In this document: positions 1-64,000 of the stretch, piece by piece
Numbering within the stretch: position 1 is the stretch's first letter
Layout of the letters: every line of letters starts with the position of its first letter
Assembly: GCF_003352045.1 (NCBI RefSeq)
Contig: NZ_CP025815.1
Location: 3,782,001 to 3,846,000, forward strand
Direction: 5' to 3'
Origin: Sulfitobacter sp. JL08
Lineage (GTDB): Bacteria > Pseudomonadota > Alphaproteobacteria > Rhodobacterales > Rhodobacteraceae
DNA length: 64,000 nucleotides
Translations under genes and position numbers: made by a program
The notes under the pieces: model-generated
The model's input: only the letters and a program-made list of their open reading frames with translations
What the model was told of the DNA's origin: nothing
Databases searched by the model: none

Positions 1-694
1 GAACCTTGGCCCCGCTCAAGGCCGCGCGCGCGGTATCGAGTGTTACCACGCTGTGCGAAATTGCGTTTTCGGCAATCAGTGTGGGCCAGTCCTTTGCTTC
101 AAAACTGATCCGGTCGATGCCACCACCGGGCAGCAATCCGCGCCCGATTGCCAATGTGCGCGCAGTCCGCAGGATCGAATCCCTGATTACACCTGTAGAA
201 ACCGTCGCGCGGGAGATAATGTCCGGCATATCGGGGCCGTCACCCGCCCCGTCTGGGTTCGTCAGGTCAATACCGGCAAACCCATCGACGAATCTGGCGA
301 TGTCCTGATCTGTCAGGCCCAAAGTCAGAATGGGTTCGTTGTGCTGCATCAGCCTGGCGCCAACGATGCGGCCTTGCGGACCAATGGCCACCATCACATC
401 CAGCGGACGGCCCGAGTAGCCGACAGAGCGTGCAATTTCCCATGTCGACGCAATATGGCCAACAACCCTGCCGCCCTGGGATACGGACCACCCCGGAACG
501 GCGGCTTCGTCGCGTGTGATGACCGGCGCATCCTGCAGATCAAAAAGGCCCTGGGCAATCTCGGGTGTTGGCGGGATCGCGGCAATGCCCTGCTCCATCT
601 GCGGACGCACAGTTTGCGCACTGGCAAAATGCACCGAAGCCGGTGCAACACAGGCCAACACACAAATCATCATGGATACAAGTTGACGAACCAT
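1..694 (-). CDS. nirI: NirI/NosR-type membrane flavoprotein regulator, N-terminal part (cut by left edge)
   Basis: The first 231 codons of a gene that continues past the left edge, so it has no stop in the window. The ATG gives a Sec signal peptide (hydrophobic to about residue 27) followed by the periplasmic FMN-binding domain of the NosR/NirI family. The motif D-I-I-S-R-A-T (residues 158-164) resembles the flavinylation site where FMN is joined to Thr, here Thr164. The C-terminal membrane helices, CxxxCP motifs and ferredoxin clusters of the family would lie outside. It is divergent from nirS, as nirI is in Paracoccus, where NirI is needed for nirS expression. NosR is a close relative and cannot be excluded from this part alone, but the nirS neighbour and a nirX gene in the same region favour NirI. 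The product is probably flavinylated by the ApbE-type protein encoded at 11000-11950. Confidence 0.8.
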   Translation of the reverse strand, partial: MVRQLVSMMICVLACVAPASVHFASAQTVRPQMEQGIAAIPPTPEIAQGLFDLQDAPVITRDEAAVPGWSVSQGGRVVGHIASTWEIARSVGYSGRPLDVMVAIGPQGRIVGARLMQHNEPILTLGLTDQDIARFVDGFAGIDLTNPDGAGDGPDMPDIISRATVSTGVIRDSILRTARTLAIGRGLLPGGGIDRISFEAKDWPTLIAENAISHSVVTLDTARAALSGAKV

Positions 695-727
695 TCCATC
701 TTGTTGCGCGCCGGAAAGTTTGCCGCC

Positions 728-2558
<1,831 letters not shown>

Positions 2559-2566
2559 CAAACATG

Positions 2567-2593
2567 TCCGGGGGCCGCTGGCCGGCCCCCGGA
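2567..2593 (+). terminator. Strong GC hairpin between nirS and nirE
   Basis: An 11-bp perfect stem (TCCGGGGGCCG with its complement) closes a 5-base loop. The stretch that follows (ATTTCCCC) is not a T-run, so this looks more like an attenuator or mRNA 3'-end stabiliser than a full terminator. That would fit the need for much more NirS than biosynthetic enzymes. The role is inferred; the structure is seen. Confidence 0.65.
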
Positions 2594-2632
2594 TTTCCCC
2601 AAGACATCAGGCCGACGAAAAGGAGCCGCCCC

Positions 2633-3418
2633 ATGACTCATGCAGGTAAAGTATATCTGATCGGTGCCGGACCCGGCGATGCAGACCTGATGACATTGCG
2701 CGCCTTGCGCATGTTGCAAAGCGCGGATGCGGTTGTTTACGACCGCCTTGTTTCTCCTGAAATTCTGGATCTTGCACCGGCAACGGCGCAAATGATCCCG
2801 GTGGGCAAAGCCCCCAAATGCCACACGGTTCCACAGGACCGGATCAATGAAATTCTGACCGAACTGGCCCTGCAGGGCCTGACCGTTGCCCGCCTCAAGG
2901 GCGGTGACCCGTTGATTTTCGGGCGCGGATCGGAAGAAGCCGCGCATCTGATGGATCACGGCATCGAAGTAGAATACGCCCCCGGCATCACCGCCGCCCA
3001 GGGCATGGCCGCCGCAACCGGCGTGCCGTTGACCCATCGCGGCCTTGCGACCGGTGTGCGTTATGTGACCGGCCACCGGGCCGCTGATCAGAAACTGGAT
3101 CTGGACTGGGCCAGTCTGGCCAACACCGACACCACGCTTGTTGTCTATATGGGTGTCGCAAACATCAGCGAAATCGCCTTGCGCCTGATGGGCGAAGGCA
3201 TGCCCGGTTCGATGCCTGTGATGGCGATTTCAAGCGCGACAACCCCGCGTGAAAAACGTCTGATCTCGCGGCTTGACCAGGTTGGCGTCGACATTCAGGC
3301 AATGCCGCTGCGCGCGCCGGTTCTGTTCGTCATCGGACATGTCGTGTCACTCTACCGCGAACAACCGGTCCACTCGCAGGAGGCGCAGCCACTTCTGGCC
3401 GCGATGGCCGGTGAATAG
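2633..3418 (+). CDS. nirE: Uroporphyrinogen-III C-methyltransferase of the heme d1 pathway
   Basis: SAM-dependent methylation of uroporphyrinogen III to precorrin-2, the first committed step towards heme d1. The start is the ATG preceded by AAGGAG, giving 261 residues, the length of a single-domain SUMT. The SUMT signature GAGPGD lies at residues 11-16, followed by VYDRLVS, the LKGGDP motif and the P-G-I-T-A region typical of the family. There is no attached CysG-type dehydrogenase/ferrochelatase domain, so oxidation and iron insertion must come from other proteins. The gene sits between nirS and nirC and overlaps the likely nirC start by eight bases. Confidence 0.93.
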   Translation: MTHAGKVYLIGAGPGDADLMTLRALRMLQSADAVVYDRLVSPEILDLAPATAQMIPVGKAPKCHTVPQDRINEILTELALQGLTVARLKGGDPLIFGRGSEEAAHLMDHGIEVEYAPGITAAQGMAAATGVPLTHRGLATGVRYVTGHRAADQKLDLDWASLANTDTTLVVYMGVANISEIALRLMGEGMPGSMPVMAISSATTPREKRLISRLDQVGVDIQAMPLRAPVLFVIGHVVSLYREQPVHSQEAQPLLAAMAGE

Positions 3419-3719
3419 GCTGTTTGCATATCTGTTTCTGGCCAGTGCCGCCATTGCGGGCGATCGGGCAGACGTTGACGGCCCTGCGCTGGAACGCCTT
3501 GTGAAACAGGATTGTGGCTCATGTCACGGCCTGACGCTCAAGGGCGGGCTTGGTCCTGATATCCAGCCTAGCTCCCTTGCGCACCACGATCCTGAAACGC
3601 TGGGGACCATTATCCTTGACGGTATTCCGGGCACAGCCATGCCCCCATGGCGTCCGTTGTTGACCAAAGCCGAGGTGGAATGGGTCGTGACCTATCTTTT
3701 GACCGGAGTCGCAGAATGA
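3411..3719 (+). CDS. nirC: Periplasmic c-type cytochrome of the nir cluster
   Basis: Small monoheme cytochrome c of 102 residues. The best start is GTG, overlapping the end of nirE; it gives a clean signal peptide cleaved after AIA (residue 16), while the frame upstream of it looks non-coding. CGSCH lies at 35-39 and the likely sixth ligand Met77 in GTAMPPW. NirC proteins have been proposed as electron donors to NirS or as partners in the last oxidation step of heme d1 formation by NirN. The stop overlaps the nirF start in ATGA. The start codon is the least certain part; an AGGAGG stretch lies about 28 bases upstream. Confidence 0.85.
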   Translation: MNRLFAYLFLASAAIAGDRADVDGPALERLVKQDCGSCHGLTLKGGLGPDIQPSSLAHHDPETLGTIILDGIPGTAMPPWRPLLTKAEVEWVVTYLLTGVAE

Positions 3720-4858
3720 ACCGTGTTGTGCTGACAACCATTTGCACGCTAGTCTTTGGTGCGCCCGCCTTTTCCCAATCCACCGGCGATCTTGGTCTTG
3801 TCGTCGAACGCGCCACCGGGTCGCTTCTGGTGGTCGATCAATCGGATCGTGCGAAGATCGGACGGATCGAAGGATTGGGCGACCTCAGCCACGCGTCACT
3901 GGTTTATTCCCCTGACCAGCAATTCGCCTTTGTGTTCGGCCGCGATGGTGGCCTGACCAAGGTCGATATCCTGTCACAGACCATCGTGGCGCGTGTGATG
4001 CAGGCGGGAAATTCTATCGGAGGTGCGATCTCTGATGATGGAAAGCTGGTCGCGGTCTCCAATTACGAACCCGGCGGCGTGCGTATTTTTGAAACTGAAA
4101 CGCTCGCAATGGTTGCCGACATCCCCACCGGCGCAAAAACCATCGGACTGGTCGACATCCCCGAAAGCCGGTTTGTGTTCACCCTGTGGGATGATGGCGA
4201 AACCTGGATTGTAGACATGTCGGGCGACACACCCGCGATCACCAAAATCAAGGATATCGGCATAAACCCTTATGATGCGCTGGTCACAGCTGACGGGCGG
4301 ACATACATCACCGGCCTGTTCGGAGAAGACCACCTGACTGCGCTGGATCTGTGGCAGGATATCCCCGAACCGCAACCGATCCTGCAAGGATATGGCAAGG
4401 GGCGCGAAGGTTTACCGGTCTACAAGATGCCGCATCTGGAAGGATGGGCCTTGGCAGGCGGAGAATTCGTGCTGCCGGCGATCGGCCAGCACGAAGTATT
4501 GTGGGTCGATGCCCGCAGTTTGCAGGAAACCGGGCGCACAGCGACTCATGGACAACCTGTCTTTGCCATGTCCCGTCCCGATGGCCGTCACGTCTGGGTG
4601 AATTTTGCCCACCCGCTGAACGATACGATTCAGGTGATCGACAGCACCACGAAAGCGGTCATTCATGAATTCAGCCCGGGGCCCGGTGTACTTCATATGG
4701 AGTTCACTCCACGCGGACACGAAGTTTGGCTGTCCGTCCGCGACGCCGGTAAAGTCATGATCTACGACACGCAAACCTTTGAAAAGTTGCGCGAAATTGA
4801 CGCGGAAAGCCCCTCTGGCATTTTCTTTACGGCCCGCGCGCATCGGTTGGGGTTGTAA
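3716..4858 (+). CDS. nirF: Heme d1 biosynthesis protein NirF
   Basis: A 380-residue protein with the same eight-bladed propeller fold as the d1 domain of NirS, but without a cytochrome c domain. A Sec signal peptide (to about residue 20, PAFSQ) places it in the periplasm. NirF is known to be essential for heme d1 synthesis and binds the d1 heme or a precursor; its exact reaction is still debated. The start is the ATG in the ATGA overlap with nirC, which directly begins the signal peptide. Propeller-type repeats such as VVDQSD, IFETET, VIDSTTK and IYDTQTFE are visible. The next gene starts three bases after the stop, so this is a single transcript. Confidence 0.93.
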   Translation: MNRVVLTTICTLVFGAPAFSQSTGDLGLVVERATGSLLVVDQSDRAKIGRIEGLGDLSHASLVYSPDQQFAFVFGRDGGLTKVDILSQTIVARVMQAGNSIGGAISDDGKLVAVSNYEPGGVRIFETETLAMVADIPTGAKTIGLVDIPESRFVFTLWDDGETWIVDMSGDTPAITKIKDIGINPYDALVTADGRTYITGLFGEDHLTALDLWQDIPEPQPILQGYGKGREGLPVYKMPHLEGWALAGGEFVLPAIGQHEVLWVDARSLQETGRTATHGQPVFAMSRPDGRHVWVNFAHPLNDTIQVIDSTTKAVIHEFSPGPGVLHMEFTPRGHEVWLSVRDAGKVMIYDTQTFEKLREIDAESPSGIFFTARAHRLGL

Positions 4859-4861
4859 GAC

Positions 4862-5854
4862 ATGGAAGGCGTTACCGATCCGATCACACAATCCCTACTG
4901 GATGACTGGCAGCGCGATTTCCCGATTGATCCAACGCCGTTTCATATCATTTCGCAAAAGCTTGGGATCAGCGAACAGGATGTCATCGAACGGCTGAAAA
5001 AACAGCGCGAAACAGGCCGTATCACACGCGTTGGGGCCACCTGCGCGCCCAATACGGTTTCGGCCAGCACGTTGGCCGCCGTGGCCGCACCCGAAGACCG
5101 TATCGAGGAAGTTGCCGCCATCATCGGGGCAGAGGACGGCGTTAACCATTCCTATCTGCGCGAACATGACTGGAACCTGTGGTTTGTCGCCACCGGCCCG
5201 GACCGCGCCCATGTAGACAAGACGCTGCGCCGCATCTCAGAGCGGTCCGGGTTACGTGTTCTTGACCTGCGGCTTGTGCGCCCCTTCAATATTGATCTGG
5301 GGTTTGCATTGCGGCGCAACGGCACAACCCACGCTGTTTCAAAACAGGTGGATGCATCGGTTTTTCAACCGGATGATCGCCCGATTTTGCAGGCATTGAC
5401 CAAGGGACTAGCGCTGACACCGCGCCCCTTTCTTGCGTTGGCCGATGCACTGGGCCGCAGTGAAAGCAGTGTCCTGGACAGGGTTCAGGCCCTAAGCGAT
5501 GCGGGCATCATCGCGCGCCTTGGCGTGATCGTGCGCCACCGTGCGTTGGGCTGGCGATCAAATGCGATGGTGGTATGGGACCTGCCCCATGACAAGATCA
5601 CCACAATCGGTCCACTTTTGGCGGCCCAGCCTGGCATAACACTCTGCTACGAGCGCGAACCGGTACCCGGTGTCTGGCCCTACAGATTGTATTCGATGAT
5701 CCATGCAAGAACACGCGCCGATGCGCTGGATGTTCTGACCCGCGTTTGCAGCCTGCCCGAACTTACGAACGTGCCGCATCTGCCGTTGTTTTCACTACAT
5801 TGCTTCAAACAAACCGGTGCAATGGTCGCTGAACCCGAAAAGGCCAACCCATGA
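4862..5854 (+). CDS. nirD: Siroheme decarboxylase, fused NirD-NirL
   Basis: At 330 residues this is twice the size of a single Nir decarboxylase subunit. It contains two Lrp/AsnC-like units in tandem: an N-terminal HTH-like half (ISEQDVIERLKKQRETG) and a second one starting around residue 165 (SESSVLDRVQALSDAG). Both carry a ligand-binding RAM-like fold. The fused form is known from Paracoccus. With NirG and NirH it removes the acetate carboxyl groups of siroheme to give 12,18-didecarboxysiroheme. Despite the HTH ancestry these proteins act as enzymes, not regulators. The stop overlaps the next start by four bases. Confidence 0.9.
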   Translation: MEGVTDPITQSLLDDWQRDFPIDPTPFHIISQKLGISEQDVIERLKKQRETGRITRVGATCAPNTVSASTLAAVAAPEDRIEEVAAIIGAEDGVNHSYLREHDWNLWFVATGPDRAHVDKTLRRISERSGLRVLDLRLVRPFNIDLGFALRRNGTTHAVSKQVDASVFQPDDRPILQALTKGLALTPRPFLALADALGRSESSVLDRVQALSDAGIIARLGVIVRHRALGWRSNAMVVWDLPHDKITTIGPLLAAQPGITLCYEREPVPGVWPYRLYSMIHARTRADALDVLTRVCSLPELTNVPHLPLFSLHCFKQTGAMVAEPEKANP

Positions 5855-6300
5855 TTCTGGATGATACCGACCGCCTGCTTTTGAATCACTTGCAGGACGG
5901 CTTTCCGATTGCCGCGCATCCCTACAAAGTGGTCGCAGATCAGCTTGGGCTGACCGAACAGATCGTGCTGAACCGACTGAAGGCGTTGAAGGAAAACCGA
6001 ATGATCACCCGTTTTGGCCCGTTCTTTGATGCGGCCGCGCTGGGGGGTGCGTTTTGCCTGTGCGCTATGGCCGTGCCGGAAGACGAATTTGAAACCGTCC
6101 TGACAAAAGTCAATGCTTACGCCGAGGTGGCGCACAATTATGAACGCAGTCACCGGCTGAACATGTGGTTCGTTTTGGCCACGGAAACCCAAGAGGAAAT
6201 CGAACAGGTGGCTACATCCCTTCGTCAGGAAACAGGGCACAATGTGCTCTGTTTTCCAAAACTCAGGGAGTTCTTTATTCGCTTCCGGGTTGCCGCATGA
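5851..6300 (+). CDS. nirG: Siroheme decarboxylase subunit NirG
   Basis: 149-residue Lrp/AsnC-like protein, the length of a single siroheme decarboxylase subunit. The HTH-like part (LTEQIVLNRLKALKENRMITRFG) is near the N-terminus, followed by the alpha/beta domain with the AHNYERSHRLNMWFVLAT stretch typical of the family. It overlaps both neighbours by ATGA, so it should be made in fixed ratio with NirDL and NirH. Assignment as G rather than H rests on gene order and on similarity to the N-terminal half of NirDL. Confidence 0.87.
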   Translation: MILDDTDRLLLNHLQDGFPIAAHPYKVVADQLGLTEQIVLNRLKALKENRMITRFGPFFDAAALGGAFCLCAMAVPEDEFETVLTKVNAYAEVAHNYERSHRLNMWFVLATETQEEIEQVATSLRQETGHNVLCFPKLREFFIRFRVAA

Positions 6301-6785
6301 AACTTGATCCCATCGACCGCCAGATTATCACCGCAACACAATCCGGACTCCCGCTTGTGACAGAGCCATATGCGCATGTTGCGGGTCAGCTGGGCATCAG
6401 CGAACACGATCTGCTGGACCGTATGAACGCGATGCAGGCCCGCGGCGTGATCCGCCGTATCGCGGTGGCCCCGAACCATTACAAGCTTGGCATGATCGCC
6501 AACGGAATGTCAGTCTGGGATGTCGCGGACGATCGTGTTGCCGAACTGGGCCAGATGGTCGGAGATCTGCCATTTGTCAGCCATTGCTATGAACGCCCCC
6601 GCGCCCTGCCCGAATGGCCTTACAACCTGTTTGCCATGTTACACGGCACCTCGCGCGACGATGTCGAATCCTTGCGACACAAGGTAGCCAGTCTGCTGGG
6701 GGATGCCTGCGCCGCCCACGACATTCTGTATTCAACCCGTATCCTGAAAAAGACCGGGCTGCGGCTGCGGCCCCAGAAAGGTTAA
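6297..6785 (+). CDS. nirH: Siroheme decarboxylase subunit NirH
   Basis: 162 residues, starting at the ATGA overlap with nirG. It shows the same Lrp/AsnC-like layout: HTH-like region [17 protein letters not shown], then a C-terminal domain with [16 protein letters not shown]. That last stretch is shared with the second half of NirDL (CYEREPVPGVWPYRLY), so NirH pairs with the NirL half by sequence and NirG with the NirD half. It is probably part of the multimeric siroheme decarboxylase. Confidence 0.87.
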
Positions 6786-6787
6786 AT

Positions 6788-8011
6788 ATGTTCCGTCTAT
6801 CCGAGTATATGCACCAGCTTGTTCATCCCACGCCTGTCCGTGTACGTCGTGGCGACGGGCCTGTGAAACCGGTCGTGATCTGGAACCTGACACGGCGCTG
6901 CAACCTGAAATGCCGCCACTGTTATACCGTCTCTGCCGATGTGCATTTCCCCGGGGAGTTGAGCCACGAACAGGCTGTCTCTACACTGGACGATCTGGGT
7001 GACTTTGGCGTTCCCGCGCTGATTCTGTCGGGGGGCGAACCATTGGACCGGTTCGATTTCTTTGATCTGGCAGCCCGCGCGCGGCCCAAGGTCAAGATGC
7101 TTGCCCTTTCGACCAATGGCACGAAAATTCACGGCGAAACCGCCGACCGCGTCGCCGAAATCGGGTTCGATTACGTCGGCATTTCAATCGACGGCATTGG
7201 CGCCACGAACGATTGGTTCCGCGGCGTGGACGGTGCGTTTGACGATGCGGTGCGCGGTGTGCGCGAGTGCAAGAAACGCGGCATAAAAGTCGGGTTGCGC
7301 TTTACCTTGACGCGGGACAATGCCGCGCAGTTACCGGACCTTCTGCAATTGTGTGATGATGAAGGTATCGACAAATTCTACCTGTCACATCTTGTTTACG
7401 CCGGTCGCGGAGACAAGAACCGTGGCGAGGACGCTGTGCACAAACACACCCGCGATGCGCTGGATCAGTTGATTGACCGCGCATGGGTCGGTGCCGCCGA
7501 AGACATGCCGCTGGATATCGTGACCGGCAACAATGATGCCGATGCCGTGTTGCTGATGAACTGGGCCAAAAGGCATTTCGATCAACCGAAACTGGACAAT
7601 CTGCGCGACCATCTTGAAGCCTGGGGTGGCAATTCATCCGGTCTGGGCGTTGCCAACATCGATCATCAGGGCAAGGTGCATCCCGACACCTATTGGTCCG
7701 ACTATACGATCGGCAGCGTCAAAGACACGCCGTTTTCACAGCTTTGGACAGGCGGTGATCCGATGCTGGCGCAATTGCGCCTGCGCCCGCGCCCTCTCAA
7801 GGGGCGGTGCGGGGCCTGTGCGTTCCAATCTGTGTGCGGCGGCAACACCCGTATCCGGGCCTTGCAGCTAACAGGTGATCCATGGGCCGAAGATCCGGCA
7901 TGCTACCTGTCGAACGCCGAAATCGGCGTGGACGAAACCCAAGATACCGATCGCCTGATCGTGACGCCATTCCGGGGGAAACGCCATGATCCGGCGCATC
8001 GTTTTCACTAG
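6788..8011 (+). CDS. nirJ: Radical SAM heme d1 biosynthesis enzyme NirJ
   Basis: Radical SAM enzyme of 407 residues that converts the didecarboxysiroheme propionates at C3 and C8 towards the oxo groups of heme d1. The [4Fe-4S]-SAM motif CNLKCRHC has Cys38, 42 and 45, and SGGEP (81-85) is the SAM-binding stretch. A second, SPASM-like cluster motif is seen in the C-terminal part ([12 protein letters not shown] followed by a Cys in PACYL). The start ATG lies two bases after the nirH stop. The 3' end overlaps nirN by 26 bases. Confidence 0.94.
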
Positions 8012-9533
8012 CCTTCTGATACTGGGTGCCGCCAATGCACAGGCAGATCCGGCCGAGATTTACAATGACAACTGCGCGTCCTGCCACGGTGCGGCGCGTC
8101 TGGGTGGAACGGGCCCGGCCCTGATCCCCGAAACGCTGGGACGGATGCGCGGCCCCAACCTTGAAAAGGTCATTGCCGACGGCCGCGCCGCAACGCAAAT
8201 GCCCGCGTTCGCAGATGTGTTGACGGCGGACGACATCACCAGCCTTGCCGCCTACCTCGAAACACCGCTGGACGAAGTTCCGGACTGGGATACGGATCAA
8301 ATTGCCGAAACCTTGTGGCTGGATCCCGATTACGTTGCGGCGGATGCCCCTGTTTTTGATGCCGACCCGATGAACATCACGCTGGTTGTGGAAACCGGTG
8401 ATCATCATGTCAGCGTTCTGGATGGCGACACATTTGACGTGCTTGACCGGTTTGAAACCCCGTTTGCCGTACATGGCGGCCCAAAATTCAGCCCCGAAGG
8501 CCGGTATGTTTTCATCATGTCGCGCGATGGTTGGGTTCAGAAATACGATATCTGGTCGCTGCATCAGGTTGGCCGTGTGCGCGCCGGACTGAACAGCCGC
8601 AATATCGCGATCAGCGCCGACGGGCTGCACCTTGCTGTCGCCAATTATCTGCCCATGACGCTGACCTTGCTGTCTACGGCCGATCTGAGTGTTGAAAAGG
8701 TCATGCCGGTATTCTCGAAAAGCGGCGTGCACAGCCGTGTTTCGGCGGTCTATCAGGCCCCGCAGCGCAACAGCTTTATCCTTGCCCTGAAAGATGCCCC
8801 CGAGATTTGGGAGGTCGCGACCGACCCGAATGCCGATCCGGTCTACGAAGGTTTTATCCATTCTCAGGAAAAGGACATGATAGAAGCCATTCCATCGTCC
8901 CAAGGGCTGTTCGCGCGCCGCCGGATCGAAACCGCCGAACCGCTGGACGATTTCTTTTTCACGGACGATTACCGCAACCTGATCGGAGCGTCCCGTGATG
9001 GTGCGCGCGGCGTTGTCGTCAACCTGAATGTCGGGCGCGAGATCGCGGAACTGCCCTTGCCCGGCATGCCGCATCTGGGGTCCGGCATCAGCTGGGAACT
9101 GGACGGTCGCCGCGTCATGGCAACGCCGCATCTGAAAGAAGGTAAACTGTCGATCATCGACACAGATGACTGGAGCATTCTGAAAACCATTGAAACCGAC
9201 GGGCCGGGATTTTTCCTGCGCAGTCACGAAAATTCACCCTATTTCTGGGCGGATGTGTTTTTCGGACCGAACAAGGACGTGATGCACGTCATCGACAAGC
9301 AAAGCCTTGAAATCGTGAAAACCCTGCGCCCGGAGCCCGGTGCGACGGTGGCGCATGTGGAATTCACCCGCGACGGGCGCTATGCTTTGGTTTCGGTGTG
9401 GGAAGACGATGGCGCTGTTATCGTTTATGACGCACAAACTCTAGTCGAACTGCGCCGCCTTCCGATGCGCAAACCATCCGGGAAATACAATGTCTGGAAC
9501 AAAATCACCTTTTCCGAAGGAACCAGCCACTAA
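7986..9533 (+). CDS. nirN: Dihydro-heme d1 dehydrogenase NirN
   Basis: 515-residue paralogue of NirS: a signal peptide to about residue 20 (ANAQA), a cytochrome c domain with CASCH (30-34), then a d1-type propeller. NirN is known to oxidise dihydro-d1 to heme d1 in the periplasm and hand it to NirS. The N-terminal c domain and the C-terminal [11 protein letters not shown], which parallels [11 protein letters not shown] in NirS, make the assignment safe. It begins inside the 3' end of nirJ, and its own 3' end overlaps the next gene by 44 bases, which is unusually long for this tightly packed operon. Confidence 0.93.
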
Positions 9534-10239
9534 GCGGCAGGCCATCATCGTCAGCCACGGCCAACCCTCTGATCCGGATCCGGCCGAAGTTGAACTGGCA
9601 ACGCTGGCCATGGATGTCGCACGCCTGATGCCCGACTGGCACGTGCAAAGCGCCACACTGGCCAAGGAAAACGCATTGGAAACCGCCTTGGAGCAGGCAG
9701 GTCCTGCGCCGTTGATTTATCCGCTTTTCATGACGCACGGATGGTTCACGCAGACCACCCTGCCAAAGCGCGTCACTTCGCCTGATGCAAAGATCCTGGC
9801 GCCGCTGGGCGTGGACCAATCATTGCCCGCGCTGGCCGAACGCTGGCTTCTGGCCGAACTGAAAGCCCAAGGCTGGAACGCCGGAGACACTTGTTTGATT
9901 GTCGCAGCGCACGGATCCGGGCGCAGTGAGAATTCCTCGCGCGATACGCGCAGCTTTTCGAATGCGCTTTCGGCGCGCCTGCCCTTTGGCGAGATACGTG
10001 TCGGGTTCATCGAAGAACCGCCCTATCTGACAGATGTGGTATTCGATGCAGGGGAAAAATCCATCTGCCTGCCGTTCTTTGCCGCGATCCGCGGGCATGT
10101 AACCGATGATATACCCGAGGCGCTGGATGGTGCCGAATTCGCCGGCTTGCGCCTTGATCCGATCGGGACACATCCCGACATACCGGCCCTGATCGCATCT
10201 GAACTGGCCGCGCAATTCGAACACAGGGCAATCGCATGA
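9490..10239 (+). CDS. CbiX/SirB-like sirohydrochlorin chelatase family protein in the nir operon
   Basis: A 249-residue two-lobed protein of the class II chelatase (CbiX) type. His23 in IVSHGQPSD and His141 in VAAHGSGRS are the paired metal-site histidines; a third is His83 in FMTHGWF. Such enzymes insert cobalt, nickel or iron into sirohydrochlorin. NirE here lacks the CysG dehydrogenase/ferrochelatase domain, so a role in making siroheme for heme d1 is a reasonable inference. The likely start ATG lies inside nirN. Its stop overlaps the following small gene by four bases. It is possible that it serves cobalamin rather than heme d1. Confidence 0.72.
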   Translation: MSGTKSPFPKEPATKRQAIIVSHGQPSDPDPAEVELATLAMDVARLMPDWHVQSATLAKENALETALEQAGPAPLIYPLFMTHGWFTQTTLPKRVTSPDAKILAPLGVDQSLPALAERWLLAELKAQGWNAGDTCLIVAAHGSGRSENSSRDTRSFSNALSARLPFGEIRVGFIEEPPYLTDVVFDAGEKSICLPFFAAIRGHVTDDIPEALDGAEFAGLRLDPIGTHPDIPALIASELAAQFEHRAIA

Positions 10240-10481
10240 CACCCACCCCACCCAAAAGCGGCCTGCCGTTCGGAAAGCTTTTTGCCGTTCTTTACATCTT
10301 CACGGTAGGGGCCGTTGCGATCAATCTGTTCATGCTTGGCCTTATGCTGCAGGCCATCGGGTTCACCGCTATGTCACCGGTCACGGCACTTGTCCTTAGC
10401 ATCCCGCTGGGCCTGCCGGCCAACTGGCTTGTTACGCGCTGGGTGCGTGGATTGATGGACGAAGCTGACGGCACAAACTGA
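10236..10481 (+). CDS. Small two-helix membrane protein, last gene of the nir operon
   Basis: 81 residues with two hydrophobic segments, about residues 16-38 and 45-64, separated by a short loop, and charged ends. I do not recognise a characterised family. It is joined to the chelatase gene by an ATGA overlap and is followed directly by a terminator, so it belongs to the operon. Possible roles are anchoring of a heme d1 enzyme or help with cofactor export, but nothing in the sequence proves either. Confidence 0.7.
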   Translation: MTPTPPKSGLPFGKLFAVLYIFTVGAVAINLFMLGLMLQAIGFTAMSPVTALVLSIPLGLPANWLVTRWVRGLMDEADGTN

Positions 10482-10484
10482 AAG

Positions 10485-10513
10485 AACCTGTAATCAACAG
10501 GTTTGTTGTTTTT
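10485..10513 (+). terminator. Rho-independent terminator of the nir operon
   Basis: 7-bp stem AACCTGT/ACAGGTT with loop AATCA, followed by a T-rich tail. It lies directly after the last nir gene and marks the operon end. Confidence 0.8.
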
Positions 10514-10530
10514 CTGCGTCAGAGTCTTGG

Positions 10531-10571
10531 CCAAAAAATAAACGCTGCCGGACAGGCCGACAGCGTTTATT
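10531..10571 (-). terminator. Rho-independent terminator of the nirX-cytochrome c unit
   Basis: An 11-bp stem AATAAACGCTG with its complement closes a 13-base loop. On the minus strand it is followed by a run of six T. It lies 30 bases past the cytochrome c stop codon and faces the nir operon terminator. Confidence 0.85.
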
Positions 10572-10601
10572 CAGGTACTGGTTTTAGTCAGTTGTCCGCA
10601 A

Positions 10602-10982
10602 TCACTCGAACGAAGCCATATAGGCAATGACGTCCATGATTTCCTGTTCCTTGCGCAATCCGGCAAAGGACATCTTGGTCTTTGGCAGGAAATCTTTTGG
10701 TTTGGTCAGGAATGCGGTCAGGTTCTCTTCGTCCCAAACCAAACCTTCGCCGGCTTTTTCCATCAGCGCGTCCGAATATTTGAAATCGGCATTCGCTCCT
10801 GCTGGTGCACCGACGATTCCGTTCAGAATCGGACCAACCTTGTTCTTGGCGTCCTCGCCAACTGCGTGGCACGCCTTGCATTTCTTGAATACTTTTTCGC
10901 CTTTTTCAGCGTCACCTTCTGCAAAGGCAGGTGTCGACAAAGCCAGCAACGTGGCTGCGGTGGTCAGAATTGGTTTGATCAT
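10602..10982 (-). CDS. cycA: Periplasmic cytochrome c2 / c550
   Basis: 126-residue precursor with a signal peptide to about residue 21 (PAFA), heme motif CKACH (35-39) and sixth ligand Met104 in TKMSF. The sequence is class I, of the c2/c550 type, with the GPILNGIVG loop. It is the likely soluble electron carrier from the bc1 complex to NirS, which fits its place between the nir operon and nirX. It starts 17 bases after the nirX stop, so the two probably share the FNR/NNR promoter further upstream. The gene symbol is by analogy; c2 genes in other species lie elsewhere. Confidence 0.9.
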   Translation of the reverse strand: MIKPILTTAATLLALSTPAFAEGDAEKGEKVFKKCKACHAVGEDAKNKVGPILNGIVGAPAGANADFKYSDALMEKAGEGLVWDEENLTAFLTKPKDFLPKTKMSFAGLRKEQEIMDVIAYMASFE

Positions 10983-10999
10983 GTTCAGAGTCCTCTTCT

Positions 11000-11950
11000 T
11001 CAGATAAGGTTTTCTAGTTTAGTTTTCGGGAAACTTCCAATGGTCTGCATGAGTTCCGGGTGCGACATTAAGCATCCCGCAGTTGATATGCCGTCCGCAA
11101 TCGCCGCAGAGTGCGAAGATACGGACACCAACTGATGCATCCCCCCCCGCCCTGCCGAGCGCGGATCAAGAATGTGGCCAATCCGGCCCTGTGAATCCAG
11201 AACCGTACCGGATGGCGAAGATGTTGAAAGCGCACGATCTTTCAAGGTGATACGGTTGATAAATGTGCCATCCGGCATCGCCACACCCACACTCCACCCG
11301 GGGCCGTCGGCACGTTGCCCGATCGCGGCAATTTCGCCCATATCGATCAGGACATCCGTCAATCCGCGCCGGCGCAACAGGGCTGCGATCTGGTCGGTCA
11401 CATAGCCTTGGGCGATGCCATTCAGGGTCAATGCCATTTCGGGGCGTTTCAGGCAGATTTCATCGGCATCAAACTGCACATATCTCCAACCGATGCGCTT
11501 GCGCATGTCCGCTTCGCTTTTACGGTCAACGGACACACCGTTTCGCACGGCATGCGCATATAGTTCCCACAACGGCTGAACCGTCGGATCAAATGCACCT
11601 CGCGAGGCTGTGTGCAGCCGGTCGCACAACCGCAAAACCGAAACCAGATCAGCGCTTGGCGCATTCAGCCTTCCGGCGGCGTTGAGGCGGGACAATTCCG
11701 ATTGCCTGTCAAACAGGCTGAAAACCCGTTCAAGACGTGCCAGTTCCCGTTCCACTGCTTTGAACACCGGACGCGCCTGTTGTGTACTGACACCCGACAA
11801 TCGCATCGAAACAGGCGCCCCAAGGGCCTGTCCGTTCCATCTGGTCAGATGGCCTTGCGATGCCATCACAGCAGAGGGATCACCGGCTGCAACTGCCGCA
11901 CCGGCAGCAGAAATTGACAGAAATCGGCGGCGCGTCAGGCGATTTGACAT
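11000..11950 (-). CDS. nirX: FAD:protein FMN transferase (ApbE family), NirX/NosX type
   Basis: 316 residues with a twin-arginine signal (TRRRFLSIS, then a hydrophobic stretch), so it is exported folded. ApbE-family features are visible: LDGxxGG-like core in LNGIAQGYVTDQ, LIDMGEIAAIG and the strongly conserved GHILDPRSAG. ApbE proteins transfer FMN from FAD to Thr in target flavoproteins. In Paracoccus NirX is encoded with NirI, and its relative NosX supports NosR; here the target is likely the NirI encoded at the left edge. Its ATG overlaps the stop of a possible 31-codon reading frame (TGATG). Expression probably depends on the FNR/NNR box at 12080. Confidence 0.88.
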   Translation of the reverse strand: MSNRLTRRRFLSISAAGAAVAAGDPSAVMASQGHLTRWNGQALGAPVSMRLSGVSTQQARPVFKAVERELARLERVFSLFDRQSELSRLNAAGRLNAPSADLVSVLRLCDRLHTASRGAFDPTVQPLWELYAHAVRNGVSVDRKSEADMRKRIGWRYVQFDADEICLKRPEMALTLNGIAQGYVTDQIAALLRRRGLTDVLIDMGEIAAIGQRADGPGWSVGVAMPDGTFINRITLKDRALSTSSPSGTVLDSQGRIGHILDPRSAGRGGMHQLVSVSSHSAAIADGISTAGCLMSHPELMQTIGSFPKTKLENLI

Positions 11951-12045
11951 CAGACTGTCGCCTTTCGCTGATCACGGGGATCAACGGCGTTCATCGCATC
12001 CCGGAAGAATGCTGTCTCCAGACTTGGATTGCATAACTGTGCCAT
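11950..12045 (-). CDS. Possible 31-residue leader peptide upstream of nirX
   Basis: A short reading frame from ATG (MAQLCNPSLETAFF...) to a TGA that overlaps the nirX ATG as TGATG, the arrangement typical of translational coupling. Its ATG falls on the transcription start predicted from the FNR/NNR box and -10 element, so it might be read leaderless. An internal ATG 51 bases later, after CCGGGATGCG, would give a 14-residue version with a leader. No family is recognised and no codon evidence separates it from chance, so this is only a candidate. Confidence 0.35.
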   Translation of the reverse strand: MAQLCNPSLETAFFRDAMNAVDPRDQRKATV

Positions 12046-12051
12046 CCCTAT

Positions 12052-12093
12052 TCAATATCGGAACCGCCGCTTCCCCGACTTGACCTAAGTCAA
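12052..12093 (-). promoter_or_regulatory. FNR/NNR-dependent promoter of nirX-cytochrome c
   Basis: TTGAC-CTAA-GTCAA (12080-12093) is a perfect FNR/NNR palindrome. On the minus strand a -10 hexamer TATTGA lies at 12057-12052. With the box centred at -41.5 the start would be near 12045, exactly the spacing expected of a class II FNR-type promoter for this -10. The gene on the other side ends here, so the nirX unit is the only sensible target. Confidence 0.8.
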
Positions 12094-12142
12094 CGGTTTT
12101 CGCGGCTTTGGCAGGCCCTGCGCCGCAACCTGCCGCCGGCAA

Positions 12143-14386
12143 TCAAACGAAATCGACAAACTTGTTGAATGGCATTTCCCGGATACGCACGCCCGTTGCC
12201 GCAAAAATCGCATTGGCCAGCGCGGGTGCCGCGGGCGGAACCGGTGGCTCTCCTATACCACGGATTTTTGATGCGTTTTCAAGACCTTTCACTTCGATAA
12301 CCGGACACTGATCGATGCGCATACCTTCGAAGTCATAATAATTCGACTGTTCGACAGCGCCCTCAGAAAAGGTGATTTCGCAGTTCATCGCATGACCCAA
12401 TCCCCAGATCACGCCGCCCTGTACCTGATTTTCAAAATTGACGGGATCAACAATACGCCCGACATCGGCCGCAACATAGACTTTGTCAATCCGGATGCTT
12501 GCATCGGTATTTGTGACTTCGATCACTTCGGCCACAGGCACGCCGAACGACATGCAGAACGCCACACCCCGTCCCCGGTTTGCCCCCAGATCAGCGCCGT
12601 CCCAACCTGACATGTCACGCACCGCTTCCAGTACCTTGCGGGACGATTCATGCCAGCACAGCCGGATACGTTCCGCCATCGGGTCCGCGCCCGCAGCATG
12701 GATCAACTCGTCCAGAAACCCGTCATGGAAAAACCCGTTTGTGGATGCACCAACAGAACGCCACGAACTGATCGGTGCCAGCGGCGGCGCGCGATACCCT
12801 GTCACGCGGTAGTTGGGCAGAGCGAACGGTTGTTCCCACGCGCCTGCAACGATCTGAAGGTCCGGCCCCGGAACCGGAAACCCCTGCCGCCCCATCTGGG
12901 ATGCGATAATGGATGGCATTGCGATCGACAGGTCATAGGTTTCAACCCTGCCGTCCCTGACCGCCCCGCGCATCCGCGCCATCGCGATCTGGCGCGCATA
13001 ATCCTGTGCAATATCCTCTTCTCGGGAATATGTCAGTTTGACGGGCGTGCCTTTCATCTGCACTGCTATTTCCGCGGCTTTCCTGACAACGTCGTCTTCC
13101 AGACGATGCCCGAAACTACCGCCCATCATCTGGACATGCACGTGCACCTTGTCGGCAGGAATACCGGTGATCTCTGCCACGTTGGCTTGCACAAAGCGCG
13201 GTATCTGCGTCCCCGTCCACACATCCACCCGATCATCCGTGACTTTGACAATCGCATTCACCGGCTCCAGCGGCGCATGGGCCAGATAGGGCGCCCGATA
13301 CTCGGCCTCCAGCACCTGGCCGGTGGTCAGACCCGCCTCGATATCCCCGTCGTCGCGTTTTCGGCTATCGCGAAATTCATCTGTAAAGGCACCCGACAGG
13401 GCCGCCCAATGGTCTTCCTGTTCCGATGGAAACGCCGCCGGTTCCCAATCAATTTCGATATGCTGTGCCGCCCTAATTGCATACCAGGTGTTGGACGCAA
13501 CAATAGCGACACCGCCGGTCACCGGAACAACAGCCTGAACACCCCGCTGTTTTAACGCCTTGCTGGCGTCAAAACGGTTCATCTTGCCTGTCTGGTGCGG
13601 GTTAAGCCGGACCGTCGCATGCACCATATCAGGGACATTCACGTCAATGCCAAAAATCTGCGTTCCCGTAGATTTTGCAACAATATCAATTCTCTGCATC
13701 GGCTTGCCGATGATGCGCCATTCCGAAGGCGGTCGCAGGCGTACATTGTCAACCGGCTCCAGATCGGCGGCAATCCCTGCAAGATCAACATACGAAATCT
13801 CGGTTCCATCCGGCAGAATGACCGCGCCGTTTTCCGTTTTCATCTGATCAACGGACACCCCGGTTTGCTGCGATGCCGCAAGTTTCAGGGTTTCGCGCGC
13901 CACTGCGCCGGCCAAACGCAGTTTTTCGTATGCATCCGGAACCGTTGTCGACCCTCCGGTGATCTGCATGCCAGTGAACTTCATCACGACATCCACGAAA
14001 CCACGCGCAGATTCCGCGACGAAACGGTCATCTGTCGACCGGAATGGCGCACCTTCTTCTGATAATGCAGTGTTGTAATAGGCAGGGCTGGGTGGGCCCG
14101 GATCGACCCGCACCTGATCAAGTGTCACATCCAGTTCTTCAGCAATCAATGCCGCCTGAACCGAATAAACCCCCTGTCCGGAATCCGCCCTTGGCGTGAT
14201 CAGCGTGATACCGGATGCATCAATTTTGACATACGGGTTCAACGCCACCTCGCCCGGTTCAAGGGTTTCCAGCAACGGATTTTCAACCGGCCGCTTGTAC
14301 GCGAAATAGCCAAACGCAACACCGCCGGCGATGGCTGCCGAACCCACAAGAAACGAACGGCGCGCAATGGTTTTGATACGGCCCAT
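12143..14386 (-). CDS. iorB: Molybdopterin-binding subunit of an isoquinoline 1-oxidoreductase-type hydroxylase
   Basis: 747 residues, the size of the IorB group in the xanthine oxidase superfamily. An N-terminal twin-arginine signal or anchor (IARRSFLVGSAAIAGG) suggests export to the periplasm. The substrate- and Mo-binding regions of the family are present (for example GGSFGHRLEDDVV and the C-terminal GIGEPPVPPAAPA with its glutamate). These enzymes hydroxylate N-heterocycles or oxidise aldehydes with water as oxygen source and pass electrons to the 2Fe-2S subunit, then to a cytochrome. The true substrate cannot be read from the sequence. It starts one base after the small subunit stop; a TetR gene is divergent. 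Confidence 0.88.
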   Translation of the reverse strand: MGRIKTIARRSFLVGSAAIAGGVAFGYFAYKRPVENPLLETLEPGEVALNPYVKIDASGITLITPRADSGQGVYSVQAALIAEELDVTLDQVRVDPGPPSPAYYNTALSEEGAPFRSTDDRFVAESARGFVDVVMKFTGMQITGGSTTVPDAYEKLRLAGAVARETLKLAASQQTGVSVDQMKTENGAVILPDGTEISYVDLAGIAADLEPVDNVRLRPPSEWRIIGKPMQRIDIVAKSTGTQIFGIDVNVPDMVHATVRLNPHQTGKMNRFDASKALKQRGVQAVVPVTGGVAIVASNTWYAIRAAQHIEIDWEPAAFPSEQEDHWAALSGAFTDEFRDSRKRDDGDIEAGLTTGQVLEAEYRAPYLAHAPLEPVNAIVKVTDDRVDVWTGTQIPRFVQANVAEITGIPADKVHVHVQMMGGSFGHRLEDDVVRKAAEIAVQMKGTPVKLTYSREEDIAQDYARQIAMARMRGAVRDGRVETYDLSIAMPSIIASQMGRQGFPVPGPDLQIVAGAWEQPFALPNYRVTGYRAPPLAPISSWRSVGASTNGFFHDGFLDELIHAAGADPMAERIRLCWHESSRKVLEAVRDMSGWDGADLGANRGRGVAFCMSFGVPVAEVIEVTNTDASIRIDKVYVAADVGRIVDPVNFENQVQGGVIWGLGHAMNCEITFSEGAVEQSNYYDFEGMRIDQCPVIEVKGLENASKIRGIGEPPVPPAAPALANAIFAATGVRIREMPFNKFVDFV

Positions 14387-14387
14387 A

Positions 14388-14846
14388 TTACACCTCGCTC
14401 AGTTTTGCTGCTGCGCTGTGAATGGCCGACCTAATGCGCGGATACGTTCCGCAGCGGCAAAGATTGCCAGCCATTGCATCGTCGATTTCGCCATCGTTCG
14501 GGGCTGCGTTTCGGGCCAACAGATCAGCCGCCTGCATGATTTGCCCCGATTGACAGTACCCACATTGCGCAACCTGATGTTCGATCCATGCCTGTTGCAC
14601 CGCATGCAAGACATCAGGAGTTCCAAGCCCTTCGATCGTTGTGACCCGCCCGTCAAGATCGCCCACTTGTATCTGGCACGATCTTTGCGCTGTGCCATCC
14701 ACATGCACGGTGCAGGCCCCGCACATAGCAACACCACACCCGTATTTCGGCCCGGTTATCCCCAATTCATCGCGCAGAACCCACAACAGCGGCATTTCGG
14801 GATCCACATCGACATCGTACTCCTTGTCATTCACGATCAGTTTCAC
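14388..14846 (-). CDS. iorA: 2Fe-2S subunit of the isoquinoline oxidoreductase-type hydroxylase
   Basis: Small iron-sulfur subunit that carries electrons from the molybdenum site of its partner. From the preferred GTG start ([10 protein letters not shown], with GAGGA eight bases upstream) it has 152 residues, the family length; another GTG lies five codons upstream. The plant-type 2Fe-2S site uses Cys37, 42, 45 and 57, and the second site Cys95, 98, 130 and 132 (CGYCQSG and CRCG). It has no signal peptide, so it is likely co-exported with the TAT-bearing large subunit. Confidence 0.9.
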
Positions 14847-14886
14847 GGCAGCGATCCTCACATTAGGCGGTCATGCAGTTTTACAT

Positions 14887-14923
14887 TTGTACAATAATTG
14901 GCATTTTGTACATATTGTACAAT
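14887..14923. promoter_or_regulatory. TGTACA palindrome array in the iorA-TetR divergent promoter
   Basis: Three TGTACA cores lie in 37 bases: TTGTACAA (14887-14894), TTTGTACA (ending 14912) and ATTGTACAAT (14914-14923). Their centres are 19 and 9 bp apart. The region is AT-rich, unlike its surroundings, and sits between the hydroxylase genes and the TetR gene. It is the natural operator for that repressor and would control both directions. Confidence 0.65.
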
Positions 14924-14949
14924 ACGACATACAATGTAAACATCTCTTC

Positions 14950-15513
14950 ATGTCGAACGGAACTGATCACATTGCACGATCTGCCATCAGCGTCGTGTCG
15001 CGCTATGGCATTCGCAAGGCCACGATGGGCGATGTCGCAGCTGCCGCAGGAGTGTCGCGGCAAACCCTGTACAACACCTACGCAAACAAGGATCAGGTGA
15101 TTCAGGCAGCCATTCGCTATGTCACCGACAGCGGTATTCATGATGTTCACAAAGCCTGGGACAATAGCCCAACCCTGTCTGAACAACTTGACCGGTTTTT
15201 CGAGATCGGCCCGTTGTCATGGTTCGATCTTGTTCAATCCTCACCGGATGCGGCCGATCTGATCGACGGGTTGAACCTGGCCGGTGGCGAAGAGCTGGCC
15301 AAAGGTGCAGCCCGCTGGACGGACGCGCTTGAAAGCCTGTTCCAGCCTTACGCCGACACGCTTGAAAGCAAGGGCGTGACCGCCAAAGGTGTTGCCGAAC
15401 TTGTCTATACCTCCAGCCACAGCGCAAAGACCGGCTCGGGTGATCGCACACAGCTGGCCGGACGCCTGAAAACGCTGAAACAGAGCATTCTTTCTCTGGT
15501 GAACGAGATTTGA
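14950..15513 (+). CDS. TetR-family transcriptional regulator
   Basis: 187 residues with a typical TetR N-terminal HTH (residues 8-47: YGIRKATMGDVAAAAGVS then RQTLYNTYANKDQVI). The C-terminal ligand domain is not recognisable to a specific effector. It is divergent from the ior-type hydroxylase and faces the TGTACA array, so it most likely represses that operon and itself. The ATG was chosen because it begins 15 residues before the HTH; a longer upstream extension would run through the operators. Confidence 0.87.
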   Translation: MSNGTDHIARSAISVVSRYGIRKATMGDVAAAAGVSRQTLYNTYANKDQVIQAAIRYVTDSGIHDVHKAWDNSPTLSEQLDRFFEIGPLSWFDLVQSSPDAADLIDGLNLAGGEELAKGAARWTDALESLFQPYADTLESKGVTAKGVAELVYTSSHSAKTGSGDRTQLAGRLKTLKQSILSLVNEI

Positions 15514-15601
15514 TTCCGCCCCAGAACGGATTTGCGCGTGACGGGCCGACATGGTCTAATCACTGTCGAAACGGCGCAAGGGGCAAACAAATGGAACAGC
15601 G

Positions 15602-17560
15602 ATGCTGAAATCCGTTCGGCTACGCTTGTTGGTCCTCGCTTTGTTACCGCTGATCGTCTTGCTGCCATTGATGCTAGGTGTTGGCATCAATCGCTGGGCT
15701 GCACGATACGATGCTTTGCTGATTGCCAATGTCGCCAGTGACTTGCGCATCGCCGAACAATATCTGCGGCGTATTCTGGACAGCAGCGAAACCGAGGTTG
15801 AGGGGCTGGCCAAATCGGTTGAATTCAACGCTATCCTATCCGCGGGCGGCCCGCCCGTTGATACGCTGCTTGAACGCGCGCGCATCGATCTTGGGCTGGA
15901 TTTCTTGCACTACCTGCCAAAAACAGCCGCACAAACATCCCCCTGGCCCGTCGTCCAGAATGTTCTGAACGGCGGCGCGTCATCGCATATCGATATATTT
16001 TCGGAACAGGATCTGGCACAAAATGCACCTGCGCTGGCAGAACAGGCCAAAATCCCGCTGATCGCAACCCAGGCTGCCGTCCCGACCGATCGACTTGTCG
16101 AAGATCGCGGAATGGTCGTGCACACGGCAACCCATGTTGCATTGCCCGGACACGAGGGCGTGTTGGTCGGCGGCACATTGCTGAACCGGAACCTGCACTT
16201 CATCGATACCATCAACGATCTTGTCTACCGCGAATCCAACGCGGATGGTGCGCGCCAGGGTACCGCCACACTGTTTCTGGAAGACGTGCGCATCAGCACC
16301 AATGTGCGCCTTTTCGAGGATGTCCGCGCTCTTGGCACACGTGTGTCCGCCGAGGTGCGGGGGGCTGTTCTGGATCAGGGGCGCACGTGGCTGGACCGCG
16401 CCTTTGTTGTCAACGACTGGTACATTTCGGGTTACTTGCCAATTCTGGACAGCCACGACAAACGGGTTGGCATGTTATATGTCGGCTTTCTTGAGGCCCC
16501 GTTCAAAGCTGCGACACGATCTGCCTATTGGTCGGTCCTGGCCGCTTTCCTGGCGATTGTCGCCCTGACGGTTCCTTTGTTTCTGCGCATTGCGCGCGGC
16601 ATTTTCGCACCGCTGGAACGCATGACCAAAACCATGCGCGAGGTCGAAGAAGGAAATCTTGAGGCGCGCATCGGGCCGGTGGGCACCCGCGACGAAATCG
16701 GCGAGGTCGCTTCGCATCTGGATACGCTTCTGGATCAGGTGCGTGATCGCGATCAGGCATTGCGCAACTGGGCCGAAGAATTGAACACGCGGGTCGAACA
16801 ACGCACCGAAGAATTGCGCGATGCAAACAAGAAACTGGAAACCACGTTCCAGCAGCTTGTCGTTTCAGAAAAACTGGCTTCGATCGGCGAAATCACTGCC
16901 GGTGTGGCGCATGAGATCAACAATCCTGTCGCGGTCATTCAGGGAAACGTGGATGTCATGCGCGCCGCACTGGGGGACAAGGCCGCGGACCTGAACACTG
17001 AATTCTCGTTGATCGACCGGCAGGTACAACGGATCAACGCTATTGTCGGCAAGCTTTTGCAGTTCGCCCGCCCCAGCGAATTCAGCGGAACGGCAGACTC
17101 TGTTGCGCTGGACGAAGTGATTGAAGATTGTCTGGTTCTGGTGGGCTATGGCATCAGCCAGACCGACACCACGGTGATCCGCGATTTTCAGGATGCACCC
17201 AATGTGATGATGGATCATGGCGAATTGCAGCAGGTCATCATCAACCTGCTTGTAAACGCCCTGCAGGCAATGGACGGAAGTGGCGTACTGACACTTCGGA
17301 TCAAACCCCAGAGCCGAAACGACCGGCAAGGCGTATCCGTGGAAATCAAGGACAGTGGCGCCGGAATAGCCGACGACATTCTGGACAAGGTGTTTGATCC
17401 GTTCTTCACCACCAAGCCCGGCGAAGGTTCGGGATTGGGATTATCCATAAGCCAGACACTGGTACAACGCGCCGGCGGCCAGATCATGGCGCAGCATGGC
17501 AGTGATGGCGGTACTGTGTTTACGGTATGGTTGCCTTCAGCCGATGCGCCGCAGGCCTAA
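15602..17560 (+). CDS. Membrane sensor histidine kinase with periplasmic cache-like domain
   Basis: 652 residues. TM1 is at about 8-28, then a large periplasmic sensor region (30-305, double-cache-like), TM2 at about 309-330, a HAMP domain (330-383) and a coiled coil. The HisKA box has His437 in GVAHEINNPVAVIQG, followed by a HATPase with N, G1 and G2 boxes (NLLVNALQA, DSGAGI, GSGLGLSI). This is the NtrB/DctB type of kinase. Its 3' end overlaps the 3' end of a convergent response regulator by four bases. That regulator is the obvious partner, although the two are not co-transcribed. The signal sensed is unknown; formate or another small carboxylate is a guess from the neighbouring operon. Confidence 0.9.
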   Translation: MLKSVRLRLLVLALLPLIVLLPLMLGVGINRWAARYDALLIANVASDLRIAEQYLRRILDSSETEVEGLAKSVEFNAILSAGGPPVDTLLERARIDLGLDFLHYLPKTAAQTSPWPVVQNVLNGGASSHIDIFSEQDLAQNAPALAEQAKIPLIATQAAVPTDRLVEDRGMVVHTATHVALPGHEGVLVGGTLLNRNLHFIDTINDLVYRESNADGARQGTATLFLEDVRISTNVRLFEDVRALGTRVSAEVRGAVLDQGRTWLDRAFVVNDWYISGYLPILDSHDKRVGMLYVGFLEAPFKAATRSAYWSVLAAFLAIVALTVPLFLRIARGIFAPLERMTKTMREVEEGNLEARIGPVGTRDEIGEVASHLDTLLDQVRDRDQALRNWAEELNTRVEQRTEELRDANKKLETTFQQLVVSEKLASIGEITAGVAHEINNPVAVIQGNVDVMRAALGDKAADLNTEFSLIDRQVQRINAIVGKLLQFARPSEFSGTADSVALDEVIEDCLVLVGYGISQTDTTVIRDFQDAPNVMMDHGELQQVIINLLVNALQAMDGSGVLTLRIKPQSRNDRQGVSVEIKDSGAGIADDILDKVFDPFFTTKPGEGSGLGLSISQTLVQRAGGQIMAQHGSDGGTVFTVWLPSADAPQA

Positions 17561-18915
17561 TTCTCCCAAAGGGCGCACTTGCGGTCGATGGTCTTGCGCG
17601 ACACACCCAACCGGCGCGCCGCTTCTGCACGGTTGCCGTTGCAGGCATCCAGAACGTGCATGATGTGCCGTTGTTCAACCAGTTCCAGGGTTTCAATGGC
17701 TTCGGTACCCGAAATCGCACCCGTACCGGCAAATTCGTCGGGAAATTCACCCAATATGACAGAGCGTTCGATGAGGTTGCGCAATTCGCGTACATTTCCG
17801 GGCCACGTGTAGCGCCGCAGCTTGAGCAGGACACTTTCGTTCAGGTCCAGTGCCGGTAAGCCCAGTGCGCGGGAAATCTGAGCCATGAACATCGCGGCGA
17901 GTTCAACCACATCGTCGCCCCGGTTTTCAAGCGTGGGCATTTCAATGTTCACAACGTTGATCCGGTGAAACAGATCGGCACGAAACGTCCCTGCATCGAC
18001 GGCCTTGGGCAGATCTGCATTCGTCGCAAACAATATCCGCACGTTCAGCGGCAATTCACGCTCTGATCCGGAAGGCCTGACCTTGTGTTCTTCGACCACC
18101 CGCAACAGGGTTGCCTGCACCTGTGGCGGCAAATACGCGACTTCGTCCAGAAACAGCGTACCGCCATCCGCATGCAGAAACAGCCCTTCGGTGCGATGCT
18201 GATCATCATCGACGATCCCGAACAGTTCCTGCGCGATCCGGTCGGGGGACAATGCAGCGCAGTTGATCGGCACAAAGGGCTGACCAGCCCGGTCCGACAT
18301 CGAATGCAATGTGCGCGCCGCGACCTCCTTGCCCGTACCACTTGCGCCCGTGAACAGCACAGAAGTGGGCAAGGGTGCCATTTTCACCAACAGATCGCGG
18401 ACGCGGTTGATCTGGGGCGACGTGCCCAACAGGCGCCCGCGCGCGCCGGTATCGTCCGACTGCAATTCATATCGCATCAGATAGTTTTCGCGGCGCAAAC
18501 GCTGGCGATCCATTGCCCGCGCAACGGCGTTGGTGATCTGGTTGGCCCGAAAAGGCTTCAGAACGAAATCGGCAACGCCGGCGCGCAGTGCGGTTATCGC
18601 GGTTTCCAGATCAGCATAGGCAGTGATCAGGATCGCATCGCCGAAAAACCCGACACGGCGTTGTTCACGCAACCATTGCAGGCCGGTTTTTCCCGGCATG
18701 ATGTTATCCAGAACCACCAGATCGAAATGGTTTGAATCCAGCCGCCGCGCGGCGGCATCCGCGCTTTCCGCCTGTTCCACCCGTTTACAACGCGGCGACA
18801 GGGTCTTGGTCAGGAAATTACGCATCCCCGGTTCGTCATCCACGATCAGAACCGAGGCGCGCGCCAGCGTTTCACCATATGCGTCTGCGTCAGCGGCAGC
18901 AGGTTTTGCCTGCAT
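17557..18915 (-). CDS. NtrC-family response regulator lacking the GAFTGA sigma-54 loop
   Basis: 452 residues: receiver domain with acidic pair Asp26/27 and phospho-acceptor Asp70 (VVLDNIMPG), AAA+ domain with Walker A GASGTGKE (190-197) and Walker B TLFLDE (253-258), and a Fis-type HTH at the end (GNRAEAARRLGVSRKTID). The GAFTGA loop that contacts sigma-54 is absent: after QELFG the sequence reads IVDDDQHRTEGLF. Rhodobacter NtrC is a known case that lost this loop and works with sigma-70. The ATG starts two bases after the stop of the small peptide gene upstream, so it is the last gene of the formate dehydrogenase operon and probably controls it. Confidence 0.92.
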   Translation of the reverse strand: MQAKPAAADADAYGETLARASVLIVDDEPGMRNFLTKTLSPRCKRVEQAESADAAARRLDSNHFDLVVLDNIMPGKTGLQWLREQRRVGFFGDAILITAYADLETAITALRAGVADFVLKPFRANQITNAVARAMDRQRLRRENYLMRYELQSDDTGARGRLLGTSPQINRVRDLLVKMAPLPTSVLFTGASGTGKEVAARTLHSMSDRAGQPFVPINCAALSPDRIAQELFGIVDDDQHRTEGLFLHADGGTLFLDEVAYLPPQVQATLLRVVEEHKVRPSGSERELPLNVRILFATNADLPKAVDAGTFRADLFHRINVVNIEMPTLENRGDDVVELAAMFMAQISRALGLPALDLNESVLLKLRRYTWPGNVRELRNLIERSVILGEFPDEFAGTGAISGTEAIETLELVEQRHIMHVLDACNGNRAEAARRLGVSRKTIDRKCALWEN

Positions 18916-18917
18916 GA

Positions 18918-19043
18918 TCAGTCCAATCTGACATCCGCGCCGGTTGTCTGGTCTTCAGCCGAGAATCCGATTTCGTGCAGGACATAATAGGCACCTACCG
19001 CGATCACGGCTGTGGCGGCAAAGGACAAAAGCATCATTTTCAT
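18918..19043 (-). CDS. 41-residue single-helix membrane peptide in the formate dehydrogenase operon
   Basis: A short frame with a good ribosome site (GGGAG, 8 bases before ATG). It starts MKMMLLSFAATAVIAVGAYY, one clear hydrophobic helix (residues 3-21), followed by a polar acidic tail ending in DVRLD. It lies between the cytochrome b subunit of formate dehydrogenase and the response regulator, 21 bases after the former and two bases before the latter. Location and membrane nature suggest a small accessory subunit of the formate dehydrogenase or a link to the regulator. I know no characterised homologue. Confidence 0.72.
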   Translation of the reverse strand: MKMMLLSFAATAVIAVGAYYVLHEIGFSAEDQTTGADVRLD

Positions 19044-19064
19044 TGTACGTCTCCCTTTGTCCCG

Positions 19065-20267
19065 CTACTCGGCCGGGCTTGCTGATTTTGTCGCCTTTGA
19101 CGTCACTTCTTCGACCCACAGGCTGTGATGCTCGCGTGCCCACTGTTCTTCGACTTCGCCGGATCCCATTGCATCGTAAGCGCCTTCCATGCCGACAGTG
19201 CCGATGTAGATGTGCGCAAAGATGATCGCCAGCAGAACGAAGGACACGATCGCATGCCACAACTGGGCATATTGCATTTCCTCATGCGGCGCGAGCACGG
19301 TGTTCAATTCTCCGAACCCGAACAGTTGCGGCAAACCCGTTGCGTTCAGAATGGCAAACGTCTTGGCAAACATCGGCAGTTCGAACGGAAAAAGCAATGA
19401 AAGACCGGATGCCGAGATCGACGCCCCCAGCACAATGACCGACCAGAATATCAGCTTTTGGCCTGCGTTAAATTTTCCCGCGGGCGGATGCAGGCCCTTG
19501 CGGAAAATACCGCCCCCCTGCGCCAGCCATTTCAGATCGGATTTTGCGGGCAGGTTGTGCACCACCCACATGAAAAACACCATCACCAGACCCAGCATAA
19601 AAGCCCACGAAACATTGTTGTGAACCCATTTCGAAGCGATCGCGATGGTTGAAAAACTTTCGTGCCCGAACAGCGGGATCATGACCTTGCGGCCGAACAA
19701 CGAAATCAGTCCCGTCAGGCCAAGCACCAGAAAGGAACCGGCCATCAGCCAGTGCCCGAACCGTTCAGCGGCCTGAAAGCGGGTAATCGTGCGGCCGGTT
19801 TTTTCGCCGTCAATGCGAATGCGCCCGCGAATAAGATAGAACAACGCCAAGAGGACAATCGTACCCCCCAGCAGATACGCTCCGTATGTGGCCAGCGGGC
19901 CATTGCGGAACGAATACCACCACATGCCGCCATCCTGTATCACCACACCGGCGGCAGGGCCGCGAACCTGCGTTGTGATATTCGCCGTGCCGTACCGGTA
20001 CGCGCGCCAAAGCTCCGGATCGGATGCGCCACCCAGCGTTCCCAACTGGCTGCTGATCCCCGCAGCCGCATCCGGATCGCCGGTTGCTTCGCTTCGGAAT
20101 GTATCATCCAGCTTTTCACCACGCTGGCGGGCCATGATGTCTTCCAAAGTCTGTGCCCCGCCCGTGGCAGAGCGGTCAGTCTCGGTATTTTCCTGCGCAA
20201 ATGCACCTGTGCTCAGAACAAGGCTCAGGATGAATCCGAATACGGGAATAAGCAGCGCACGGGCCAT
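19065..20267 (-). CDS. Formate dehydrogenase gamma subunit (cytochrome b556)
   Basis: Membrane subunit that takes electrons from the iron-sulfur subunit to quinone. The start chosen is the ATG after AAGGAGCC, giving 400 residues beginning MARALLIPVFGF with a signal peptide ending near GAFAQ. A periplasmic N-terminal region of about 120 residues follows. The di-heme cytochrome b core has at least four helices, with histidines in ERFGHWLMAG, KWVHNN, VVHNLPAK and QLWHAIVSF. The long N-terminal extension before the first core helix is typical of the alphaproteobacterial form. It lies downstream of the iron-sulfur subunit gene. Confidence 0.9.
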   Translation of the reverse strand: MARALLIPVFGFILSLVLSTGAFAQENTETDRSATGGAQTLEDIMARQRGEKLDDTFRSEATGDPDAAAGISSQLGTLGGASDPELWRAYRYGTANITTQVRGPAAGVVIQDGGMWWYSFRNGPLATYGAYLLGGTIVLLALFYLIRGRIRIDGEKTGRTITRFQAAERFGHWLMAGSFLVLGLTGLISLFGRKVMIPLFGHESFSTIAIASKWVHNNVSWAFMLGLVMVFFMWVVHNLPAKSDLKWLAQGGGIFRKGLHPPAGKFNAGQKLIFWSVIVLGASISASGLSLLFPFELPMFAKTFAILNATGLPQLFGFGELNTVLAPHEEMQYAQLWHAIVSFVLLAIIFAHIYIGTVGMEGAYDAMGSGEVEEQWAREHHSLWVEEVTSKATKSASPAE

Positions 20268-20378
20268 AAGCAGGCTCCTTGTGTCGGTTTTATTTGAATC
20301 TTTATTTATTTCAGCGCGACAGGGCGGCAAGAATGCCGCCCCACGCTTTATCTGTTTGGCACGAGGCCAGTGGGCAAA

Positions 20379-20975
20379 TCAGCCGCCCTTTTGGTCGTAG
20401 GCAGTGCCCCAACCCCAAGCGCCCGAACCAAATCCACGGGCCACGACGCGTTCACGGTAGATACCGGAGACAACATCGCCGTCGCCTGCCAAAAGCGCCT
20501 TGGTGGCACACATCTCGGCGCAGATCGGCAATTTGCCTTCTGCAATCCGGTTGCGGCCATATTTGGCGAATTCGGCTGTAGAGTGGTTTTCTTCCGGGCC
20601 ACCGGCGCAGAATGTACATTTGTCCATCTTGCCACGGGATCCGAAGTTGCCGGCCTGCGGGAACTGCGGCGCACCGAACGGGCACGCGTAGAAACAGTAT
20701 CCGCACCCGATGCACAGGTCCTTGGAATGCAGAACGACACCTTCCTCGTTCTGATAGAAGCAATCCACCGGACAAACCGCCATACAGGGCGCGTCCGAAC
20801 AGTGCATACATGCCACGGAAATCGACCGTTCACCCGGATCGCCGTCATTGATGGTGACGACCTTCCGGCGGTTGATGCCCCAAGGCACTTCATGCTCGTT
20901 CTTACACGCTGTCACACACGCATTGCATTCGATGCAGCGTTCGGCGTCGACGAGAAACTTTGCTCTTGCAGCCAT
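20379..20975 (-). CDS. fdhB: Formate dehydrogenase iron-sulfur subunit
   Basis: 198 residues with the four-cluster pattern of FdnH/FdsB-like ferredoxin subunits: CIECNACVTAC, CMHCSDAPCMAVCPVDC, CIGCGYCFYACPFG and CTFC with a later CAEMC. It carries electrons from the catalytic subunit to the cytochrome b subunit. No signal is present, so export depends on the TAT-bearing catalytic subunit. The start has a strong AAGGAGG and lies 13 bases after the catalytic subunit stop. Confidence 0.93.
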   Translation of the reverse strand: MAARAKFLVDAERCIECNACVTACKNEHEVPWGINRRKVVTINDGDPGERSISVACMHCSDAPCMAVCPVDCFYQNEEGVVLHSKDLCIGCGYCFYACPFGAPQFPQAGNFGSRGKMDKCTFCAGGPEENHSTAEFAKYGRNRIAEGKLPICAEMCATKALLAGDGDVVSGIYRERVVARGFGSGAWGWGTAYDQKGG

Positions 20976-20988
20976 TATGGTGTCCTCC

Positions 20989-23883
20989 TTATGCCGACCA
21001 GATTTTGCAAAGAGTGGCTTTCGTCTCTTGCATCTGTGTCACTGAATCATAGCCATAGGTTTGTGCGGTGTTTGTGCTTTCGCCCAATACATAAGGGTCC
21101 GCACCCGCCGGATACTTGCTCCGCCGGTCTTCGCCCTCCAGATGGCCGCCAAAGTGGAACGGCATGAACGCCACCCCTTCGCCGACACGGTTTGTGACCA
21201 TTGCCATCACCTTGACCTTGCCGCCTTCCGGGCCTTCGACCCAGACCTGAGATCCGTCACGCACACCCAGATTGTTGGCGTCACGTGTGTTGATCTCGAC
21301 GAACATGTCCTGCTGAAGCTCGGCCAACCACGGGTTGGATCGGGTTTCGTCGCCACCACCCTCGTATTCCACAAGACGACCAGACGTCAGGATCATTGGA
21401 TAATCCTTGGAAAAGTCGTTCTTCTGGATCGAGGCATACATGGTCGGAAGACGATAGAACTTCCGGTCCTCGTATGTCGGGTAGTCCGCGACCAGATCGC
21501 GCCGGTTTGTATACAGCGGTTCGCGATGTACCGGGATCGGATCGGGGAAGGTCCAGACCACCGCCCGCGCCTTGGCATTGCCGAATGGCGCACATTCATG
21601 TGCGATCGCGACCCTTTGGATGCCACCTGACAGGTCGGTTTTCCAGTTTGTATCCGGTCCGGCCACCGCATCAATCGCGGCACGCTCTTCATCGGTCAAC
21701 TCGCTGTCCCAACCCAGATCCATCAGCATCTGCATGGTGAATTCGGGGTAACCGTCCTGAATATCCGAATCCTTGCTGTAGACACCTTCGGCCAACAGGT
21801 TGTCCCCGTCACGTTCCACGCCAAACCGGGCACGGAATGTCAGTCCACCTTCGGACACGCGCTTGGACATGTCATAAAGGTTGGGCGTTCCGGGATGGTT
21901 CATTTCGGGAGTGCCCCAGCACGGCCATGGCATACCATAATAATCACCATCTGCCGGACCACCCACCGCCTGCAGCGTCGTTCTGTCGAACGTATGCTGG
22001 TTGGCCATGTGCAGTTTCATCCGCTCCGGGCTTTGACCGGTATAGCCGACTGTCCACATACCGCTGTTGAATTCGCGGGTGATGCTTTCGACATTCGGGG
22101 TTTCCGGATCGTCCATTTCGATATTGCGGAACAGACGGTCGGCAAAGCCGAATTTGTTGGCGAACTTGGCAATGATCACCTCGTCCGGGACGCTTTCGAA
22201 CAGAGGTTCAATCACGCGGTCACGCCACTGGATCGATCTGTTCGAGGCGGTCACCGAACCGCGGGTTTCAAACTGCGTACAGGCCGGCAACAGGTAAACG
22301 CCGTCTGTCCGGTCATGAAGAATGGCGGAAACGGTGGGGAACGGATCGATCACGACCAGCATGTCCAGCTTTTCCATCGCCGTCTTCATTTCCTTCATAC
22401 GCGTCTGGCTGTTGGGCGCGTGGCCCCACAACACCATGGCGCGCACCTTGGCGGGCTGATCCATATTGGCCGGGTCTTCCAACACACCGTCGATCCAGCG
22501 CGACACCGGAATACCGGTTTCGTTCATCAACGGTTTGTCTTTGCCATCCGCACCCTGGATCGTGTCGAACTGCGCCTTGAGCCAGTCCATATCCTCGCCC
22601 CAGACACGGCCCCAATGGGCCCATGCACCGGCAGACAGGCCATAATAGCCCGGCAGGGTATGGGACAGAACACCCAGATCAGTGGCACCTTGCACGTTGT
22701 CGTGGCCGCGGAAGATGTTTGTTCCGCCACCCGATGTGCCCATGTTGCCCAGCGCAAGCTGAAGCACACAATAGGCGCGTGTGTTGTTGTTGCCGCTGGT
22801 GTGCTGCGTACCGCCCATACACCAGACAACAGTGCCGGGACGGTTGTTGACCATCGTACGGGCGACGCGGCGCAACTGTTCGCCGGGTGCACCTGTCACG
22901 CGCTCGACCTCTTCCGGTGTCCATTTGGCGACTTCGGTCTTGATCTGGTCCATTCCCCACACGCGGGTGCGGATGAATTCTTTGTCTTCCCAGCCATTCT
23001 CAAAGATATGCCACAGAATACCCCAGACCAGCGCAACGTCTGTACCTGGGCGGAACCGCACGTATTCATCAGCGTGGGCCGCCGTGCGGGTAAACCGCGG
23101 GTCGCACACGATCAAAGGCGCGTTGTTCTGTTCCTTGGCTTTCAGGATATGCAGCAGAGACACGGGATGCGCCTCGGCCGGGTTTCCGCCAATGATGAAA
23201 ATCGCCTTGGAATTGTGCATGTCGTTGTAGCTGTTGGTCATGGCGCCGTAGCCCCATGTGTTTGCAACACCCGCAACCGTGGTCGAGTGACAAATCCGCG
23301 CTTGGTGGTCCACGTTGTTCGTGCCCCAGTAGCCGGCGAATTTGCGGAACAGGTAGGCCTGTTCGTTGTTATGCTTGGCCGATCCCAGCCAGTACACTGA
23401 ATCCGGACCGCTTTCTTCGCGGATGTTCATCATGCCGTCGCCGATCTCGTCGATCGCCTGTTCCCAGCTGATGCGTTTCCATTCACCGCCTTCGCGCTTC
23501 ATGGGATATTTCAGGCGGCGTTCACCATGGGCGTGCTCGCGAACCGCGGCCCCCTTGGCGCAATGCGCCCCCAGATTGAAAGGGCTGTCCCAGCCGGGTT
23601 CCTGACCCGTCCAGACACCATTGTCGACTTCGGCTACAACCGTGCAACCGACCGAACAGTGGGTACAAACCGTTTTGACAGTTTCAACTGCTGTGTTTGC
23701 GGCAGACTGCGCATTCGCTGCCGTCACTGTGCCGCCCGTTGCGGCAATTGCGGTCAGGCCACCAATGGCCAATCCCGAACCGCGCAAAAACGCACGGCGG
23801 TCAACCGATGTTTCAGACATCGTCGACAGGATACTTGTCCGCTGGGAGCGTCGCGCAACCCCGTTGGTCTTTTTCCTAAGCAT
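20989..23883 (-). CDS. fdhA: Formate dehydrogenase catalytic subunit (Mo/W-bis-MGD, cysteine type)
   Basis: 964-residue periplasmic enzyme oxidising formate to CO2. A twin-arginine motif (RRAFLRGSG, 29-37) lies after an unusually basic 28-residue leader; the start follows TGGAGG. Cys73, 76, 80 and 108 bind the N-terminal [4Fe-4S] cluster. The metal ligand is Cys198, followed by His199, in HQARICHS, so this is a cysteine and not a selenocysteine enzyme and the gene has no in-frame TGA. Molybdenum and tungsten both occur in this family and cannot be told apart by sequence reading. Genes for chaperones and DUF3305/DUF3306 proteins lie directly upstream. Confidence 0.95.
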   Translation of the reverse strand: MLRKKTNGVARRSQRTSILSTMSETSVDRRAFLRGSGLAIGGLTAIAATGGTVTAANAQSAANTAVETVKTVCTHCSVGCTVVAEVDNGVWTGQEPGWDSPFNLGAHCAKGAAVREHAHGERRLKYPMKREGGEWKRISWEQAIDEIGDGMMNIREESGPDSVYWLGSAKHNNEQAYLFRKFAGYWGTNNVDHQARICHSTTVAGVANTWGYGAMTNSYNDMHNSKAIFIIGGNPAEAHPVSLLHILKAKEQNNAPLIVCDPRFTRTAAHADEYVRFRPGTDVALVWGILWHIFENGWEDKEFIRTRVWGMDQIKTEVAKWTPEEVERVTGAPGEQLRRVARTMVNNRPGTVVWCMGGTQHTSGNNNTRAYCVLQLALGNMGTSGGGTNIFRGHDNVQGATDLGVLSHTLPGYYGLSAGAWAHWGRVWGEDMDWLKAQFDTIQGADGKDKPLMNETGIPVSRWIDGVLEDPANMDQPAKVRAMVLWGHAPNSQTRMKEMKTAMEKLDMLVVIDPFPTVSAILHDRTDGVYLLPACTQFETRGSVTASNRSIQWRDRVIEPLFESVPDEVIIAKFANKFGFADRLFRNIEMDDPETPNVESITREFNSGMWTVGYTGQSPERMKLHMANQHTFDRTTLQAVGGPADGDYYGMPWPCWGTPEMNHPGTPNLYDMSKRVSEGGLTFRARFGVERDGDNLLAEGVYSKDSDIQDGYPEFTMQMLMDLGWDSELTDEERAAIDAVAGPDTNWKTDLSGGIQRVAIAHECAPFGNAKARAVVWTFPDPIPVHREPLYTNRRDLVADYPTYEDRKFYRLPTMYASIQKNDFSKDYPMILTSGRLVEYEGGGDETRSNPWLAELQQDMFVEINTRDANNLGVRDGSQVWVEGPEGGKVKVMAMVTNRVGEGVAFMPFHFGGHLEGEDRRSKYPAGADPYVLGESTNTAQTYGYDSVTQMQETKATLCKIWSA

Positions 23884-23961
23884 AGTTTTTCCTCCATAAG
23901 GAACTCCTCTGACAGTCGGGCCTCACGCAACCAGTCGTCAGCGGATATTAAGGACGTCCGA

Positions 23962-24153
23962 TCAGAACCGGGCGCTGTCGAGATAGGCGCGGGTATGCGC
24001 AGTGTCCTGCATCTTGTCAGATGAAAGATCGACCGGCTGCGCTTGTGCATCCGATCCGCTGACGGCAACCGCAGCAACGGCTGCCGGTGCGGCTGTGCCA
24101 GCCAGTTTCAGAAAATCGCGGCGGCTGGTGCCGTCGGCTTTTTCCTTTTTCAT
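23962..24153 (-). CDS. Formate dehydrogenase region TAT-target peptide
   Basis: 63 residues with a twin-arginine signal (SRRDFLKLAG) and a short tail after the AQA cleavage region. It belongs to the small 'formate dehydrogenase region TAT target' family always found beside such enzymes. Its function is not known; a small periplasmic subunit or chaperone of the complex has been suggested. It has a good ribosome site (GGGGAG) and sits between the torD-like gene and fdhA on the same strand. Confidence 0.85.
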   Translation of the reverse strand: MKKEKADGTSRRDFLKLAGTAAPAAVAAVAVSGSDAQAQPVDLSSDKMQDTAHTRAYLDSARF

Positions 24154-24207
24154 GGGAATTCTCCCCTTCTGTGTTGTGGCGGGGCCCCCCGCCGGTCTGC
24201 GCGGGAT

Positions 24208-24816
24208 TTATCCCGCAATCATCCGGAACGCCTCGCGTTCGATATCCATGAACTGTTTGCCGACCGAGCCGACAGACGCATAGAACACCGACGCTTGCGC
24301 GGCTTCCAAATCCGAAAAGAAATGTGTGGCCCAAGGGCCGATATGTTTGTTGAAGAACAGCTTTTGGTCGGCAAGGTCCGCCGATCGGCCGAACCGGCCA
24401 ACGATCAGTCCGCCCATCATCTCCATCAGCGATGCGATGTTGTCCTCCGGCTCGAACACGTTCTGGGCGCGCGTGACACCGCGTGCCGCCATATCCTTGC
24501 GCAATGTTGCCAGCGGTTTTTCATTCAGAAAGCCCGTCAGGTAATAGCTTGCATAGGGCAGCAGTTCACCGCGCCCCAAACCGATGAACAGGGCATTGAA
24601 TTCTGAAAGCACCGCGTTGGGCTTGGTCACTTTTGCGACGCGCGCCAGTGTTGAAATGGCTTCCCCCATCGCGCTGTCGTCGCCTGACAGGCCGGCACAT
24701 TGATCCAGCAGGGTTTGATCGGGCGGCCCCGACAGCAACAGCCCCAGAAAATTGTACAGGTCCGCGCGCAACCGGTCTTCTGCACTGACTGACGTGGTAT
24801 CTGCCAAAGCACTCAT
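24208..24816 (-). CDS. TorD-family molybdoenzyme maturation chaperone
   Basis: 202-residue all-helical protein of the TorD/DmsD family. It has the ALFIGLGRGELLPYASYYLTG region, close to the conserved (E/L)F-x-P-Y-x-S motif. Such chaperones bind the TAT signal of the catalytic subunit until the cofactor is inserted, so the client should be the adjacent formate dehydrogenase. Its start overlaps the DUF3306 stop by four bases. Confidence 0.87.
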   Translation of the reverse strand: MSALADTTSVSAEDRLRADLYNFLGLLLSGPPDQTLLDQCAGLSGDDSAMGEAISTLARVAKVTKPNAVLSEFNALFIGLGRGELLPYASYYLTGFLNEKPLATLRKDMAARGVTRAQNVFEPEDNIASLMEMMGGLIVGRFGRSADLADQKLFFNKHIGPWATHFFSDLEAAQASVFYASVGSVGKQFMDIEREAFRMIAG

Positions 24817-25475
24817 GCTGCGGCCTCCGATCCGTTTGGTTTTGAATATTGAAACCGCATCCGGCGGCGGGGCGCTTCGATGTGATCAGACAGGTCGTCT
24901 TGCGCTAACGGTTCGGGATCTTTTGATTGTTCGGCGGTTGTGACCTGCGCGTCTTGCTCTTGCAGGGCCATATCCTGGTCGGGCGCGCCCTGCGGTTCGC
25001 CCTCAAGCTCGGGTTCTTCGGAAACGGCTTCTGCCATCTCGGCCTTTGCCAGTTTCTCTTCGGCCTGACGCGCCATTTCCTGAACATGGCTTAGCATGCC
25101 CTTGCCAACCTGATAGGCCGTTTGCAGGTTTTCGACGACCATCGCACTATCGGTAAAATCCTGACCGTAATCCACAAGCCCATCAACATTGGCCAGCACC
25201 GGGTTCAGCTTCCACAACTGGCGCAGGGCACGACGGCGCAGGCGATCCGGCACCGCCTTTGACATAAAACCCCGGACATCATCACCCAGCTTCAGGCTAT
25301 CGGGGTCCGGCAACCCGAACTCTTCCAGCAGTTCTTCATCACTCTTGGCCTCTTGCACCGCCTGTTCTTCCGCGGCAGTGCGCGCCAGCGTCTCTTGCTC
25401 TTCCGCCAGCGCCTCGGCCTGAACGCGCGCCTTGCGGTCCGACCAGAACCCGGATGAACCTGTGCGACCAGTCAA
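24813..25475 (-). CDS. DUF3306-family protein of formate dehydrogenase clusters
   Basis: 220 residues. The N-terminal half has the recognisable segment FGLPDPDSLKLGDDV followed by RRRALRQLWKLNPVLANVDGLVDYGQDFTD, typical of DUF3306. The rest is acidic and Gln/Glu-rich, likely disordered, and ends in an arginine-rich patch (APRRRMRFQ). There are no membrane segments. Family members accompany formate dehydrogenases, but no reaction is known. It is coupled by four-base overlaps to both DUF3305 and torD-like genes. Confidence 0.82.
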   Translation of the reverse strand: MTGRTGSSGFWSDRKARVQAEALAEEQETLARTAAEEQAVQEAKSDEELLEEFGLPDPDSLKLGDDVRGFMSKAVPDRLRRRALRQLWKLNPVLANVDGLVDYGQDFTDSAMVVENLQTAYQVGKGMLSHVQEMARQAEEKLAKAEMAEAVSEEPELEGEPQGAPDQDMALQEQDAQVTTAEQSKDPEPLAQDDLSDHIEAPRRRMRFQYSKPNGSEAAA

Positions 25476-26062
25476 TGCACCTGCTCCTTGTCAGAACGTT
25501 TGCTCGGGGCGCGATAAACATCGCTCATCTGCGAAATCCGTGCATCGCCAACGCCATCCTGCACCCGATCGGTCCGGTGTTTGTCGCGGCGGCGCTTTAT
25601 GAACGCCTCGTGCTCGTGGTGCTTCACGGCGAAATCGCGGATCCACGCGATCAGGCCACCCGGCATCGGCACCTTTTCCACCAGATCTTCGCCATTGTCC
25701 GCGTAATCCTGCGCCTCGTAGGGCGACGCGGTGGCCAGCAAAACATCGTAGGGATGCTCCGCAGACATCGTCTTGCGCAACACGACGTAGATTGCCGGAA
25801 CACTGTCGGACAATCCCGTCAGATACGCCTCGCTGTCGGCACCGTGCAATTCCAGATAGGGGGTCGCGATGTGGTATTCCTGAACGCCGTCTTCTTCGCG
25901 CAGCAGCTTCCATCGAGCTTCCGACGCCCCCGGCAAAACAGCAACCGCTTTCCAACACCACTTGGCCCACCGGGTCACACCCGGCGTCCGCCTCAGAACA
26001 ACGCCCAGCGGCATTGTCTGATACTGGTTTGGATTGTGGATCAAGGCTCCTCCCAAAGGCAT
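25472..26062 (-). CDS. DUF3305-family protein of formate dehydrogenase clusters
   Basis: The core starts at MPLGVVLRRTPGVTRWAKWCWKAVAVLPGA, the family hallmark, and is preceded by a poorly determined N-terminus. The ATG given here yields 196 residues. A strong GGAGGAG lies just inside it, so a TTG at 26044 is also likely, and an ATG at 26110 is possible. The protein is soluble and has no known motif of catalysis. As first gene of the minus-strand block it probably follows the promoter in the divergent gap to the ferredoxin gene. Confidence 0.82.
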   Translation of the reverse strand: MPLGGALIHNPNQYQTMPLGVVLRRTPGVTRWAKWCWKAVAVLPGASEARWKLLREEDGVQEYHIATPYLELHGADSEAYLTGLSDSVPAIYVVLRKTMSAEHPYDVLLATASPYEAQDYADNGEDLVEKVPMPGGLIAWIRDFAVKHHEHEAFIKRRRDKHRTDRVQDGVGDARISQMSDVYRAPSKRSDKEQVH

Positions 26063-26400
26063 GATCTGCTGTATTCTATCGTATGCTGGACCAACTCTGC
26101 CGCGACGCAAAGAACTTTTGGCAGATTTTTACATCAAAATGCGCAAACGGACAAAATGGGGCGTCACCACGACCATCGACCCCCAACATGGACGAAATGT
26201 CCCTCGGGCGGATCGGCGCGATTTTCTGCCATGATCAGATCGCACCGAATGATTCGGTATGTGGCACGCCGTTCCATCAACCGGATAGCGCGAACCCGAA
26301 TCAAGTTTTCCGGTTTACGGCGGATCGAATCCGTGGCTACACTTGCGCGCAGCCGCCTGAAATCGAACCGGTTTTCCAGAAAATGAAAGCGCAAAAAAAG
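26063..26400. other. Divergent gap between DUF3305 and ferredoxin genes
   Basis: About 340 bases with no convincing gene. The frame upstream of the ferredoxin stays open but reads like non-coding sequence (rich in Pro, Asn and Cys, unlike the family). AT-richer patches near 26120-26150 and 26380-26400 are likely promoter sites for the two directions. I found no FNR box and no valid -24/-12 promoter. Confidence 0.5.
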
Positions 26401-28353
26401 ATGCCTAAACACCTGATAATATGTGATTGTTTGGGAAGTCAGTCCATCGATGCCGATGGGTTGTCGAACGCAACGGGATTGTCGTGTTCCCGACTGCACA
26501 CAGCGCTTTGCACCACGCAGATTGATCTGGCCGCCAAGGCAATCGAGTCTGGCGATGCCATAATCGCATGCCAGCAGGAACGGTCGCGATTCGAAGAACT
26601 GGCCCACGATCTGGAGGCCGACATTCCCGGTTTTGTCGACCTGCGGGACCGTGCGGGATGGTCTGCCGATACCGCCGATAAACTACCCAAAATGGCCGCT
26701 CTGGCCGCCGAGGCGCTGTTGCCCGTCGCCGAAGGCAAATCGCTTGACGTGGTATCCGAAGGTATATGCCTGATCATCGGGCCCGGCGCGGTCGCGCTTG
26801 AGGCGGCGCGCAAGCTCAAGGATATCCTGAGCTTGACCGTTCTTTTGACCGACGAAACCGCGCCGGAAAGGGAAACCGGTTTTGATATCGTGCGCGGACG
26901 CATTGAAATGGCACGCGGCGCACTGGGCGGGTTTGACCTGACGTTTGATGCCTTGCAGGAAATCGAACCGGGCGGACGTGGCGCCGCCGTGTTTTCACCG
27001 CCCAAGTCGGGTGCATCTTCGCAATGTGATGTCATTATTGATCTTTCTGGAAACCCGCCGCTGTTTCCCGCACCTGAAAAGCGCGAAGGATACCTGCGCG
27101 CCGATCCGTCATACAGCCCGGCCGTCGCAGACGTGATCTTGCAGGCGTCCCAAATGGTCGGGACATTCGAAAAACCGCTGTATGTCCGCCTCGAGCCGTC
27201 CTTGTGCGCCCATTCACGTGCCGAAAAACCGGCATGTTCGAATTGTCTGAATGCATGCCCCACCGGCGCCATCACTTCGGCCGGCGAACATGTTGCGATC
27301 GACCCCATGATCTGCGCTGGATGCGGTGCCTGTTCGGCCCTGTGTCCGTCCGGTGCGATTTCATATGATGCCCCGACGGTTGATACGGTATTCCGGCGGG
27401 TTCAGGTTCTGGCATCAACCTACAGAAAAGAGGCCGGATCAGTGCCGCGCCTTCTGGTGCACGATGACGGGCACGGCGATCAGATGATATCGCTGTCCGC
27501 CCGCCACGGTCGTGGCCTGCCTGCCGACGTTATCCCGTTGGAAGTGACTGCACTTGCCGGTTTCGGGCATGCCGAAATGCTGGCTGCGCTGGGCAGCGGG
27601 TTTTCCTCTGTTTCTGTACTGCTGTCGCCGCGGTCTGATCGCGAAACACTGGCCCGCGAAACGGAACTGGCAAATGCGATCGCGGGCACCAAGGTCAGCC
27701 TTCTGGATGTGAGCGACCCTGATGCCCTTTCAGATTCGCTTTTTGATGCGGGCCCTGCCGATATCGCACATGATCCGATCCTGCCCATGGGCACGCGCCG
27801 TCAGGTGGCCCGCACCGCCGCCAAGGCGCTGGCCCCGGATGCGACGATTGTGCCCCTGCCCGAAACCGCCCCTTATGGTGCCGTTCTGGTGGACACGGAT
27901 GCCTGTACCTTGTGTTTGTCCTGTGTGTCGCTTTGCCCGTCGGGCGCATTGGCGGAAAATCCCGACAAACCCCAGTTGCGCTTTCAGGAAGATGCCTGTC
28001 TGCAATGCGGTCTGTGCAGCAACATCTGCCCGGAACAGGCGATCACCCTTGAACCCCGGTTCAACCTGACAGACGCGGCATTCACGCAGGTTATCCTGAA
28101 CGAGGAAGAACCGTTTGCCTGTATCGAATGCGGCAGCCTGTTTGGCGTGAAATCGACGGTCGAAAGGATCACCGAAAAGCTTGCCGGGAAGCACGCGATG
28201 TTTTCCAACCCAAAAGCCGCCAGAATGATCCAGATGTGCGACAATTGCCGCATTCAGGCGCAGTACCATTCCGATGACAACCCGTTTGCCGCCGGAGAAC
28301 GCCCGAAAGTACGCACCAGCGACGATTATTTCTTAAAGCGCAAGGATCACTGA
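26401..28353 (+). CDS. Multi-cluster 4Fe-4S protein of the formate dehydrogenase region
   Basis: 650 residues from the ATG that begins MPKHLIICDCLGSQ; another ATG lies six codons earlier. The N-terminal part (to about 250) resembles HdrA-like or thioredoxin-like binding regions. Ferredoxin repeats follow: CSNCLNACPTGAI with CAGCGACSALCPSGAI, then CTLCLSCVSLCPSGAL and CLQCGLCSNICPEQAI. Two extra CxxC pairs are near the end (CIECG, CDNCR). That makes at least four [4Fe-4S] sites plus a possible zinc site. It is cytoplasmic and probably moves electrons in sulfur mobilisation or cofactor maturation for the dehydrogenase; this is inference from position. It ends convergent with, and overlapping by seven bases, the cytochrome gene. 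Confidence 0.8.
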   Translation: MPKHLIICDCLGSQSIDADGLSNATGLSCSRLHTALCTTQIDLAAKAIESGDAIIACQQERSRFEELAHDLEADIPGFVDLRDRAGWSADTADKLPKMAALAAEALLPVAEGKSLDVVSEGICLIIGPGAVALEAARKLKDILSLTVLLTDETAPERETGFDIVRGRIEMARGALGGFDLTFDALQEIEPGGRGAAVFSPPKSGASSQCDVIIDLSGNPPLFPAPEKREGYLRADPSYSPAVADVILQASQMVGTFEKPLYVRLEPSLCAHSRAEKPACSNCLNACPTGAITSAGEHVAIDPMICAGCGACSALCPSGAISYDAPTVDTVFRRVQVLASTYRKEAGSVPRLLVHDDGHGDQMISLSARHGRGLPADVIPLEVTALAGFGHAEMLAALGSGFSSVSVLLSPRSDRETLARETELANAIAGTKVSLLDVSDPDALSDSLFDAGPADIAHDPILPMGTRRQVARTAAKALAPDATIVPLPETAPYGAVLVDTDACTLCLSCVSLCPSGALAENPDKPQLRFQEDACLQCGLCSNICPEQAITLEPRFNLTDAAFTQVILNEEEPFACIECGSLFGVKSTVERITEKLAGKHAMFSNPKAARMIQMCDNCRIQAQYHSDDNPFAAGERPKVRTSDDYFLKRKDH

Positions 28354-29093
28354 GTTTGCAGCGGCGCGCCCAAATCGGCCGGTTCGATGGTGACGACATA
28401 GGCAAGGATCGCGTCCAGATCCTGCCCGCTCATCCGCATCGGCTCGATCGGCGACGGGCGGGCCGGATCAAAAGGCTGTGTGATCCCATCAACCTGCGTA
28501 AAGGCCGGGTGCGGTTTCAGCGCGTAAAAAGCCTCGAACCGGAATTCCCAGTTGTCCAGCGCCCGGATCAGGGCAAAAGACGGGGTCGATCCGATGGCTT
28601 TCATGCGGTTCTTTTCGTTCACAACGTGGCATCGCCCGCAATGCACCAGCGACAAACGTTCGCCCGCGACGGCATCACCGTCGCGGATCACCGGCGCATC
28701 TTCGACTTCGGCGACGACCGGCAATGTGAACATCGCGCCATCGTCCGGCTGATACCCCGTTATGGCCCGTCCGCCAGCATCCGAAACAAGCCATTCAACG
28801 AACCGGTCTGCCGCAGGTGTGCTTTGCACAACATCCAGATACCAAGTTGCGGCCGGACCCTCGAAAACGGCCGTTCCGCGATTGTCGGTATTCAACTCAA
28901 GCTCGGCCGGTTCACCCGATGTAACGCGCGACACCTTGACCGATGTTTTAAGGGAAAACCGAGGCAACAGGTGATCAGGCAGGCCGGTCTTTTCCAGCGT
29001 ATCGGGAACCAGAAGGCGGAAAGTCTTGTCATCCGCATGTGCAAGGTTGACCATCGACAGCCAAATGCCAAATGTGCACCACAAAATACGCAT
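28347..29093 (-). CDS. Secreted fusion of a shortened tungstate-binding-protein fold with cytochrome c
   Basis: 248 residues: signal peptide to about residue 20 (LAHA), a region like periplasmic tungstate/molybdate-binding proteins, then a cytochrome c domain with CGRCH at 152-156 and a likely Met ligand in EPMRMSG. Residues 25-55 (KTGLPDHLLPRFSLKTSVKV) match the first strand and helix of TupA-like proteins. Residues 94-128 (AADRFVEWLVSDAGGRAI...) match their last helices. The middle of that fold, which builds most of the oxyanion site, is missing. The gene has a GAGG ribosome site. Placement beside a Mo/W formate dehydrogenase is suggestive, but the function is unknown. Confidence 0.75.
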   Translation of the reverse strand: MRILWCTFGIWLSMVNLAHADDKTFRLLVPDTLEKTGLPDHLLPRFSLKTSVKVSRVTSGEPAELELNTDNRGTAVFEGPAATWYLDVVQSTPAADRFVEWLVSDAGGRAITGYQPDDGAMFTLPVVAEVEDAPVIRDGDAVAGERLSLVHCGRCHVVNEKNRMKAIGSTPSFALIRALDNWEFRFEAFYALKPHPAFTQVDGITQPFDPARPSPIEPMRMSGQDLDAILAYVVTIEPADLGAPLQTQ

Positions 29094-29191
29094 ACGAACC
29101 TCTTTTTGCCTGAACCGCAGGCCAGAAGCCTAGCGGCACATAACGCCGCGGGTCAACATTTCGGACATCCAGATCAAAGGAGCACAAGCTT

Positions 29192-29386
29192 ATGAGCGAA
29201 GATTTCAATATGTCGATGCGCAAATTCCTCAAGCAGGTTGGCGTGACATCGCAACAGGCCATAGAAGAAGCGATGCGCGGAAAATCCACCGGCGGCCAGA
29301 GTTTCGAGGCCAAGGTGGTTTTGACAATTCCGGGCCTCGATCTGGAGCATGTCGTGACAGGAAAAATCACAGGTCAGGATAACTGA
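29192..29386 (+). CDS. DUF6494-like small protein
   Basis: 64 residues, starting after a strong AAAGGAG. The sequence NMSMRKFLKQVGVTSQQAIEEAMR forms a predicted helical N-terminal half, followed by a two-strand C-terminal half (FEAKVVLTIPGLDLEHVVTG). It resembles a small family found beside formate dehydrogenase and Mrp genes in Rhodobacteraceae; the DUF number is from memory. One base separates its stop from the Mrp gene start, so the two are co-translated. Confidence 0.75.
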   Translation: MSEDFNMSMRKFLKQVGVTSQQAIEEAMRGKSTGGQSFEAKVVLTIPGLDLEHVVTGKITGQDN

Positions 29387-29387
29387 A

Positions 29388-30455
29388 GTGTCCGTAACGC
29401 GCGACGATGTACTTTCAGTACTGAAAACCATCAAGGATCCGCTTTCGGATCAGGATATCATGGCCGCCGGCCTTGTGCGCGCCCTGTCAGTCGACGAAGG
29501 AGCGGTACGGTTTGTGTTTGAAGTGGCCCCGTCTCTGGCCGCGAAAATGGAACCCGTGCGCGCCCAAGCCGAGGCGGCACTGAAGGCGATGCCGGGCATC
29601 GCCAGCGTCTCTGCGATCATGACGGCCCATACCACAAGCGCGCCGCCACCGGATCTGAAACCGTCGCGCCCTGCCGAAGCAAAAGGCCCCCAGAAAATTC
29701 CCGGCATCGACCGGATTGTTGCCATCGCCTCGGGCAAGGGTGGTGTTGGAAAATCTACAGTTTCGGCAAATCTTGCCTGTGCCCTCGCCGCCGAAGGCCG
29801 TCGCGTGGGATTGCTGGATGCCGATGTTTACGGCCCCTCCCAGCCGCGTATGCTGGGTGTGTCCGGGCGCCCGGCTTCGCCCGATGGGAAGACGATCCTG
29901 CCGATGCGCAATCATGGCGTCACGATGATGTCGCTGGGATTGATGGCGAACGAAGATCAGGCGGTCGTGTGGCGTGGGCCGATGTTGATGGGCGCGCTTC
30001 AGCAAATGCTGTCGCAGGTCCAATGGGGCGCGTTGGATGTATTGTTGGTTGATCTTCCACCCGGTACCGGTGACGTACAGATGACACTGGCACAAAAGGC
30101 CCAGCTGAACGGCGCGATCATTGTATCGACCCCGCAGGATGTTGCATTGATCGATGCCCGAAAAGGCATCGACATGTTCAACCAGCTGGGCACACCCATT
30201 CTGGGAATGATCGAAAACATGAGCACGCATATCTGTTCGGCCTGTGGCCACGAAGAACATATTTTCGGCCATGGTGGCGTTGTCAGCGAAGCCGCCAAGA
30301 TCGGTGTACCTCTGATGGCGGAAATTCCGTTGCATCTGGATATCCGTCTGGCAGCCGACGGCGGCGCACCGATTGTGGTGTCCAAACCGGACAGCGCGCA
30401 GGCACAGGCCTTTCGCAAAGTCGCGCGGGCCCTTATTGCGGATGGCAACGCATGA
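29388..30455 (+). CDS. apbC: Mrp/ApbC-type P-loop iron-sulfur carrier ATPase
   Basis: 355 residues from a GTG start. The N-terminal MIP18/DUF59 domain (1-80) is followed by the P-loop ATPase with deviant Walker A SGKGGVGKST (115-124), then LLVDLPPGTGDVQ and a C-terminal CSACGHEE that can hold a bridging [4Fe-4S] cluster. The family loads Fe-S clusters onto apoproteins. Its position after the DUF6494-like gene, within reach of a very Fe-S-rich formate dehydrogenase, suggests it matures that complex. It overlaps the next gene by four bases. Confidence 0.9.
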   Translation: MSVTRDDVLSVLKTIKDPLSDQDIMAAGLVRALSVDEGAVRFVFEVAPSLAAKMEPVRAQAEAALKAMPGIASVSAIMTAHTTSAPPPDLKPSRPAEAKGPQKIPGIDRIVAIASGKGGVGKSTVSANLACALAAEGRRVGLLDADVYGPSQPRMLGVSGRPASPDGKTILPMRNHGVTMMSLGLMANEDQAVVWRGPMLMGALQQMLSQVQWGALDVLLVDLPPGTGDVQMTLAQKAQLNGAIIVSTPQDVALIDARKGIDMFNQLGTPILGMIENMSTHICSACGHEEHIFGHGGVVSEAAKIGVPLMAEIPLHLDIRLAADGGAPIVVSKPDSAQAQAFRKVARALIADGNA

Positions 30456-31159
30456 CCACGCCCACCTTTCCCCCATTGCTTAGCGGCTTTGCCGTTTCCG
30501 GTGACACCGATCCCTTTGATACGGCACAGGCACAGGCCGCCATAGGGTGTGACGCGGGTTTGATCGTTTACAACCTCGGGGCAACAGAGTTGCGGGCCGC
30601 AATCGTACTGGTGCCAGAAGTGCCACTGGCTGATGCAATGGCCATGCTGCCGGCCTGTGGTGTCGGCTTCCAGAATGCTTTGGGCGCACTGGCCCCGCCA
30701 GAGGTTGCCGTTCATCTCGACTGGAAGGGCGGCATTCAGGTGAACGGGGCATCCTGTGGCAGGTTGCGGGCTGTCGCATCAACCAATGACCCCGAACAGG
30801 TTCCCGACTGGTTGATCGTCGGACTTGAGGTTCCGCTTTGGCCCGCGTCAGACGATACCGGCCACACTCCGGATCAAACGGCCCTTTACGCCGAAGGATG
30901 CGCCGATGTGGATGCTGTTCAGCTTCTGGAAAGCTGGGCCCGGCACACGTTGGTCTGGATCAGCCGCTGGACAGACGAAGGAACCGCCGTCGTTCACAAT
31001 GAATGGCGCGGCCTGTCCAGCGATATCGGCGAAAACGTGGCCTTTGCCGATCAAAGCGGCACATTCCTGGGCGTTGACGAAAAGTTCGGGATGCTGCTTC
31101 GTAGCGGTGACACGAACCATCTTATCCCCCTGACCCGCGTTCTGGAGGCTTCACAATGA
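30452..31159 (+). CDS. Biotin/lipoate protein ligase-like protein with C-terminal DUF4444
   Basis: 235 residues. The first 150 match the BirA/LplA fold (VHLDWKGGIQVNGASCGRLRA, then WLIVGLEVPLW), but the canonical GRGR-like biotin-binding loop of BirA is absent. The C-terminal part (HNEWRGLSSDIGENV...GVDEKFGMLLR) resembles DUF4444. It is overlapped by its neighbours on both sides and so belongs to the Mrp unit. The substrate and target are unknown; the missing loop argues against ordinary biotinylation. Confidence 0.75.
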   Translation: MTTPTFPPLLSGFAVSGDTDPFDTAQAQAAIGCDAGLIVYNLGATELRAAIVLVPEVPLADAMAMLPACGVGFQNALGALAPPEVAVHLDWKGGIQVNGASCGRLRAVASTNDPEQVPDWLIVGLEVPLWPASDDTGHTPDQTALYAEGCADVDAVQLLESWARHTLVWISRWTDEGTAVVHNEWRGLSSDIGENVAFADQSGTFLGVDEKFGMLLRSGDTNHLIPLTRVLEASQ

Positions 31160-31668
31160 CAGACGGTGCCCCCGCATATCTGGCCCGCGCAATCCATTTC
31201 GATGAAAGCGATATGAACATCTTTCACACTCCGGCCCGCACGGGCGAATGGTGCATTTCGGGCGGTTTCGAATTCTCGAACTGGTCCGAGGGTGATCTGA
31301 CGGGCAAGGCCAAACAGGCTTTTGCCAATGGCTGGCTTGGGCTGGAAACCTTCGGAAGGGTATCTGTTGTTGCAATCACCAAGATCGAACCTTCCGAATT
31401 CGAGGTACTGATAGATATGCTGGCCGCCCATTTCGTCAGCCATTACGGCGCACCATCCGTTGAAGCCGCGCGCGGTGTTGCATTGGCTGAGCTGACCCAA
31501 ATGGCGGAACTTTGCGACGGACAGGCCCCCAACACGCTGCTGATGCTAAGCCGCGAGTTGACCGAGGCCGGTGTGAAAGAGGCCTTTCGTATGATCGAGC
31601 CGCAAGAGGCCGGTCTGGACCAGTTTGCCATTCACGGATCGCTGGACGAAGAACCGCACCAACACTAG
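31156..31668 (+). CDS. DUF6505-like conserved protein
   Basis: 170-residue soluble protein with segments typical of a small Rhodobacteraceae family: LARAIHFDESDMNIF near the start and GEWCISGGFEFSNWSEGDLTGKAKQAFANGW. The DUF number is recalled and not checked. There is no membrane or metal motif apart from a His-rich C-terminus (EEPHQH). It is the last gene of the formate dehydrogenase accessory block, coupled to the ligase-like gene by an ATGA overlap. Confidence 0.7.
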   Translation: MTDGAPAYLARAIHFDESDMNIFHTPARTGEWCISGGFEFSNWSEGDLTGKAKQAFANGWLGLETFGRVSVVAITKIEPSEFEVLIDMLAAHFVSHYGAPSVEAARGVALAELTQMAELCDGQAPNTLLMLSRELTEAGVKEAFRMIEPQEAGLDQFAIHGSLDEEPHQH

Positions 31669-31769
31669 AACGGGCGTGTCGCGAGACTGTTGTGGCGTCT
31701 GTTTCCGGTGCTTGCCCAAAAGATCAAACCATGCGGTTATGACCCGATGGGATTTGGGGAAAACCGCCG

Positions 31770-33167
31770 ATGCTTGATCCGCTTTTCGTAAACGCGCTTG
31801 AACAGATTTGCGGGTCCGGCGCCATTCTGACCGGCAACGCTCTTGCCGGTCAGGATTTCGGATTTCACCCTGAAAATCTTGGCGCGACATGCGCCGTGCG
31901 CCCGCAATCAACGGAACAGGTTGCCGATGTCTTGAAGCTGTGTAACCGGTTCGGGGTTTCCGCCGTGCCCCAGGGCGGATTGACGGGTCTTGCAGGTGGC
32001 GCTGTTTCAAATGCGGGACAGATAATTATCAGCAGCGCAAGACTGCCGACGGAGATTGAAATAGATCCGGTGAACCGGCTTGCGCTGGTTACAGCGGGCA
32101 CCACGTTGGCAGCGCTTGATCATGCAGCGCGTAAACACGGATTGTGCGCCGGCATTGACATCGGCGCGCGTGATACGGCAACCATCGGCGGCATGATCGC
32201 CACCAATGCTGGCGGGGGCGAGGCATTTCGCAACGGCATCATGCGCAACCGTGTTCTCGGGCTTGAGGCGGTTTCGGCGACCGGCATCATCATGTCCGAC
32301 CTGAAAAGGGTCACCAAGGCCAATGAAGGCATCGATATAAAACAGGTATTTATCGGATCCGAAGGCACATTGGGCTTCATCACCCGCGCCGTTTTGCGGC
32401 TGGCACCAGCGCCCGGCATTTGCTGCACCTTTATCGCGTCATTTTCCGACACGATAACCGCGCTGAACATGTTTCACGCCCTGAACGCCATGCCATCTGC
32501 CCGGCTGTTGCGGGCCGAGATCATGTGGCGCGATTATGCGGTTGAAACGGCCAAAGCACTGAACCTGCAAGCCGTTTTACCTGCCCCGGATCGCTCTGTG
32601 CATGTTGCCTTTGAAATGGATCCGTTGAACGGGTCTGTTGATGCGTTTTTGGATCCTCTGGCCGAGCAACTGGAAACCGCCGGATGTGAAGACGTGATCG
32701 TGGCCCAGAACGAACGGGAACGAAACAACATCTGGATGGTGCGCGAAGACAGCTGGGCATTGGAAAAGATGTTTTCGCATAACTTCTGGTATGATGTTTC
32801 ACTGCCCCACAGCATGCTTGACGGCTATGTCACGCGCACAAAAGACGCGCTGCAAAAGTTGCACCCCTCGATCCGAACATTTGTGATGGGGCATCTGGGC
32901 GATGGCAACCTGCATCTGACAATCTCGGGCACTGACGAAATCGGCGAACTGCACGATGCTATTTCAGAGATCGTTTATCAGGGTCTTGCCGCTTCGGGCG
33001 CATCCTTTTCCGCAGAACACGGCATCGGAACAGACAAACGGTCTGATCTGGGCCGCTACGGCGATGCAGGAAAACTCCAGATCATGCGGATGATAAAATC
33101 TGCGCTGGACCCGAACGGGATCATGAATCCCGGCAAGGTCATCACAATCGACATCGCTGAAACCTGA
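31770..33167 (+). CDS. FAD-linked oxidase (GlcD/D-2-hydroxyacid dehydrogenase type)
   Basis: 465 residues with the PCMH-type FAD domain (VPQGGLTGLAGGAVSNAGQI and IGGMIATNAGG) and a C-terminal substrate domain with the conserved GHLGDGNLHL and AEHGIGTDKR. These enzymes oxidise D-2-hydroxyacids such as D-lactate, D-2-hydroxyglutarate or glycolate. It lies 100 bases before a GntR gene and in the same direction as the catabolic operon that follows. It may feed the same pathway or be independent. Confidence 0.87.
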   Translation: MLDPLFVNALEQICGSGAILTGNALAGQDFGFHPENLGATCAVRPQSTEQVADVLKLCNRFGVSAVPQGGLTGLAGGAVSNAGQIIISSARLPTEIEIDPVNRLALVTAGTTLAALDHAARKHGLCAGIDIGARDTATIGGMIATNAGGGEAFRNGIMRNRVLGLEAVSATGIIMSDLKRVTKANEGIDIKQVFIGSEGTLGFITRAVLRLAPAPGICCTFIASFSDTITALNMFHALNAMPSARLLRAEIMWRDYAVETAKALNLQAVLPAPDRSVHVAFEMDPLNGSVDAFLDPLAEQLETAGCEDVIVAQNERERNNIWMVREDSWALEKMFSHNFWYDVSLPHSMLDGYVTRTKDALQKLHPSIRTFVMGHLGDGNLHLTISGTDEIGELHDAISEIVYQGLAASGASFSAEHGIGTDKRSDLGRYGDAGKLQIMRMIKSALDPNGIMNPGKVITIDIAET

Positions 33168-33192
33168 ACCGATATCAGGCCGCAGGAATGGC

Positions 33193-33232
33193 TTGACTCG
33201 GTCACAGGTCACGCCCTATTAAAATGTATACA
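33193..33232 (+). promoter_or_regulatory. Promoter and possible GntR operator
   Basis: A -35 TTGACT (33193-33198) and -10 TATTAA (33217-33222) are 18 bp apart. TGTATACA (33225-33232) is an 8-bp palindrome at the start site, of the kind bound by FadR-like GntR proteins (around TATAC). The gene following is itself a FadR-like regulator, so self-control is plausible. Confidence 0.55.
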
Positions 33233-33267
33233 ATATGTCCACAATTTGTAGAATCAGGAACTGACCC

Positions 33268-33972
33268 TTGTCGAAATCCCGAAAACTGGATTGTCTCAAC
33301 GATCTGAAGCTTAGAATCCTGACACTGGATTTGGGCCCCGGCTCTGATCTGGACGAAGTCACTCTTGCTGATCACTACGGAATTTCGCGCACGCCCCTGC
33401 GCGAGATAGTGCAGCGTCTTGCCGGTGACGGGTATCTTGAACTGGCCGAAAACCGCGGCGCCAAGGTGGCATCGATGGACCTGAACACAATGCGCACGTT
33501 CTTTCAGACGGCGCCGCTGATCTATGCCAACATTGCCCGTCTGGCCGCCGAAAACCGCCAACCCGTTCAGATCGAAGACCTGAAGAAAACCCAGACCCAG
33601 TTTGCGACAGCAACAAAAAATGCAAACGCCGCGCAAGCTGCGATGTTGAACCACCGCTTTCACGCCATCATCGGCGAAATGGCCCATAACCCGTATCTCG
33701 TGGCCAGTCTAAGCCGGATGCTGGTCGATCATACCCGTCTAAGCCAGACATTCTATCGCCCGGAATCAGACACGGAACAGGCTTTGGTAAAGAAGGCCAG
33801 CGATCAGCATGACGCGATGATTTCCGCAATCGAAGCGCGTGAACCCGCGCTGGCCATCGACCTGACATTGCAACACTGGGATCTGTCAAAAGATCGCCTG
33901 GAACGTTTCGTCACCCCCGACCCTTTGCCACTGGATGTGATTTCCCTCAAGGAGCGCCGCAATGCAGTTTGA
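33268..33972 (+). CDS. FadR-subfamily GntR transcriptional regulator
   Basis: 234 residues from a TTG start preceded by a weak AGGAA. A winged-helix domain (ADHYGISRTPLREIVQRLAGDGYLELAENRG) is followed by an FCD ligand domain with metal-binding positions of the type D/N-x3-H...H...H (HRFHAIIG, DQHDAMI and LTLQHWDLSKDRL). The FCD group usually senses organic acids or sugars. It is the first gene of the operon it most likely controls and overlaps the DapA-like gene. Confidence 0.87.
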   Translation: MSKSRKLDCLNDLKLRILTLDLGPGSDLDEVTLADHYGISRTPLREIVQRLAGDGYLELAENRGAKVASMDLNTMRTFFQTAPLIYANIARLAAENRQPVQIEDLKKTQTQFATATKNANAAQAAMLNHRFHAIIGEMAHNPYLVASLSRMLVDHTRLSQTFYRPESDTEQALVKKASDQHDAMISAIEAREPALAIDLTLQHWDLSKDRLERFVTPDPLPLDVISLKERRNAV

Positions 33973-34867
33973 AGGCATCTACACCCCCCTGATCACACCT
34001 TATCATGATGATTTCACCGTCAACGAAGATGCGCTGGCCGATACCGTAGAACACCTGATCGGGGCCGGTGTGAACGGCATCATCGTGGCGGGTACAACCG
34101 GCGAATATTATGCGCAAACCGGCGAAGAACGTGTCTGGATGATGAAACGCGCCACTGATCTGATCAAGGGGCGGGTTCCTGTCATCATCGGCACCGGCGC
34201 CATCCGCACCGAAGACAGCATAGAATTTGCGCTGGCGGCAAAGGCCCACAAGGCGAATGCCATTCTGGTTGCCACGCCCCCTTACGCGTACCCGACAGGG
34301 CGTGAGATTGCCCTTCATGCGCTTGCAATTGACCGGGCGGCCAACCTGCCTGTGATGCTTTACAATTATCCCGGCCGCATGTCTGTCAACATGGATGAAG
34401 ACACGCTGAACCGGCTGGGACGGTCCCCCAATTTTTGCGCGATCAAGGAAAGCAGCGGTGACATCAACCGCCTGCACATGCTGGCGCGGGATTATCCGCA
34501 TATCGCATTGTCCTGCGGCATGGATGATCAGGCACTGGAGTTTTTCGCCTGGGGCGCACGCAGCTGGGTTTGCGCCGGATCAAATTTCGCCCCCGAGGCA
34601 CATATCGCGCTTTATCGTGCCTGCGCCGTCGAGGGTGATTTTACCAAGGGGCGCGCGATCATGTCAGCCATGCTACCGCTGATGCGGGTGCTGGAACAGG
34701 GCGGCAAGTTCATCCAGTGCATCAAAAACGGGCTGACCCTGCGTGGCATAGATGCCGGACCGCCGCGCAAACCGCTGCAACCGCTGAACAAAGATGACAA
34801 ACGCGAACTGGCCGAGGTCATTCGCACCATGAACACAACCATTTCCCAGATCACGGGAGAGTCATAA
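33962..34867 (+). CDS. DapA/NAL-superfamily class I aldolase or dehydratase
   Basis: 301 residues with the full catalytic set of the pyruvate-type Schiff-base family: GTTGE (45-49), Tyr134 in LYNYPGR and the Schiff-base Lys162 in AIKESSGD. Family members include dihydrodipicolinate synthase, N-acetylneuraminate lyase, ketodeoxy-sugar aldolases and hydroxyproline-pathway deaminases. Context argues for catabolism: the adjacent genes are an aldehyde dehydrogenase and a redox enzyme and there is no lysine gene. A deaminase or aldolase forming a semialdehyde for the next enzyme is a plausible role. Confidence 0.87.
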   Translation: MQFEGIYTPLITPYHDDFTVNEDALADTVEHLIGAGVNGIIVAGTTGEYYAQTGEERVWMMKRATDLIKGRVPVIIGTGAIRTEDSIEFALAAKAHKANAILVATPPYAYPTGREIALHALAIDRAANLPVMLYNYPGRMSVNMDEDTLNRLGRSPNFCAIKESSGDINRLHMLARDYPHIALSCGMDDQALEFFAWGARSWVCAGSNFAPEAHIALYRACAVEGDFTKGRAIMSAMLPLMRVLEQGGKFIQCIKNGLTLRGIDAGPPRKPLQPLNKDDKRELAEVIRTMNTTISQITGES

Positions 34868-36345
34868 TGACCGATTTGCTGACCCACGCAGAATACCAAG
34901 CCATCGCAGGTTCTCTGACCCTGCCGCGCGCGCCGTTTATCGACGGCAAATTCCACAAGGGCGCGGGGCCGATGATGGCGACAATCAACCCGGCGACAGG
35001 CGCGGAACTGGCACAGATCAGCACCGCGAACGCCGCAGATGTTGATCTTTCCGTATCAAAGGCACGCGATGCGTTCGATCAGGGGCGTTGGGCCAAAATC
35101 CACCCGTCCGAACGAAAAGACACACTGATCCGTCTGTGCAAACTGATCACCCGAAACCGGCGCGAACTGGCCGTGATGGAAAGCCTCGACAGTGGCAAAC
35201 CGATCCGCGATTGCGAATCGATCGATCTGCCCGAAACCATCAACTGCATCAAATGGCACGCCGAAGCGATCGACAAGATCTATGACCAGACGGGGCCGTC
35301 CGGCGACGATGCGATTTCCCTGATCGTGCGCGAACCCGTTGGCGTTGTAGCCGCCATACTGCCATGGAATTTCCCGCTTTTGATGATGGCATGGAAAATC
35401 GGGCCCGCACTGGCCGCCGGGAATTCGGTGATCGTGAAACCCGCGGAACAGACCACCCTGACCGCGCTGCGGCTGGCCGAACTGGCCTACGAAGCCGGTG
35501 TGCCGAACGGTGTCTTGCAGGTTTTGCCCGGGGACGGGCCGTCTGTGGGTGAACCGCTGGGGCGGCACGGCGGGGTGGATATGGTCAGCTTTACCGGATC
35601 AACAGAAACCGGACGGCGGTTTTTGCGGTATTCGGCCGACAGCAATCTGAAAAAGGTGGTTCTGGAATGCGGTGGCAAAAACCCCGCTATCGTGCTGGCA
35701 GATGCCGAAAACCTTGATCATGTGGCGCAGCATGTGGTGAATGCCGCGTTCTGGAACATGGGTGAAAACTGTTCCGCCGCCTCGCGCCTGATTGTCCACA
35801 AGAATGTGAAATCCGCACTGATGGACCGGATCAAGGCGCGCATGCGGGATTGGAAAACCGGCGATCCGCTGGACCCCGCCAACCATCTGGGCGCGCTGGT
35901 TGATGCGGAACACTGCGCGAAAGTGCGAAGCTATATGGACAAATCGGATGCTGGCAAGGGGCCATATGTTCAGCCCGTTGTTTATGAAGTACCCAAATCC
36001 GACAAACGGACGCGCGAAGAAATCTTTGGCCCCGTTCTGGCTGTGATCGAAGTTTCAAGCACCGATGAAGCCGTCGCAATTGCCAATGATACCGAATACG
36101 GGCTGGCGGCTTCGCTGTTCACGGCCAGCGCGCGTCAGGCGATCAGGGTGGCCCGAGACATCCGCGCCGGAACCGTAACCGTGAACTGTTACGGAGAAGG
36201 CGATGCAGCAACGCCTTTTGGCGGGTACAAGCAATCCGGCTTTGGCGGGCGGGACAATGGCGTTCACGCTCACGACCAGTACACCGAACTGAAAACCATC
36301 TGGATCGATCTGACCGACCCGTCAGACGGGGACAACGTGGGATGA
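34867..36345 (+). CDS. Aldehyde dehydrogenase, PuuC/betaine-aldehyde type
   Basis: 492 residues; catalytic Cys302 in GENCSAA and general base Glu267 in LECGGKNP; NAD-binding motif in FTGSTETG. It belongs to the group acting on omega-amino or guanidino aldehydes such as gamma-glutamyl-aminobutyraldehyde. The start follows GGAGAG and overlaps the preceding stop by one base; its stop overlaps the next start by four. It probably oxidises the semialdehyde made by the DapA-like enzyme to an acid. Confidence 0.9.
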   Translation: MTDLLTHAEYQAIAGSLTLPRAPFIDGKFHKGAGPMMATINPATGAELAQISTANAADVDLSVSKARDAFDQGRWAKIHPSERKDTLIRLCKLITRNRRELAVMESLDSGKPIRDCESIDLPETINCIKWHAEAIDKIYDQTGPSGDDAISLIVREPVGVVAAILPWNFPLLMMAWKIGPALAAGNSVIVKPAEQTTLTALRLAELAYEAGVPNGVLQVLPGDGPSVGEPLGRHGGVDMVSFTGSTETGRRFLRYSADSNLKKVVLECGGKNPAIVLADAENLDHVAQHVVNAAFWNMGENCSAASRLIVHKNVKSALMDRIKARMRDWKTGDPLDPANHLGALVDAEHCAKVRSYMDKSDAGKGPYVQPVVYEVPKSDKRTREEIFGPVLAVIEVSSTDEAVAIANDTEYGLAASLFTASARQAIRVARDIRAGTVTVNCYGEGDAATPFGGYKQSGFGGRDNGVHAHDQYTELKTIWIDLTDPSDGDNVG

Positions 36346-37103
36346 GCGCCATCGGCTTTATCGGTACCGGCCACATCGCGGCCCCGATGGTGCGGTTCCT
36401 GTCGGACCACGGGCATGTGATTTCAGTGTCAGATCGCAACGCGGATGTCGCGGCGGACCTGAACAAAAGCCACGGGGTCAGGATTGCGGACAATCAAAGC
36501 GTGGTGGATGCCTCTGACATCGTGTTTCTTTGCGTACGGCCCCATCTGGCCGAAGACATACTGACCGCATTGAATTTCAGACAGGACCAGCAGATCATTT
36601 CGGTAATGGCAGGCGTTGCGCTGGAACGTCTTCAATCCCTTTGTTCGCCTGCCGCTGATTTCAGCCTGACCATCCCGTTCGGATTTCTGGAAGCCGGGGG
36701 CTGCCCCCTGCCTGCGTACCCGTCCAAAACTCTGCTGGAACACTTGTTTTCACCGGAAAATCCGGTGATCGAGCTGGCCTCGGAAAGCGCGCTGAACCAG
36801 CACTTCGCGATCTGCACGCTGCTGCCCGGCCTGCTTGACCTGATGTCGACCGGCGCAGGATGGTTGGGCGATGCCACCGGCGATCAGGACGCCGCGGCGC
36901 TTTACACAACTCAGCTGATCCGCGGTTTTCTGGCCGCGCTGCCACCATCAGATGCAGGTCAACTGTCGCGCGAACGCGATGCACTGGCCACCGATGGAAC
37001 CATCAGTCTGCAAATGACGACCGCACTGCGCGACGGCGGGTGCCATGACACATTGAAACAAGCACTTGATGCGATCAACGCACGTCTGGAGACAAAATCA
37101 TGA
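36342..37103 (+). CDS. ProC-like NAD(P)-dependent reductase or dehydrogenase
   Basis: 253 residues with an N-terminal Rossmann motif GFIGTGHIAAPM (residues 5-16) and DIVFLCVRPHLAEDIL. It is like pyrroline-5-carboxylate reductase or F420-dependent oxidoreductase families. The C-terminal helical dimerisation part is diverged, so the substrate is unclear: an imine, or a cyclic amine as in ProC, is suggested by fold only. It overlaps genes on both sides by four bases. Confidence 0.78.
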   Translation: MSAIGFIGTGHIAAPMVRFLSDHGHVISVSDRNADVAADLNKSHGVRIADNQSVVDASDIVFLCVRPHLAEDILTALNFRQDQQIISVMAGVALERLQSLCSPAADFSLTIPFGFLEAGGCPLPAYPSKTLLEHLFSPENPVIELASESALNQHFAICTLLPGLLDLMSTGAGWLGDATGDQDAAALYTTQLIRGFLAALPPSDAGQLSRERDALATDGTISLQMTTALRDGGCHDTLKQALDAINARLETKS

Positions 37104-38653
37104 GCGTGGATGCTGTAGGTACGATCCGGCGCGGACGTGGCGCGCGCAAGGCCACCCGCCAGCAACGCGATGTGGCGATGCTGCCCGCGCTTGAACGCGG
37201 TTTGCCCCTGACAGAACCGATGGACGCCGAACAGATCGCGCGTATCGATGCGGCTTCGATGGATATTCTGGAAGAGGTTGGCGTGGTGTTCCGCGATCCC
37301 GTTGCGATTGCGGACTGGCGCAAGGCAGGGGCCGATGTCCGCGATGGTGACAGGGTGCATCTGGATCGTGCTCTGGTGCGCGATCTGATTTCGACGATCC
37401 CGGAAAGCTTTACCTACCACGCGCGCAATCCGGCGCATAATCTGCCCTTCGGCAAGAACCACAGCATTTTTGTACCGATGACGGGTGCGCCCTATCTGCG
37501 CGATCTTGATAACGTCAGGCGCAATCCGACACTGGATGATCTGGCCAATTTTCACAAGCTTAGCCACATGCTGCCGGCGCTGCATTCATCTGCGCATCAC
37601 ATTGTGGAACCCTACGATCATCCGATCAGCCAGCGCCATCTGCGCATCACCTATTCGTCGATGAAACATTCCGACAAGACGTTCATGGGTATGACCACCA
37701 GCCCCAAGAACGCCGAAGATGTGCTGGATATGTGCGCCATCCTGTTCGGTGAGGAGTTTCTGGAAATGCATCCAGTTGTCACCGGCAATTGCAACGGAAA
37801 TTCCCCGCTTGTCTGGGATGAAACCATGCTGGGCGCCATGCGGGCGTTCAGCCGCCGCAATCAGCCGGTTCTGTGTTCGCCTTTCGTGTTGGGCGGGGCA
37901 AACACGCCCGCATCCGTAGCCCCCACCGTCGCGCAGTTGAATGCCGAAGCGCTAAGCGCGCTGGCCTATACGCAGGTCATCCGCAAGGGCGCGCCTGCGA
38001 TCTATGGCCATTACCTCAGCACGGTCAGCATGAAATCGGGCGCACCGATGGCGGGCACCCCGGAAATCAGCCTGATGAATTTCATGATCGGCCAGATGGC
38101 GCGGTATTATGGCGTTCCGTGGCGCACGTCGAACACATTGGGCGGGGCCAAGACATTCGACGCCCAAGCCGGATATGAAAGCGCGACAACCCTGATGGCC
38201 GTGCTGATGGCAGGGGCCAATTACATCTGGCACTCTGCCGGCTGGAACGAGGCCGGAATGCACTGTTCGATGGCCAAATTTGTGGTTGATGCCGAACAAT
38301 GCGCGATGGGCTACCGCATGGCCCAGGGCATCCGCTGGGATGATTTTGACGAAGCCTTGCGCGCAGTGCGTGATGTCGGACCGGGCGGGCATTATCTGGG
38401 CCATCCCCACACGCTGGAAAATTTTCAACGCGCGTTTTTCATGCCCGAATTGTTTGACAACAATTCAATCGAACAATGGCAGGCAGAAGGGTCTCACGAC
38501 ATCAACGCAAGGGCAAACGCCCATGCCCGCACCATGTTAAAGGAATACGAGGAACCAAGACTGGATCCCGCTGTCAACGAGGCATTGCTGGATTACATCG
38601 CTCGGCGAGAGCGCGAAATCCCTGCCGCTGACGCCCTTAATCAAAGCTATTGA
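37100..38653 (+). CDS. MttB-superfamily (trimethylamine methyltransferase-like) protein, non-pyrrolysine
   Basis: 517 residues across the MttB fold; the frame runs through with no in-frame amber codon, so pyrrolysine is absent. Such non-Pyl homologues include glycine betaine, proline betaine, carnitine and gamma-butyrobetaine methyltransferases, which pass methyl groups to a corrinoid protein. Typical segments are GNCNGNSPLVWDETMLG, ASVAPTVAQLNAEAL, and HSAGWNEAGMHCSMAKFV. No corrinoid protein gene is in the window. The operon contains oxidases and an aldehyde dehydrogenase, so a quaternary amine substrate is the natural guess. Confidence 0.85.
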   Translation: MSVDAVGTIRRGRGARKATRQQRDVAMLPALERGLPLTEPMDAEQIARIDAASMDILEEVGVVFRDPVAIADWRKAGADVRDGDRVHLDRALVRDLISTIPESFTYHARNPAHNLPFGKNHSIFVPMTGAPYLRDLDNVRRNPTLDDLANFHKLSHMLPALHSSAHHIVEPYDHPISQRHLRITYSSMKHSDKTFMGMTTSPKNAEDVLDMCAILFGEEFLEMHPVVTGNCNGNSPLVWDETMLGAMRAFSRRNQPVLCSPFVLGGANTPASVAPTVAQLNAEALSALAYTQVIRKGAPAIYGHYLSTVSMKSGAPMAGTPEISLMNFMIGQMARYYGVPWRTSNTLGGAKTFDAQAGYESATTLMAVLMAGANYIWHSAGWNEAGMHCSMAKFVVDAEQCAMGYRMAQGIRWDDFDEALRAVRDVGPGGHYLGHPHTLENFQRAFFMPELFDNNSIEQWQAEGSHDINARANAHARTMLKEYEEPRLDPAVNEALLDYIARREREIPAADALNQSY

Positions 38654-38659
38654 TCCGCC

Positions 38660-39991
38660 ATGAAGGTGCGCGCGCTTCCCGTTGATCCAGGCCCTGCTGC
38701 ATGGAACAGGCTATTGCCTGCACCGCCGCCCGTAGAGGAACAAGTCGGGGCGCAAACCGCTGAGTGGCTGATCATCGGTGCCGGTTTTGCCGGATTGGCG
38801 GCGGCGCGGCGGCTGACCCAGTTGCGCCCGAAAGACACCATCATCATTCTGGACGCGACGCGCATCGGCGAAGGCCCGGCGGGGCGCAATTCTGGTTTCA
38901 TGATCGATCTGCCACATGATCTGTCCTCCAGCGATTATGGCGGCGCACTCGACGCCGACCGCGCCCAGACCATTGCCAACCGTCATGCCATTGCCTTTGC
39001 CGCAGAGATGGCCCGCGATTTCGACCTGTCGCAAGAAGCTTTTGTGCAATGCGGCAAGATCAATGCAGCGGCAACAGATGCGGGGCATCGGCACAATCTG
39101 GATTATGCCCGCCACCTGACCAGCATGGGCGAAGCGCACGAATTGCGCAGCGCCGCGCAGATGCAGGCCATGACAGGAACGGATTATTACCAAAGCGGGT
39201 TGTTCACCCCGCATTCCGCGATGATCCAGCCGGCTATGTTTGTGCGGGGTGTTGCAAAGGGGCTGCGTTCAAACCGGGTTTCAATTTACGAAAACAGCCC
39301 GGTCGTGGAACTGGCCAGACCGTCCGGTTGGGTCGCCACCACACCCAAGGGCACGGTCACGGCACCCAACGTCATTCTGGCAGTGAACGGGCATCTGAAC
39401 AGTTTCGGATTCTATCGGAACCGGCTGATGCACGTCTTTACATATGCCTCAATGACCAAGGCGATGACACCCGAACAGATTGTCCGTTTGGGTGGCGATC
39501 CGGTATGGGGGGTCACGCCTGCCGATCCGATGGGCACGACAGTGCGCAGGATTTCCGGCACAGGCGGCGACAGGATCGTGATCCGCAACCGGTTTACCTA
39601 TGATCCGTCCATGACGGTGCCAGACAGGCGGATCACCGATGTCGGCCATACACATGATCGTGCCTTTCGCGCGCGGTTTCCGATGCTGTCCGATGTCGAA
39701 ATGGAATACCGCTGGGGCGGGCGTTTGTGCATCAGCCGCAACAACGTTCAGGTGATTGGCGAACTGGAACCCGGCCTGTTTTCAGCCTGCTGCCAGAACG
39801 GGCTGGGCACCGCCAAAGGCACTTTGGCCGGATTGCTGGCGGCAGAACTGGCCACCGGCCACAAGTCGGCGCAACTTGATGCCGCAGCAAAGGCGGACCA
39901 GCCAACGCGTTTGCCGCCAAAGCCGCTGGCCTATCTGGGCGCGAACGCGTTCATGCGCTTTCAGGAACGAAAAGCGGGCAAGGAACTATAA
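38660..39991 (+). CDS. DAO-family FAD-dependent oxidoreductase
   Basis: 443 residues. The FAD dinucleotide motif is IIGAGFAGLAAARR (38-51), followed by GPAGRNSGF, typical of D-amino-acid, sarcosine and gamma-glutamylputrescine (PuuB-like) oxidases. No signal peptide. It begins six bases after the MttB-like stop. A demethylation or amine-oxidation step on the product of the methyltransferase would fit. Specific substrate cannot be read out. Confidence 0.86.
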   Translation: MKVRALPVDPGPAAWNRLLPAPPPVEEQVGAQTAEWLIIGAGFAGLAAARRLTQLRPKDTIIILDATRIGEGPAGRNSGFMIDLPHDLSSSDYGGALDADRAQTIANRHAIAFAAEMARDFDLSQEAFVQCGKINAAATDAGHRHNLDYARHLTSMGEAHELRSAAQMQAMTGTDYYQSGLFTPHSAMIQPAMFVRGVAKGLRSNRVSIYENSPVVELARPSGWVATTPKGTVTAPNVILAVNGHLNSFGFYRNRLMHVFTYASMTKAMTPEQIVRLGGDPVWGVTPADPMGTTVRRISGTGGDRIVIRNRFTYDPSMTVPDRRITDVGHTHDRAFRARFPMLSDVEMEYRWGGRLCISRNNVQVIGELEPGLFSACCQNGLGTAKGTLAGLLAAELATGHKSAQLDAAAKADQPTRLPPKPLAYLGANAFMRFQERKAGKEL

Positions 39992-40006
39992 GGCTTTCGC
40001 GCGCGT

Positions 40007-41944
40007 CTACTGCGCCAGCTCTGCCCGCATCAGGCTCAGATCTATGTTGTCGGGGTTGGCAGCCAATGCCGCATCCGCCGTTTCAATTGCAGCGTCGATA
40101 TTTCCAAGGGCCGCATGTATCCGGACCATCATCATCCACGCCTGCACCATCTGCGGGTCCATGCGCACCGCTTCGCCAAAGGCCGAAAGCGCCGAATCCA
40201 TACGCCGTGTGGTCAGACCGATCCCAGCCAAAACCAGTTGGGTTTCAGGAAAATCCGCCTTGGCCTGCAATGTCTGCTGCCATTCCCCCATCGCCTGTCC
40301 CAGACTTTCCGTCACGCGTTCCGGCATGCGCACGATGTTCAGGTTCAAAAACTCGCGTGCTGCGGCCATCCGCACCAGTTTCACGGGATCTTCCAGCATA
40401 TTCATGAACAGGCCGGGCCGTTCGGTTTCGGGCGCACCCCGCTGCACCGGAATGGCCGCGGCGCGAACCATGGGATCGGGGTCTTGCAACGCAGGTTGCA
40501 GGCGCGCCGCGATTTGCGGATCCGTCACCGCCGCCAGAACCTCAAGCGCGGTGGCGCGGACAATTGCGGGCAGGGCCTGATACTCGACAATTTCGATCAG
40601 CCCCGTGACCTGACCGCGGGGATCGGACCGGGCGCGCGCCATCGCCTGTGAAAAATGCGGGCCGCGCTTGATGCTGTCGGGATACCAGGTTTCAACCTTT
40701 TCCGCCGCCCAGGACGCCGATTCGTTTGTATGGCAATCGTTGCAGGCATTGGGGGCCAATGTGATAACCGAAAGATCCGGACGCGGAATACGGAAAGAGT
40801 GATCACGCCGCCCGTCTATACCCATATAATCGCGCTCGATCATGTGGCAGCTTTTGCATTGCGCGCCTTCGCTGCCCTGTTCGTGAAAATGATGTGAGGG
40901 ATCATCATAATCTGCCGCGACAAGCGTCGGAAAACGCGGGTTGGCCGCCGGTGAATGGCATTGCGCGCAAACCGCATTCCCTTCGGCCTTAAGCTCTGCC
41001 GTATGCGCATTGTGGCAATCTGTGCAGGCCACGCCTTTTGCGTACATTTTGGATTGCAGGAAAGACCCGTAAACATAAACCTCTTCAAGGATCTGCCCGT
41101 CCGGATGATACAACCCATCGCGCAGCGGGCTAAGGCGATACGCATCATGGAACGGCGTGCCGGGCAACGGGTTCCCGTCCGTGAACGGTTCGCGGCGGGC
41201 ATGGCAACTGGCACATTGCTGTATTTCGGCCTCGGGCCCGGCATCGAAATCCATGCTGAATCCTGTTTCGCCAACCTTGGCCCAGCGCGCCGGATCATAG
41301 GTATCATTTGCAACGGCCCAGTCGCGATGTGCCTCTCCGGGGCCGTGACAGGCCTCGCACCCGACACCGATTTCAGATTGGGTGCTGGAATAGGTTCTGG
41401 CGATCGGATCGTAATTCTTTTCAAACGCCGTCGCATGACATTCCGCGCAGCGCGCATTCCAGTTCTTGTAGGGTCCGGTCCAGTGCAAACCGTCGCTCGC
41501 CGGCAAATCCTGTTCTGGATACAGGTGATACCATTCCTGCTTTTCCACATCCCAGACCACATCAAAGGATTGCACCGTACCGGGTTCGGTTTCGATCAGG
41601 TATTGTTGCAGCGGCGCGATCCCGGCCACCCCCGCCAGGGGATATTTTGTGATCGCACCATCCGGCCCGTCCGATTCGATGAAATAGCTGTCGCCGTCGA
41701 ACGAAAACCGCGTCAGCACACCTCTGTGATAAAAATCGGCATCATCAAAATCGCCCAGAACATTGCCTTCGGTGGGGGGTGTCCACGCCAGCGCATGATG
41801 TGACCCGTCCCATTGTTCCGCCTCGTCAAGATGACAATCGCGGCAGGTTTCGGACCCGATATAGGCAGGTACAAAAGGGGTTTGCGCCGATGCCGGCCCA
41901 CCTGAAAGGCACAGCAAAAGACCAATCAGCAAACCGGCCACCAT
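40007..41944 (-). CDS. Octaheme cytochrome c with HEAT and TPR repeats
   Basis: 645 residues from the ATG that begins MVAGLLIGLLLCLSGGPASA, a perfect signal peptide; an ATG at 42133 would add an unlikely 63-residue tail. Eight CxxCH motifs are at residues 34, 166, 196, 244, 307, 326, 363 and 401: CRDCH, CAECH, CEACH, CASCH, CTDCH, CAQCH, CKSCH, CNDCH. The heme part resembles cytochrome c554/NrfA-like multihemes. HEAT-like repeats (about 425-530) and TPR repeats (to the end) follow. Such proteins are periplasmic redox or electron-relay proteins of mostly unknown role. A Crp/Fnr gene precedes it on the same strand. Confidence 0.87.
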   Translation of the reverse strand: MVAGLLIGLLLCLSGGPASAQTPFVPAYIGSETCRDCHLDEAEQWDGSHHALAWTPPTEGNVLGDFDDADFYHRGVLTRFSFDGDSYFIESDGPDGAITKYPLAGVAGIAPLQQYLIETEPGTVQSFDVVWDVEKQEWYHLYPEQDLPASDGLHWTGPYKNWNARCAECHATAFEKNYDPIARTYSSTQSEIGVGCEACHGPGEAHRDWAVANDTYDPARWAKVGETGFSMDFDAGPEAEIQQCASCHARREPFTDGNPLPGTPFHDAYRLSPLRDGLYHPDGQILEEVYVYGSFLQSKMYAKGVACTDCHNAHTAELKAEGNAVCAQCHSPAANPRFPTLVAADYDDPSHHFHEQGSEGAQCKSCHMIERDYMGIDGRRDHSFRIPRPDLSVITLAPNACNDCHTNESASWAAEKVETWYPDSIKRGPHFSQAMARARSDPRGQVTGLIEIVEYQALPAIVRATALEVLAAVTDPQIAARLQPALQDPDPMVRAAAIPVQRGAPETERPGLFMNMLEDPVKLVRMAAAREFLNLNIVRMPERVTESLGQAMGEWQQTLQAKADFPETQLVLAGIGLTTRRMDSALSAFGEAVRMDPQMVQAWMMMVRIHAALGNIDAAIETADAALAANPDNIDLSLMRAELAQ

Positions 41945-42142
41945 CCGGGACACGGGCTGGCCCGACCGGAAGATCGCATTTTGGGAAAAGCAACTTTTTA
42001 TCAAGGATCTGACCAACGTGATAGGCGACAACCTGTAAGAGACTGGCACGGCACCCGCGGCAAGTCTAGCGCAGTGGCCGCCCCTATTTGTCGCGCCTGC
42101 GTGATAGGGCAAAGAAGCATTCGAACCCGTCACGGCGATGGA

Positions 42143-42850
42143 TCAGGATCGCAAGTATTCCACCAATGCGGCGCGGTCCCTGACGCGCAGACGGCGATAG
42201 CCGATCTCGACCAGGTTCAGCCCGGCAAGCGATTTCAGCAATCTCTGCGCCGTGGGAACCGACACGGCAATCATCGCGGCAAGACGTTCCTGCGACGTGG
42301 GAATCCAGGTTTCGTTTCCACCTAGCCCATCATTTGAAAACAGCAGCCACGCCGCCATTCGTTTTTTTGTGTCCAGAATGGCCATGTTGGCCAGTAGGCG
42401 CAGGGCGATAGCCATGTTGACATGGCTTAGCGCATAGAAATCCTGGATCAGTTCGGGGTGTTCGCCAACCAGCTTCTGTATTCTTCGGCTTGGCAGAAAC
42501 AGAACCTCTGTGTCTTCCGACGCCACGACAGACACCAGACGCACCTGATCCGCGAAAAGAGCAAGATCACCGATCCAGAATCCGTTGGTGGATTGATACA
42601 CCGCAAAATCGGTACCTGCGTCATTGGGAATCGTTACGATCACACCACCCTTGATCAATCCGTAAAGACCCTCTGGCGGATCACCGATGTGATAGATGGT
42701 TTCGCCTTCTTCGTAACGGCGCACCCGTCCGCAGGACAGGATCAACCGGCGGGCGTTTTCAGAGCGACCGGCCAGCCAGCCACTTCTTGAAAAACCCTCC
42801 AGAACACTGCGACTGGCCGGTCGTGATCTTTTTCTTTCCAAAACTGTCAT
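42143..42850 (-). CDS. Crp/Fnr-family transcriptional regulator
   Basis: 235 residues: a cyclic-nucleotide-binding-like beta-roll (EEGETIYHIGDPPEGLYGLIKG) and a C-terminal HTH (SQERLAAMIAVSVPTAQRLLKSL). The N-terminal cysteines of oxygen-sensing FNR are not present, and the HTH lacks the E-x-x-x-R signature of FNR itself, so it belongs to another branch. Its stop is 198 bases before the octaheme cytochrome start, and it is divergent from the sulfatase gene, either of which it may control. Confidence 0.85.
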   Translation of the reverse strand: MTVLERKRSRPASRSVLEGFSRSGWLAGRSENARRLILSCGRVRRYEEGETIYHIGDPPEGLYGLIKGGVIVTIPNDAGTDFAVYQSTNGFWIGDLALFADQVRLVSVVASEDTEVLFLPSRRIQKLVGEHPELIQDFYALSHVNMAIALRLLANMAILDTKKRMAAWLLFSNDGLGGNETWIPTSQERLAAMIAVSVPTAQRLLKSLAGLNLVEIGYRRLRVRDRAALVEYLRS

Positions 42851-42985
42851 ATGATTATTTTGTCAAATCCGATTATGTTTAACAATAAGGTATTCGGTCA
42901 AATTGCCAGTGTGGCATTTGCGAAACCGACATCAAACTTAATGTAGTGATTTGATTTCAATACCAACCAGAGAGGCCTTTTAGCG

Positions 42986-44605
42986 ATGCGACATCACCTA
43001 CCCGGAACCGCGTTCATGCGGTCAACCTTAAAACGATTGGCGGTGCTGTCCTGCGCCGTTGCAATCGCGGCACCCGCCTGGGCGCAGGACGAAAAACCCA
43101 ACATCCTTGTGATCTGGGGCGATGACGTCGGCCAGTCCAACATCTCGGCCTATACACGCGGCATGATGGGATACAACACGCCGAACATTGATCGAATCGC
43201 CAACGAAGGCATGCTTTTCACCGACTATTATGGTGAACAGTCCTGTACCGCCGGACGGTCATCGTTCATCATGGGCCAGTCGGTGTTCCGCACCGGTCTG
43301 TCCAAGGTCGGCCTGCCCGGCGCTGACGAGGGCATGCAGATCGAAGACCCTACGATTGCCGGCCTTCTCAAGGCGCAAGGTTACGCCACCGGCCAGTTTG
43401 GCAAGAACCACCTTGGCGACAAGGATGAACACCTTCCGACGAACCACGGGTTTGATGAGTTCTTGGGCAACCTCTACCACCTGAACGCCGAGGAAGAGCC
43501 CGAGAACGAAGATTATCCCGGCGACATGATTATGCCCGATGGCTCGACCTTCCGTGACCGTTTTGGTCCGCGCGGAGTGATCAAGTCCTCATCCGATGGC
43601 ACAATTGAAGACACCGGACCGCTGACCAAAAAGCGGATGGAAACCGTGGATGACGAAACAGCAGCCGCAGCCATCGACTTCATCAAGCGCAACGAGGAAC
43701 AGGGCAAGCCTTGGTTTGTCTGGTGGTCGGGCACACGGATGCACTTCCGCACCCATGTCAGCGACGAAAACCGGAAAATCGCCGACGACATCGTTGGCAA
43801 AAAGGTGGATGAATACACCGCTGGCATGATCGAACATGACATGGATATCGGCAATTTCCTCGACACTCTTGATGAACTGGGCATCGCCGACAACACGATC
43901 GTGTTCTATTCGACCGACAACGGCCCACACATGAACACGTGGCCTGACGCCGGCATGACACCGTTCTGGGGTGAAAAGAACACCCAGTGGGAAGGCGCAT
44001 GGCGTGTGCCTGCCATGGTGCGCTGGCCCGGAAAGATTGCCGAAGGATCGGTCAGCAATGAAATCGTGCATCACATGGACTGGTTGCCGACATTTCTTGC
44101 CGCCGCAGGCAATGAAACAGTCAAGGAAGACCTTTTGGAAGGTATCACAGTCGCCGAAGTGGGTGGCGGGCGCGATTACCGCGTGCATCTGGACGGCTAC
44201 AACCTTCTGCCGATGCTGACCGGAGAAACCAAGGAAAGCGGACGTAACGAGATCTTCTACTTTACCGACGATGGCGACCTTGCCGCGCTCCGGTATCGTG
44301 ACTGGAAGATCACCTTCCTTGAGCAGAAGGAATGGGCGACATTCCGCGCCTGGATCGAGCCGTTGACGCCATTGCGCACACCGCTGATCTTCAACCTGCG
44401 ACGTGATCCCTATGAACGCGGCTATCGCACGTCAAACACCTATTATGACTGGATGTTGGATCGCGCCTACATGCTCGTACCGGCGCAGGCTTACGTGGCG
44501 CAATTCCTTGAAACCTTCAAGGAATATCCGCCCCGTCAGGAAGCAGCCAGCTTCAGCCTCGACAAGGTGATGGAGAAACTGTCGACCCCGCCAGGTACGC
44601 CGTAA
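42986..44605 (+). CDS. Secreted sulfatase (CTAGR formylglycine motif)
   Basis: 539 residues with a signal peptide ending at AWA (about residue 33). The metal-binding Asp46-Asp47 pair (WGDDVGQ) and the modified cysteine Cys87 in CTAGRSSF are seen, followed by the GKNHLGD motif, so the sulfatase fold is complete. The cysteine motif is CxAGR and not the common CxPSR. It would need a formylglycine-generating enzyme, and none is in this window. The substrate may be an aryl or carbohydrate sulfate. The gene is followed by a strong terminator. A second ATG ten codons downstream would give a shorter signal peptide. Confidence 0.9.
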   Translation: MRHHLPGTAFMRSTLKRLAVLSCAVAIAAPAWAQDEKPNILVIWGDDVGQSNISAYTRGMMGYNTPNIDRIANEGMLFTDYYGEQSCTAGRSSFIMGQSVFRTGLSKVGLPGADEGMQIEDPTIAGLLKAQGYATGQFGKNHLGDKDEHLPTNHGFDEFLGNLYHLNAEEEPENEDYPGDMIMPDGSTFRDRFGPRGVIKSSSDGTIEDTGPLTKKRMETVDDETAAAAIDFIKRNEEQGKPWFVWWSGTRMHFRTHVSDENRKIADDIVGKKVDEYTAGMIEHDMDIGNFLDTLDELGIADNTIVFYSTDNGPHMNTWPDAGMTPFWGEKNTQWEGAWRVPAMVRWPGKIAEGSVSNEIVHHMDWLPTFLAAAGNETVKEDLLEGITVAEVGGGRDYRVHLDGYNLLPMLTGETKESGRNEIFYFTDDGDLAALRYRDWKITFLEQKEWATFRAWIEPLTPLRTPLIFNLRRDPYERGYRTSNTYYDWMLDRAYMLVPAQAYVAQFLETFKEYPPRQEAASFSLDKVMEKLSTPPGTP

Positions 44606-44628
44606 GATCTGTCGCTTTTACATGACAT

Positions 44629-44667
44629 GGCGTTGCGCGGTACCTTGTCCGCGCAACGCCGCTTTTT
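44629..44667 (+). terminator. Rho-independent terminator of the sulfatase gene
   Basis: 12-bp perfect stem GGCGTTGCGCGG with its complement, 8-base loop, then GCTTTTTG. A clear terminator between the sulfatase and the HAD phosphatase. Confidence 0.9.
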
Positions 44668-44724
44668 GCCAGTAGTGTCTCCGGTACAATTGATCCAGAT
44701 TTGTTATTCCCGAGGAGAGTTTCG

Positions 44725-45693
44725 ATGCGTTTGAGCTTCAGTCTTGCACTGGTTGCTTCCCTGTGTGCAGCCCCGGTTATCGCCGACCCCCTGCCATCCT
44801 GGAACGAAACCGATGCCAAATCGCGTATCATAAACTTTGTCGATGACGTGACAGACCCGTCCCTGGACACCTATGTCAGACCGGACGACAGAATTGCCGT
44901 ATTCGACAACGACGGCACATTGTGGAGCGAACAACCGGTCTATTTCCAACTGATCTATGCCATTGATCGCGTTGCGCGCATGGCAGCAGACAACCCCGAT
45001 ATTCTGACGTCAGATGTTCTGAAGGCGGCGGCGGCGGGCGATATGGACGGCATCATGGCGGGTGGTGAAAAGGGATTGCTTGAAATCATCGATGCATCGC
45101 ATTCGGGTATGTCTGTCGATGACTTTCAGGCAGATGTTCTTGCATGGCTTGATACGGCACGCCATCCGACAACAGGCCGCCCCTACGACGAAATGCTTTA
45201 TCAACCCATGCTCGAACTGTTGCGGTATCTGCGCGACGAAGGATTTTCGACCTACATCGTTTCTGGCGGTGGCGTTCACTTCATGCGCGCCTTTGCGGAA
45301 GAAGCGTATAACATTCCGCCATCCCAGGTGATCGGAAGCGCGCTCAACTCAAGCTATCAGGTGATTGATGGCGTTCCGACTGTCGTGAAAACGCCCGGCA
45401 TTGCATTTATCGACGACAAGGAAGGCAAACCTGTCGGGATCGACGCCAAGATCGGCAAACGCCCGATCTTCGTGGGTGGCAATTCTGATGGCGATTTCGC
45501 CATGCTGGAATGGGCGACAAGCGGCGAAGGCCCGCGCTTTGGCCTGATCGTTCACCACACCGACGCCGAACGCGAAGTTGCCTATGACCGCGACAGCCAT
45601 ATCGGCAAACTTGTACGCGGACTGGACGAAGGCCCCGACCGCGGATGGCTGATTGTGGACATGGCAAATGACTGGGCGCGTGTCTGGCCCTGA
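44725..45693 (+). CDS. Periplasmic HAD-superfamily phosphatase
   Basis: 322 residues starting at the ATG after CGAGGAGAG; signal peptide to about residue 20. The HAD motif I is Asp61-x-Asp63 in VFDNDGTLW, motif II in YIVSGGG, and motif III/IV around GNSDGDFAML. It is a phosphohydrolase exported by Sec. The following MoxR gene is 42 bases away, so it may share a transcript with the Bat-type operon. Substrate unknown. Confidence 0.85.
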   Translation: MRLSFSLALVASLCAAPVIADPLPSWNETDAKSRIINFVDDVTDPSLDTYVRPDDRIAVFDNDGTLWSEQPVYFQLIYAIDRVARMAADNPDILTSDVLKAAAAGDMDGIMAGGEKGLLEIIDASHSGMSVDDFQADVLAWLDTARHPTTGRPYDEMLYQPMLELLRYLRDEGFSTYIVSGGGVHFMRAFAEEAYNIPPSQVIGSALNSSYQVIDGVPTVVKTPGIAFIDDKEGKPVGIDAKIGKRPIFVGGNSDGDFAMLEWATSGEGPRFGLIVHHTDAEREVAYDRDSHIGKLVRGLDEGPDRGWLIVDMANDWARVWP

Positions 45694-45735
45694 AACAGGC
45701 TTAGACAGCGTAGAAAACAAACAGGGTGAACAGCA

Positions 45736-46722
45736 ATGTCGGCACGTGAACAGATCAGCGCCTTGCAAGAGCGCATGGCGCAATCCATCATCGGCCAGAA
45801 GGATGTTATCGAACGGCTGGTGATCGGGCTTTTGGCCAATGGCAACCTGTTGATCGAAGGCCTGCCCGGCCTTGCGAAAACCCGCGCGGTCAAGGCCATG
45901 TCGCAAAACCTCGAAGCTGATTTCAGCCGCATCCAGTTCACGCCCGATCTGCTGCCCTCTGATGTCACGGGAACCGAAGTGTATCACCAGTCGGATACCG
46001 GCGCGGAATTCCGGTTCGAGGCGGGGCCGATTTTTGCCAATATCGTTCTGGCCGACGAGATTAACCGCGCCCCGGCCAAAGTGCAGGCCGCCCTGTTGGA
46101 AGCGATGGAGGAACGGCAGGTGACAGTTGCGGGGACAACGCACAAGATGCCGCCCCTGTTCATTGTGATGGCCACGCAAAACCCGATCGAACAGGAAGGC
46201 ACCTATCCCCTGCCCGAAGCGCAGATGGACCGGTTTCTGATGCATGTGCGCGTTGATTACCCCCCAGTCGAGGACGAGGTTGAAGTCATCCGTCTGGTGC
46301 GCGCCGAGGATGCGGCGGCAAACGCCCCCAAATCAAAGACCAACAAAGAAGGGCCGGCGCCGATCCCGCAACAGGCGGTGTTTGATGCCCGCACTGAAAT
46401 CGACGCTGTGACGGTGTCGGACGCAATGGACAGGTATATGGCCGATCTGGTCTACGGCACACGCACCCCCAAGGCGCTGAGCGACGATCTGGCCCGCTGG
46501 ATCGAAGTTGGCTCCAGCCCGCGCGCATCGCTTGCGCTGGACAAATGCGGACGGGCACATGCCTGGCTGTCGGGGCGCGACTATGTCGATCCGGCAGATG
46601 TGCGGGCCATTGCCCATGACGTGTTACGGCATCGATTGACACTGACATTCGAGGCGCAGGGCGAAGGGGTAAGCGCGGACGACATCATCGATACCCTGAT
46701 CGAATTGGTCGCACTGCCGTAA
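45736..46722 (+). CDS. moxR: MoxR-family AAA+ ATPase
   Basis: 328 residues; Walker A GLPGLAKT (42-49), Walker B region VLADEINRAPAK and sensor NPIEQEGTYPLPEAQMDRF, all hallmarks of MoxR. It works with VWA proteins as a chaperone or metal-insertion module. It heads a six-gene Bat-type operon (DUF58, DUF4381, two VWA and a BatD-like gene). Confidence 0.92.
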   Translation: MSAREQISALQERMAQSIIGQKDVIERLVIGLLANGNLLIEGLPGLAKTRAVKAMSQNLEADFSRIQFTPDLLPSDVTGTEVYHQSDTGAEFRFEAGPIFANIVLADEINRAPAKVQAALLEAMEERQVTVAGTTHKMPPLFIVMATQNPIEQEGTYPLPEAQMDRFLMHVRVDYPPVEDEVEVIRLVRAEDAAANAPKSKTNKEGPAPIPQQAVFDARTEIDAVTVSDAMDRYMADLVYGTRTPKALSDDLARWIEVGSSPRASLALDKCGRAHAWLSGRDYVDPADVRAIAHDVLRHRLTLTFEAQGEGVSADDIIDTLIELVALP

Positions 46723-46733
46723 GGGGAACGCCA

Positions 46734-47669
46734 ATGGCCGATCTCGCCGACCCTCGCATCCATGTTGATCTGGCACATCTTCAGGCGCTGAAACTGATGG
46801 CGCGCCACATCAGTTTTCTGCCCGGTCAACCGGTCGACAGTATCCTGAACGGGCGCCATGCCTCGCGTCTGAAAGGGCGCGGCCTGAATTTCGAAGAACT
46901 GCGGCATTACAGTATCGGCGATGATGTCCGCACGATTGACTGGAAGGTCACGGCGCGGGCGCGAGAACCCTATGTGCGCGTCTACACCGAAGAACGGGAC
47001 AGACCCGCGCTTCTGATCGTGGATCAGCGGATGTCGATGTTTTTTGGCAGCAAGCGGAACATGAAATCCGTCACCGCCGCCGAAGCCGCCGCGCTGGCCG
47101 CCTTTGCCATTCGTGAACAGGGCGATCGTGTGGGCGGCATCGTATTCAATGATGAATCCGTGATCGAACACCGGCCACAGTCCAGCCTGAAAGCGCTGAA
47201 CCGGTTTCTGGCGTCGGTGGCGTCAGCAAATTCGGCGTTATCGGCAGATCATATTCCCGCGCAATCCATGCTATTGAACCAGCCGCTGGCCGCTGCATCG
47301 CGCATCGCCAAGACAAAGGGGCTTGTTCTGGTGTTCAGCGATTTCGACGGCATGGACGCCACGACAGAAAAAATACTGCGCGCCCTTGCCCAGCATAATG
47401 ACGTGATTCTGTTTACCGTCACCGATCCCATCGCCGACGATATGCCCAAGGATCTGGATATCGTTGTGTCCGACGGTCAGTTACAGGCGCAACTGGCCAT
47501 CGGATCAGACCAGACACGCAAAAAGCTGCAGGATTTTGCTTCGGCCCGGCTAAAGACCTTGCTGGAGATTTCGCAGAAATATGGCATTCCAGTTCTGCCC
47601 CTGACGGCGGCGGCGGAAACCCTGCCGCAGATACTTGCGTTGATGGGCGCAAGACGCAAACCGACATGA
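46734..47669 (+). CDS. DUF58-family protein of the MoxR/Bat operon
   Basis: 311 residues of the DUF58 type: the signature RGLNFEELRHYSIGDDVRTIDWKVTARAREPYVRVYTEERD, then a VWA-like fold with IVDQRMSM. It has no obvious TM segment. Its partner is the MoxR ATPase that precedes it; the ribosome site GGGGAAC is clear. The stop overlaps the next gene by four bases. Confidence 0.88.
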   Translation: MADLADPRIHVDLAHLQALKLMARHISFLPGQPVDSILNGRHASRLKGRGLNFEELRHYSIGDDVRTIDWKVTARAREPYVRVYTEERDRPALLIVDQRMSMFFGSKRNMKSVTAAEAAALAAFAIREQGDRVGGIVFNDESVIEHRPQSSLKALNRFLASVASANSALSADHIPAQSMLLNQPLAAASRIAKTKGLVLVFSDFDGMDATTEKILRALAQHNDVILFTVTDPIADDMPKDLDIVVSDGQLQAQLAIGSDQTRKKLQDFASARLKTLLEISQKYGIPVLPLTAAAETLPQILALMGARRKPT

Positions 47670-48145
47670 GCGAGGATCTTTCAAAACTCGGCCTGACCGA
47701 ACTTTATGATCAGCTGATCCCGATCACGACGCCGCCGCAGGTGCCGCTGACGCCGCAAACGGCAGGATGGTTGATTTTGGCCGCCGTCATCACAGCCGCC
47801 GGTATCGTTGCTATTGCCCTGTGGCGGCGGCGATACCGCGCCAACGCCTATCGCCGCGCAGCGCTTGCCGCACTGCAAGATGCCGGCGACAATCCGGCAA
47901 TGATTGCACATATCCTGCGACGGACCGCAATTGCCGCGTACCCGCGCGACAGGGTGGCGGGCCTGATCGGTGACGACTGGCTAGGGTTTCTGGATGCGAC
48001 CTGTCCAGATATCAAACTGTCCCGAACCGATGCCGGGCAAACACTGCTGAATGCGCCTTACACAGCGACCGCACCGGATACGGATCTGGCCGCATCGGCG
48101 CGCCGCTGGATCAAATCGCATACGACCAAGGGAACAGTGCCATGA
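47666..48145 (+). CDS. DUF4381-type membrane protein of the MoxR/Bat operon
   Basis: 159 residues; one TM helix near 33-51 (GWLILAAVITAAGIVAIAL) and a C-terminal helical domain. The N-terminal LTELYDQLIPITTPPQVPLTPQTAGW is typical of the family. It overlaps both neighbours by four bases. Confidence 0.83.
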   Translation: MSEDLSKLGLTELYDQLIPITTPPQVPLTPQTAGWLILAAVITAAGIVAIALWRRRYRANAYRRAALAALQDAGDNPAMIAHILRRTAIAAYPRDRVAGLIGDDWLGFLDATCPDIKLSRTDAGQTLLNAPYTATAPDTDLAASARRWIKSHTTKGTVP

Positions 48146-49125
48146 TGCTGACCTTTGGCTTTGTCTGGGCGTTCTGCCTATTACCGCTTCCCCTGTTGGT
48201 ATGGTGGTTGGCCCCACCGCACAAGGAACGCACCACAGCGTTGCGCGTGCCGTTCTTTCGCCAGGTCACCAGCGCCACGCAAAGCGCGGTGTCACAGGGC
48301 GCGTTGGTTCTGCCACGGTCGAGATTGCAGATGTTGACCACCATCCTGTGCTGGATTCTTCTGGTCACGGCTCTGGCACGGCCGGAACGTCTGGGTGATC
48401 CTGTAACAATCGAAAAATCGACACGGGATCTGATATTGGCCGTCGATATTTCAGGGTCCATGGATGACCGCGATATGGAAGCGCCCGACGGCACGCGCAA
48501 ACAACGGCTGCAAGCGGTCAAGGATGTGATCGCTGGATTTATCGCCGATCGGGAAGGCGATCGGATCAGCCTGATCGTGTTTGGCGCAAAAGCCTATGTT
48601 CAGACACCGTTTACCGAAGATCTGGACAGCGTGTCGGAATTGCTGAACCAGACACAGGTCGGCATGGCGGGGCCGAATACGGCCATCGGCGATGCCATTG
48701 GCCTGTCCATCCGCACCTTTGAAACCAGCGAAGTGGACCAGCGCCTGCTGATCCTGCTTAGTGACGGTGCCGACACCAGCAGCATGATGAGCCCCGTAAA
48801 CGCGGCCGAGATTGCCGCACAGGCGGGCGTGACGATTTACACGATAGGGGTCGGCGACCCGGAAGGCAGCGGCGAAGAACGGCTTGATCTGGACGCGCTG
48901 GAAGACATCGCAACCCGTGCATCAGGATCGTTCTATTACGCCGATGATGAACAGGGATTGGCCGAAATATACGACCGGATTGATGAAAGTAATCCGCGCG
49001 TCACCGACACCCAGACCTTTCAGCCCCGCGACCAGATCGGATTTATCCCGCTGTCGCTTGCCCTTGTGATTGGCCTTGTGGTTCTGGCGTTCTTGCATCT
49101 GACCCGTCCGGGGCGGCGCGCATGA
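48142..49125 (+). CDS. Membrane-anchored VWA protein (BatA type)
   Basis: 327 residues: TM at the N-terminus, a second near 66-80, a VWA domain with a full MIDAS motif DISGSMDD (Asp102, Ser104, Ser106), and a C-terminal TM (ALVIGLVVLAFLH). It resembles BatA/BatB of aerotolerance operons, which act in the periplasm with the MoxR ATPase. Confidence 0.9.
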   Translation: MMLTFGFVWAFCLLPLPLLVWWLAPPHKERTTALRVPFFRQVTSATQSAVSQGALVLPRSRLQMLTTILCWILLVTALARPERLGDPVTIEKSTRDLILAVDISGSMDDRDMEAPDGTRKQRLQAVKDVIAGFIADREGDRISLIVFGAKAYVQTPFTEDLDSVSELLNQTQVGMAGPNTAIGDAIGLSIRTFETSEVDQRLLILLSDGADTSSMMSPVNAAEIAAQAGVTIYTIGVGDPEGSGEERLDLDALEDIATRASGSFYYADDEQGLAEIYDRIDESNPRVTDTQTFQPRDQIGFIPLSLALVIGLVVLAFLHLTRPGRRA

Positions 49126-50654
49126 TGGAAGATATCACATACTGGCTTGGCGTTTTTCATTTCATCCGGCCGTGGTGGTTGATCACCGTGCCTTTGGCTG
49201 CCCTGTTATGGTGGCGGATCCGCCCGAAAGCGGATCAGCAGGCGGCATTGACCAAAGGGTTTCCTGCGCATCTGGCCAAGGCATTGACAGTGGGCGGACA
49301 GGGCAGGCAACGGTTTTATCCCATCGACGGTGTCGCTGCGTTTCTGGTGCTTCTGGCGCTGGCGGCCGCCGGGCCGACATGGGGCCGGTTGCCAAATCCG
49401 CTGCTTGCACAAACGGCCCCGCTGGCTGTCGCGATCAAGGTGACGCCATCGATGGAAGCAAACGATGTTCAGCCCACCCGACTGGACCGCGCGCAATTCA
49501 AAATCCTTGATCTCGTGGCGCGGCGGGCAGGTGCGGAAACCGCCCTGATCGCCTACGCAGGGACGGCACATCGCGTCGCCCCCCTGACAACCGATCCGAA
49601 TATCCTGCGCTCTTACATGCAGGGGCTTTCCCCCGAAGTGATGCCCAAGGACGGCGCCGATGCGGCGGCAGCCCTGACCAAGGCGGTGGCCGAACTGGAA
49701 CGCACCCAGACGCCTGGCGCTATTCTGTTTGTGCTGGATGATTTCACCCCAGCCGACAGCGCCGCGTTCGCGAATGAAGCCGACGCACGGCCACCCGTTG
49801 TCTTTTTCGTGATTGCACCCGACAGCGTTGTGCTCCCGCAGCTGGAAACTGTCCCGAATGCATCAACCGTGCGGCTAAGTGCGGATGACAGCGATCTTGA
49901 CCGGATCGAGCGGCGCATATTGTCCGCCTACCGCAAGGCGCTGCTGGACGATGAAACGCAGACCTGGAATGACAGGGGATGGCTTTTGGGATGGCCTGCT
50001 GCGCTGTTGCTTTTGCTGTGGTTCCGCAAAGGGTGGACGATGCGGTGGGCTGTTCTGATCGGGCTGGTTGTGGGCCTGAACACGCCCAATGCCGCCCGTG
50101 CAGATGGCTGGAAAAGCTGGTTCTGGACACCGGATCAACAGGGGCGTCTGGCCTTTGACGACAAGGATTTCAAGGCGGCCGCCGACCTGTTTCAGGATCC
50201 GCAATGGCGCGCATATGCCCAGTTCAAAGACGGCCAGTACGAGGCCGCGGCCGAAAGCTATGCCGCGATGGAGGGGGCCGACGCCGCCTTTGGCGAAGGC
50301 ATGGCCCGCCTGCGCAACCGCCAGTACCGCCCGGGCATGCGCGCCTTTGAACGGGCGCTGGAACTGCAACCGGATTTCGACGCCGCCCGCCACAATCTGG
50401 AAGTCGCAACCGCAATGGTGAAGCTGGTCGAAGAAACACAGGCGCAATCCGACACCGGCGAAGAGGCCGGTATCGGCGCGGACGAGATCGTCTTTGACAA
50501 TGAAAGCGGGATGGGTGCGGAAACCCAGATCGAATCCGAAAAAGAAGGCGGTGGCCTGCAAACGGCAGATGAATGGATGCGCTCGGTTGATACGGATGTA
50601 GGTGACTTTCTGAAATCCCGCTTTCTGATTGAAAATTCGCAGGTGGCGGAATGA
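49122..50654 (+). CDS. VWA-TPR membrane protein (BatB/BatC type) with degenerate MIDAS
   Basis: 510 residues: TM near 15-30, VWA-like domain, TM near 290-325, then TPR repeats (350-430) and an acidic tail. In the position of the DxSxS MIDAS the sequence reads K-V-T-P-S (Lys106, Thr108, Ser110), so it probably cannot bind the usual metal. The TPR part corresponds to BatC fused to BatB. Four-base overlaps link it to both neighbours. Confidence 0.87.
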   Translation: MMEDITYWLGVFHFIRPWWLITVPLAALLWWRIRPKADQQAALTKGFPAHLAKALTVGGQGRQRFYPIDGVAAFLVLLALAAAGPTWGRLPNPLLAQTAPLAVAIKVTPSMEANDVQPTRLDRAQFKILDLVARRAGAETALIAYAGTAHRVAPLTTDPNILRSYMQGLSPEVMPKDGADAAAALTKAVAELERTQTPGAILFVLDDFTPADSAAFANEADARPPVVFFVIAPDSVVLPQLETVPNASTVRLSADDSDLDRIERRILSAYRKALLDDETQTWNDRGWLLGWPAALLLLLWFRKGWTMRWAVLIGLVVGLNTPNAARADGWKSWFWTPDQQGRLAFDDKDFKAAADLFQDPQWRAYAQFKDGQYEAAAESYAAMEGADAAFGEGMARLRNRQYRPGMRAFERALELQPDFDAARHNLEVATAMVKLVEETQAQSDTGEEAGIGADEIVFDNESGMGAETQIESEKEGGGLQTADEWMRSVDTDVGDFLKSRFLIENSQVAE

Positions 50655-51910
50655 TCCGGTTTGTGATCACCCTGTGCCTTGCGCTTGCACTGGCCCTGCC
50701 CGCGGCTGCACAAGATCCCAAGATCGAATTCAGCGCACAGGAAGACACGGTTCTTTTGGGCCAGCCCCTGATCGTACGGCTAAAGGTGCTGGTGCCGACC
50801 TTCATGCCGTCCCCGCCCGCCTTTCCATCCTTCGAAGCGCCCAACCTGATGGTCAGGCTGAACGGGCGCGCCACCAACCCGACCAGCGAAACCATCGACG
50901 GGGAAACATGGTCGGGCGTGATCCGCACCTATACGATCTATCCCATGATCGAGGGCACATTCCAGTTGCCCGCCTCTGACCTGACAATTGTATATCAAGA
51001 TGACGACGGCGTAACGCCCGTCACGAAAACGCTTTCCACACCCGCTTTTGCGTTCACGTCAACCATTCCCGAGGGGGCCAGGGGGCTTGATCCCGTCATT
51101 CTTGCCAAGGACCTGGAGATCACCCAATCCATCACCGCAGCGGACGGGCCGATCAAGGTCGGGGATGCGATCACCAGACAGCTTGAAATCAGCGTCGAAG
51201 GCACATCACCCTTGTTTCTTCCGCCTTTGCTGGTCGAAACTGAAACTGAAAATCTGCGGGGATATCCGCAAGATCCCAAAGTCACCGAAGCCGTTGATCG
51301 CGGGGTTTTGTCGGGCACGCGCACGGAACAGATATCCTATATTGCCACGCAGGCAGGGCCAGTCAGCTTGCCGGTCTTGCAGCTGGAGTGGTTCAATCTG
51401 TCTTCAAACCAGGTGGAAACCGTGGAACTGGACGGTGCGAGCTTTGAAATAGAGCCAGGCCCCACGCCAAAACGCGAAGCAGATCCCGCGCTGATCCTGA
51501 TGTGGATGGCCTTGGGGGTCGGCGGGGCGATCGTGGGCTGGGCCATGTGGCGGTTCTTGTGGCCTGTGCTTCGCCAGCGACGTGCGCGCCGCAAATCCGA
51601 ACGCAAGGCAAGCGAGGCTTACGCCCATCAAAACCTGCGCAAAGCCATCGGGCATCACAATCTGAACGAAACCTTGCGCTGGCTGGAAATCTGGCGGCAC
51701 CGGATGCCCCCCCGATCAGCCGTGGCGCAAACCGCCATCGATACGGCCCTGTTGTCGATCACCGCTGCGCAGTTCGGCTCCGGCACCAAACCGGATGTCA
51801 AAGCTGCGTGGGCTGAACTGGGCTGCGCGGTTGAGGCCGCGCGCAAGGCCGAACAGGCAGCATTGTCGAATGATCAGGCGTCATCCCTGCCCGCACTCAA
51901 CCCGTTCTGA
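50651..51910 (+). CDS. BatD-type protein, oxygen-tolerance family
   Basis: 419 residues with signal peptide to residue 20 (PAAAQ), beta-rich periplasmic segments, a TM helix near 278-300 (MWMALGVGGAIVGWAMW) and a cytoplasmic basic tail. This layout fits BatD. It is the last gene of the operon, and its end lies seven bases from the convergent cytosine deaminase. Confidence 0.85.
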   Translation: MIRFVITLCLALALALPAAAQDPKIEFSAQEDTVLLGQPLIVRLKVLVPTFMPSPPAFPSFEAPNLMVRLNGRATNPTSETIDGETWSGVIRTYTIYPMIEGTFQLPASDLTIVYQDDDGVTPVTKTLSTPAFAFTSTIPEGARGLDPVILAKDLEITQSITAADGPIKVGDAITRQLEISVEGTSPLFLPPLLVETETENLRGYPQDPKVTEAVDRGVLSGTRTEQISYIATQAGPVSLPVLQLEWFNLSSNQVETVELDGASFEIEPGPTPKREADPALILMWMALGVGGAIVGWAMWRFLWPVLRQRRARRKSERKASEAYAHQNLRKAIGHHNLNETLRWLEIWRHRMPPRSAVAQTAIDTALLSITAAQFGSGTKPDVKAAWAELGCAVEAARKAEQAALSNDQASSLPALNPF

Positions 51911-51916
51911 CCCGTC

Positions 51917-53194
51917 CTAGGAATGGGCCGCGTGTCTGCGCCGCACATGATCGGGTCGCCCGTCAACCGAAAGGCGCGCATTGTTGCGCTGCTTGCGTGA
52001 CACCACTTTGCCCTTGGCGATCACGCACAGCCGGTCAGGGCGCAGACGCACCGCCTCAATCGGGTTGCCGGCATCCAGCACCACAAGCGAAGCCTTGGCG
52101 CCCACATGCAGGCCGTAATCGTCAATCCCCATGATCTGCGCATTAGAATGCGTGACCATCTCGAAACACTGGCGCATCTCATCCGGGCTGGACATCTGGG
52201 CCACGTGCAACCCCATGAACGCCACATCCAGCATGTCGGCCGTGCCTAGGCTGTACCACGGGTCCATCACGCAATCCTGCCCCCAGCCGACAGTGATGCC
52301 CATCGCCAGCATTTCCTTGACCCGCGTCAGCCCGCGGCGTTTGGGGAACGTATCATGCCGGCCCTGCAACATGATGTTGATCAGAGGGTTTGGAATGGCG
52401 GCCACCTGTGCCTCGGCCATCAGCGACAACAGTTTCGAGACATAGTAATTGTCCATCGAATGCATCGACGTCAGGTGTGATCCGGCCACCCTGCCCTGCA
52501 AACCAAGGCGCTGGGTTTCGTAAGCCAGTGTTTCGATATGGCGCGACATCGGATCATCTGTTTCGTCGCAATGCATGTCCACCATCAGTCCGCGCTTTGC
52601 CGCCATTTCACACAGCGCCGTCACCGATGCGGCCCCATCCGCCATCGTGCGTTCGAAATGCGGGATGCCGCCCACCACATCCACGCCCATATCCAGGGCG
52701 CGCACGGTGTTTTGCAACGCTGTCGGATCGCGAAAGAGCCCGTCCTGCGGGAACGCGACCAGTTGCAGATCGATATAGTCCGCCACCTGCTTTTTCACGT
52801 CCAGCAACACCTCAACTCCGGTCAGAGTGTTATCGCAAGTGTCCACATGGCTGCGGATCGCAAGCAGACCCATCGAAACCGCCCAGTCACAATAGGCCAG
52901 TGCACGGTCGCGCACCTCGTCCGGTGTCATCACCTGTTTCAACTCGCCCCACAGACCGATCCCTTCCAGCAGGGTGCCGGATGCGTTGATGCGCGGCGTG
53001 CCATAGGAAAGCGTTGCGTCCATATGGAAATGCGGATCGACAAAGGGCGGGCTGACCAGATCGCCACTGGCGTCGATCACTTCGCCTGCTTCGGCTTCGA
53101 TCTTGTCGATCGCGGTGATCTTGCCGCCCGCGATCCCAATATCGGCCACACGCCCGTCCGGCAGCGTGCCGCCTTTGACAATCAGATCAAACAT
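51917..53194 (-). CDS. codA: Cytosine deaminase-family amidohydrolase
   Basis: 425 residues. Metal site His55/His57 in DPHFHMD, then HCDETDDP, GSHLTSMHSMDN and GQDCVMDPWYSLGTADML, which parallel CodA (GHDDVFDPWYPLGTANML in E. coli). It releases uracil and ammonia from cytosine, or acts on a related cyclic amidine. It is the last gene of a nucleobase/nucleoside uptake operon, and its start overlaps the permease stop (TGATG). Confidence 0.87.
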   Translation of the reverse strand: MFDLIVKGGTLPDGRVADIGIAGGKITAIDKIEAEAGEVIDASGDLVSPPFVDPHFHMDATLSYGTPRINASGTLLEGIGLWGELKQVMTPDEVRDRALAYCDWAVSMGLLAIRSHVDTCDNTLTGVEVLLDVKKQVADYIDLQLVAFPQDGLFRDPTALQNTVRALDMGVDVVGGIPHFERTMADGAASVTALCEMAAKRGLMVDMHCDETDDPMSRHIETLAYETQRLGLQGRVAGSHLTSMHSMDNYYVSKLLSLMAEAQVAAIPNPLINIMLQGRHDTFPKRRGLTRVKEMLAMGITVGWGQDCVMDPWYSLGTADMLDVAFMGLHVAQMSSPDEMRQCFEMVTHSNAQIMGIDDYGLHVGAKASLVVLDAGNPIEAVRLRPDRLCVIAKGKVVSRKQRNNARLSVDGRPDHVRRRHAAHS

Positions 53195-54138
53195 CAGCGT
53201 TCTCCCTTGTTGAACGGCACCATCAATGCGGCTGGCACCTCGGCGCGGCGCGACATGATCACCAGCGCAAGGATCGAAAGGATATAGGGCATCATCAGGA
53301 ATATCTGATAGGGCACATCGGCCCCCAGCGGCGTTTGCTGCACCCTGATCTGCAACGCGTCAAAAGCCGCAAACAGGATCGCCCCGATCAGCGTTTTTCC
53401 CGGCTTCCACGATCCGAACACCACCAGCGCGATACAGATCCAGCCCCGCCCGTTGACCATTTCGAAAAAGAACGAATTGAACGCCGACATGGTCAGAAAT
53501 GCACCACCCACGGCCATCAACCCGCTGCCCACCATCACGGCCCCCATCCGAATGCCCGTAACCGACAGCCCCTGCGCCGCCACGGCCGAAGGGTTTTCGC
53601 CTGCCGCGCGCAGGGCAAGGCCCAGTGGCGTACGATACAAAACGACCGAGACAACCACCACCAGCACAAAGGCCAGATAGGTCAGCGGCGTCTGGTTGAA
53701 CAGCGCCGGGCCAATCAGCGGAATGTCGGACAACACAGGGATCGGCAATGGCTGAAATGCTTCGATCTTGGGCGGGGATGTCACCTCGGGGAGGGCCAGA
53801 CGGTAGCAGAAATAGGTCAGCGACGTGGCCAGCAAGGTAATGCCAAGGCCCACGACATGCTGTGACAGCCCAAAGGGCACCGTCAGCGTGCCATGCAGCA
53901 ACCCGAACAACATACCCGCCAGCATCGCGGCACATACCCCGACCCACAGACCGCCCCCCAGATAGACCGTCATCCAGCCGACAAAGGCGCCCACCACCAT
54001 GATGCCTTCGATCCCAAGGTTCAGCACACCCGCGCGTTCACAGATCAATTCACCCAGCGCGGCAAAGATCAGCGGGCTGGCGATGCGGATCGCAGCGGCC
54101 CAGAAACTGGCGGATAACAGGATATCAATGATGTCCAT
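53194..54138 (-). CDS. ABC transporter permease, BMP/nucleoside type (second permease)
   Basis: 314 residues with about nine hydrophobic segments of the BPD_transp_2 family. It pairs with the preceding permease. The start codon is three bases after the partner's stop. Confidence 0.9.
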   Translation of the reverse strand: MDIIDILLSASFWAAAIRIASPLIFAALGELICERAGVLNLGIEGIMVVGAFVGWMTVYLGGGLWVGVCAAMLAGMLFGLLHGTLTVPFGLSQHVVGLGITLLATSLTYFCYRLALPEVTSPPKIEAFQPLPIPVLSDIPLIGPALFNQTPLTYLAFVLVVVVSVVLYRTPLGLALRAAGENPSAVAAQGLSVTGIRMGAVMVGSGLMAVGGAFLTMSAFNSFFFEMVNGRGWICIALVVFGSWKPGKTLIGAILFAAFDALQIRVQQTPLGADVPYQIFLMMPYILSILALVIMSRRAEVPAALMVPFNKGER

Positions 54139-54141
54139 CGC

Positions 54142-55191
54142 CTAATCCCACCTGATCCGGAACCGTGTCAGCATGATTGCCAGCACCATCATTAACAGCG
54201 CCGTGGCCAGCATGATGTCAGCCAGATAGGTCGGCACGCCCACTGCCCTGCTCATGCTGTCGGCGCCCACAAAAATACCCGCAACGAACAGCGCGGCAAC
54301 AACAACGCCCAACGGATTAAGCAGCGCCAGCATCGCGACAATAATACCGGTATAACCAAACCCCGGAGACAGATCCAAAGTCAGGCTGCCCTTAAGGCCC
54401 GCCACTTCGGAAAATCCTGCCAGCGCCGCCAGCCCGCCTGACAGCAACGCCGTTTTGATCAGTACCAGATTGACCGGAATACCGGCAAAGCGCGCCGCAT
54501 CCTTGTTCTGGCCGACCGCGCGCATTTCATATCCCAGCGTCGTGCGCGTTTGCACGACCCAGATGATCAGGGCCGAAATCAGCGCAAGGCCAAAACCCCA
54601 GTGCAGGCGCAAACCTTCGACAATGCGGGGCAATCGCGCCTCGGCCAGAAGTTTTTGCGATTTGGGCCAGCCCATCGCCATCGGGTCTTTCAACGCGCCT
54701 TCCAGCAGCATCGACACCCACAGCAGAACTACAAAGTTCAAAAGCAGGGTTGTCACAACCTCGTCCACGCCGAAACGGGTTTTCAGATAGGTGGGCAACA
54801 ACAGCACCATCGCACCCGCCACCATCGCAGCCAGTGCAATGGTCGGAATAAGTGCGGCAGACGCCCAGGGCAGTGCCCCGGTGCCCAGAACAACCGTGAC
54901 CACCGCACCGACATATAATTGCGCCTCGGCTCCGATGTTCCACAGCTTGGCGCGAAAGGCGACAGCCACGGCAAGGCCGGTAAAGATCAGCGGCGTGGCC
55001 CTGTTCAGCGTTTCAAGGGCCGCAAACTGCGATCCGAACGCACCCTTGAATATCAGGCCCAGCACCGAAAACGGCGAAGCGCCCGCAACCATGGCCAGCA
55101 GGGATGTGACAATCACGGTGCTGATCAGTGCCACGGCGGGCAGGCCGGTAGTCCGCGACAATGCCGGGTTCGCGATCGGTTCAAGCCGCAT
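54142..55191 (-). CDS. ABC transporter permease, BMP/nucleoside type (first permease)
   Basis: 349 residues from the ATG after GGGGAACACCC (MRLEPIANPALSR); an upstream ATG at 55266 lies well inside the ATPase gene and is less likely. Multiple TM helices of the BPD_transp_2 family. Its start overlaps the ATPase stop by 11 bases. Confidence 0.9.
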   Translation of the reverse strand: MRLEPIANPALSRTTGLPAVALISTVIVTSLLAMVAGASPFSVLGLIFKGAFGSQFAALETLNRATPLIFTGLAVAVAFRAKLWNIGAEAQLYVGAVVTVVLGTGALPWASAALIPTIALAAMVAGAMVLLLPTYLKTRFGVDEVVTTLLLNFVVLLWVSMLLEGALKDPMAMGWPKSQKLLAEARLPRIVEGLRLHWGFGLALISALIIWVVQTRTTLGYEMRAVGQNKDAARFAGIPVNLVLIKTALLSGGLAALAGFSEVAGLKGSLTLDLSPGFGYTGIIVAMLALLNPLGVVVAALFVAGIFVGADSMSRAVGVPTYLADIMLATALLMMVLAIMLTRFRIRWD

Positions 55192-56731
55192 GGGTGTTCC
55201 CCTGCTCGAACCCGTGGCCAGCCATCCAGACCCCCAGTTCTGTTGTTGTCTTGCTGCCACGATCAAACGCGGGCGAAAGCCGGCCTTCGGAAATCACGTG
55301 GATCACATCCGACAGCGCGACGATTTCGTCCAGATCCTCGGAAATCAGGATCACCGCCGCCCCACGATCCCGCGCGGCCAGCAACTGTTCGTGCACATAG
55401 GTCAGCGCGCCGATATCCAGACCGCGCACCGGCTGGTTCGCCAGCACAATCATCGGTTCGGTTTCCAGAACGCGGCCCAGAATAAGCTTTTGCATATTGC
55501 CGCCCGATAGCAGGCGAATGCGCGTTTCCGGCCCGGGACAGCGCACATCATAGGTTTTGATGATGTTTTCGGTGAAACTGCGCGCGCGCGCCCAGTTCAT
55601 CCAGCCTTTGCGGCTGTAGGGCGGTTTCGCATAGAGTTCCAGTATCGCGTTTTCCGTCAGGTCAAAATCGGAAATTGTGCCGGTCTTGTGCCGGTCTTCG
55701 GGAATACGCGCGATACCTGCCGACACCGCATTGCGCGGTGACCAGTTCACAGGTTCCACCCCGTCCAGATGCAGATCGCCCTCTGCCGGCCGGATCAGCC
55801 CGCCCACCAGATCGGCCAGTGCCGCCTGCCCGTTGCCGGATACACCCGCCAGCCCGATAATCTGCCCCGCGCGCACCGAAAGGTTCACAGCCTTCAACCC
55901 CGGCGCACTGCCACGATCAGGCGTTGAAACGGTATCAAGCTGCAACAACACCTTGCCCGGCGTGCTGGTTTGAACCTGGGCCGCCGGCACTTCTGCCCCC
56001 ACCATCATTTCTGCCAGCGTATGACGGTCTGTATCCGCTGTCATTGCTTCTGCCACCAGCTTGCCGTGGCGCAAAACCACAACCCTTGATGAAATGGCCG
56101 CCACCTCGTGCAGTTTGTGCGAAATAAAGATTACCGACAGGCCATGCGCCACCGCCTTGCGCATCGTGGCGAACAGATCATCGGTTTCCTGCGGGGTCAG
56201 AACCGCTGTCGGTTCGTCCAGAATAAGAATGCGGGCATCGCGATAAAGCGCTTTCAGGATTTCGACCCGCTGGCGTTCTCCGACCGTCAGCGACCCGACC
56301 AGCGCATCAGGATCAACGCTCAGCCCGTAATCATCCACCAGTGCCAGAATACGCGCCCTTGCATCGGCGCGGCCAAAGCCAAGTTTCCACAACGGCATCG
56401 TGCCCAGCACGATGTTTTCCAGCACCGTCATGTTATCGGCCAGCGTGAAATGCTGATGCACCATGCCCACGCCCGCCGCCAGCGTGGCGCGCGGGTTTCC
56501 GGGCGGAATGGGGTGTCCGAACACTTCTACAGTGCCAGTATCGGCGGTGTACTGACCGAACAGGATATTCATCAACGTCGTTTTGCCGGCACCGTTTTCG
56601 CCCAAAAGGGCGATCACTTCACCTTTGTGCAAATCAAAGCTGATTGCATCATTGGCCACCAGTGACCCAAAGGATTTGGTAATATTGTCAAGGCGCAGGA
56701 CAACCTGCGCCTTGGTGTTGGTTTCGTTCAC
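55181..56731 (-). CDS. ABC transporter ATPase, two-domain BMP/nucleoside type
   Basis: 516 residues with two ABC halves. The first has a good Walker A GENGAGKTT, signature LTVGERQRVE and ILDEPT. The second has the degenerate P-loop GVSGNGQAA, LSGGNMQK and, at Walker B, LANQPVRGLD without the glutamate, as in RbsA/MglA-like proteins. It energises uptake of nucleosides or nucleobases. Confidence 0.92.
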   Translation of the reverse strand: MNETNTKAQVVLRLDNITKSFGSLVANDAISFDLHKGEVIALLGENGAGKTTLMNILFGQYTADTGTVEVFGHPIPPGNPRATLAAGVGMVHQHFTLADNMTVLENIVLGTMPLWKLGFGRADARARILALVDDYGLSVDPDALVGSLTVGERQRVEILKALYRDARILILDEPTAVLTPQETDDLFATMRKAVAHGLSVIFISHKLHEVAAISSRVVVLRHGKLVAEAMTADTDRHTLAEMMVGAEVPAAQVQTSTPGKVLLQLDTVSTPDRGSAPGLKAVNLSVRAGQIIGLAGVSGNGQAALADLVGGLIRPAEGDLHLDGVEPVNWSPRNAVSAGIARIPEDRHKTGTISDFDLTENAILELYAKPPYSRKGWMNWARARSFTENIIKTYDVRCPGPETRIRLLSGGNMQKLILGRVLETEPMIVLANQPVRGLDIGALTYVHEQLLAARDRGAAVILISEDLDEIVALSDVIHVISEGRLSPAFDRGSKTTTELGVWMAGHGFEQGNTHAA

Positions 56732-57766
56732 TTACTTGGACTTTGGTTCTTCGTCGTTGATCTCGACCACGTGCGATCCGTTCTTGATCGCCTGTGTGCG
56801 TTCTTCGACCAGATTCAGTGCCTCTTGCGGGATTTTACCCTCGAACGTGCCCAGCGGTGCCAGCGAACAGCCACCCTCTTTCATGAAGGAATAGACGCCG
56901 TAGTCCGCCGCCTTGAACTTGCCGGCCTTGGCTTCGGCAATTGCCTTGTCCAGTGTCGGCTCAAAGTGCCAGATCGCCGAAGCAACCACGGTTTCCGGAT
57001 AATCCGCCTGCGTATCGATCACGTTGCCGATGGCCAGAACGCCCTTTTCCTGCGCCGCATCAGATACACCGAAACGTTCTGCATAAAGCAGGTCAGCGCC
57101 GTTTTCGATCATCGCAAAAGCGGTTTCCTTGGCTTTGGGCGGATCGAACCAGCTACCGATAAAGCTGACCTGGAATGTAATATCAGGGTTCATCTCCGCA
57201 GCACCCGCCATGAAAGCATGCATCAGACGGTTCACTTCGGGGATCGGGAAACCGCCGACCATACCGATATTGTTCGATTTGGTCATTGATCCGGCGATGA
57301 TGCCCGACAGGTACGCGGCATCCTGAATATAGTTGTCGAACACCGCAAAATTGTGCAGCGCCGGATCTTCCTTGAAGCTGGATCCCATCAGAAAGGCGAT
57401 TTCGGGATAGTCCGCGGCGACTTCGCGTGCCTCGTCCTCGGCACCGAACACTTCGCCGATGATCATCTGGTACCCTTGTTCGGCGTATTCGCGCATCACG
57501 CGGGCATAATCCGTATTGCTGACATTTTCGGAAAACACATAGCTGATATCGCCACGGGCCTGCGCGGTTTCAGCGGCCTTGTGAATGCGGCTGACCCACT
57601 GCTGCTCCACCGGCACGGTGTAGATACCCGCAACCTTCAGCGGCTCTGCCGCCAACAATGGCGATTGCAGACCGGCAGCACCAACAGCGGCAAGAACTGC
57701 GCCTGTTCCCAGAAGTGTACGGCGTGTGATGTTCATTTTGGAATTGAGTTGTTTTGAATTTGACAT
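56732..57766 (-). CDS. BMP-family substrate-binding protein
   Basis: 344 residues with a twin-arginine-like signal (NITRRTLLGTG) and a BMP/PnrA-like fold (FSENVSNTDYARVMREYAEQG, GMVGGFPIPEVNRLMHAF). It binds a nucleoside or nucleobase in the periplasm; cytosine or cytidine is likely, given the deaminase in the operon. The ribosome site is GGTGGG. It directly precedes the ATPase. Confidence 0.9.
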   Translation of the reverse strand: MSNSKQLNSKMNITRRTLLGTGAVLAAVGAAGLQSPLLAAEPLKVAGIYTVPVEQQWVSRIHKAAETAQARGDISYVFSENVSNTDYARVMREYAEQGYQMIIGEVFGAEDEAREVAADYPEIAFLMGSSFKEDPALHNFAVFDNYIQDAAYLSGIIAGSMTKSNNIGMVGGFPIPEVNRLMHAFMAGAAEMNPDITFQVSFIGSWFDPPKAKETAFAMIENGADLLYAERFGVSDAAQEKGVLAIGNVIDTQADYPETVVASAIWHFEPTLDKAIAEAKAGKFKAADYGVYSFMKEGGCSLAPLGTFEGKIPQEALNLVEERTQAIKNGSHVVEINDEEPKSK

Positions 57767-57788
57767 TGTCCCACCCGGTTGTTGTTAA

Positions 57789-57816
57789 GTTTTTACCGTT
57801 TGATAAAATTTTTACC
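57789..57816. repeat. Direct repeat TTTTTACCG upstream of the BMP operon
   Basis: Two copies of TTTTTACCG start 19 bases apart (57789 and 57808), in an AT-rich patch before the substrate-binding protein gene. The spacing of about two helical turns fits two regulator molecules on one DNA face. On the minus strand it reads CGGTAAAAA. The regulator is not identified. Confidence 0.5.
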
Positions 57817-57939
57817 GAGTCAAGCAAAGCCTCGGCAAAAACGCTGCAAACAACATTGCTCTTACAAGGCGCGTGGCGCAAGCGTTCAATTTTTGTGCAG
57901 CAATTCCGGAGACGTAGACCGCGAGTCTGCGCCCACGCG

Positions 57940-60900
57940 TTAATAATCACGCTCAAAAAACAATCCGACAGAACTATCGCCTTCGTCATCCACAGCGCCT
58001 TTGGCGGTCAGCGACTTGGTCAGGTCAATATTCAGCGAAACCTCGCTGCTGCCATCCGTCCCAGCCGTGACTTCGGTATAGATATTTTCCGTCAGATATT
58101 TCCCGGCCTCAAACTGGGTCACACCTTCTTCGTCGGTAGTGATGTCCAGATTATCGAGGCCGAAACCGGTGCGCAGGTTCTTGATGACATTTATGCCGCT
58201 TCCACCCGCCAGAACCGCGACCGCGCTGGCCAGTCTCAACGCCTGAAAGGCCGACATGTCAGACACGCTTTGTCCGAACATAAGCTGTGCCAGTATTTCG
58301 TCATCAGGGGCGTCCGGCGTCGATTCCAGCGTAATCTCGGGATCATCCACCGGCCCTTCAAGGATAATCTTGGCCGTGAAATCCTGCGTTGTATTTGACG
58401 TCACAAACCGGACGTATGGCAGAAAACTGCCTTGCAACTGGATGATCCCCTCATCCAGAGTGAACCTTTTCGCCAGAATATCCAGCCGCCCCCGGATCAG
58501 ATCAAACCGGCCGGACGAAATGATATTGTTTGTCGTGCCCTTGATCTGCAACTGACCACCCAGTTCGGCATCAAGCCCCCGGCCCCGCACAAATATGCGC
58601 GGCGCATTGACGGTGATCGCCAGAGGATAGGCAGGCCCGGCAGCCCCCGAACTGGCCTCCGCATCTTCGTCCTGGATCAGACCAGCCCTTTCGCGTGTCA
58701 GATGAACAGGCGCGGGTTCTGCAACATGCTGTATCTCCGGTATGTCGCCGATTGCACTCAAACCCGATGCAGGAACCTTGATCTCGGTTTGTCCCACATC
58801 GATCCGGCCGGCTATTTGCGCCCCCCCCGTCAGGGCACCATTCACGGATATCGTCCCATCCAGAACTGTTTCGTAAAGGCTGGGATCAATCAGCTTGACC
58901 CCGGCCAGCTGAATATCAAGATCCGAGTTCAACCCACCGGTCAATCCGATCGGACCAGACACTTTCAAAGAACCGCCATTCTCGACTGCAGCGGAAACAT
59001 CCACGTTGGCCGACGCTCCGGACAGCGTCACGTTCGTGTTGATATTGCTTAGTGCAAGGCGCAGGTTGGGTGCCGAAAACGTCGCGCCCGCTGTCCCGAT
59101 TGTACCTGAAACCGAACTTAGCGCCGGCGGACCGTTGACCGAAAGATCGAATGTCGCGGGGCCTTGCAATACGCGTGGCTTCAGAAACGGGGCCGACAAC
59201 CCAAGCGGGGCGGTACCAACGATTTCAATATCCAGATCACCGCTATCCGCAACCAGACCACTCACATCCGCCTTCGTTCCCGAAGGGCCGTCCGCGTTCA
59301 GCGAAACCTGCCATCCGTTCGCTGCCTTTTTGGCATTCCCTTTTGTAGAAAGTGGGCCCGGTATCTGTGGCACAAAAACCCGGATGTCCGGCAGGCTGGC
59401 TTCGAAATCAACATCGGCATCCGGACCTGTCACACGGCCCTTGACCATCGCGCGCGATGCATAGGGGCCGTCTGCACTGGCATCCACAGACCAACCGTTT
59501 GCATCCTCTTCGGCCTGTGCCTTTACACTTAGCGATCCGGTGTATTCAGGGGCCAGCAGCGAAATATCACGCAATGTCGCGTCAAGCTGAACCTGACTGT
59601 CGCCACTACTCAGATCGGCCTGCCCTTTGGCTTGCAACGCCGGATTGGACAGGTCCAGCTTTGACACCTTGAACCCTTCAGTGGTTCTGCTTGCAATAAT
59701 ATCCAGCTGCGTACGCCCCGCCATCAGGATATCGGCTTGCGCCTGATCCACCTTCAGATCATCGCTCCGGCCTTTCACTTCGACATCAAAAGTACCCGCC
59801 AGCGGCGCAACCTCGCCCGCCACCGAAACCGCCACTGCACCCGCAAGGGCGCGATCCGCGAGGGCCGAAAAGCGGCTGATATCCTGCGCGTCAACCTGCA
59901 CGTTCAAACGTGTCAGCAAACCGCTTGCAGGATCATTGATGATCACCCGCCCGCGCACACCATAGTCTACTCCAGTTGCAACCAGATCCGACAACCTGAC
60001 CGGCTGCCCTTCGATATAGTTGACGTTTGTCGAAACATTCAGTTGCGATCCAACCGCTTCGCGCAAACTGGAATCGGCCAATCGCAGACCTGTGACAGCG
60101 GCTGTCACATCCCCGACCACCTGCCCGACATGTCCAACCTCGCCATGCAGATTTCCCACCATCTCAACCTGCGCTTGCGATACCTCGTTTCCATCCCGAG
60201 AGACATCGCGCACATCGAAAACCGCATTCAGGCTATCGCCATCTGCGGCATCGAACTGAACCGAAAGATCCATTGCCGAAACGTAGGTTTCCGGCCCGCC
60301 CAAAGGCAGCAGGACGGCATCGCCGTCGGGATGACCGATTTTGGCGTCGACATCCATGAATACCGGCCAGTAATCACTGTTCAGACGCACCTGCCCGTCC
60401 AGATTGGCCTGTTGGGCAGCAAGGCTGAATGCGCGTACGTCGATGCTGCCATCGACGGCGGTGTGCACATCGACATCCAGCGCGATATCATCGCCAAAAA
60501 AGGGCTGATACTGCGGCGCAAGCAAAGCCGCGATATCTCCGCCCAGTTGGGCCTGGATGCGGCGCGCCGGTTTTGTCTGACCTTCAGCAACCGGTTCCGC
60601 GCTAAGCTTTACCTGACCGGTCAAACGCGGTTCGTTATTTGCTGCCAGCGCGATTTGTGCAACAAAATCGCTTAGCACTCCCGTTCCATCAACCGTCAGA
60701 TCAAGTTCGGGATGTCCGGGCAGATTCATCAGGCGCACAGCGATCCCGCCCGAATCTTCCACCACCTCAAGCTTGACAGCCAGCGTTTCAGTTGCCTGTT
60801 CAAAACTGGCATCAATCAGGAAACGCCCCATCTTTCCGTCTGTTCGTTCCGCATTCAGATCGGTTTCAAATTCCCCGTCTTCCAGCCTTGCCGATGCCGT

Positions 60901-61368
60901 GATCGACAGGGCAACCGCCTCGCCCAGAATGGGTTCGCCCAACGTGATTTCATCTACCCTGAACTCGGCTATGTTGATTGCGACCGGCAGTTCAGGCAAA
61001 GAAAATCCGCTGGCTTCCGCATCCGGAACCTCGGCCTGTTCTTCGGTTTTCGGAATGCGTTTCAAATCCAGCGATTTGGCGGACAACGTGTTGACTTCGA
61101 ACCGTCCACGCAGCAGCGCCGACCGCTTCCAATCCAACACGACATCGGTCAGTGACAGCCAGATACCGTCTTCATCGGCAATGGTCAGACTGTCAAAAGA
61201 CGCCTCCGACGTCAGCACACCCCTGAACCCTTCCAGACGCACATCGCGCCCCGCCCCGGCAAGAGCCTCTTCTATCTTGCGCGTCAGGAACCCGCGATCA
61301 TCTTCCTGCGCCAAGCCCGCATTTGCGCAGCCCAGACAAAACATCAGAATGAGGGCCAGCTTTCTCAA
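57940..61368 (-). CDS. tamB: Translocation and assembly module protein TamB
   Basis: 1142 residues: short signal or inner-membrane anchor (MRKLALILMFCLGCANAG), a long beta-rich AsmA-like bridge and the conserved C-terminal DUF490 domain (RGRLDILAKRFTLDEGIIQL and AQLMFGQSVSDMS). It spans the periplasm and, with TamA, helps outer membrane protein insertion and lipid flow. Its start overlaps the tamA stop by four bases. Confidence 0.93.
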   Translation of the reverse strand: MRKLALILMFCLGCANAGLAQEDDRGFLTRKIEEALAGAGRDVRLEGFRGVLTSEASFDSLTIADEDGIWLSLTDVVLDWKRSALLRGRFEVNTLSAKSLDLKRIPKTEEQAEVPDAEASGFSLPELPVAINIAEFRVDEITLGEPILGEAVALSITASARLEDGEFETDLNAERTDGKMGRFLIDASFEQATETLAVKLEVVEDSGGIAVRLMNLPGHPELDLTVDGTGVLSDFVAQIALAANNEPRLTGQVKLSAEPVAEGQTKPARRIQAQLGGDIAALLAPQYQPFFGDDIALDVDVHTAVDGSIDVRAFSLAAQQANLDGQVRLNSDYWPVFMDVDAKIGHPDGDAVLLPLGGPETYVSAMDLSVQFDAADGDSLNAVFDVRDVSRDGNEVSQAQVEMVGNLHGEVGHVGQVVGDVTAAVTGLRLADSSLREAVGSQLNVSTNVNYIEGQPVRLSDLVATGVDYGVRGRVIINDPASGLLTRLNVQVDAQDISRFSALADRALAGAVAVSVAGEVAPLAGTFDVEVKGRSDDLKVDQAQADILMAGRTQLDIIASRTTEGFKVSKLDLSNPALQAKGQADLSSGDSQVQLDATLRDISLLAPEYTGSLSVKAQAEEDANGWSVDASADGPYASRAMVKGRVTGPDADVDFEASLPDIRVFVPQIPGPLSTKGNAKKAANGWQVSLNADGPSGTKADVSGLVADSGDLDIEIVGTAPLGLSAPFLKPRVLQGPATFDLSVNGPPALSSVSGTIGTAGATFSAPNLRLALSNINTNVTLSGASANVDVSAAVENGGSLKVSGPIGLTGGLNSDLDIQLAGVKLIDPSLYETVLDGTISVNGALTGGAQIAGRIDVGQTEIKVPASGLSAIGDIPEIQHVAEPAPVHLTRERAGLIQDEDAEASSGAAGPAYPLAITVNAPRIFVRGRGLDAELGGQLQIKGTTNNIISSGRFDLIRGRLDILAKRFTLDEGIIQLQGSFLPYVRFVTSNTTQDFTAKIILEGPVDDPEITLESTPDAPDDEILAQLMFGQSVSDMSAFQALRLASAVAVLAGGSGINVIKNLRTGFGLDNLDITTDEEGVTQFEAGKYLTENIYTEVTAGTDGSSEVSLNIDLTKSLTAKGAVDDEGDSSVGLFFERDY

Positions 61369-63161
61369 AACGCTTGTCCGATCCCGATATAGATTTCAAA
61401 ATTATTGCTTTCATTCGGTCCATCAACCGGCACAGCGACATCAAACCGGATCGGGCCGATCGGCGTTTGGTAGCGCACGCCGATACCTGCACCGCTTTGT
61501 GAATCGCCGCTGCCTTCGCTGGGCAATGGGTCTGACCCGATAAAGCCGTAATCATAAAACCCGACGATTCCGATCGTCTCGGTAACCTTGAACCGCGCCT
61601 CGGCGGAAAGACCCAGAAAGGATCGCCCGCCAGCGATCAATCCGCCGCCTACGTCCACGCCCAAGGATTCATAGGGTTGCCCGCGCACTGTGCCGCCGCC
61701 GCCCGAGTAAAACACGAAATCGCTCGGGGCATCCGCCAAGGATGGCCCGAAAACCGATCCCAACTGCGCACGAAACGCGAGGGTAACCGGGCGCTCTGTC
61801 CCGAAGCTGCGGTAAATTCTGTAGTCTCCGAACGCACGAACACCGTCATCCGATCCGCGAATGGCAGCAAAAGGCGCAGCGTTGGCGCGCAGGTAATAGC
61901 CCTTGGTCGCATCCAGTTGGTTGTTTCGGTAATCGCGGCGGGTTTCAGCGGGGATGATAAACAACAGATATTCGTCTTCACCGAACGCATCACGGGTTTC
62001 CGCTGCCATCAGGCCAACGCCATATTCGTATTCGCGGCGGTCCGATGCGATCCAGTTCACACCAACGCCAACGGTTGCCTGACGCGTGAAATAGTTGACT
62101 TCGTTCAATTCTTCGAGTTCGGCCAATGCGTATAAATCACGGTCTGGCCCAAAGGTTGCAGGCCGTTCGAACCGCGCGCTCAGTCGATAATTGTCGCCGC
62201 CCGTGTCGCCGCCAATGCCGCTGATTTCACCTTCGATCCGCAACCGCTCGGCACCGCCCAACAGGTTGCGATGCATCCAGAATGCGCTCAGGCTCAACCC
62301 GTCAGACGTTGCAATATCCCCGCCAAATCCGACGCGGCGGCGGCGCTGTTCGGACACGTCCAGCGTAATATCCAACGTCTGGTTCAATCCGACATTTTCG
62401 GCTTCGGAGAACGCAACCGAACCAAACGCACCCGTGCGCCGCAACCGTTTGGCAGACTTGTCCAAAGCTTCGGGTGAAAAAACCTCGCCTTGCGGCAGGC
62501 CCGCGATTTCCAGAATGCGTTCCGTACGAACCCGTCTGTTGCCCTTGACGGTCAGGTTGCCGAATTTCAGCTGTTGCCCCGCATTCACCTGCAATGCAGC
62601 ATTCAGGATCGCGTTCCGGTGATCTGCCGTCACCTTTTGATCAACGATCCTGGCCTTGGCGTACCCCAGATCACGCCACCCCGAAATTGCCCGTTCACTG
62701 GCGCCGCGCAAGGTGGAAAGACCGGCGGTTTCACCCGTTGCGAACCCCTTTGGCAATTCGGTTCCCGGCGCGATCGGTTTTACCTGCGCTGTTCCGTAAC
62801 GGAAAACCGGCCCCGGCTGAATGTTGATAACAGCCGAATTCGCGGTCTTGGGGGCGTTGATCGCGCTGACATTTGCCGCTTCCCGGCCATCCAGCTTGAT
62901 GCTGATTTCCGCACCAAAGTATCCAGCCTCGTACAACACCGCCAGCAAACGGGCGTAATCTGCTGTTGCCGATGCGTAAGGGTCTTGGCTGGCGGCGTCC
63001 TCGTTATTCGCCTGTTCAACCAGCAGCGATGCGCCGTTCAAACTGTCAAGAACGTCCTCGGGAAGATCACCATTGATCTGCACGGTCAGCGCCATAGCCG
63101 ATTGTATCGACAGCAAGATGCCGACCGATAGTCTGAAGAGAAATTTCGACGTCAGTTTCAA
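61365..63161 (-). CDS. tamA: Outer membrane assembly protein TamA (Omp85 family)
   Basis: 598 residues from a TTG that begins a clean signal peptide (MKLTSKFLFRLSVGILLS, to AMA); a TTG 23 codons earlier would put a charged, polar stretch in front of it. POTRA domains (about 30-250) are followed by a 16-strand barrel with the GGxxTVRG-like YSGGGGTVRG and the terminal IGIGQAF. It is transcribed with tamB and divergent from the beta-lactamase-fold gene. Confidence 0.9.
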   Translation of the reverse strand: MKLTSKFLFRLSVGILLSIQSAMALTVQINGDLPEDVLDSLNGASLLVEQANNEDAASQDPYASATADYARLLAVLYEAGYFGAEISIKLDGREAANVSAINAPKTANSAVINIQPGPVFRYGTAQVKPIAPGTELPKGFATGETAGLSTLRGASERAISGWRDLGYAKARIVDQKVTADHRNAILNAALQVNAGQQLKFGNLTVKGNRRVRTERILEIAGLPQGEVFSPEALDKSAKRLRRTGAFGSVAFSEAENVGLNQTLDITLDVSEQRRRRVGFGGDIATSDGLSLSAFWMHRNLLGGAERLRIEGEISGIGGDTGGDNYRLSARFERPATFGPDRDLYALAELEELNEVNYFTRQATVGVGVNWIASDRREYEYGVGLMAAETRDAFGEDEYLLFIIPAETRRDYRNNQLDATKGYYLRANAAPFAAIRGSDDGVRAFGDYRIYRSFGTERPVTLAFRAQLGSVFGPSLADAPSDFVFYSGGGGTVRGQPYESLGVDVGGGLIAGGRSFLGLSAEARFKVTETIGIVGFYDYGFIGSDPLPSEGSGDSQSGAGIGVRYQTPIGPIRFDVAVPVDGPNESNNFEIYIGIGQAF

Positions 63162-63296
63162 GTCATCGTTTTCCCTGCCGGAACGGAACCGAAAGGCTGA
63201 ATTAAACGAAAGTCGCGTGTCCTGCCCCAATGGGTTTTATTGGCCCAGATATGCCCGATGCGCGCACCTGACCGCAAGTAAAGAAATCGTTCACAG

Positions 63297-63308
63297 GTGA
63301 ATATTCAC
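63297..63308. promoter_or_regulatory. Palindrome in the tamA / MBL-fold divergent gap
   Basis: GTGAATATTCAC is a 12-bp perfect palindrome, flanked by ACAG on the left and CTGT after two bases on the right. It lies 137 bases before the MBL-fold gene start and may be an operator. No regulator is assigned. Confidence 0.4.
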
Positions 63309-63444
63309 GGCTGTTTCAACGGCGGATACGCGGTGCCTTGCCTGCTTTCGCTGCATGTGAACCCGTGTTAGCTTTGCTGCGATTGAATTACGACATGAAG
63401 GGGCGTTTGCATTTCCTGCACAACGGCACTTGAAGGGAAAATCA

Positions 63445-64000
63445 ATGACAAAAGCATTCGCATCGCAAGGTGACTTGGAGGAAAAAATCGTCAGCTTCAG
63501 CGAAGTCGGCGACGGTATCTGGGCCTATACGGCACAAGGCGATCCCAATTCGGGTGTCATCATCGGCGACAACTCTGTGATGATTGTCGAAGCGCAGGCA
63601 ACACCGCGTCTGGCCAAAAAGGTGATCGAGAATGTGCGCACCGTCACTGACAAACCGATCTCGCATGTGGTTCTGACGCATTACCACGCCGTGCGCGTTC
63701 TTGGCGCATCGGCCTATGGCGCCGATCAGATCATCATGAGCGATGCAGCCCGCGCCATGGTGGTGGAACGCGGGCAAGAAGATTGGGACAGTGAATTCCA
63801 GCGCTTCCCCCGTCTGTTCGAAGGCCATGAAAGTATCCCGGGCCTGACCTATCCGACCACCACGTTTTCGGATGCGATGACAGTCTATCTGGGCAACCGG
63901 CGTGTCGATCTTATGCATCTGGGGCGCGCCCATACCGCTGGCGATATTGTTGTTCACGTGCCTGACCAGAACGTCATGTTCACGGGCGATATCGTTGAAT
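63445..64000 (+). CDS. Metallo-beta-lactamase-fold hydrolase, N-terminal part (cut by right edge)
   Basis: The first 185 codons; the gene goes on past the right edge. The ATG follows GAAGGGA. The MBL metal motif is altered: the usual H-x-H-x-D-H reads H-Y-H-A-V-R (LTHYHAVRVLG), so the Asp and third His of site two are missing. Further on, the HLGRAHTAGDIVVHVPDQNVMFTGDIV stretch keeps the later His and Asp. It is probably a mono-metal or diverged member of the SoxH-like or glyoxalase-II-like group. Substrate unknown. Confidence 0.82.
   Translation, partial: MTKAFASQGDLEEKIVSFSEVGDGIWAYTAQGDPNSGVIIGDNSVMIVEAQATPRLAKKVIENVRTVTDKPISHVVLTHYHAVRVLGASAYGADQIIMSDAARAMVVERGQEDWDSEFQRFPRLFEGHESIPGLTYPTTTFSDAMTVYLGNRRVDLMHLGRAHTAGDIVVHVPDQNVMFTGDIVE

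Follow-up and report, generated by a model that had tools for sequence, protein, structure and literature searches.

In Sulfitobacter sp. JL08, a tightly packed six-gene operon, gntR-dapA-aldh-proC-mttB-dao, probably (about 70%, in our estimate) breaks down 4-hydroxyproline betaine under the control of its own GntR regulator, with MttB handing a methyl group to a corrinoid protein encoded far from the operon. 4-Hydroxyproline betaine is an osmolyte in algae and plants. The operon covers positions 33268-39991 of the window, by which we mean the whole 64,000-nucleotide stretch of DNA analyzed. The features of the locus are as follows:

31770..33167, + strand: GlcD-like FAD-linked oxidase (Pfam FAD_binding_4/FAD-oxidase_C), upstream neighbour, not counted in the operon
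33225..33232, no strand: palindromic operator-like site TGTATACA in the 100-bp gap 5' of gntR, candidate GntR site
33268..33972, + strand: GntR/FCD-family transcription regulator (Pfam GntR and FCD), TTG start
33962..34867, + strand: DapA/DHDPS-family protein (Pfam DHDPS), proposed pyrroline-4-hydroxy-2-carboxylate deaminase
34867..36345, + strand: aldehyde dehydrogenase (Pfam Aldedh), proposed alpha-ketoglutaric semialdehyde dehydrogenase
36342..37103, + strand: ProC-like NAD(P)-binding protein (F420_oxidored, NAD_binding_2), optional member, proposed cyclic-imine reductase
37100..38653, + strand: MttB-superfamily methyltransferase (PF06253, 721 bits), non-pyrrolysine, proposed (hydroxy)proline-betaine:corrinoid methyltransferase
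38660..39991, + strand: DAO-family FAD oxidoreductase (Pfam DAO), proposed cis-4-hydroxy-D-proline oxidase

The seven genes named by the first-pass annotation lie in the place and on the strand that it gave, and their Pfam families agree with it. The overlapping packing that it described is seen in the junctions, which from gntR onward measure -11, -1, -4, -4, and +6 bases. Promoter and terminator scans of the locus yielded no more than chance, and no operon protein passed an NCBIfam cut-off among the matches listed. The gene functions given above are those that we infer from the sequences.

The FAD-linked oxidase had also been proposed as a member of the set. At 50% identity or more, it was found in 0 of 80 orthologous loci (the best 80 of at least 583 MttB relatives), and the 100 bases between its end and the start of gntR hold the operator-like site; on these grounds, the oxidase is probably outside the operon. 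Among 62 sequences compared (61 loci and the window), 46 carry TGTATACA upstream of gntR, whereas mononucleotide shuffling gives a mean of 0.14 of 62. Two copies were observed in the window, where 0.08 would be expected; the second, at 21508, falls within a molybdopterin oxidoreductase gene, and we attribute it to chance. The sole exact match to AWTGTATACAWT in the genome is the site in the gap before gntR. With one mismatch allowed, six sites were found versus three for the reversed control, and the one at C1:2137923, roughly 0.5 kb 5' of the RamA-like gene, was set aside as weak on that account. We propose that the TGTATACA site at the start of the transcription unit is a GntR binding site.

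To compare loci, we took the same 80 MttB relatives, which are 81-89% identical. Among the 64 loci with at least 4.5 kb of upstream sequence, DapA and ALDH are each present in 61 and GntR in 57; where the downstream sequence reaches at least 8 kb, 59 of 63 loci have DAO. The gene context of MttB is thus not due to chance but is kept across relatives, and the operon is kept in many marine Rhodobacterales bacteria. Two SDR genes are also present in many of the relatives' loci. Counting against our reading, MttB occurs without DapA in 3 of the 55 loci having both flanks covered (L091, L094, and L112). L091 is from R. nubinhibens ISM, which is listed as a 4-hydroxyproline grower in PMC4113996.

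The MttB protein matches PF06253 over its full length (721 bits, residues 2-500 of 500) and aligns with MtgB (PDB 9yce/2qne) over about 470 residues. Its reading frame has no internal stop, hence no in-frame UAG. Leu347 is aligned with the Pyl334 position, as in MtgB, and leucine stands there in 86 of 86 aligned clade sequences, the window included. It is a non-pyrrolysine member of the MttB superfamily, and we predict that it transfers methyl groups to a corrinoid protein.

The first-pass annotation saw no corrinoid partner and considered the methyl acceptor a puzzle. For the locus, the observation stands, because the only PF02607 match in the genome lies at C1:2245828-2246526, about 1.6 Mb from the operon; for the genome, it does not, as the search for MttC-like proteins proposed there returned exactly this one, unlinked protein. 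It carries the D-x-H-x-x-G motif and B12-binding/B12-binding_2 domains, but reaches the cut-off of neither MtgC model (189 vs 370 and 175 vs 310 bits). The genome also encodes two PF00809 proteins, one of them MtgD-like (passing PRK07535), and one RACo_C_ter (RamA-like) protein, so that seven MttB paralogues are found with single corrinoid, MtgD-like, and RamA-like proteins, all unlinked. The corrinoid protein was present in 39 of 39 operon-bearing genomes searched, drawn from the 80 relatives. Genetic work in Ruegeria has shown that MtgC and MtgD take part in methionine synthesis as well as in glycine-betaine demethylation (PMC12478193). Since the single corrinoid protein is of the type that works there in trans with an MttB-type system, the puzzle probably falls away: the partner would be shared and encoded elsewhere, not absent.

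In relatives, orthologues of the operon MttB adjoin HpbD. At least 20 of 40 HpbD-holding plasmid records have an MttB of the window clade or of its Aminobacter sister within 2.7 kb (seven of these come from C. sphaeroides, the copy in S. meliloti AK57 is fragmented, and one plasmid set behind the tally covers 30 of 197 records). Among the 80 genome-contig loci (again the best 80 of at least 583), HpbD is in 9 and was not found in 71, some of them on short contigs. The relatives' HpbD matches PDB 4e8g/4izg/4j1o with 671 bits and 2pmq/4h2h with 525 bits, and a plasmid copy 77% identical to it is annotated as hpbD, 4-hydroxyproline betaine 2-epimerase. In Aminobacter pAA02, one cluster holds MttB, a B12-binding protein, HpbD, an FMN oxidoreductase, and a ProC protein; the B12-binding protein is 82% identical to the corrinoid protein of the window's genome. 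No HpbD orthologue was found in the latter genome (best match 37%), which, like the 71 loci without HpbD, counts against our reading. Its one proline-racemase-family protein, unlinked to the operon, is a candidate for C2 epimerisation in Sulfitobacter sp. JL08; its best model is trans-3-hydroxyproline dehydratase (372 bits vs a cut-off of 550), the 4-hydroxyproline epimerase model gives 247 vs 376, and no model passed.

The remaining enzymes would act on the hydroxyproline ring. The DapA-like protein scores 188.5 bits against the dapA equivalog, below the cut-off of 206.15, its Tyr134, Arg139, and Lys162 are invariant in 13 of 13 aligned sequences, and its next-best genome match is 31% identical. 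ALDH has the catalytic motifs (Glu267 in LECGGK, Cys302 in GENC) and is 64% and 60% identical to the ALDHs of two triads adjoining 4-hydroxyproline epimerase; it is closer to PuuC/BADH models than to KGSA dehydrogenase models, which counts against our reading. The DAO protein has a next-best genome match of 25%, no match at E <= 1e-5 among PDB sequences, and a weak match to the L-pipecolate oxidase model (110.7 bits vs a cut-off of 600). The proposed oxidase, Pyr4H2C deaminase, and KGSA dehydrogenase are thus of the right families with conserved motifs, while no equivalog model passed. In Paracoccus alcaliphilus and Agrobacterium, the triad occurs without MttB and adjoins 4-hydroxyproline epimerase and betaine ABC genes. 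A pSymB stretch taken to be the classic S. meliloti hyp cluster gave matches of 25-34% to GntR, DapA, and ALDH and none to DAO; because its placement is uncertain and it is unannotated, these low identities carry little weight. The hydroxyproline route in PMC4113996 consists of DAAO, DHDPS, and ALDH enzymes, which the DapA-ALDH-DAO triad appears to match, and for this reason hydroxyproline betaine fits better than proline betaine.

With HpbD, 4-hydroxyproline epimerase, and betaine transporters near the orthologues, the earlier suggestion of a methylated cyclic amine is supported for demethylation by MttB and for ring oxidation and opening, and is not supported for membership of the FAD-linked oxidase or for the missing corrinoid as a real puzzle. 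Gene context gives good support to the core reading, in which MttB would demethylate proline or hydroxyproline betaine and the others would oxidise and open the ring.

Proline betaine (or N-methylproline) itself is an unlikely substrate. MttB would then produce N-methylproline, DAO would act on D-proline, and the ProC-like protein would reduce pyrroline-2-carboxylate to L-proline. HpbD reportedly racemises proline betaine too (Kumar et al. 2014), ProC-type genes occur in the HpbD clusters of P. pantotrophus and Aminobacter, and betaine/proline ABC transporters neighbour the genes in several relatives. E. limosum MtpB, moreover, is a proline-betaine MttB (PMC8604678). However, DapA and ALDH are near-invariant (61/64 each), whereas the ProC-like gene is in 15 of 64 orthologous loci; by the route in PMC4113996, DapA and ALDH would be unneeded for proline; and the triad occurs with 4-hydroxyproline epimerase. 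The ProC-like protein has only F420_oxidored and NAD_binding_2 in Pfam (a ProC-like N-domain) and lacks P5CR_dimer, which the different ProC-type gene of those two HpbD clusters has. In 12 of 20 fetched loci, the ProC-like gene lies outside the operon, which counts against our reading as well, and the neighbours of these lone genes (12 loci, by eye) include no shared partner.

For 4-hydroxyproline betaine, the observed gene order, orthology, and context lead us to predict the following reactions. MttB would take one N-methyl off the betaine and place it on the Co(I) corrinoid of MtgC, whose gene lies about 1.6 Mb from the operon. MtgD, a pterin methyltransferase, would pass the methyl to tetrahydrofolate for C1 oxidation; alternatively, MtgC would deliver it to homocysteine, giving methionine. 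RamA would reactivate the corrinoid. Once the second methyl is lost, the DAO protein would convert cis-4-hydroxy-D-proline to pyrroline-4-hydroxy-2-carboxylate, the DapA-like protein would deaminate this and open the ring to give alpha-ketoglutaric semialdehyde, and ALDH would oxidise the latter to alpha-ketoglutarate. The ProC-like protein would probably reduce pyrroline-2-carboxylate, an imine formed on the side if any proline betaine is processed, back to proline. No second N-demethylase was found in the operon, which counts against this scheme. It is doubtful, though conceivable, that the second methyl is kept, so that DAO and the DapA-like protein act on an N-methyl ring and methylamine, not ammonia, leaves at ring opening. 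This would account for the 25 loci, out of 55 covered on both sides, that have none of ProC, HpbD, the SDR pair, P450, and FMN oxidoreductase; two of the 25 (L094 and L112) are also without DapA. If true, a single osmolyte would supply the B12/tetrahydrofolate methyl pool as well as the bacterial methylamine pathway.

We consider it improbable that the operon MttB is a general glycine-betaine demethylase (MtgB) that sits by chance inside an unrelated hydroxyproline operon. Two Ruegeria PF06253 proteins do rise on glycine betaine (PMC12478193), and MtyB is weakly active on several quaternary amines (PMC8604678). Yet MttB is accompanied by DapA and ALDH at 61 of 64 loci and by DAO at 59 of 63, and in the tree the window clade and the HpbD-linked Aminobacter enzyme stand together, apart from the genome's six other paralogues, with support of 0.998 (53% identity to the Aminobacter enzyme vs 27-44% to the paralogues). 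Further, DAO-GCV_T fusion proteins adjoin three of these six, not the operon MttB.

We give only a slim chance to another cyclic or hydroxylated N-methyl compound of like shape, e.g., hydroxypipecolate betaine, with the triad acting on a homologous ring: the L-pipecolate oxidase model is among the weak DAO matches, and the window's genome is without HpbD, but HpbD and 4-hydroxyproline epimerase near orthologous genes indicate a five-membered ring. Homarine was considered as a substrate because PMC13390433 cites a 2026 paper on it (PMC13236597). It was set aside, short of exclusion: the methyl group stays on its product, N-methylglutamate, so that no MttB is called for.

With 4-hydroxyproline betaine, one orphan MttB gene among the many in marine Rhodobacterales would gain a named candidate substrate. 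The counterpart for glycine betaine, mtgB, shows strong expression throughout the ocean (PMC12478193). A literature search combining MttB with hydroxyproline gave no matching paper among the matches listed. Our reading predicts that hydroxyproline-betaine turnover in such bacteria needs vitamin B12 and is coupled to methionine synthesis, whereas in Paracoccus the gene cluster suggests a route through an oxygenase and formaldehyde. The conserved operator-like site makes induction of the operon easily testable.

The hydroxyproline-betaine (hpb) pathway of Paracoccus and relatives, reportedly described by Zhao et al. 2013 and Kumar et al. 2014 (both cited in PMC4113996), shares with our proposal the final steps, in which DAAO, DHDPS, and ALDH family enzymes lead to alpha-ketoglutarate, and HpbD in some operons orthologous to the Sulfitobacter one. 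It differs in HpbD, missing from the Sulfitobacter sp. JL08 genome, and in demethylation: the P. pantotrophus cluster has a Rieske oxygenase and formaldehyde dehydrogenase by hpbD, while no Rieske demethylase is among the genes of the Sulfitobacter operon and MttB appears to replace it. The 4-hydroxyproline catabolism with 4HypE has the same DAAO, DHDPS, and ALDH triad but begins at the unmethylated amino acid, and the word 'methyltransferase' is absent from the main text of PMC4113996. MtpB, MtcB, and MtyB of Eubacterium limosum are likewise non-pyrrolysine MttBs that take different quaternary amines and use one common corrinoid protein, MtqC, whose gene sits in a cluster apart from theirs; E. 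limosum is, however, an acetogen, and hydroxyproline ring-opening enzymes are absent from its description in the part of PMC8604678 consulted. Ruegeria pomeroyi MtgBCD is similar in having one unlinked corrinoid protein, MtgD-like and RamA-like proteins, and several PF06253 proteins (PMC12478193). That work is on glycine betaine and merely suggests other substrates for the remaining PF06253 proteins, whereas the Sulfitobacter operon points to a second substrate.

The Sulfitobacter sp. JL08 genome is one contig of 4.32 Mb, of which the window covers bases 3782001-3846000. According to the annotation and to Pfam, which confirmed each family name proposed by the first-pass annotation, the operon and its upstream flank are arranged as follows.

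Window 31770-33167: FAD-linked oxidase, ending 100 bases before gntR
Window 33225-33232: copy of TGTATACA, before gntR
Window 33268-39991, + strand: gntR, dapA-like, aldehyde dehydrogenase (ALDH), proC-like, mttB and dao

Successive junctions from gntR to dao measure -11, -1, -4, -4 and +6 bases. Named genome contigs gave at least 583 MttB matches, and we took the loci of the best 80 (81-89% identity). The window proteins and neighbours served as queries against these loci, each protein having its own identity cut-off. Where at least 4.5 kb upstream was available, DapA and ALDH were each present in 61/64 loci, GntR in 57/64 and ProC in 15/64. Where at least 8 kb downstream was available, DAO was present in 59/63 and two SDR genes in 27/63 each, with P450 (9/63), 4-hydroxyproline-betaine 2-epimerase (HpbD, 8/63) and FMN oxidoreductase (2/63) being rarer. 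By the same protein search, none of these 80 best relatives of at least 583 carried the FAD oxidase near mttB, and its membership in the operon was not borne out; it is a neighbour only. The window and 61 loci, 62 sequences in all, were compared upstream of gntR: 46 carry TGTATACA, whereas mononucleotide shuffling leaves a mean of 0.14 of the 62. Half-sites flank it in the consensus, and it is a candidate operator for the GntR/FCD protein. Taken together, the absence of the FAD oxidase from relatives' loci and the site before gntR suggest that the transcription unit most likely begins at gntR. Directly after the operon, window 40007-42133 encodes on the - strand a protein of 708 aa that matches multihaem cytochrome c, TPR and HEAT.

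The gene context of orthologues indicates that the chemistry first proposed, breakdown of a methylated cyclic amine, probably holds, and it favours hydroxyproline betaine as the substrate. We inspected five plasmid records with orthologous MttB (75-86% identity). DapA, ALDH and DAO were close to it in all five, GntR adjoined DapA in three, and a mandelate-racemase-family gene was present in three, two of which also had two SDRs; one record carried a BCCT transporter and one a ProVWX-type transporter. The racemase-family protein of Cereibacter sphaeroides 2.4.1 matched PDB entries 4e8g/4izg/4j1o (671 bits) and 2pmq/4h2h (525 bits), which we take to be HpbD structures, and its Paracoccus pantotrophus homologue (77% identical) is annotated as hpbD, 4-hydroxyproline betaine 2-epimerase. 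An MttB of the window clade or its Aminobacter sister lay within 2.7 kb of HpbD in at least 20 of 40 HpbD-bearing plasmid records (18 by listed positions, one with the MttB match in pieces, one Aminobacter), of which 7 are C. sphaeroides and hence not independent events. Three Paracoccus records inspected have, in place of MttB, a Rieske oxygenase no more than 6 kb from HpbD; for the Shinella, P. yeei and Phaeobacter records, the incomplete plasmid gene tables list neither gene within 9 kb. In S. meliloti AK57 pSymA (9909-15585), ALDH, DAO, MttB and HpbD match in pieces and are absent from the gene table, and this cluster looks broken or poorly sequenced.

Two Paracoccus species, Agrobacterium, Gemmobacter and Peteryoungia have a DapA-ALDH-DAO triad but no MttB with it (DapA 61-66%, ALDH 60-66%, DAO 46-54% identity to the window triad). 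Neighbours of the triad in P. alcaliphilus and Agrobacterium include a betaine/proline ABC transporter and a gene with the annotation 4-hydroxyproline epimerase; next to the Peteryoungia triad stands a proline-racemase-family gene. For Gemmobacter and P. aminovorans, the gene listings out to 9 kb contain no such racemase. The window proteins keep their catalytic motifs (DapA Tyr134/Lys162; ALDH Glu267/Cys302), and the later steps of hydroxyproline breakdown are already known. Behind a TRAP transporter, Pseudosulfitobacter pSMR1-3 (7572-12120) has DapA-ALDH-ProC-DAO without MttB, perhaps an unmethylated version of the pathway.

Some observations do not fit readily. No HpbD orthologue was found in the JL08 genome, the best match being 37%. 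Its sole proline-racemase-family protein is unlinked to the operon and scores highest with the trans-3-hydroxyproline dehydratase model, passing no model; its catalytic positions, read by eye, are Ser first and Cys second, the pair reported for 4-hydroxyproline epimerase B9JQV3 in PMC4113996. It may thus act as a 4-hydroxyproline epimerase, or it may not. Among the operon genes no second N-demethylase was found; candidates appear in relatives only, as FMN oxidoreductase (2/80 loci) and P450 (10/80), the latter perhaps taking off the second methyl by oxidation.

P450 with two SDR genes, often HpbD: loci L064, L067, L070, L071, L083, L088, L093, L106, L134, L140

MttB occurs without DapA in 3/55 loci with both flanks covered, including Roseovarius nubinhibens, listed as a 4-hydroxyproline grower in PMC4113996. 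The ProC-like gene lies outside the operon in 12/20 loci (the best 20 of 55 genomes with a match, 295 searched), and no operon protein passed an NCBIfam cut-off among the matches listed.

The mttB frame has no in-frame stop, and Leu347 of its product occupies the pyrrolysine position, as in MtgB, the glycine-betaine demethylase. In a FastTree of 22 sequences, the window clade and the Aminobacter enzyme stand apart from the six own paralogues (support 0.998). Trp377, which we guess to be part of the substrate pocket, is present in 85/86 clade sequences and Aminobacter and in 0/6 own paralogues; counted on the alignment, this position is Leu in MtgB and Tyr364 in trimethylamine MttB. DAO-GCV_T fusion genes adjoin three of the six paralogues, a context unlike that of the operon MttB. 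On the - strand (window 17557-25475) lies a cluster whose 964-aa molybdopterin oxidoreductase reads like formate dehydrogenase; genes recognised by eye add a cytochrome-b-like subunit, a 4Fe-4S protein and a sigma-54-type regulator. The cluster could oxidise formate derived from methyl groups.

MttB had been described as lacking a corrinoid partner, and indeed none lies at the locus, but a genome-wide search gave a single PF02607 protein.

Genome 2245828-2246526: corrinoid gene (PF02607), 232 codons, D-x-H-x-x-G motif read by eye

With this protein, neither of the two MtgC models reaches its cut-off. The genome further holds seven PF06253 proteins (the MttB family; PMC12478193 gives up to seven per genome), one RamA-type RACo_C_ter, two PF00809, one of them MtgD-like and passing PRK07535, and four PF02574, of which one is encoded at a distance of about 1.4 kb from the gene for the corrinoid protein. 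The corrinoid protein is most likely shared in trans with the operon MttB. It was found in one copy each (86-93% identity) in 39/39 operon-bearing genomes searched, of the 80; it is probably near-universal in this bacterial group, and the count is a passed risk, not a discriminating test. A stronger link comes from Aminobacter aminovorans pAA02 (4803-12993), where MttB (53% to window MttB), a B12-binding protein (82% to the Sulfitobacter corrinoid protein), HpbD, FMN oxidoreductase and ProC form one cluster: here nature has the split system at a single locus. In the literature searched, no report was found of aerobic marine bacteria entering hydroxyproline-betaine breakdown by a B12-dependent step; Kumar et al. 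2014 could mention one. Sharing itself has precedent in two sources: in Ruegeria, mutants show that MtgC and MtgD serve glycine-betaine demethylation and methionine synthesis alike (PMC12478193), and one corrinoid protein is common to three E. limosum MttB proteins (PMC8604678).
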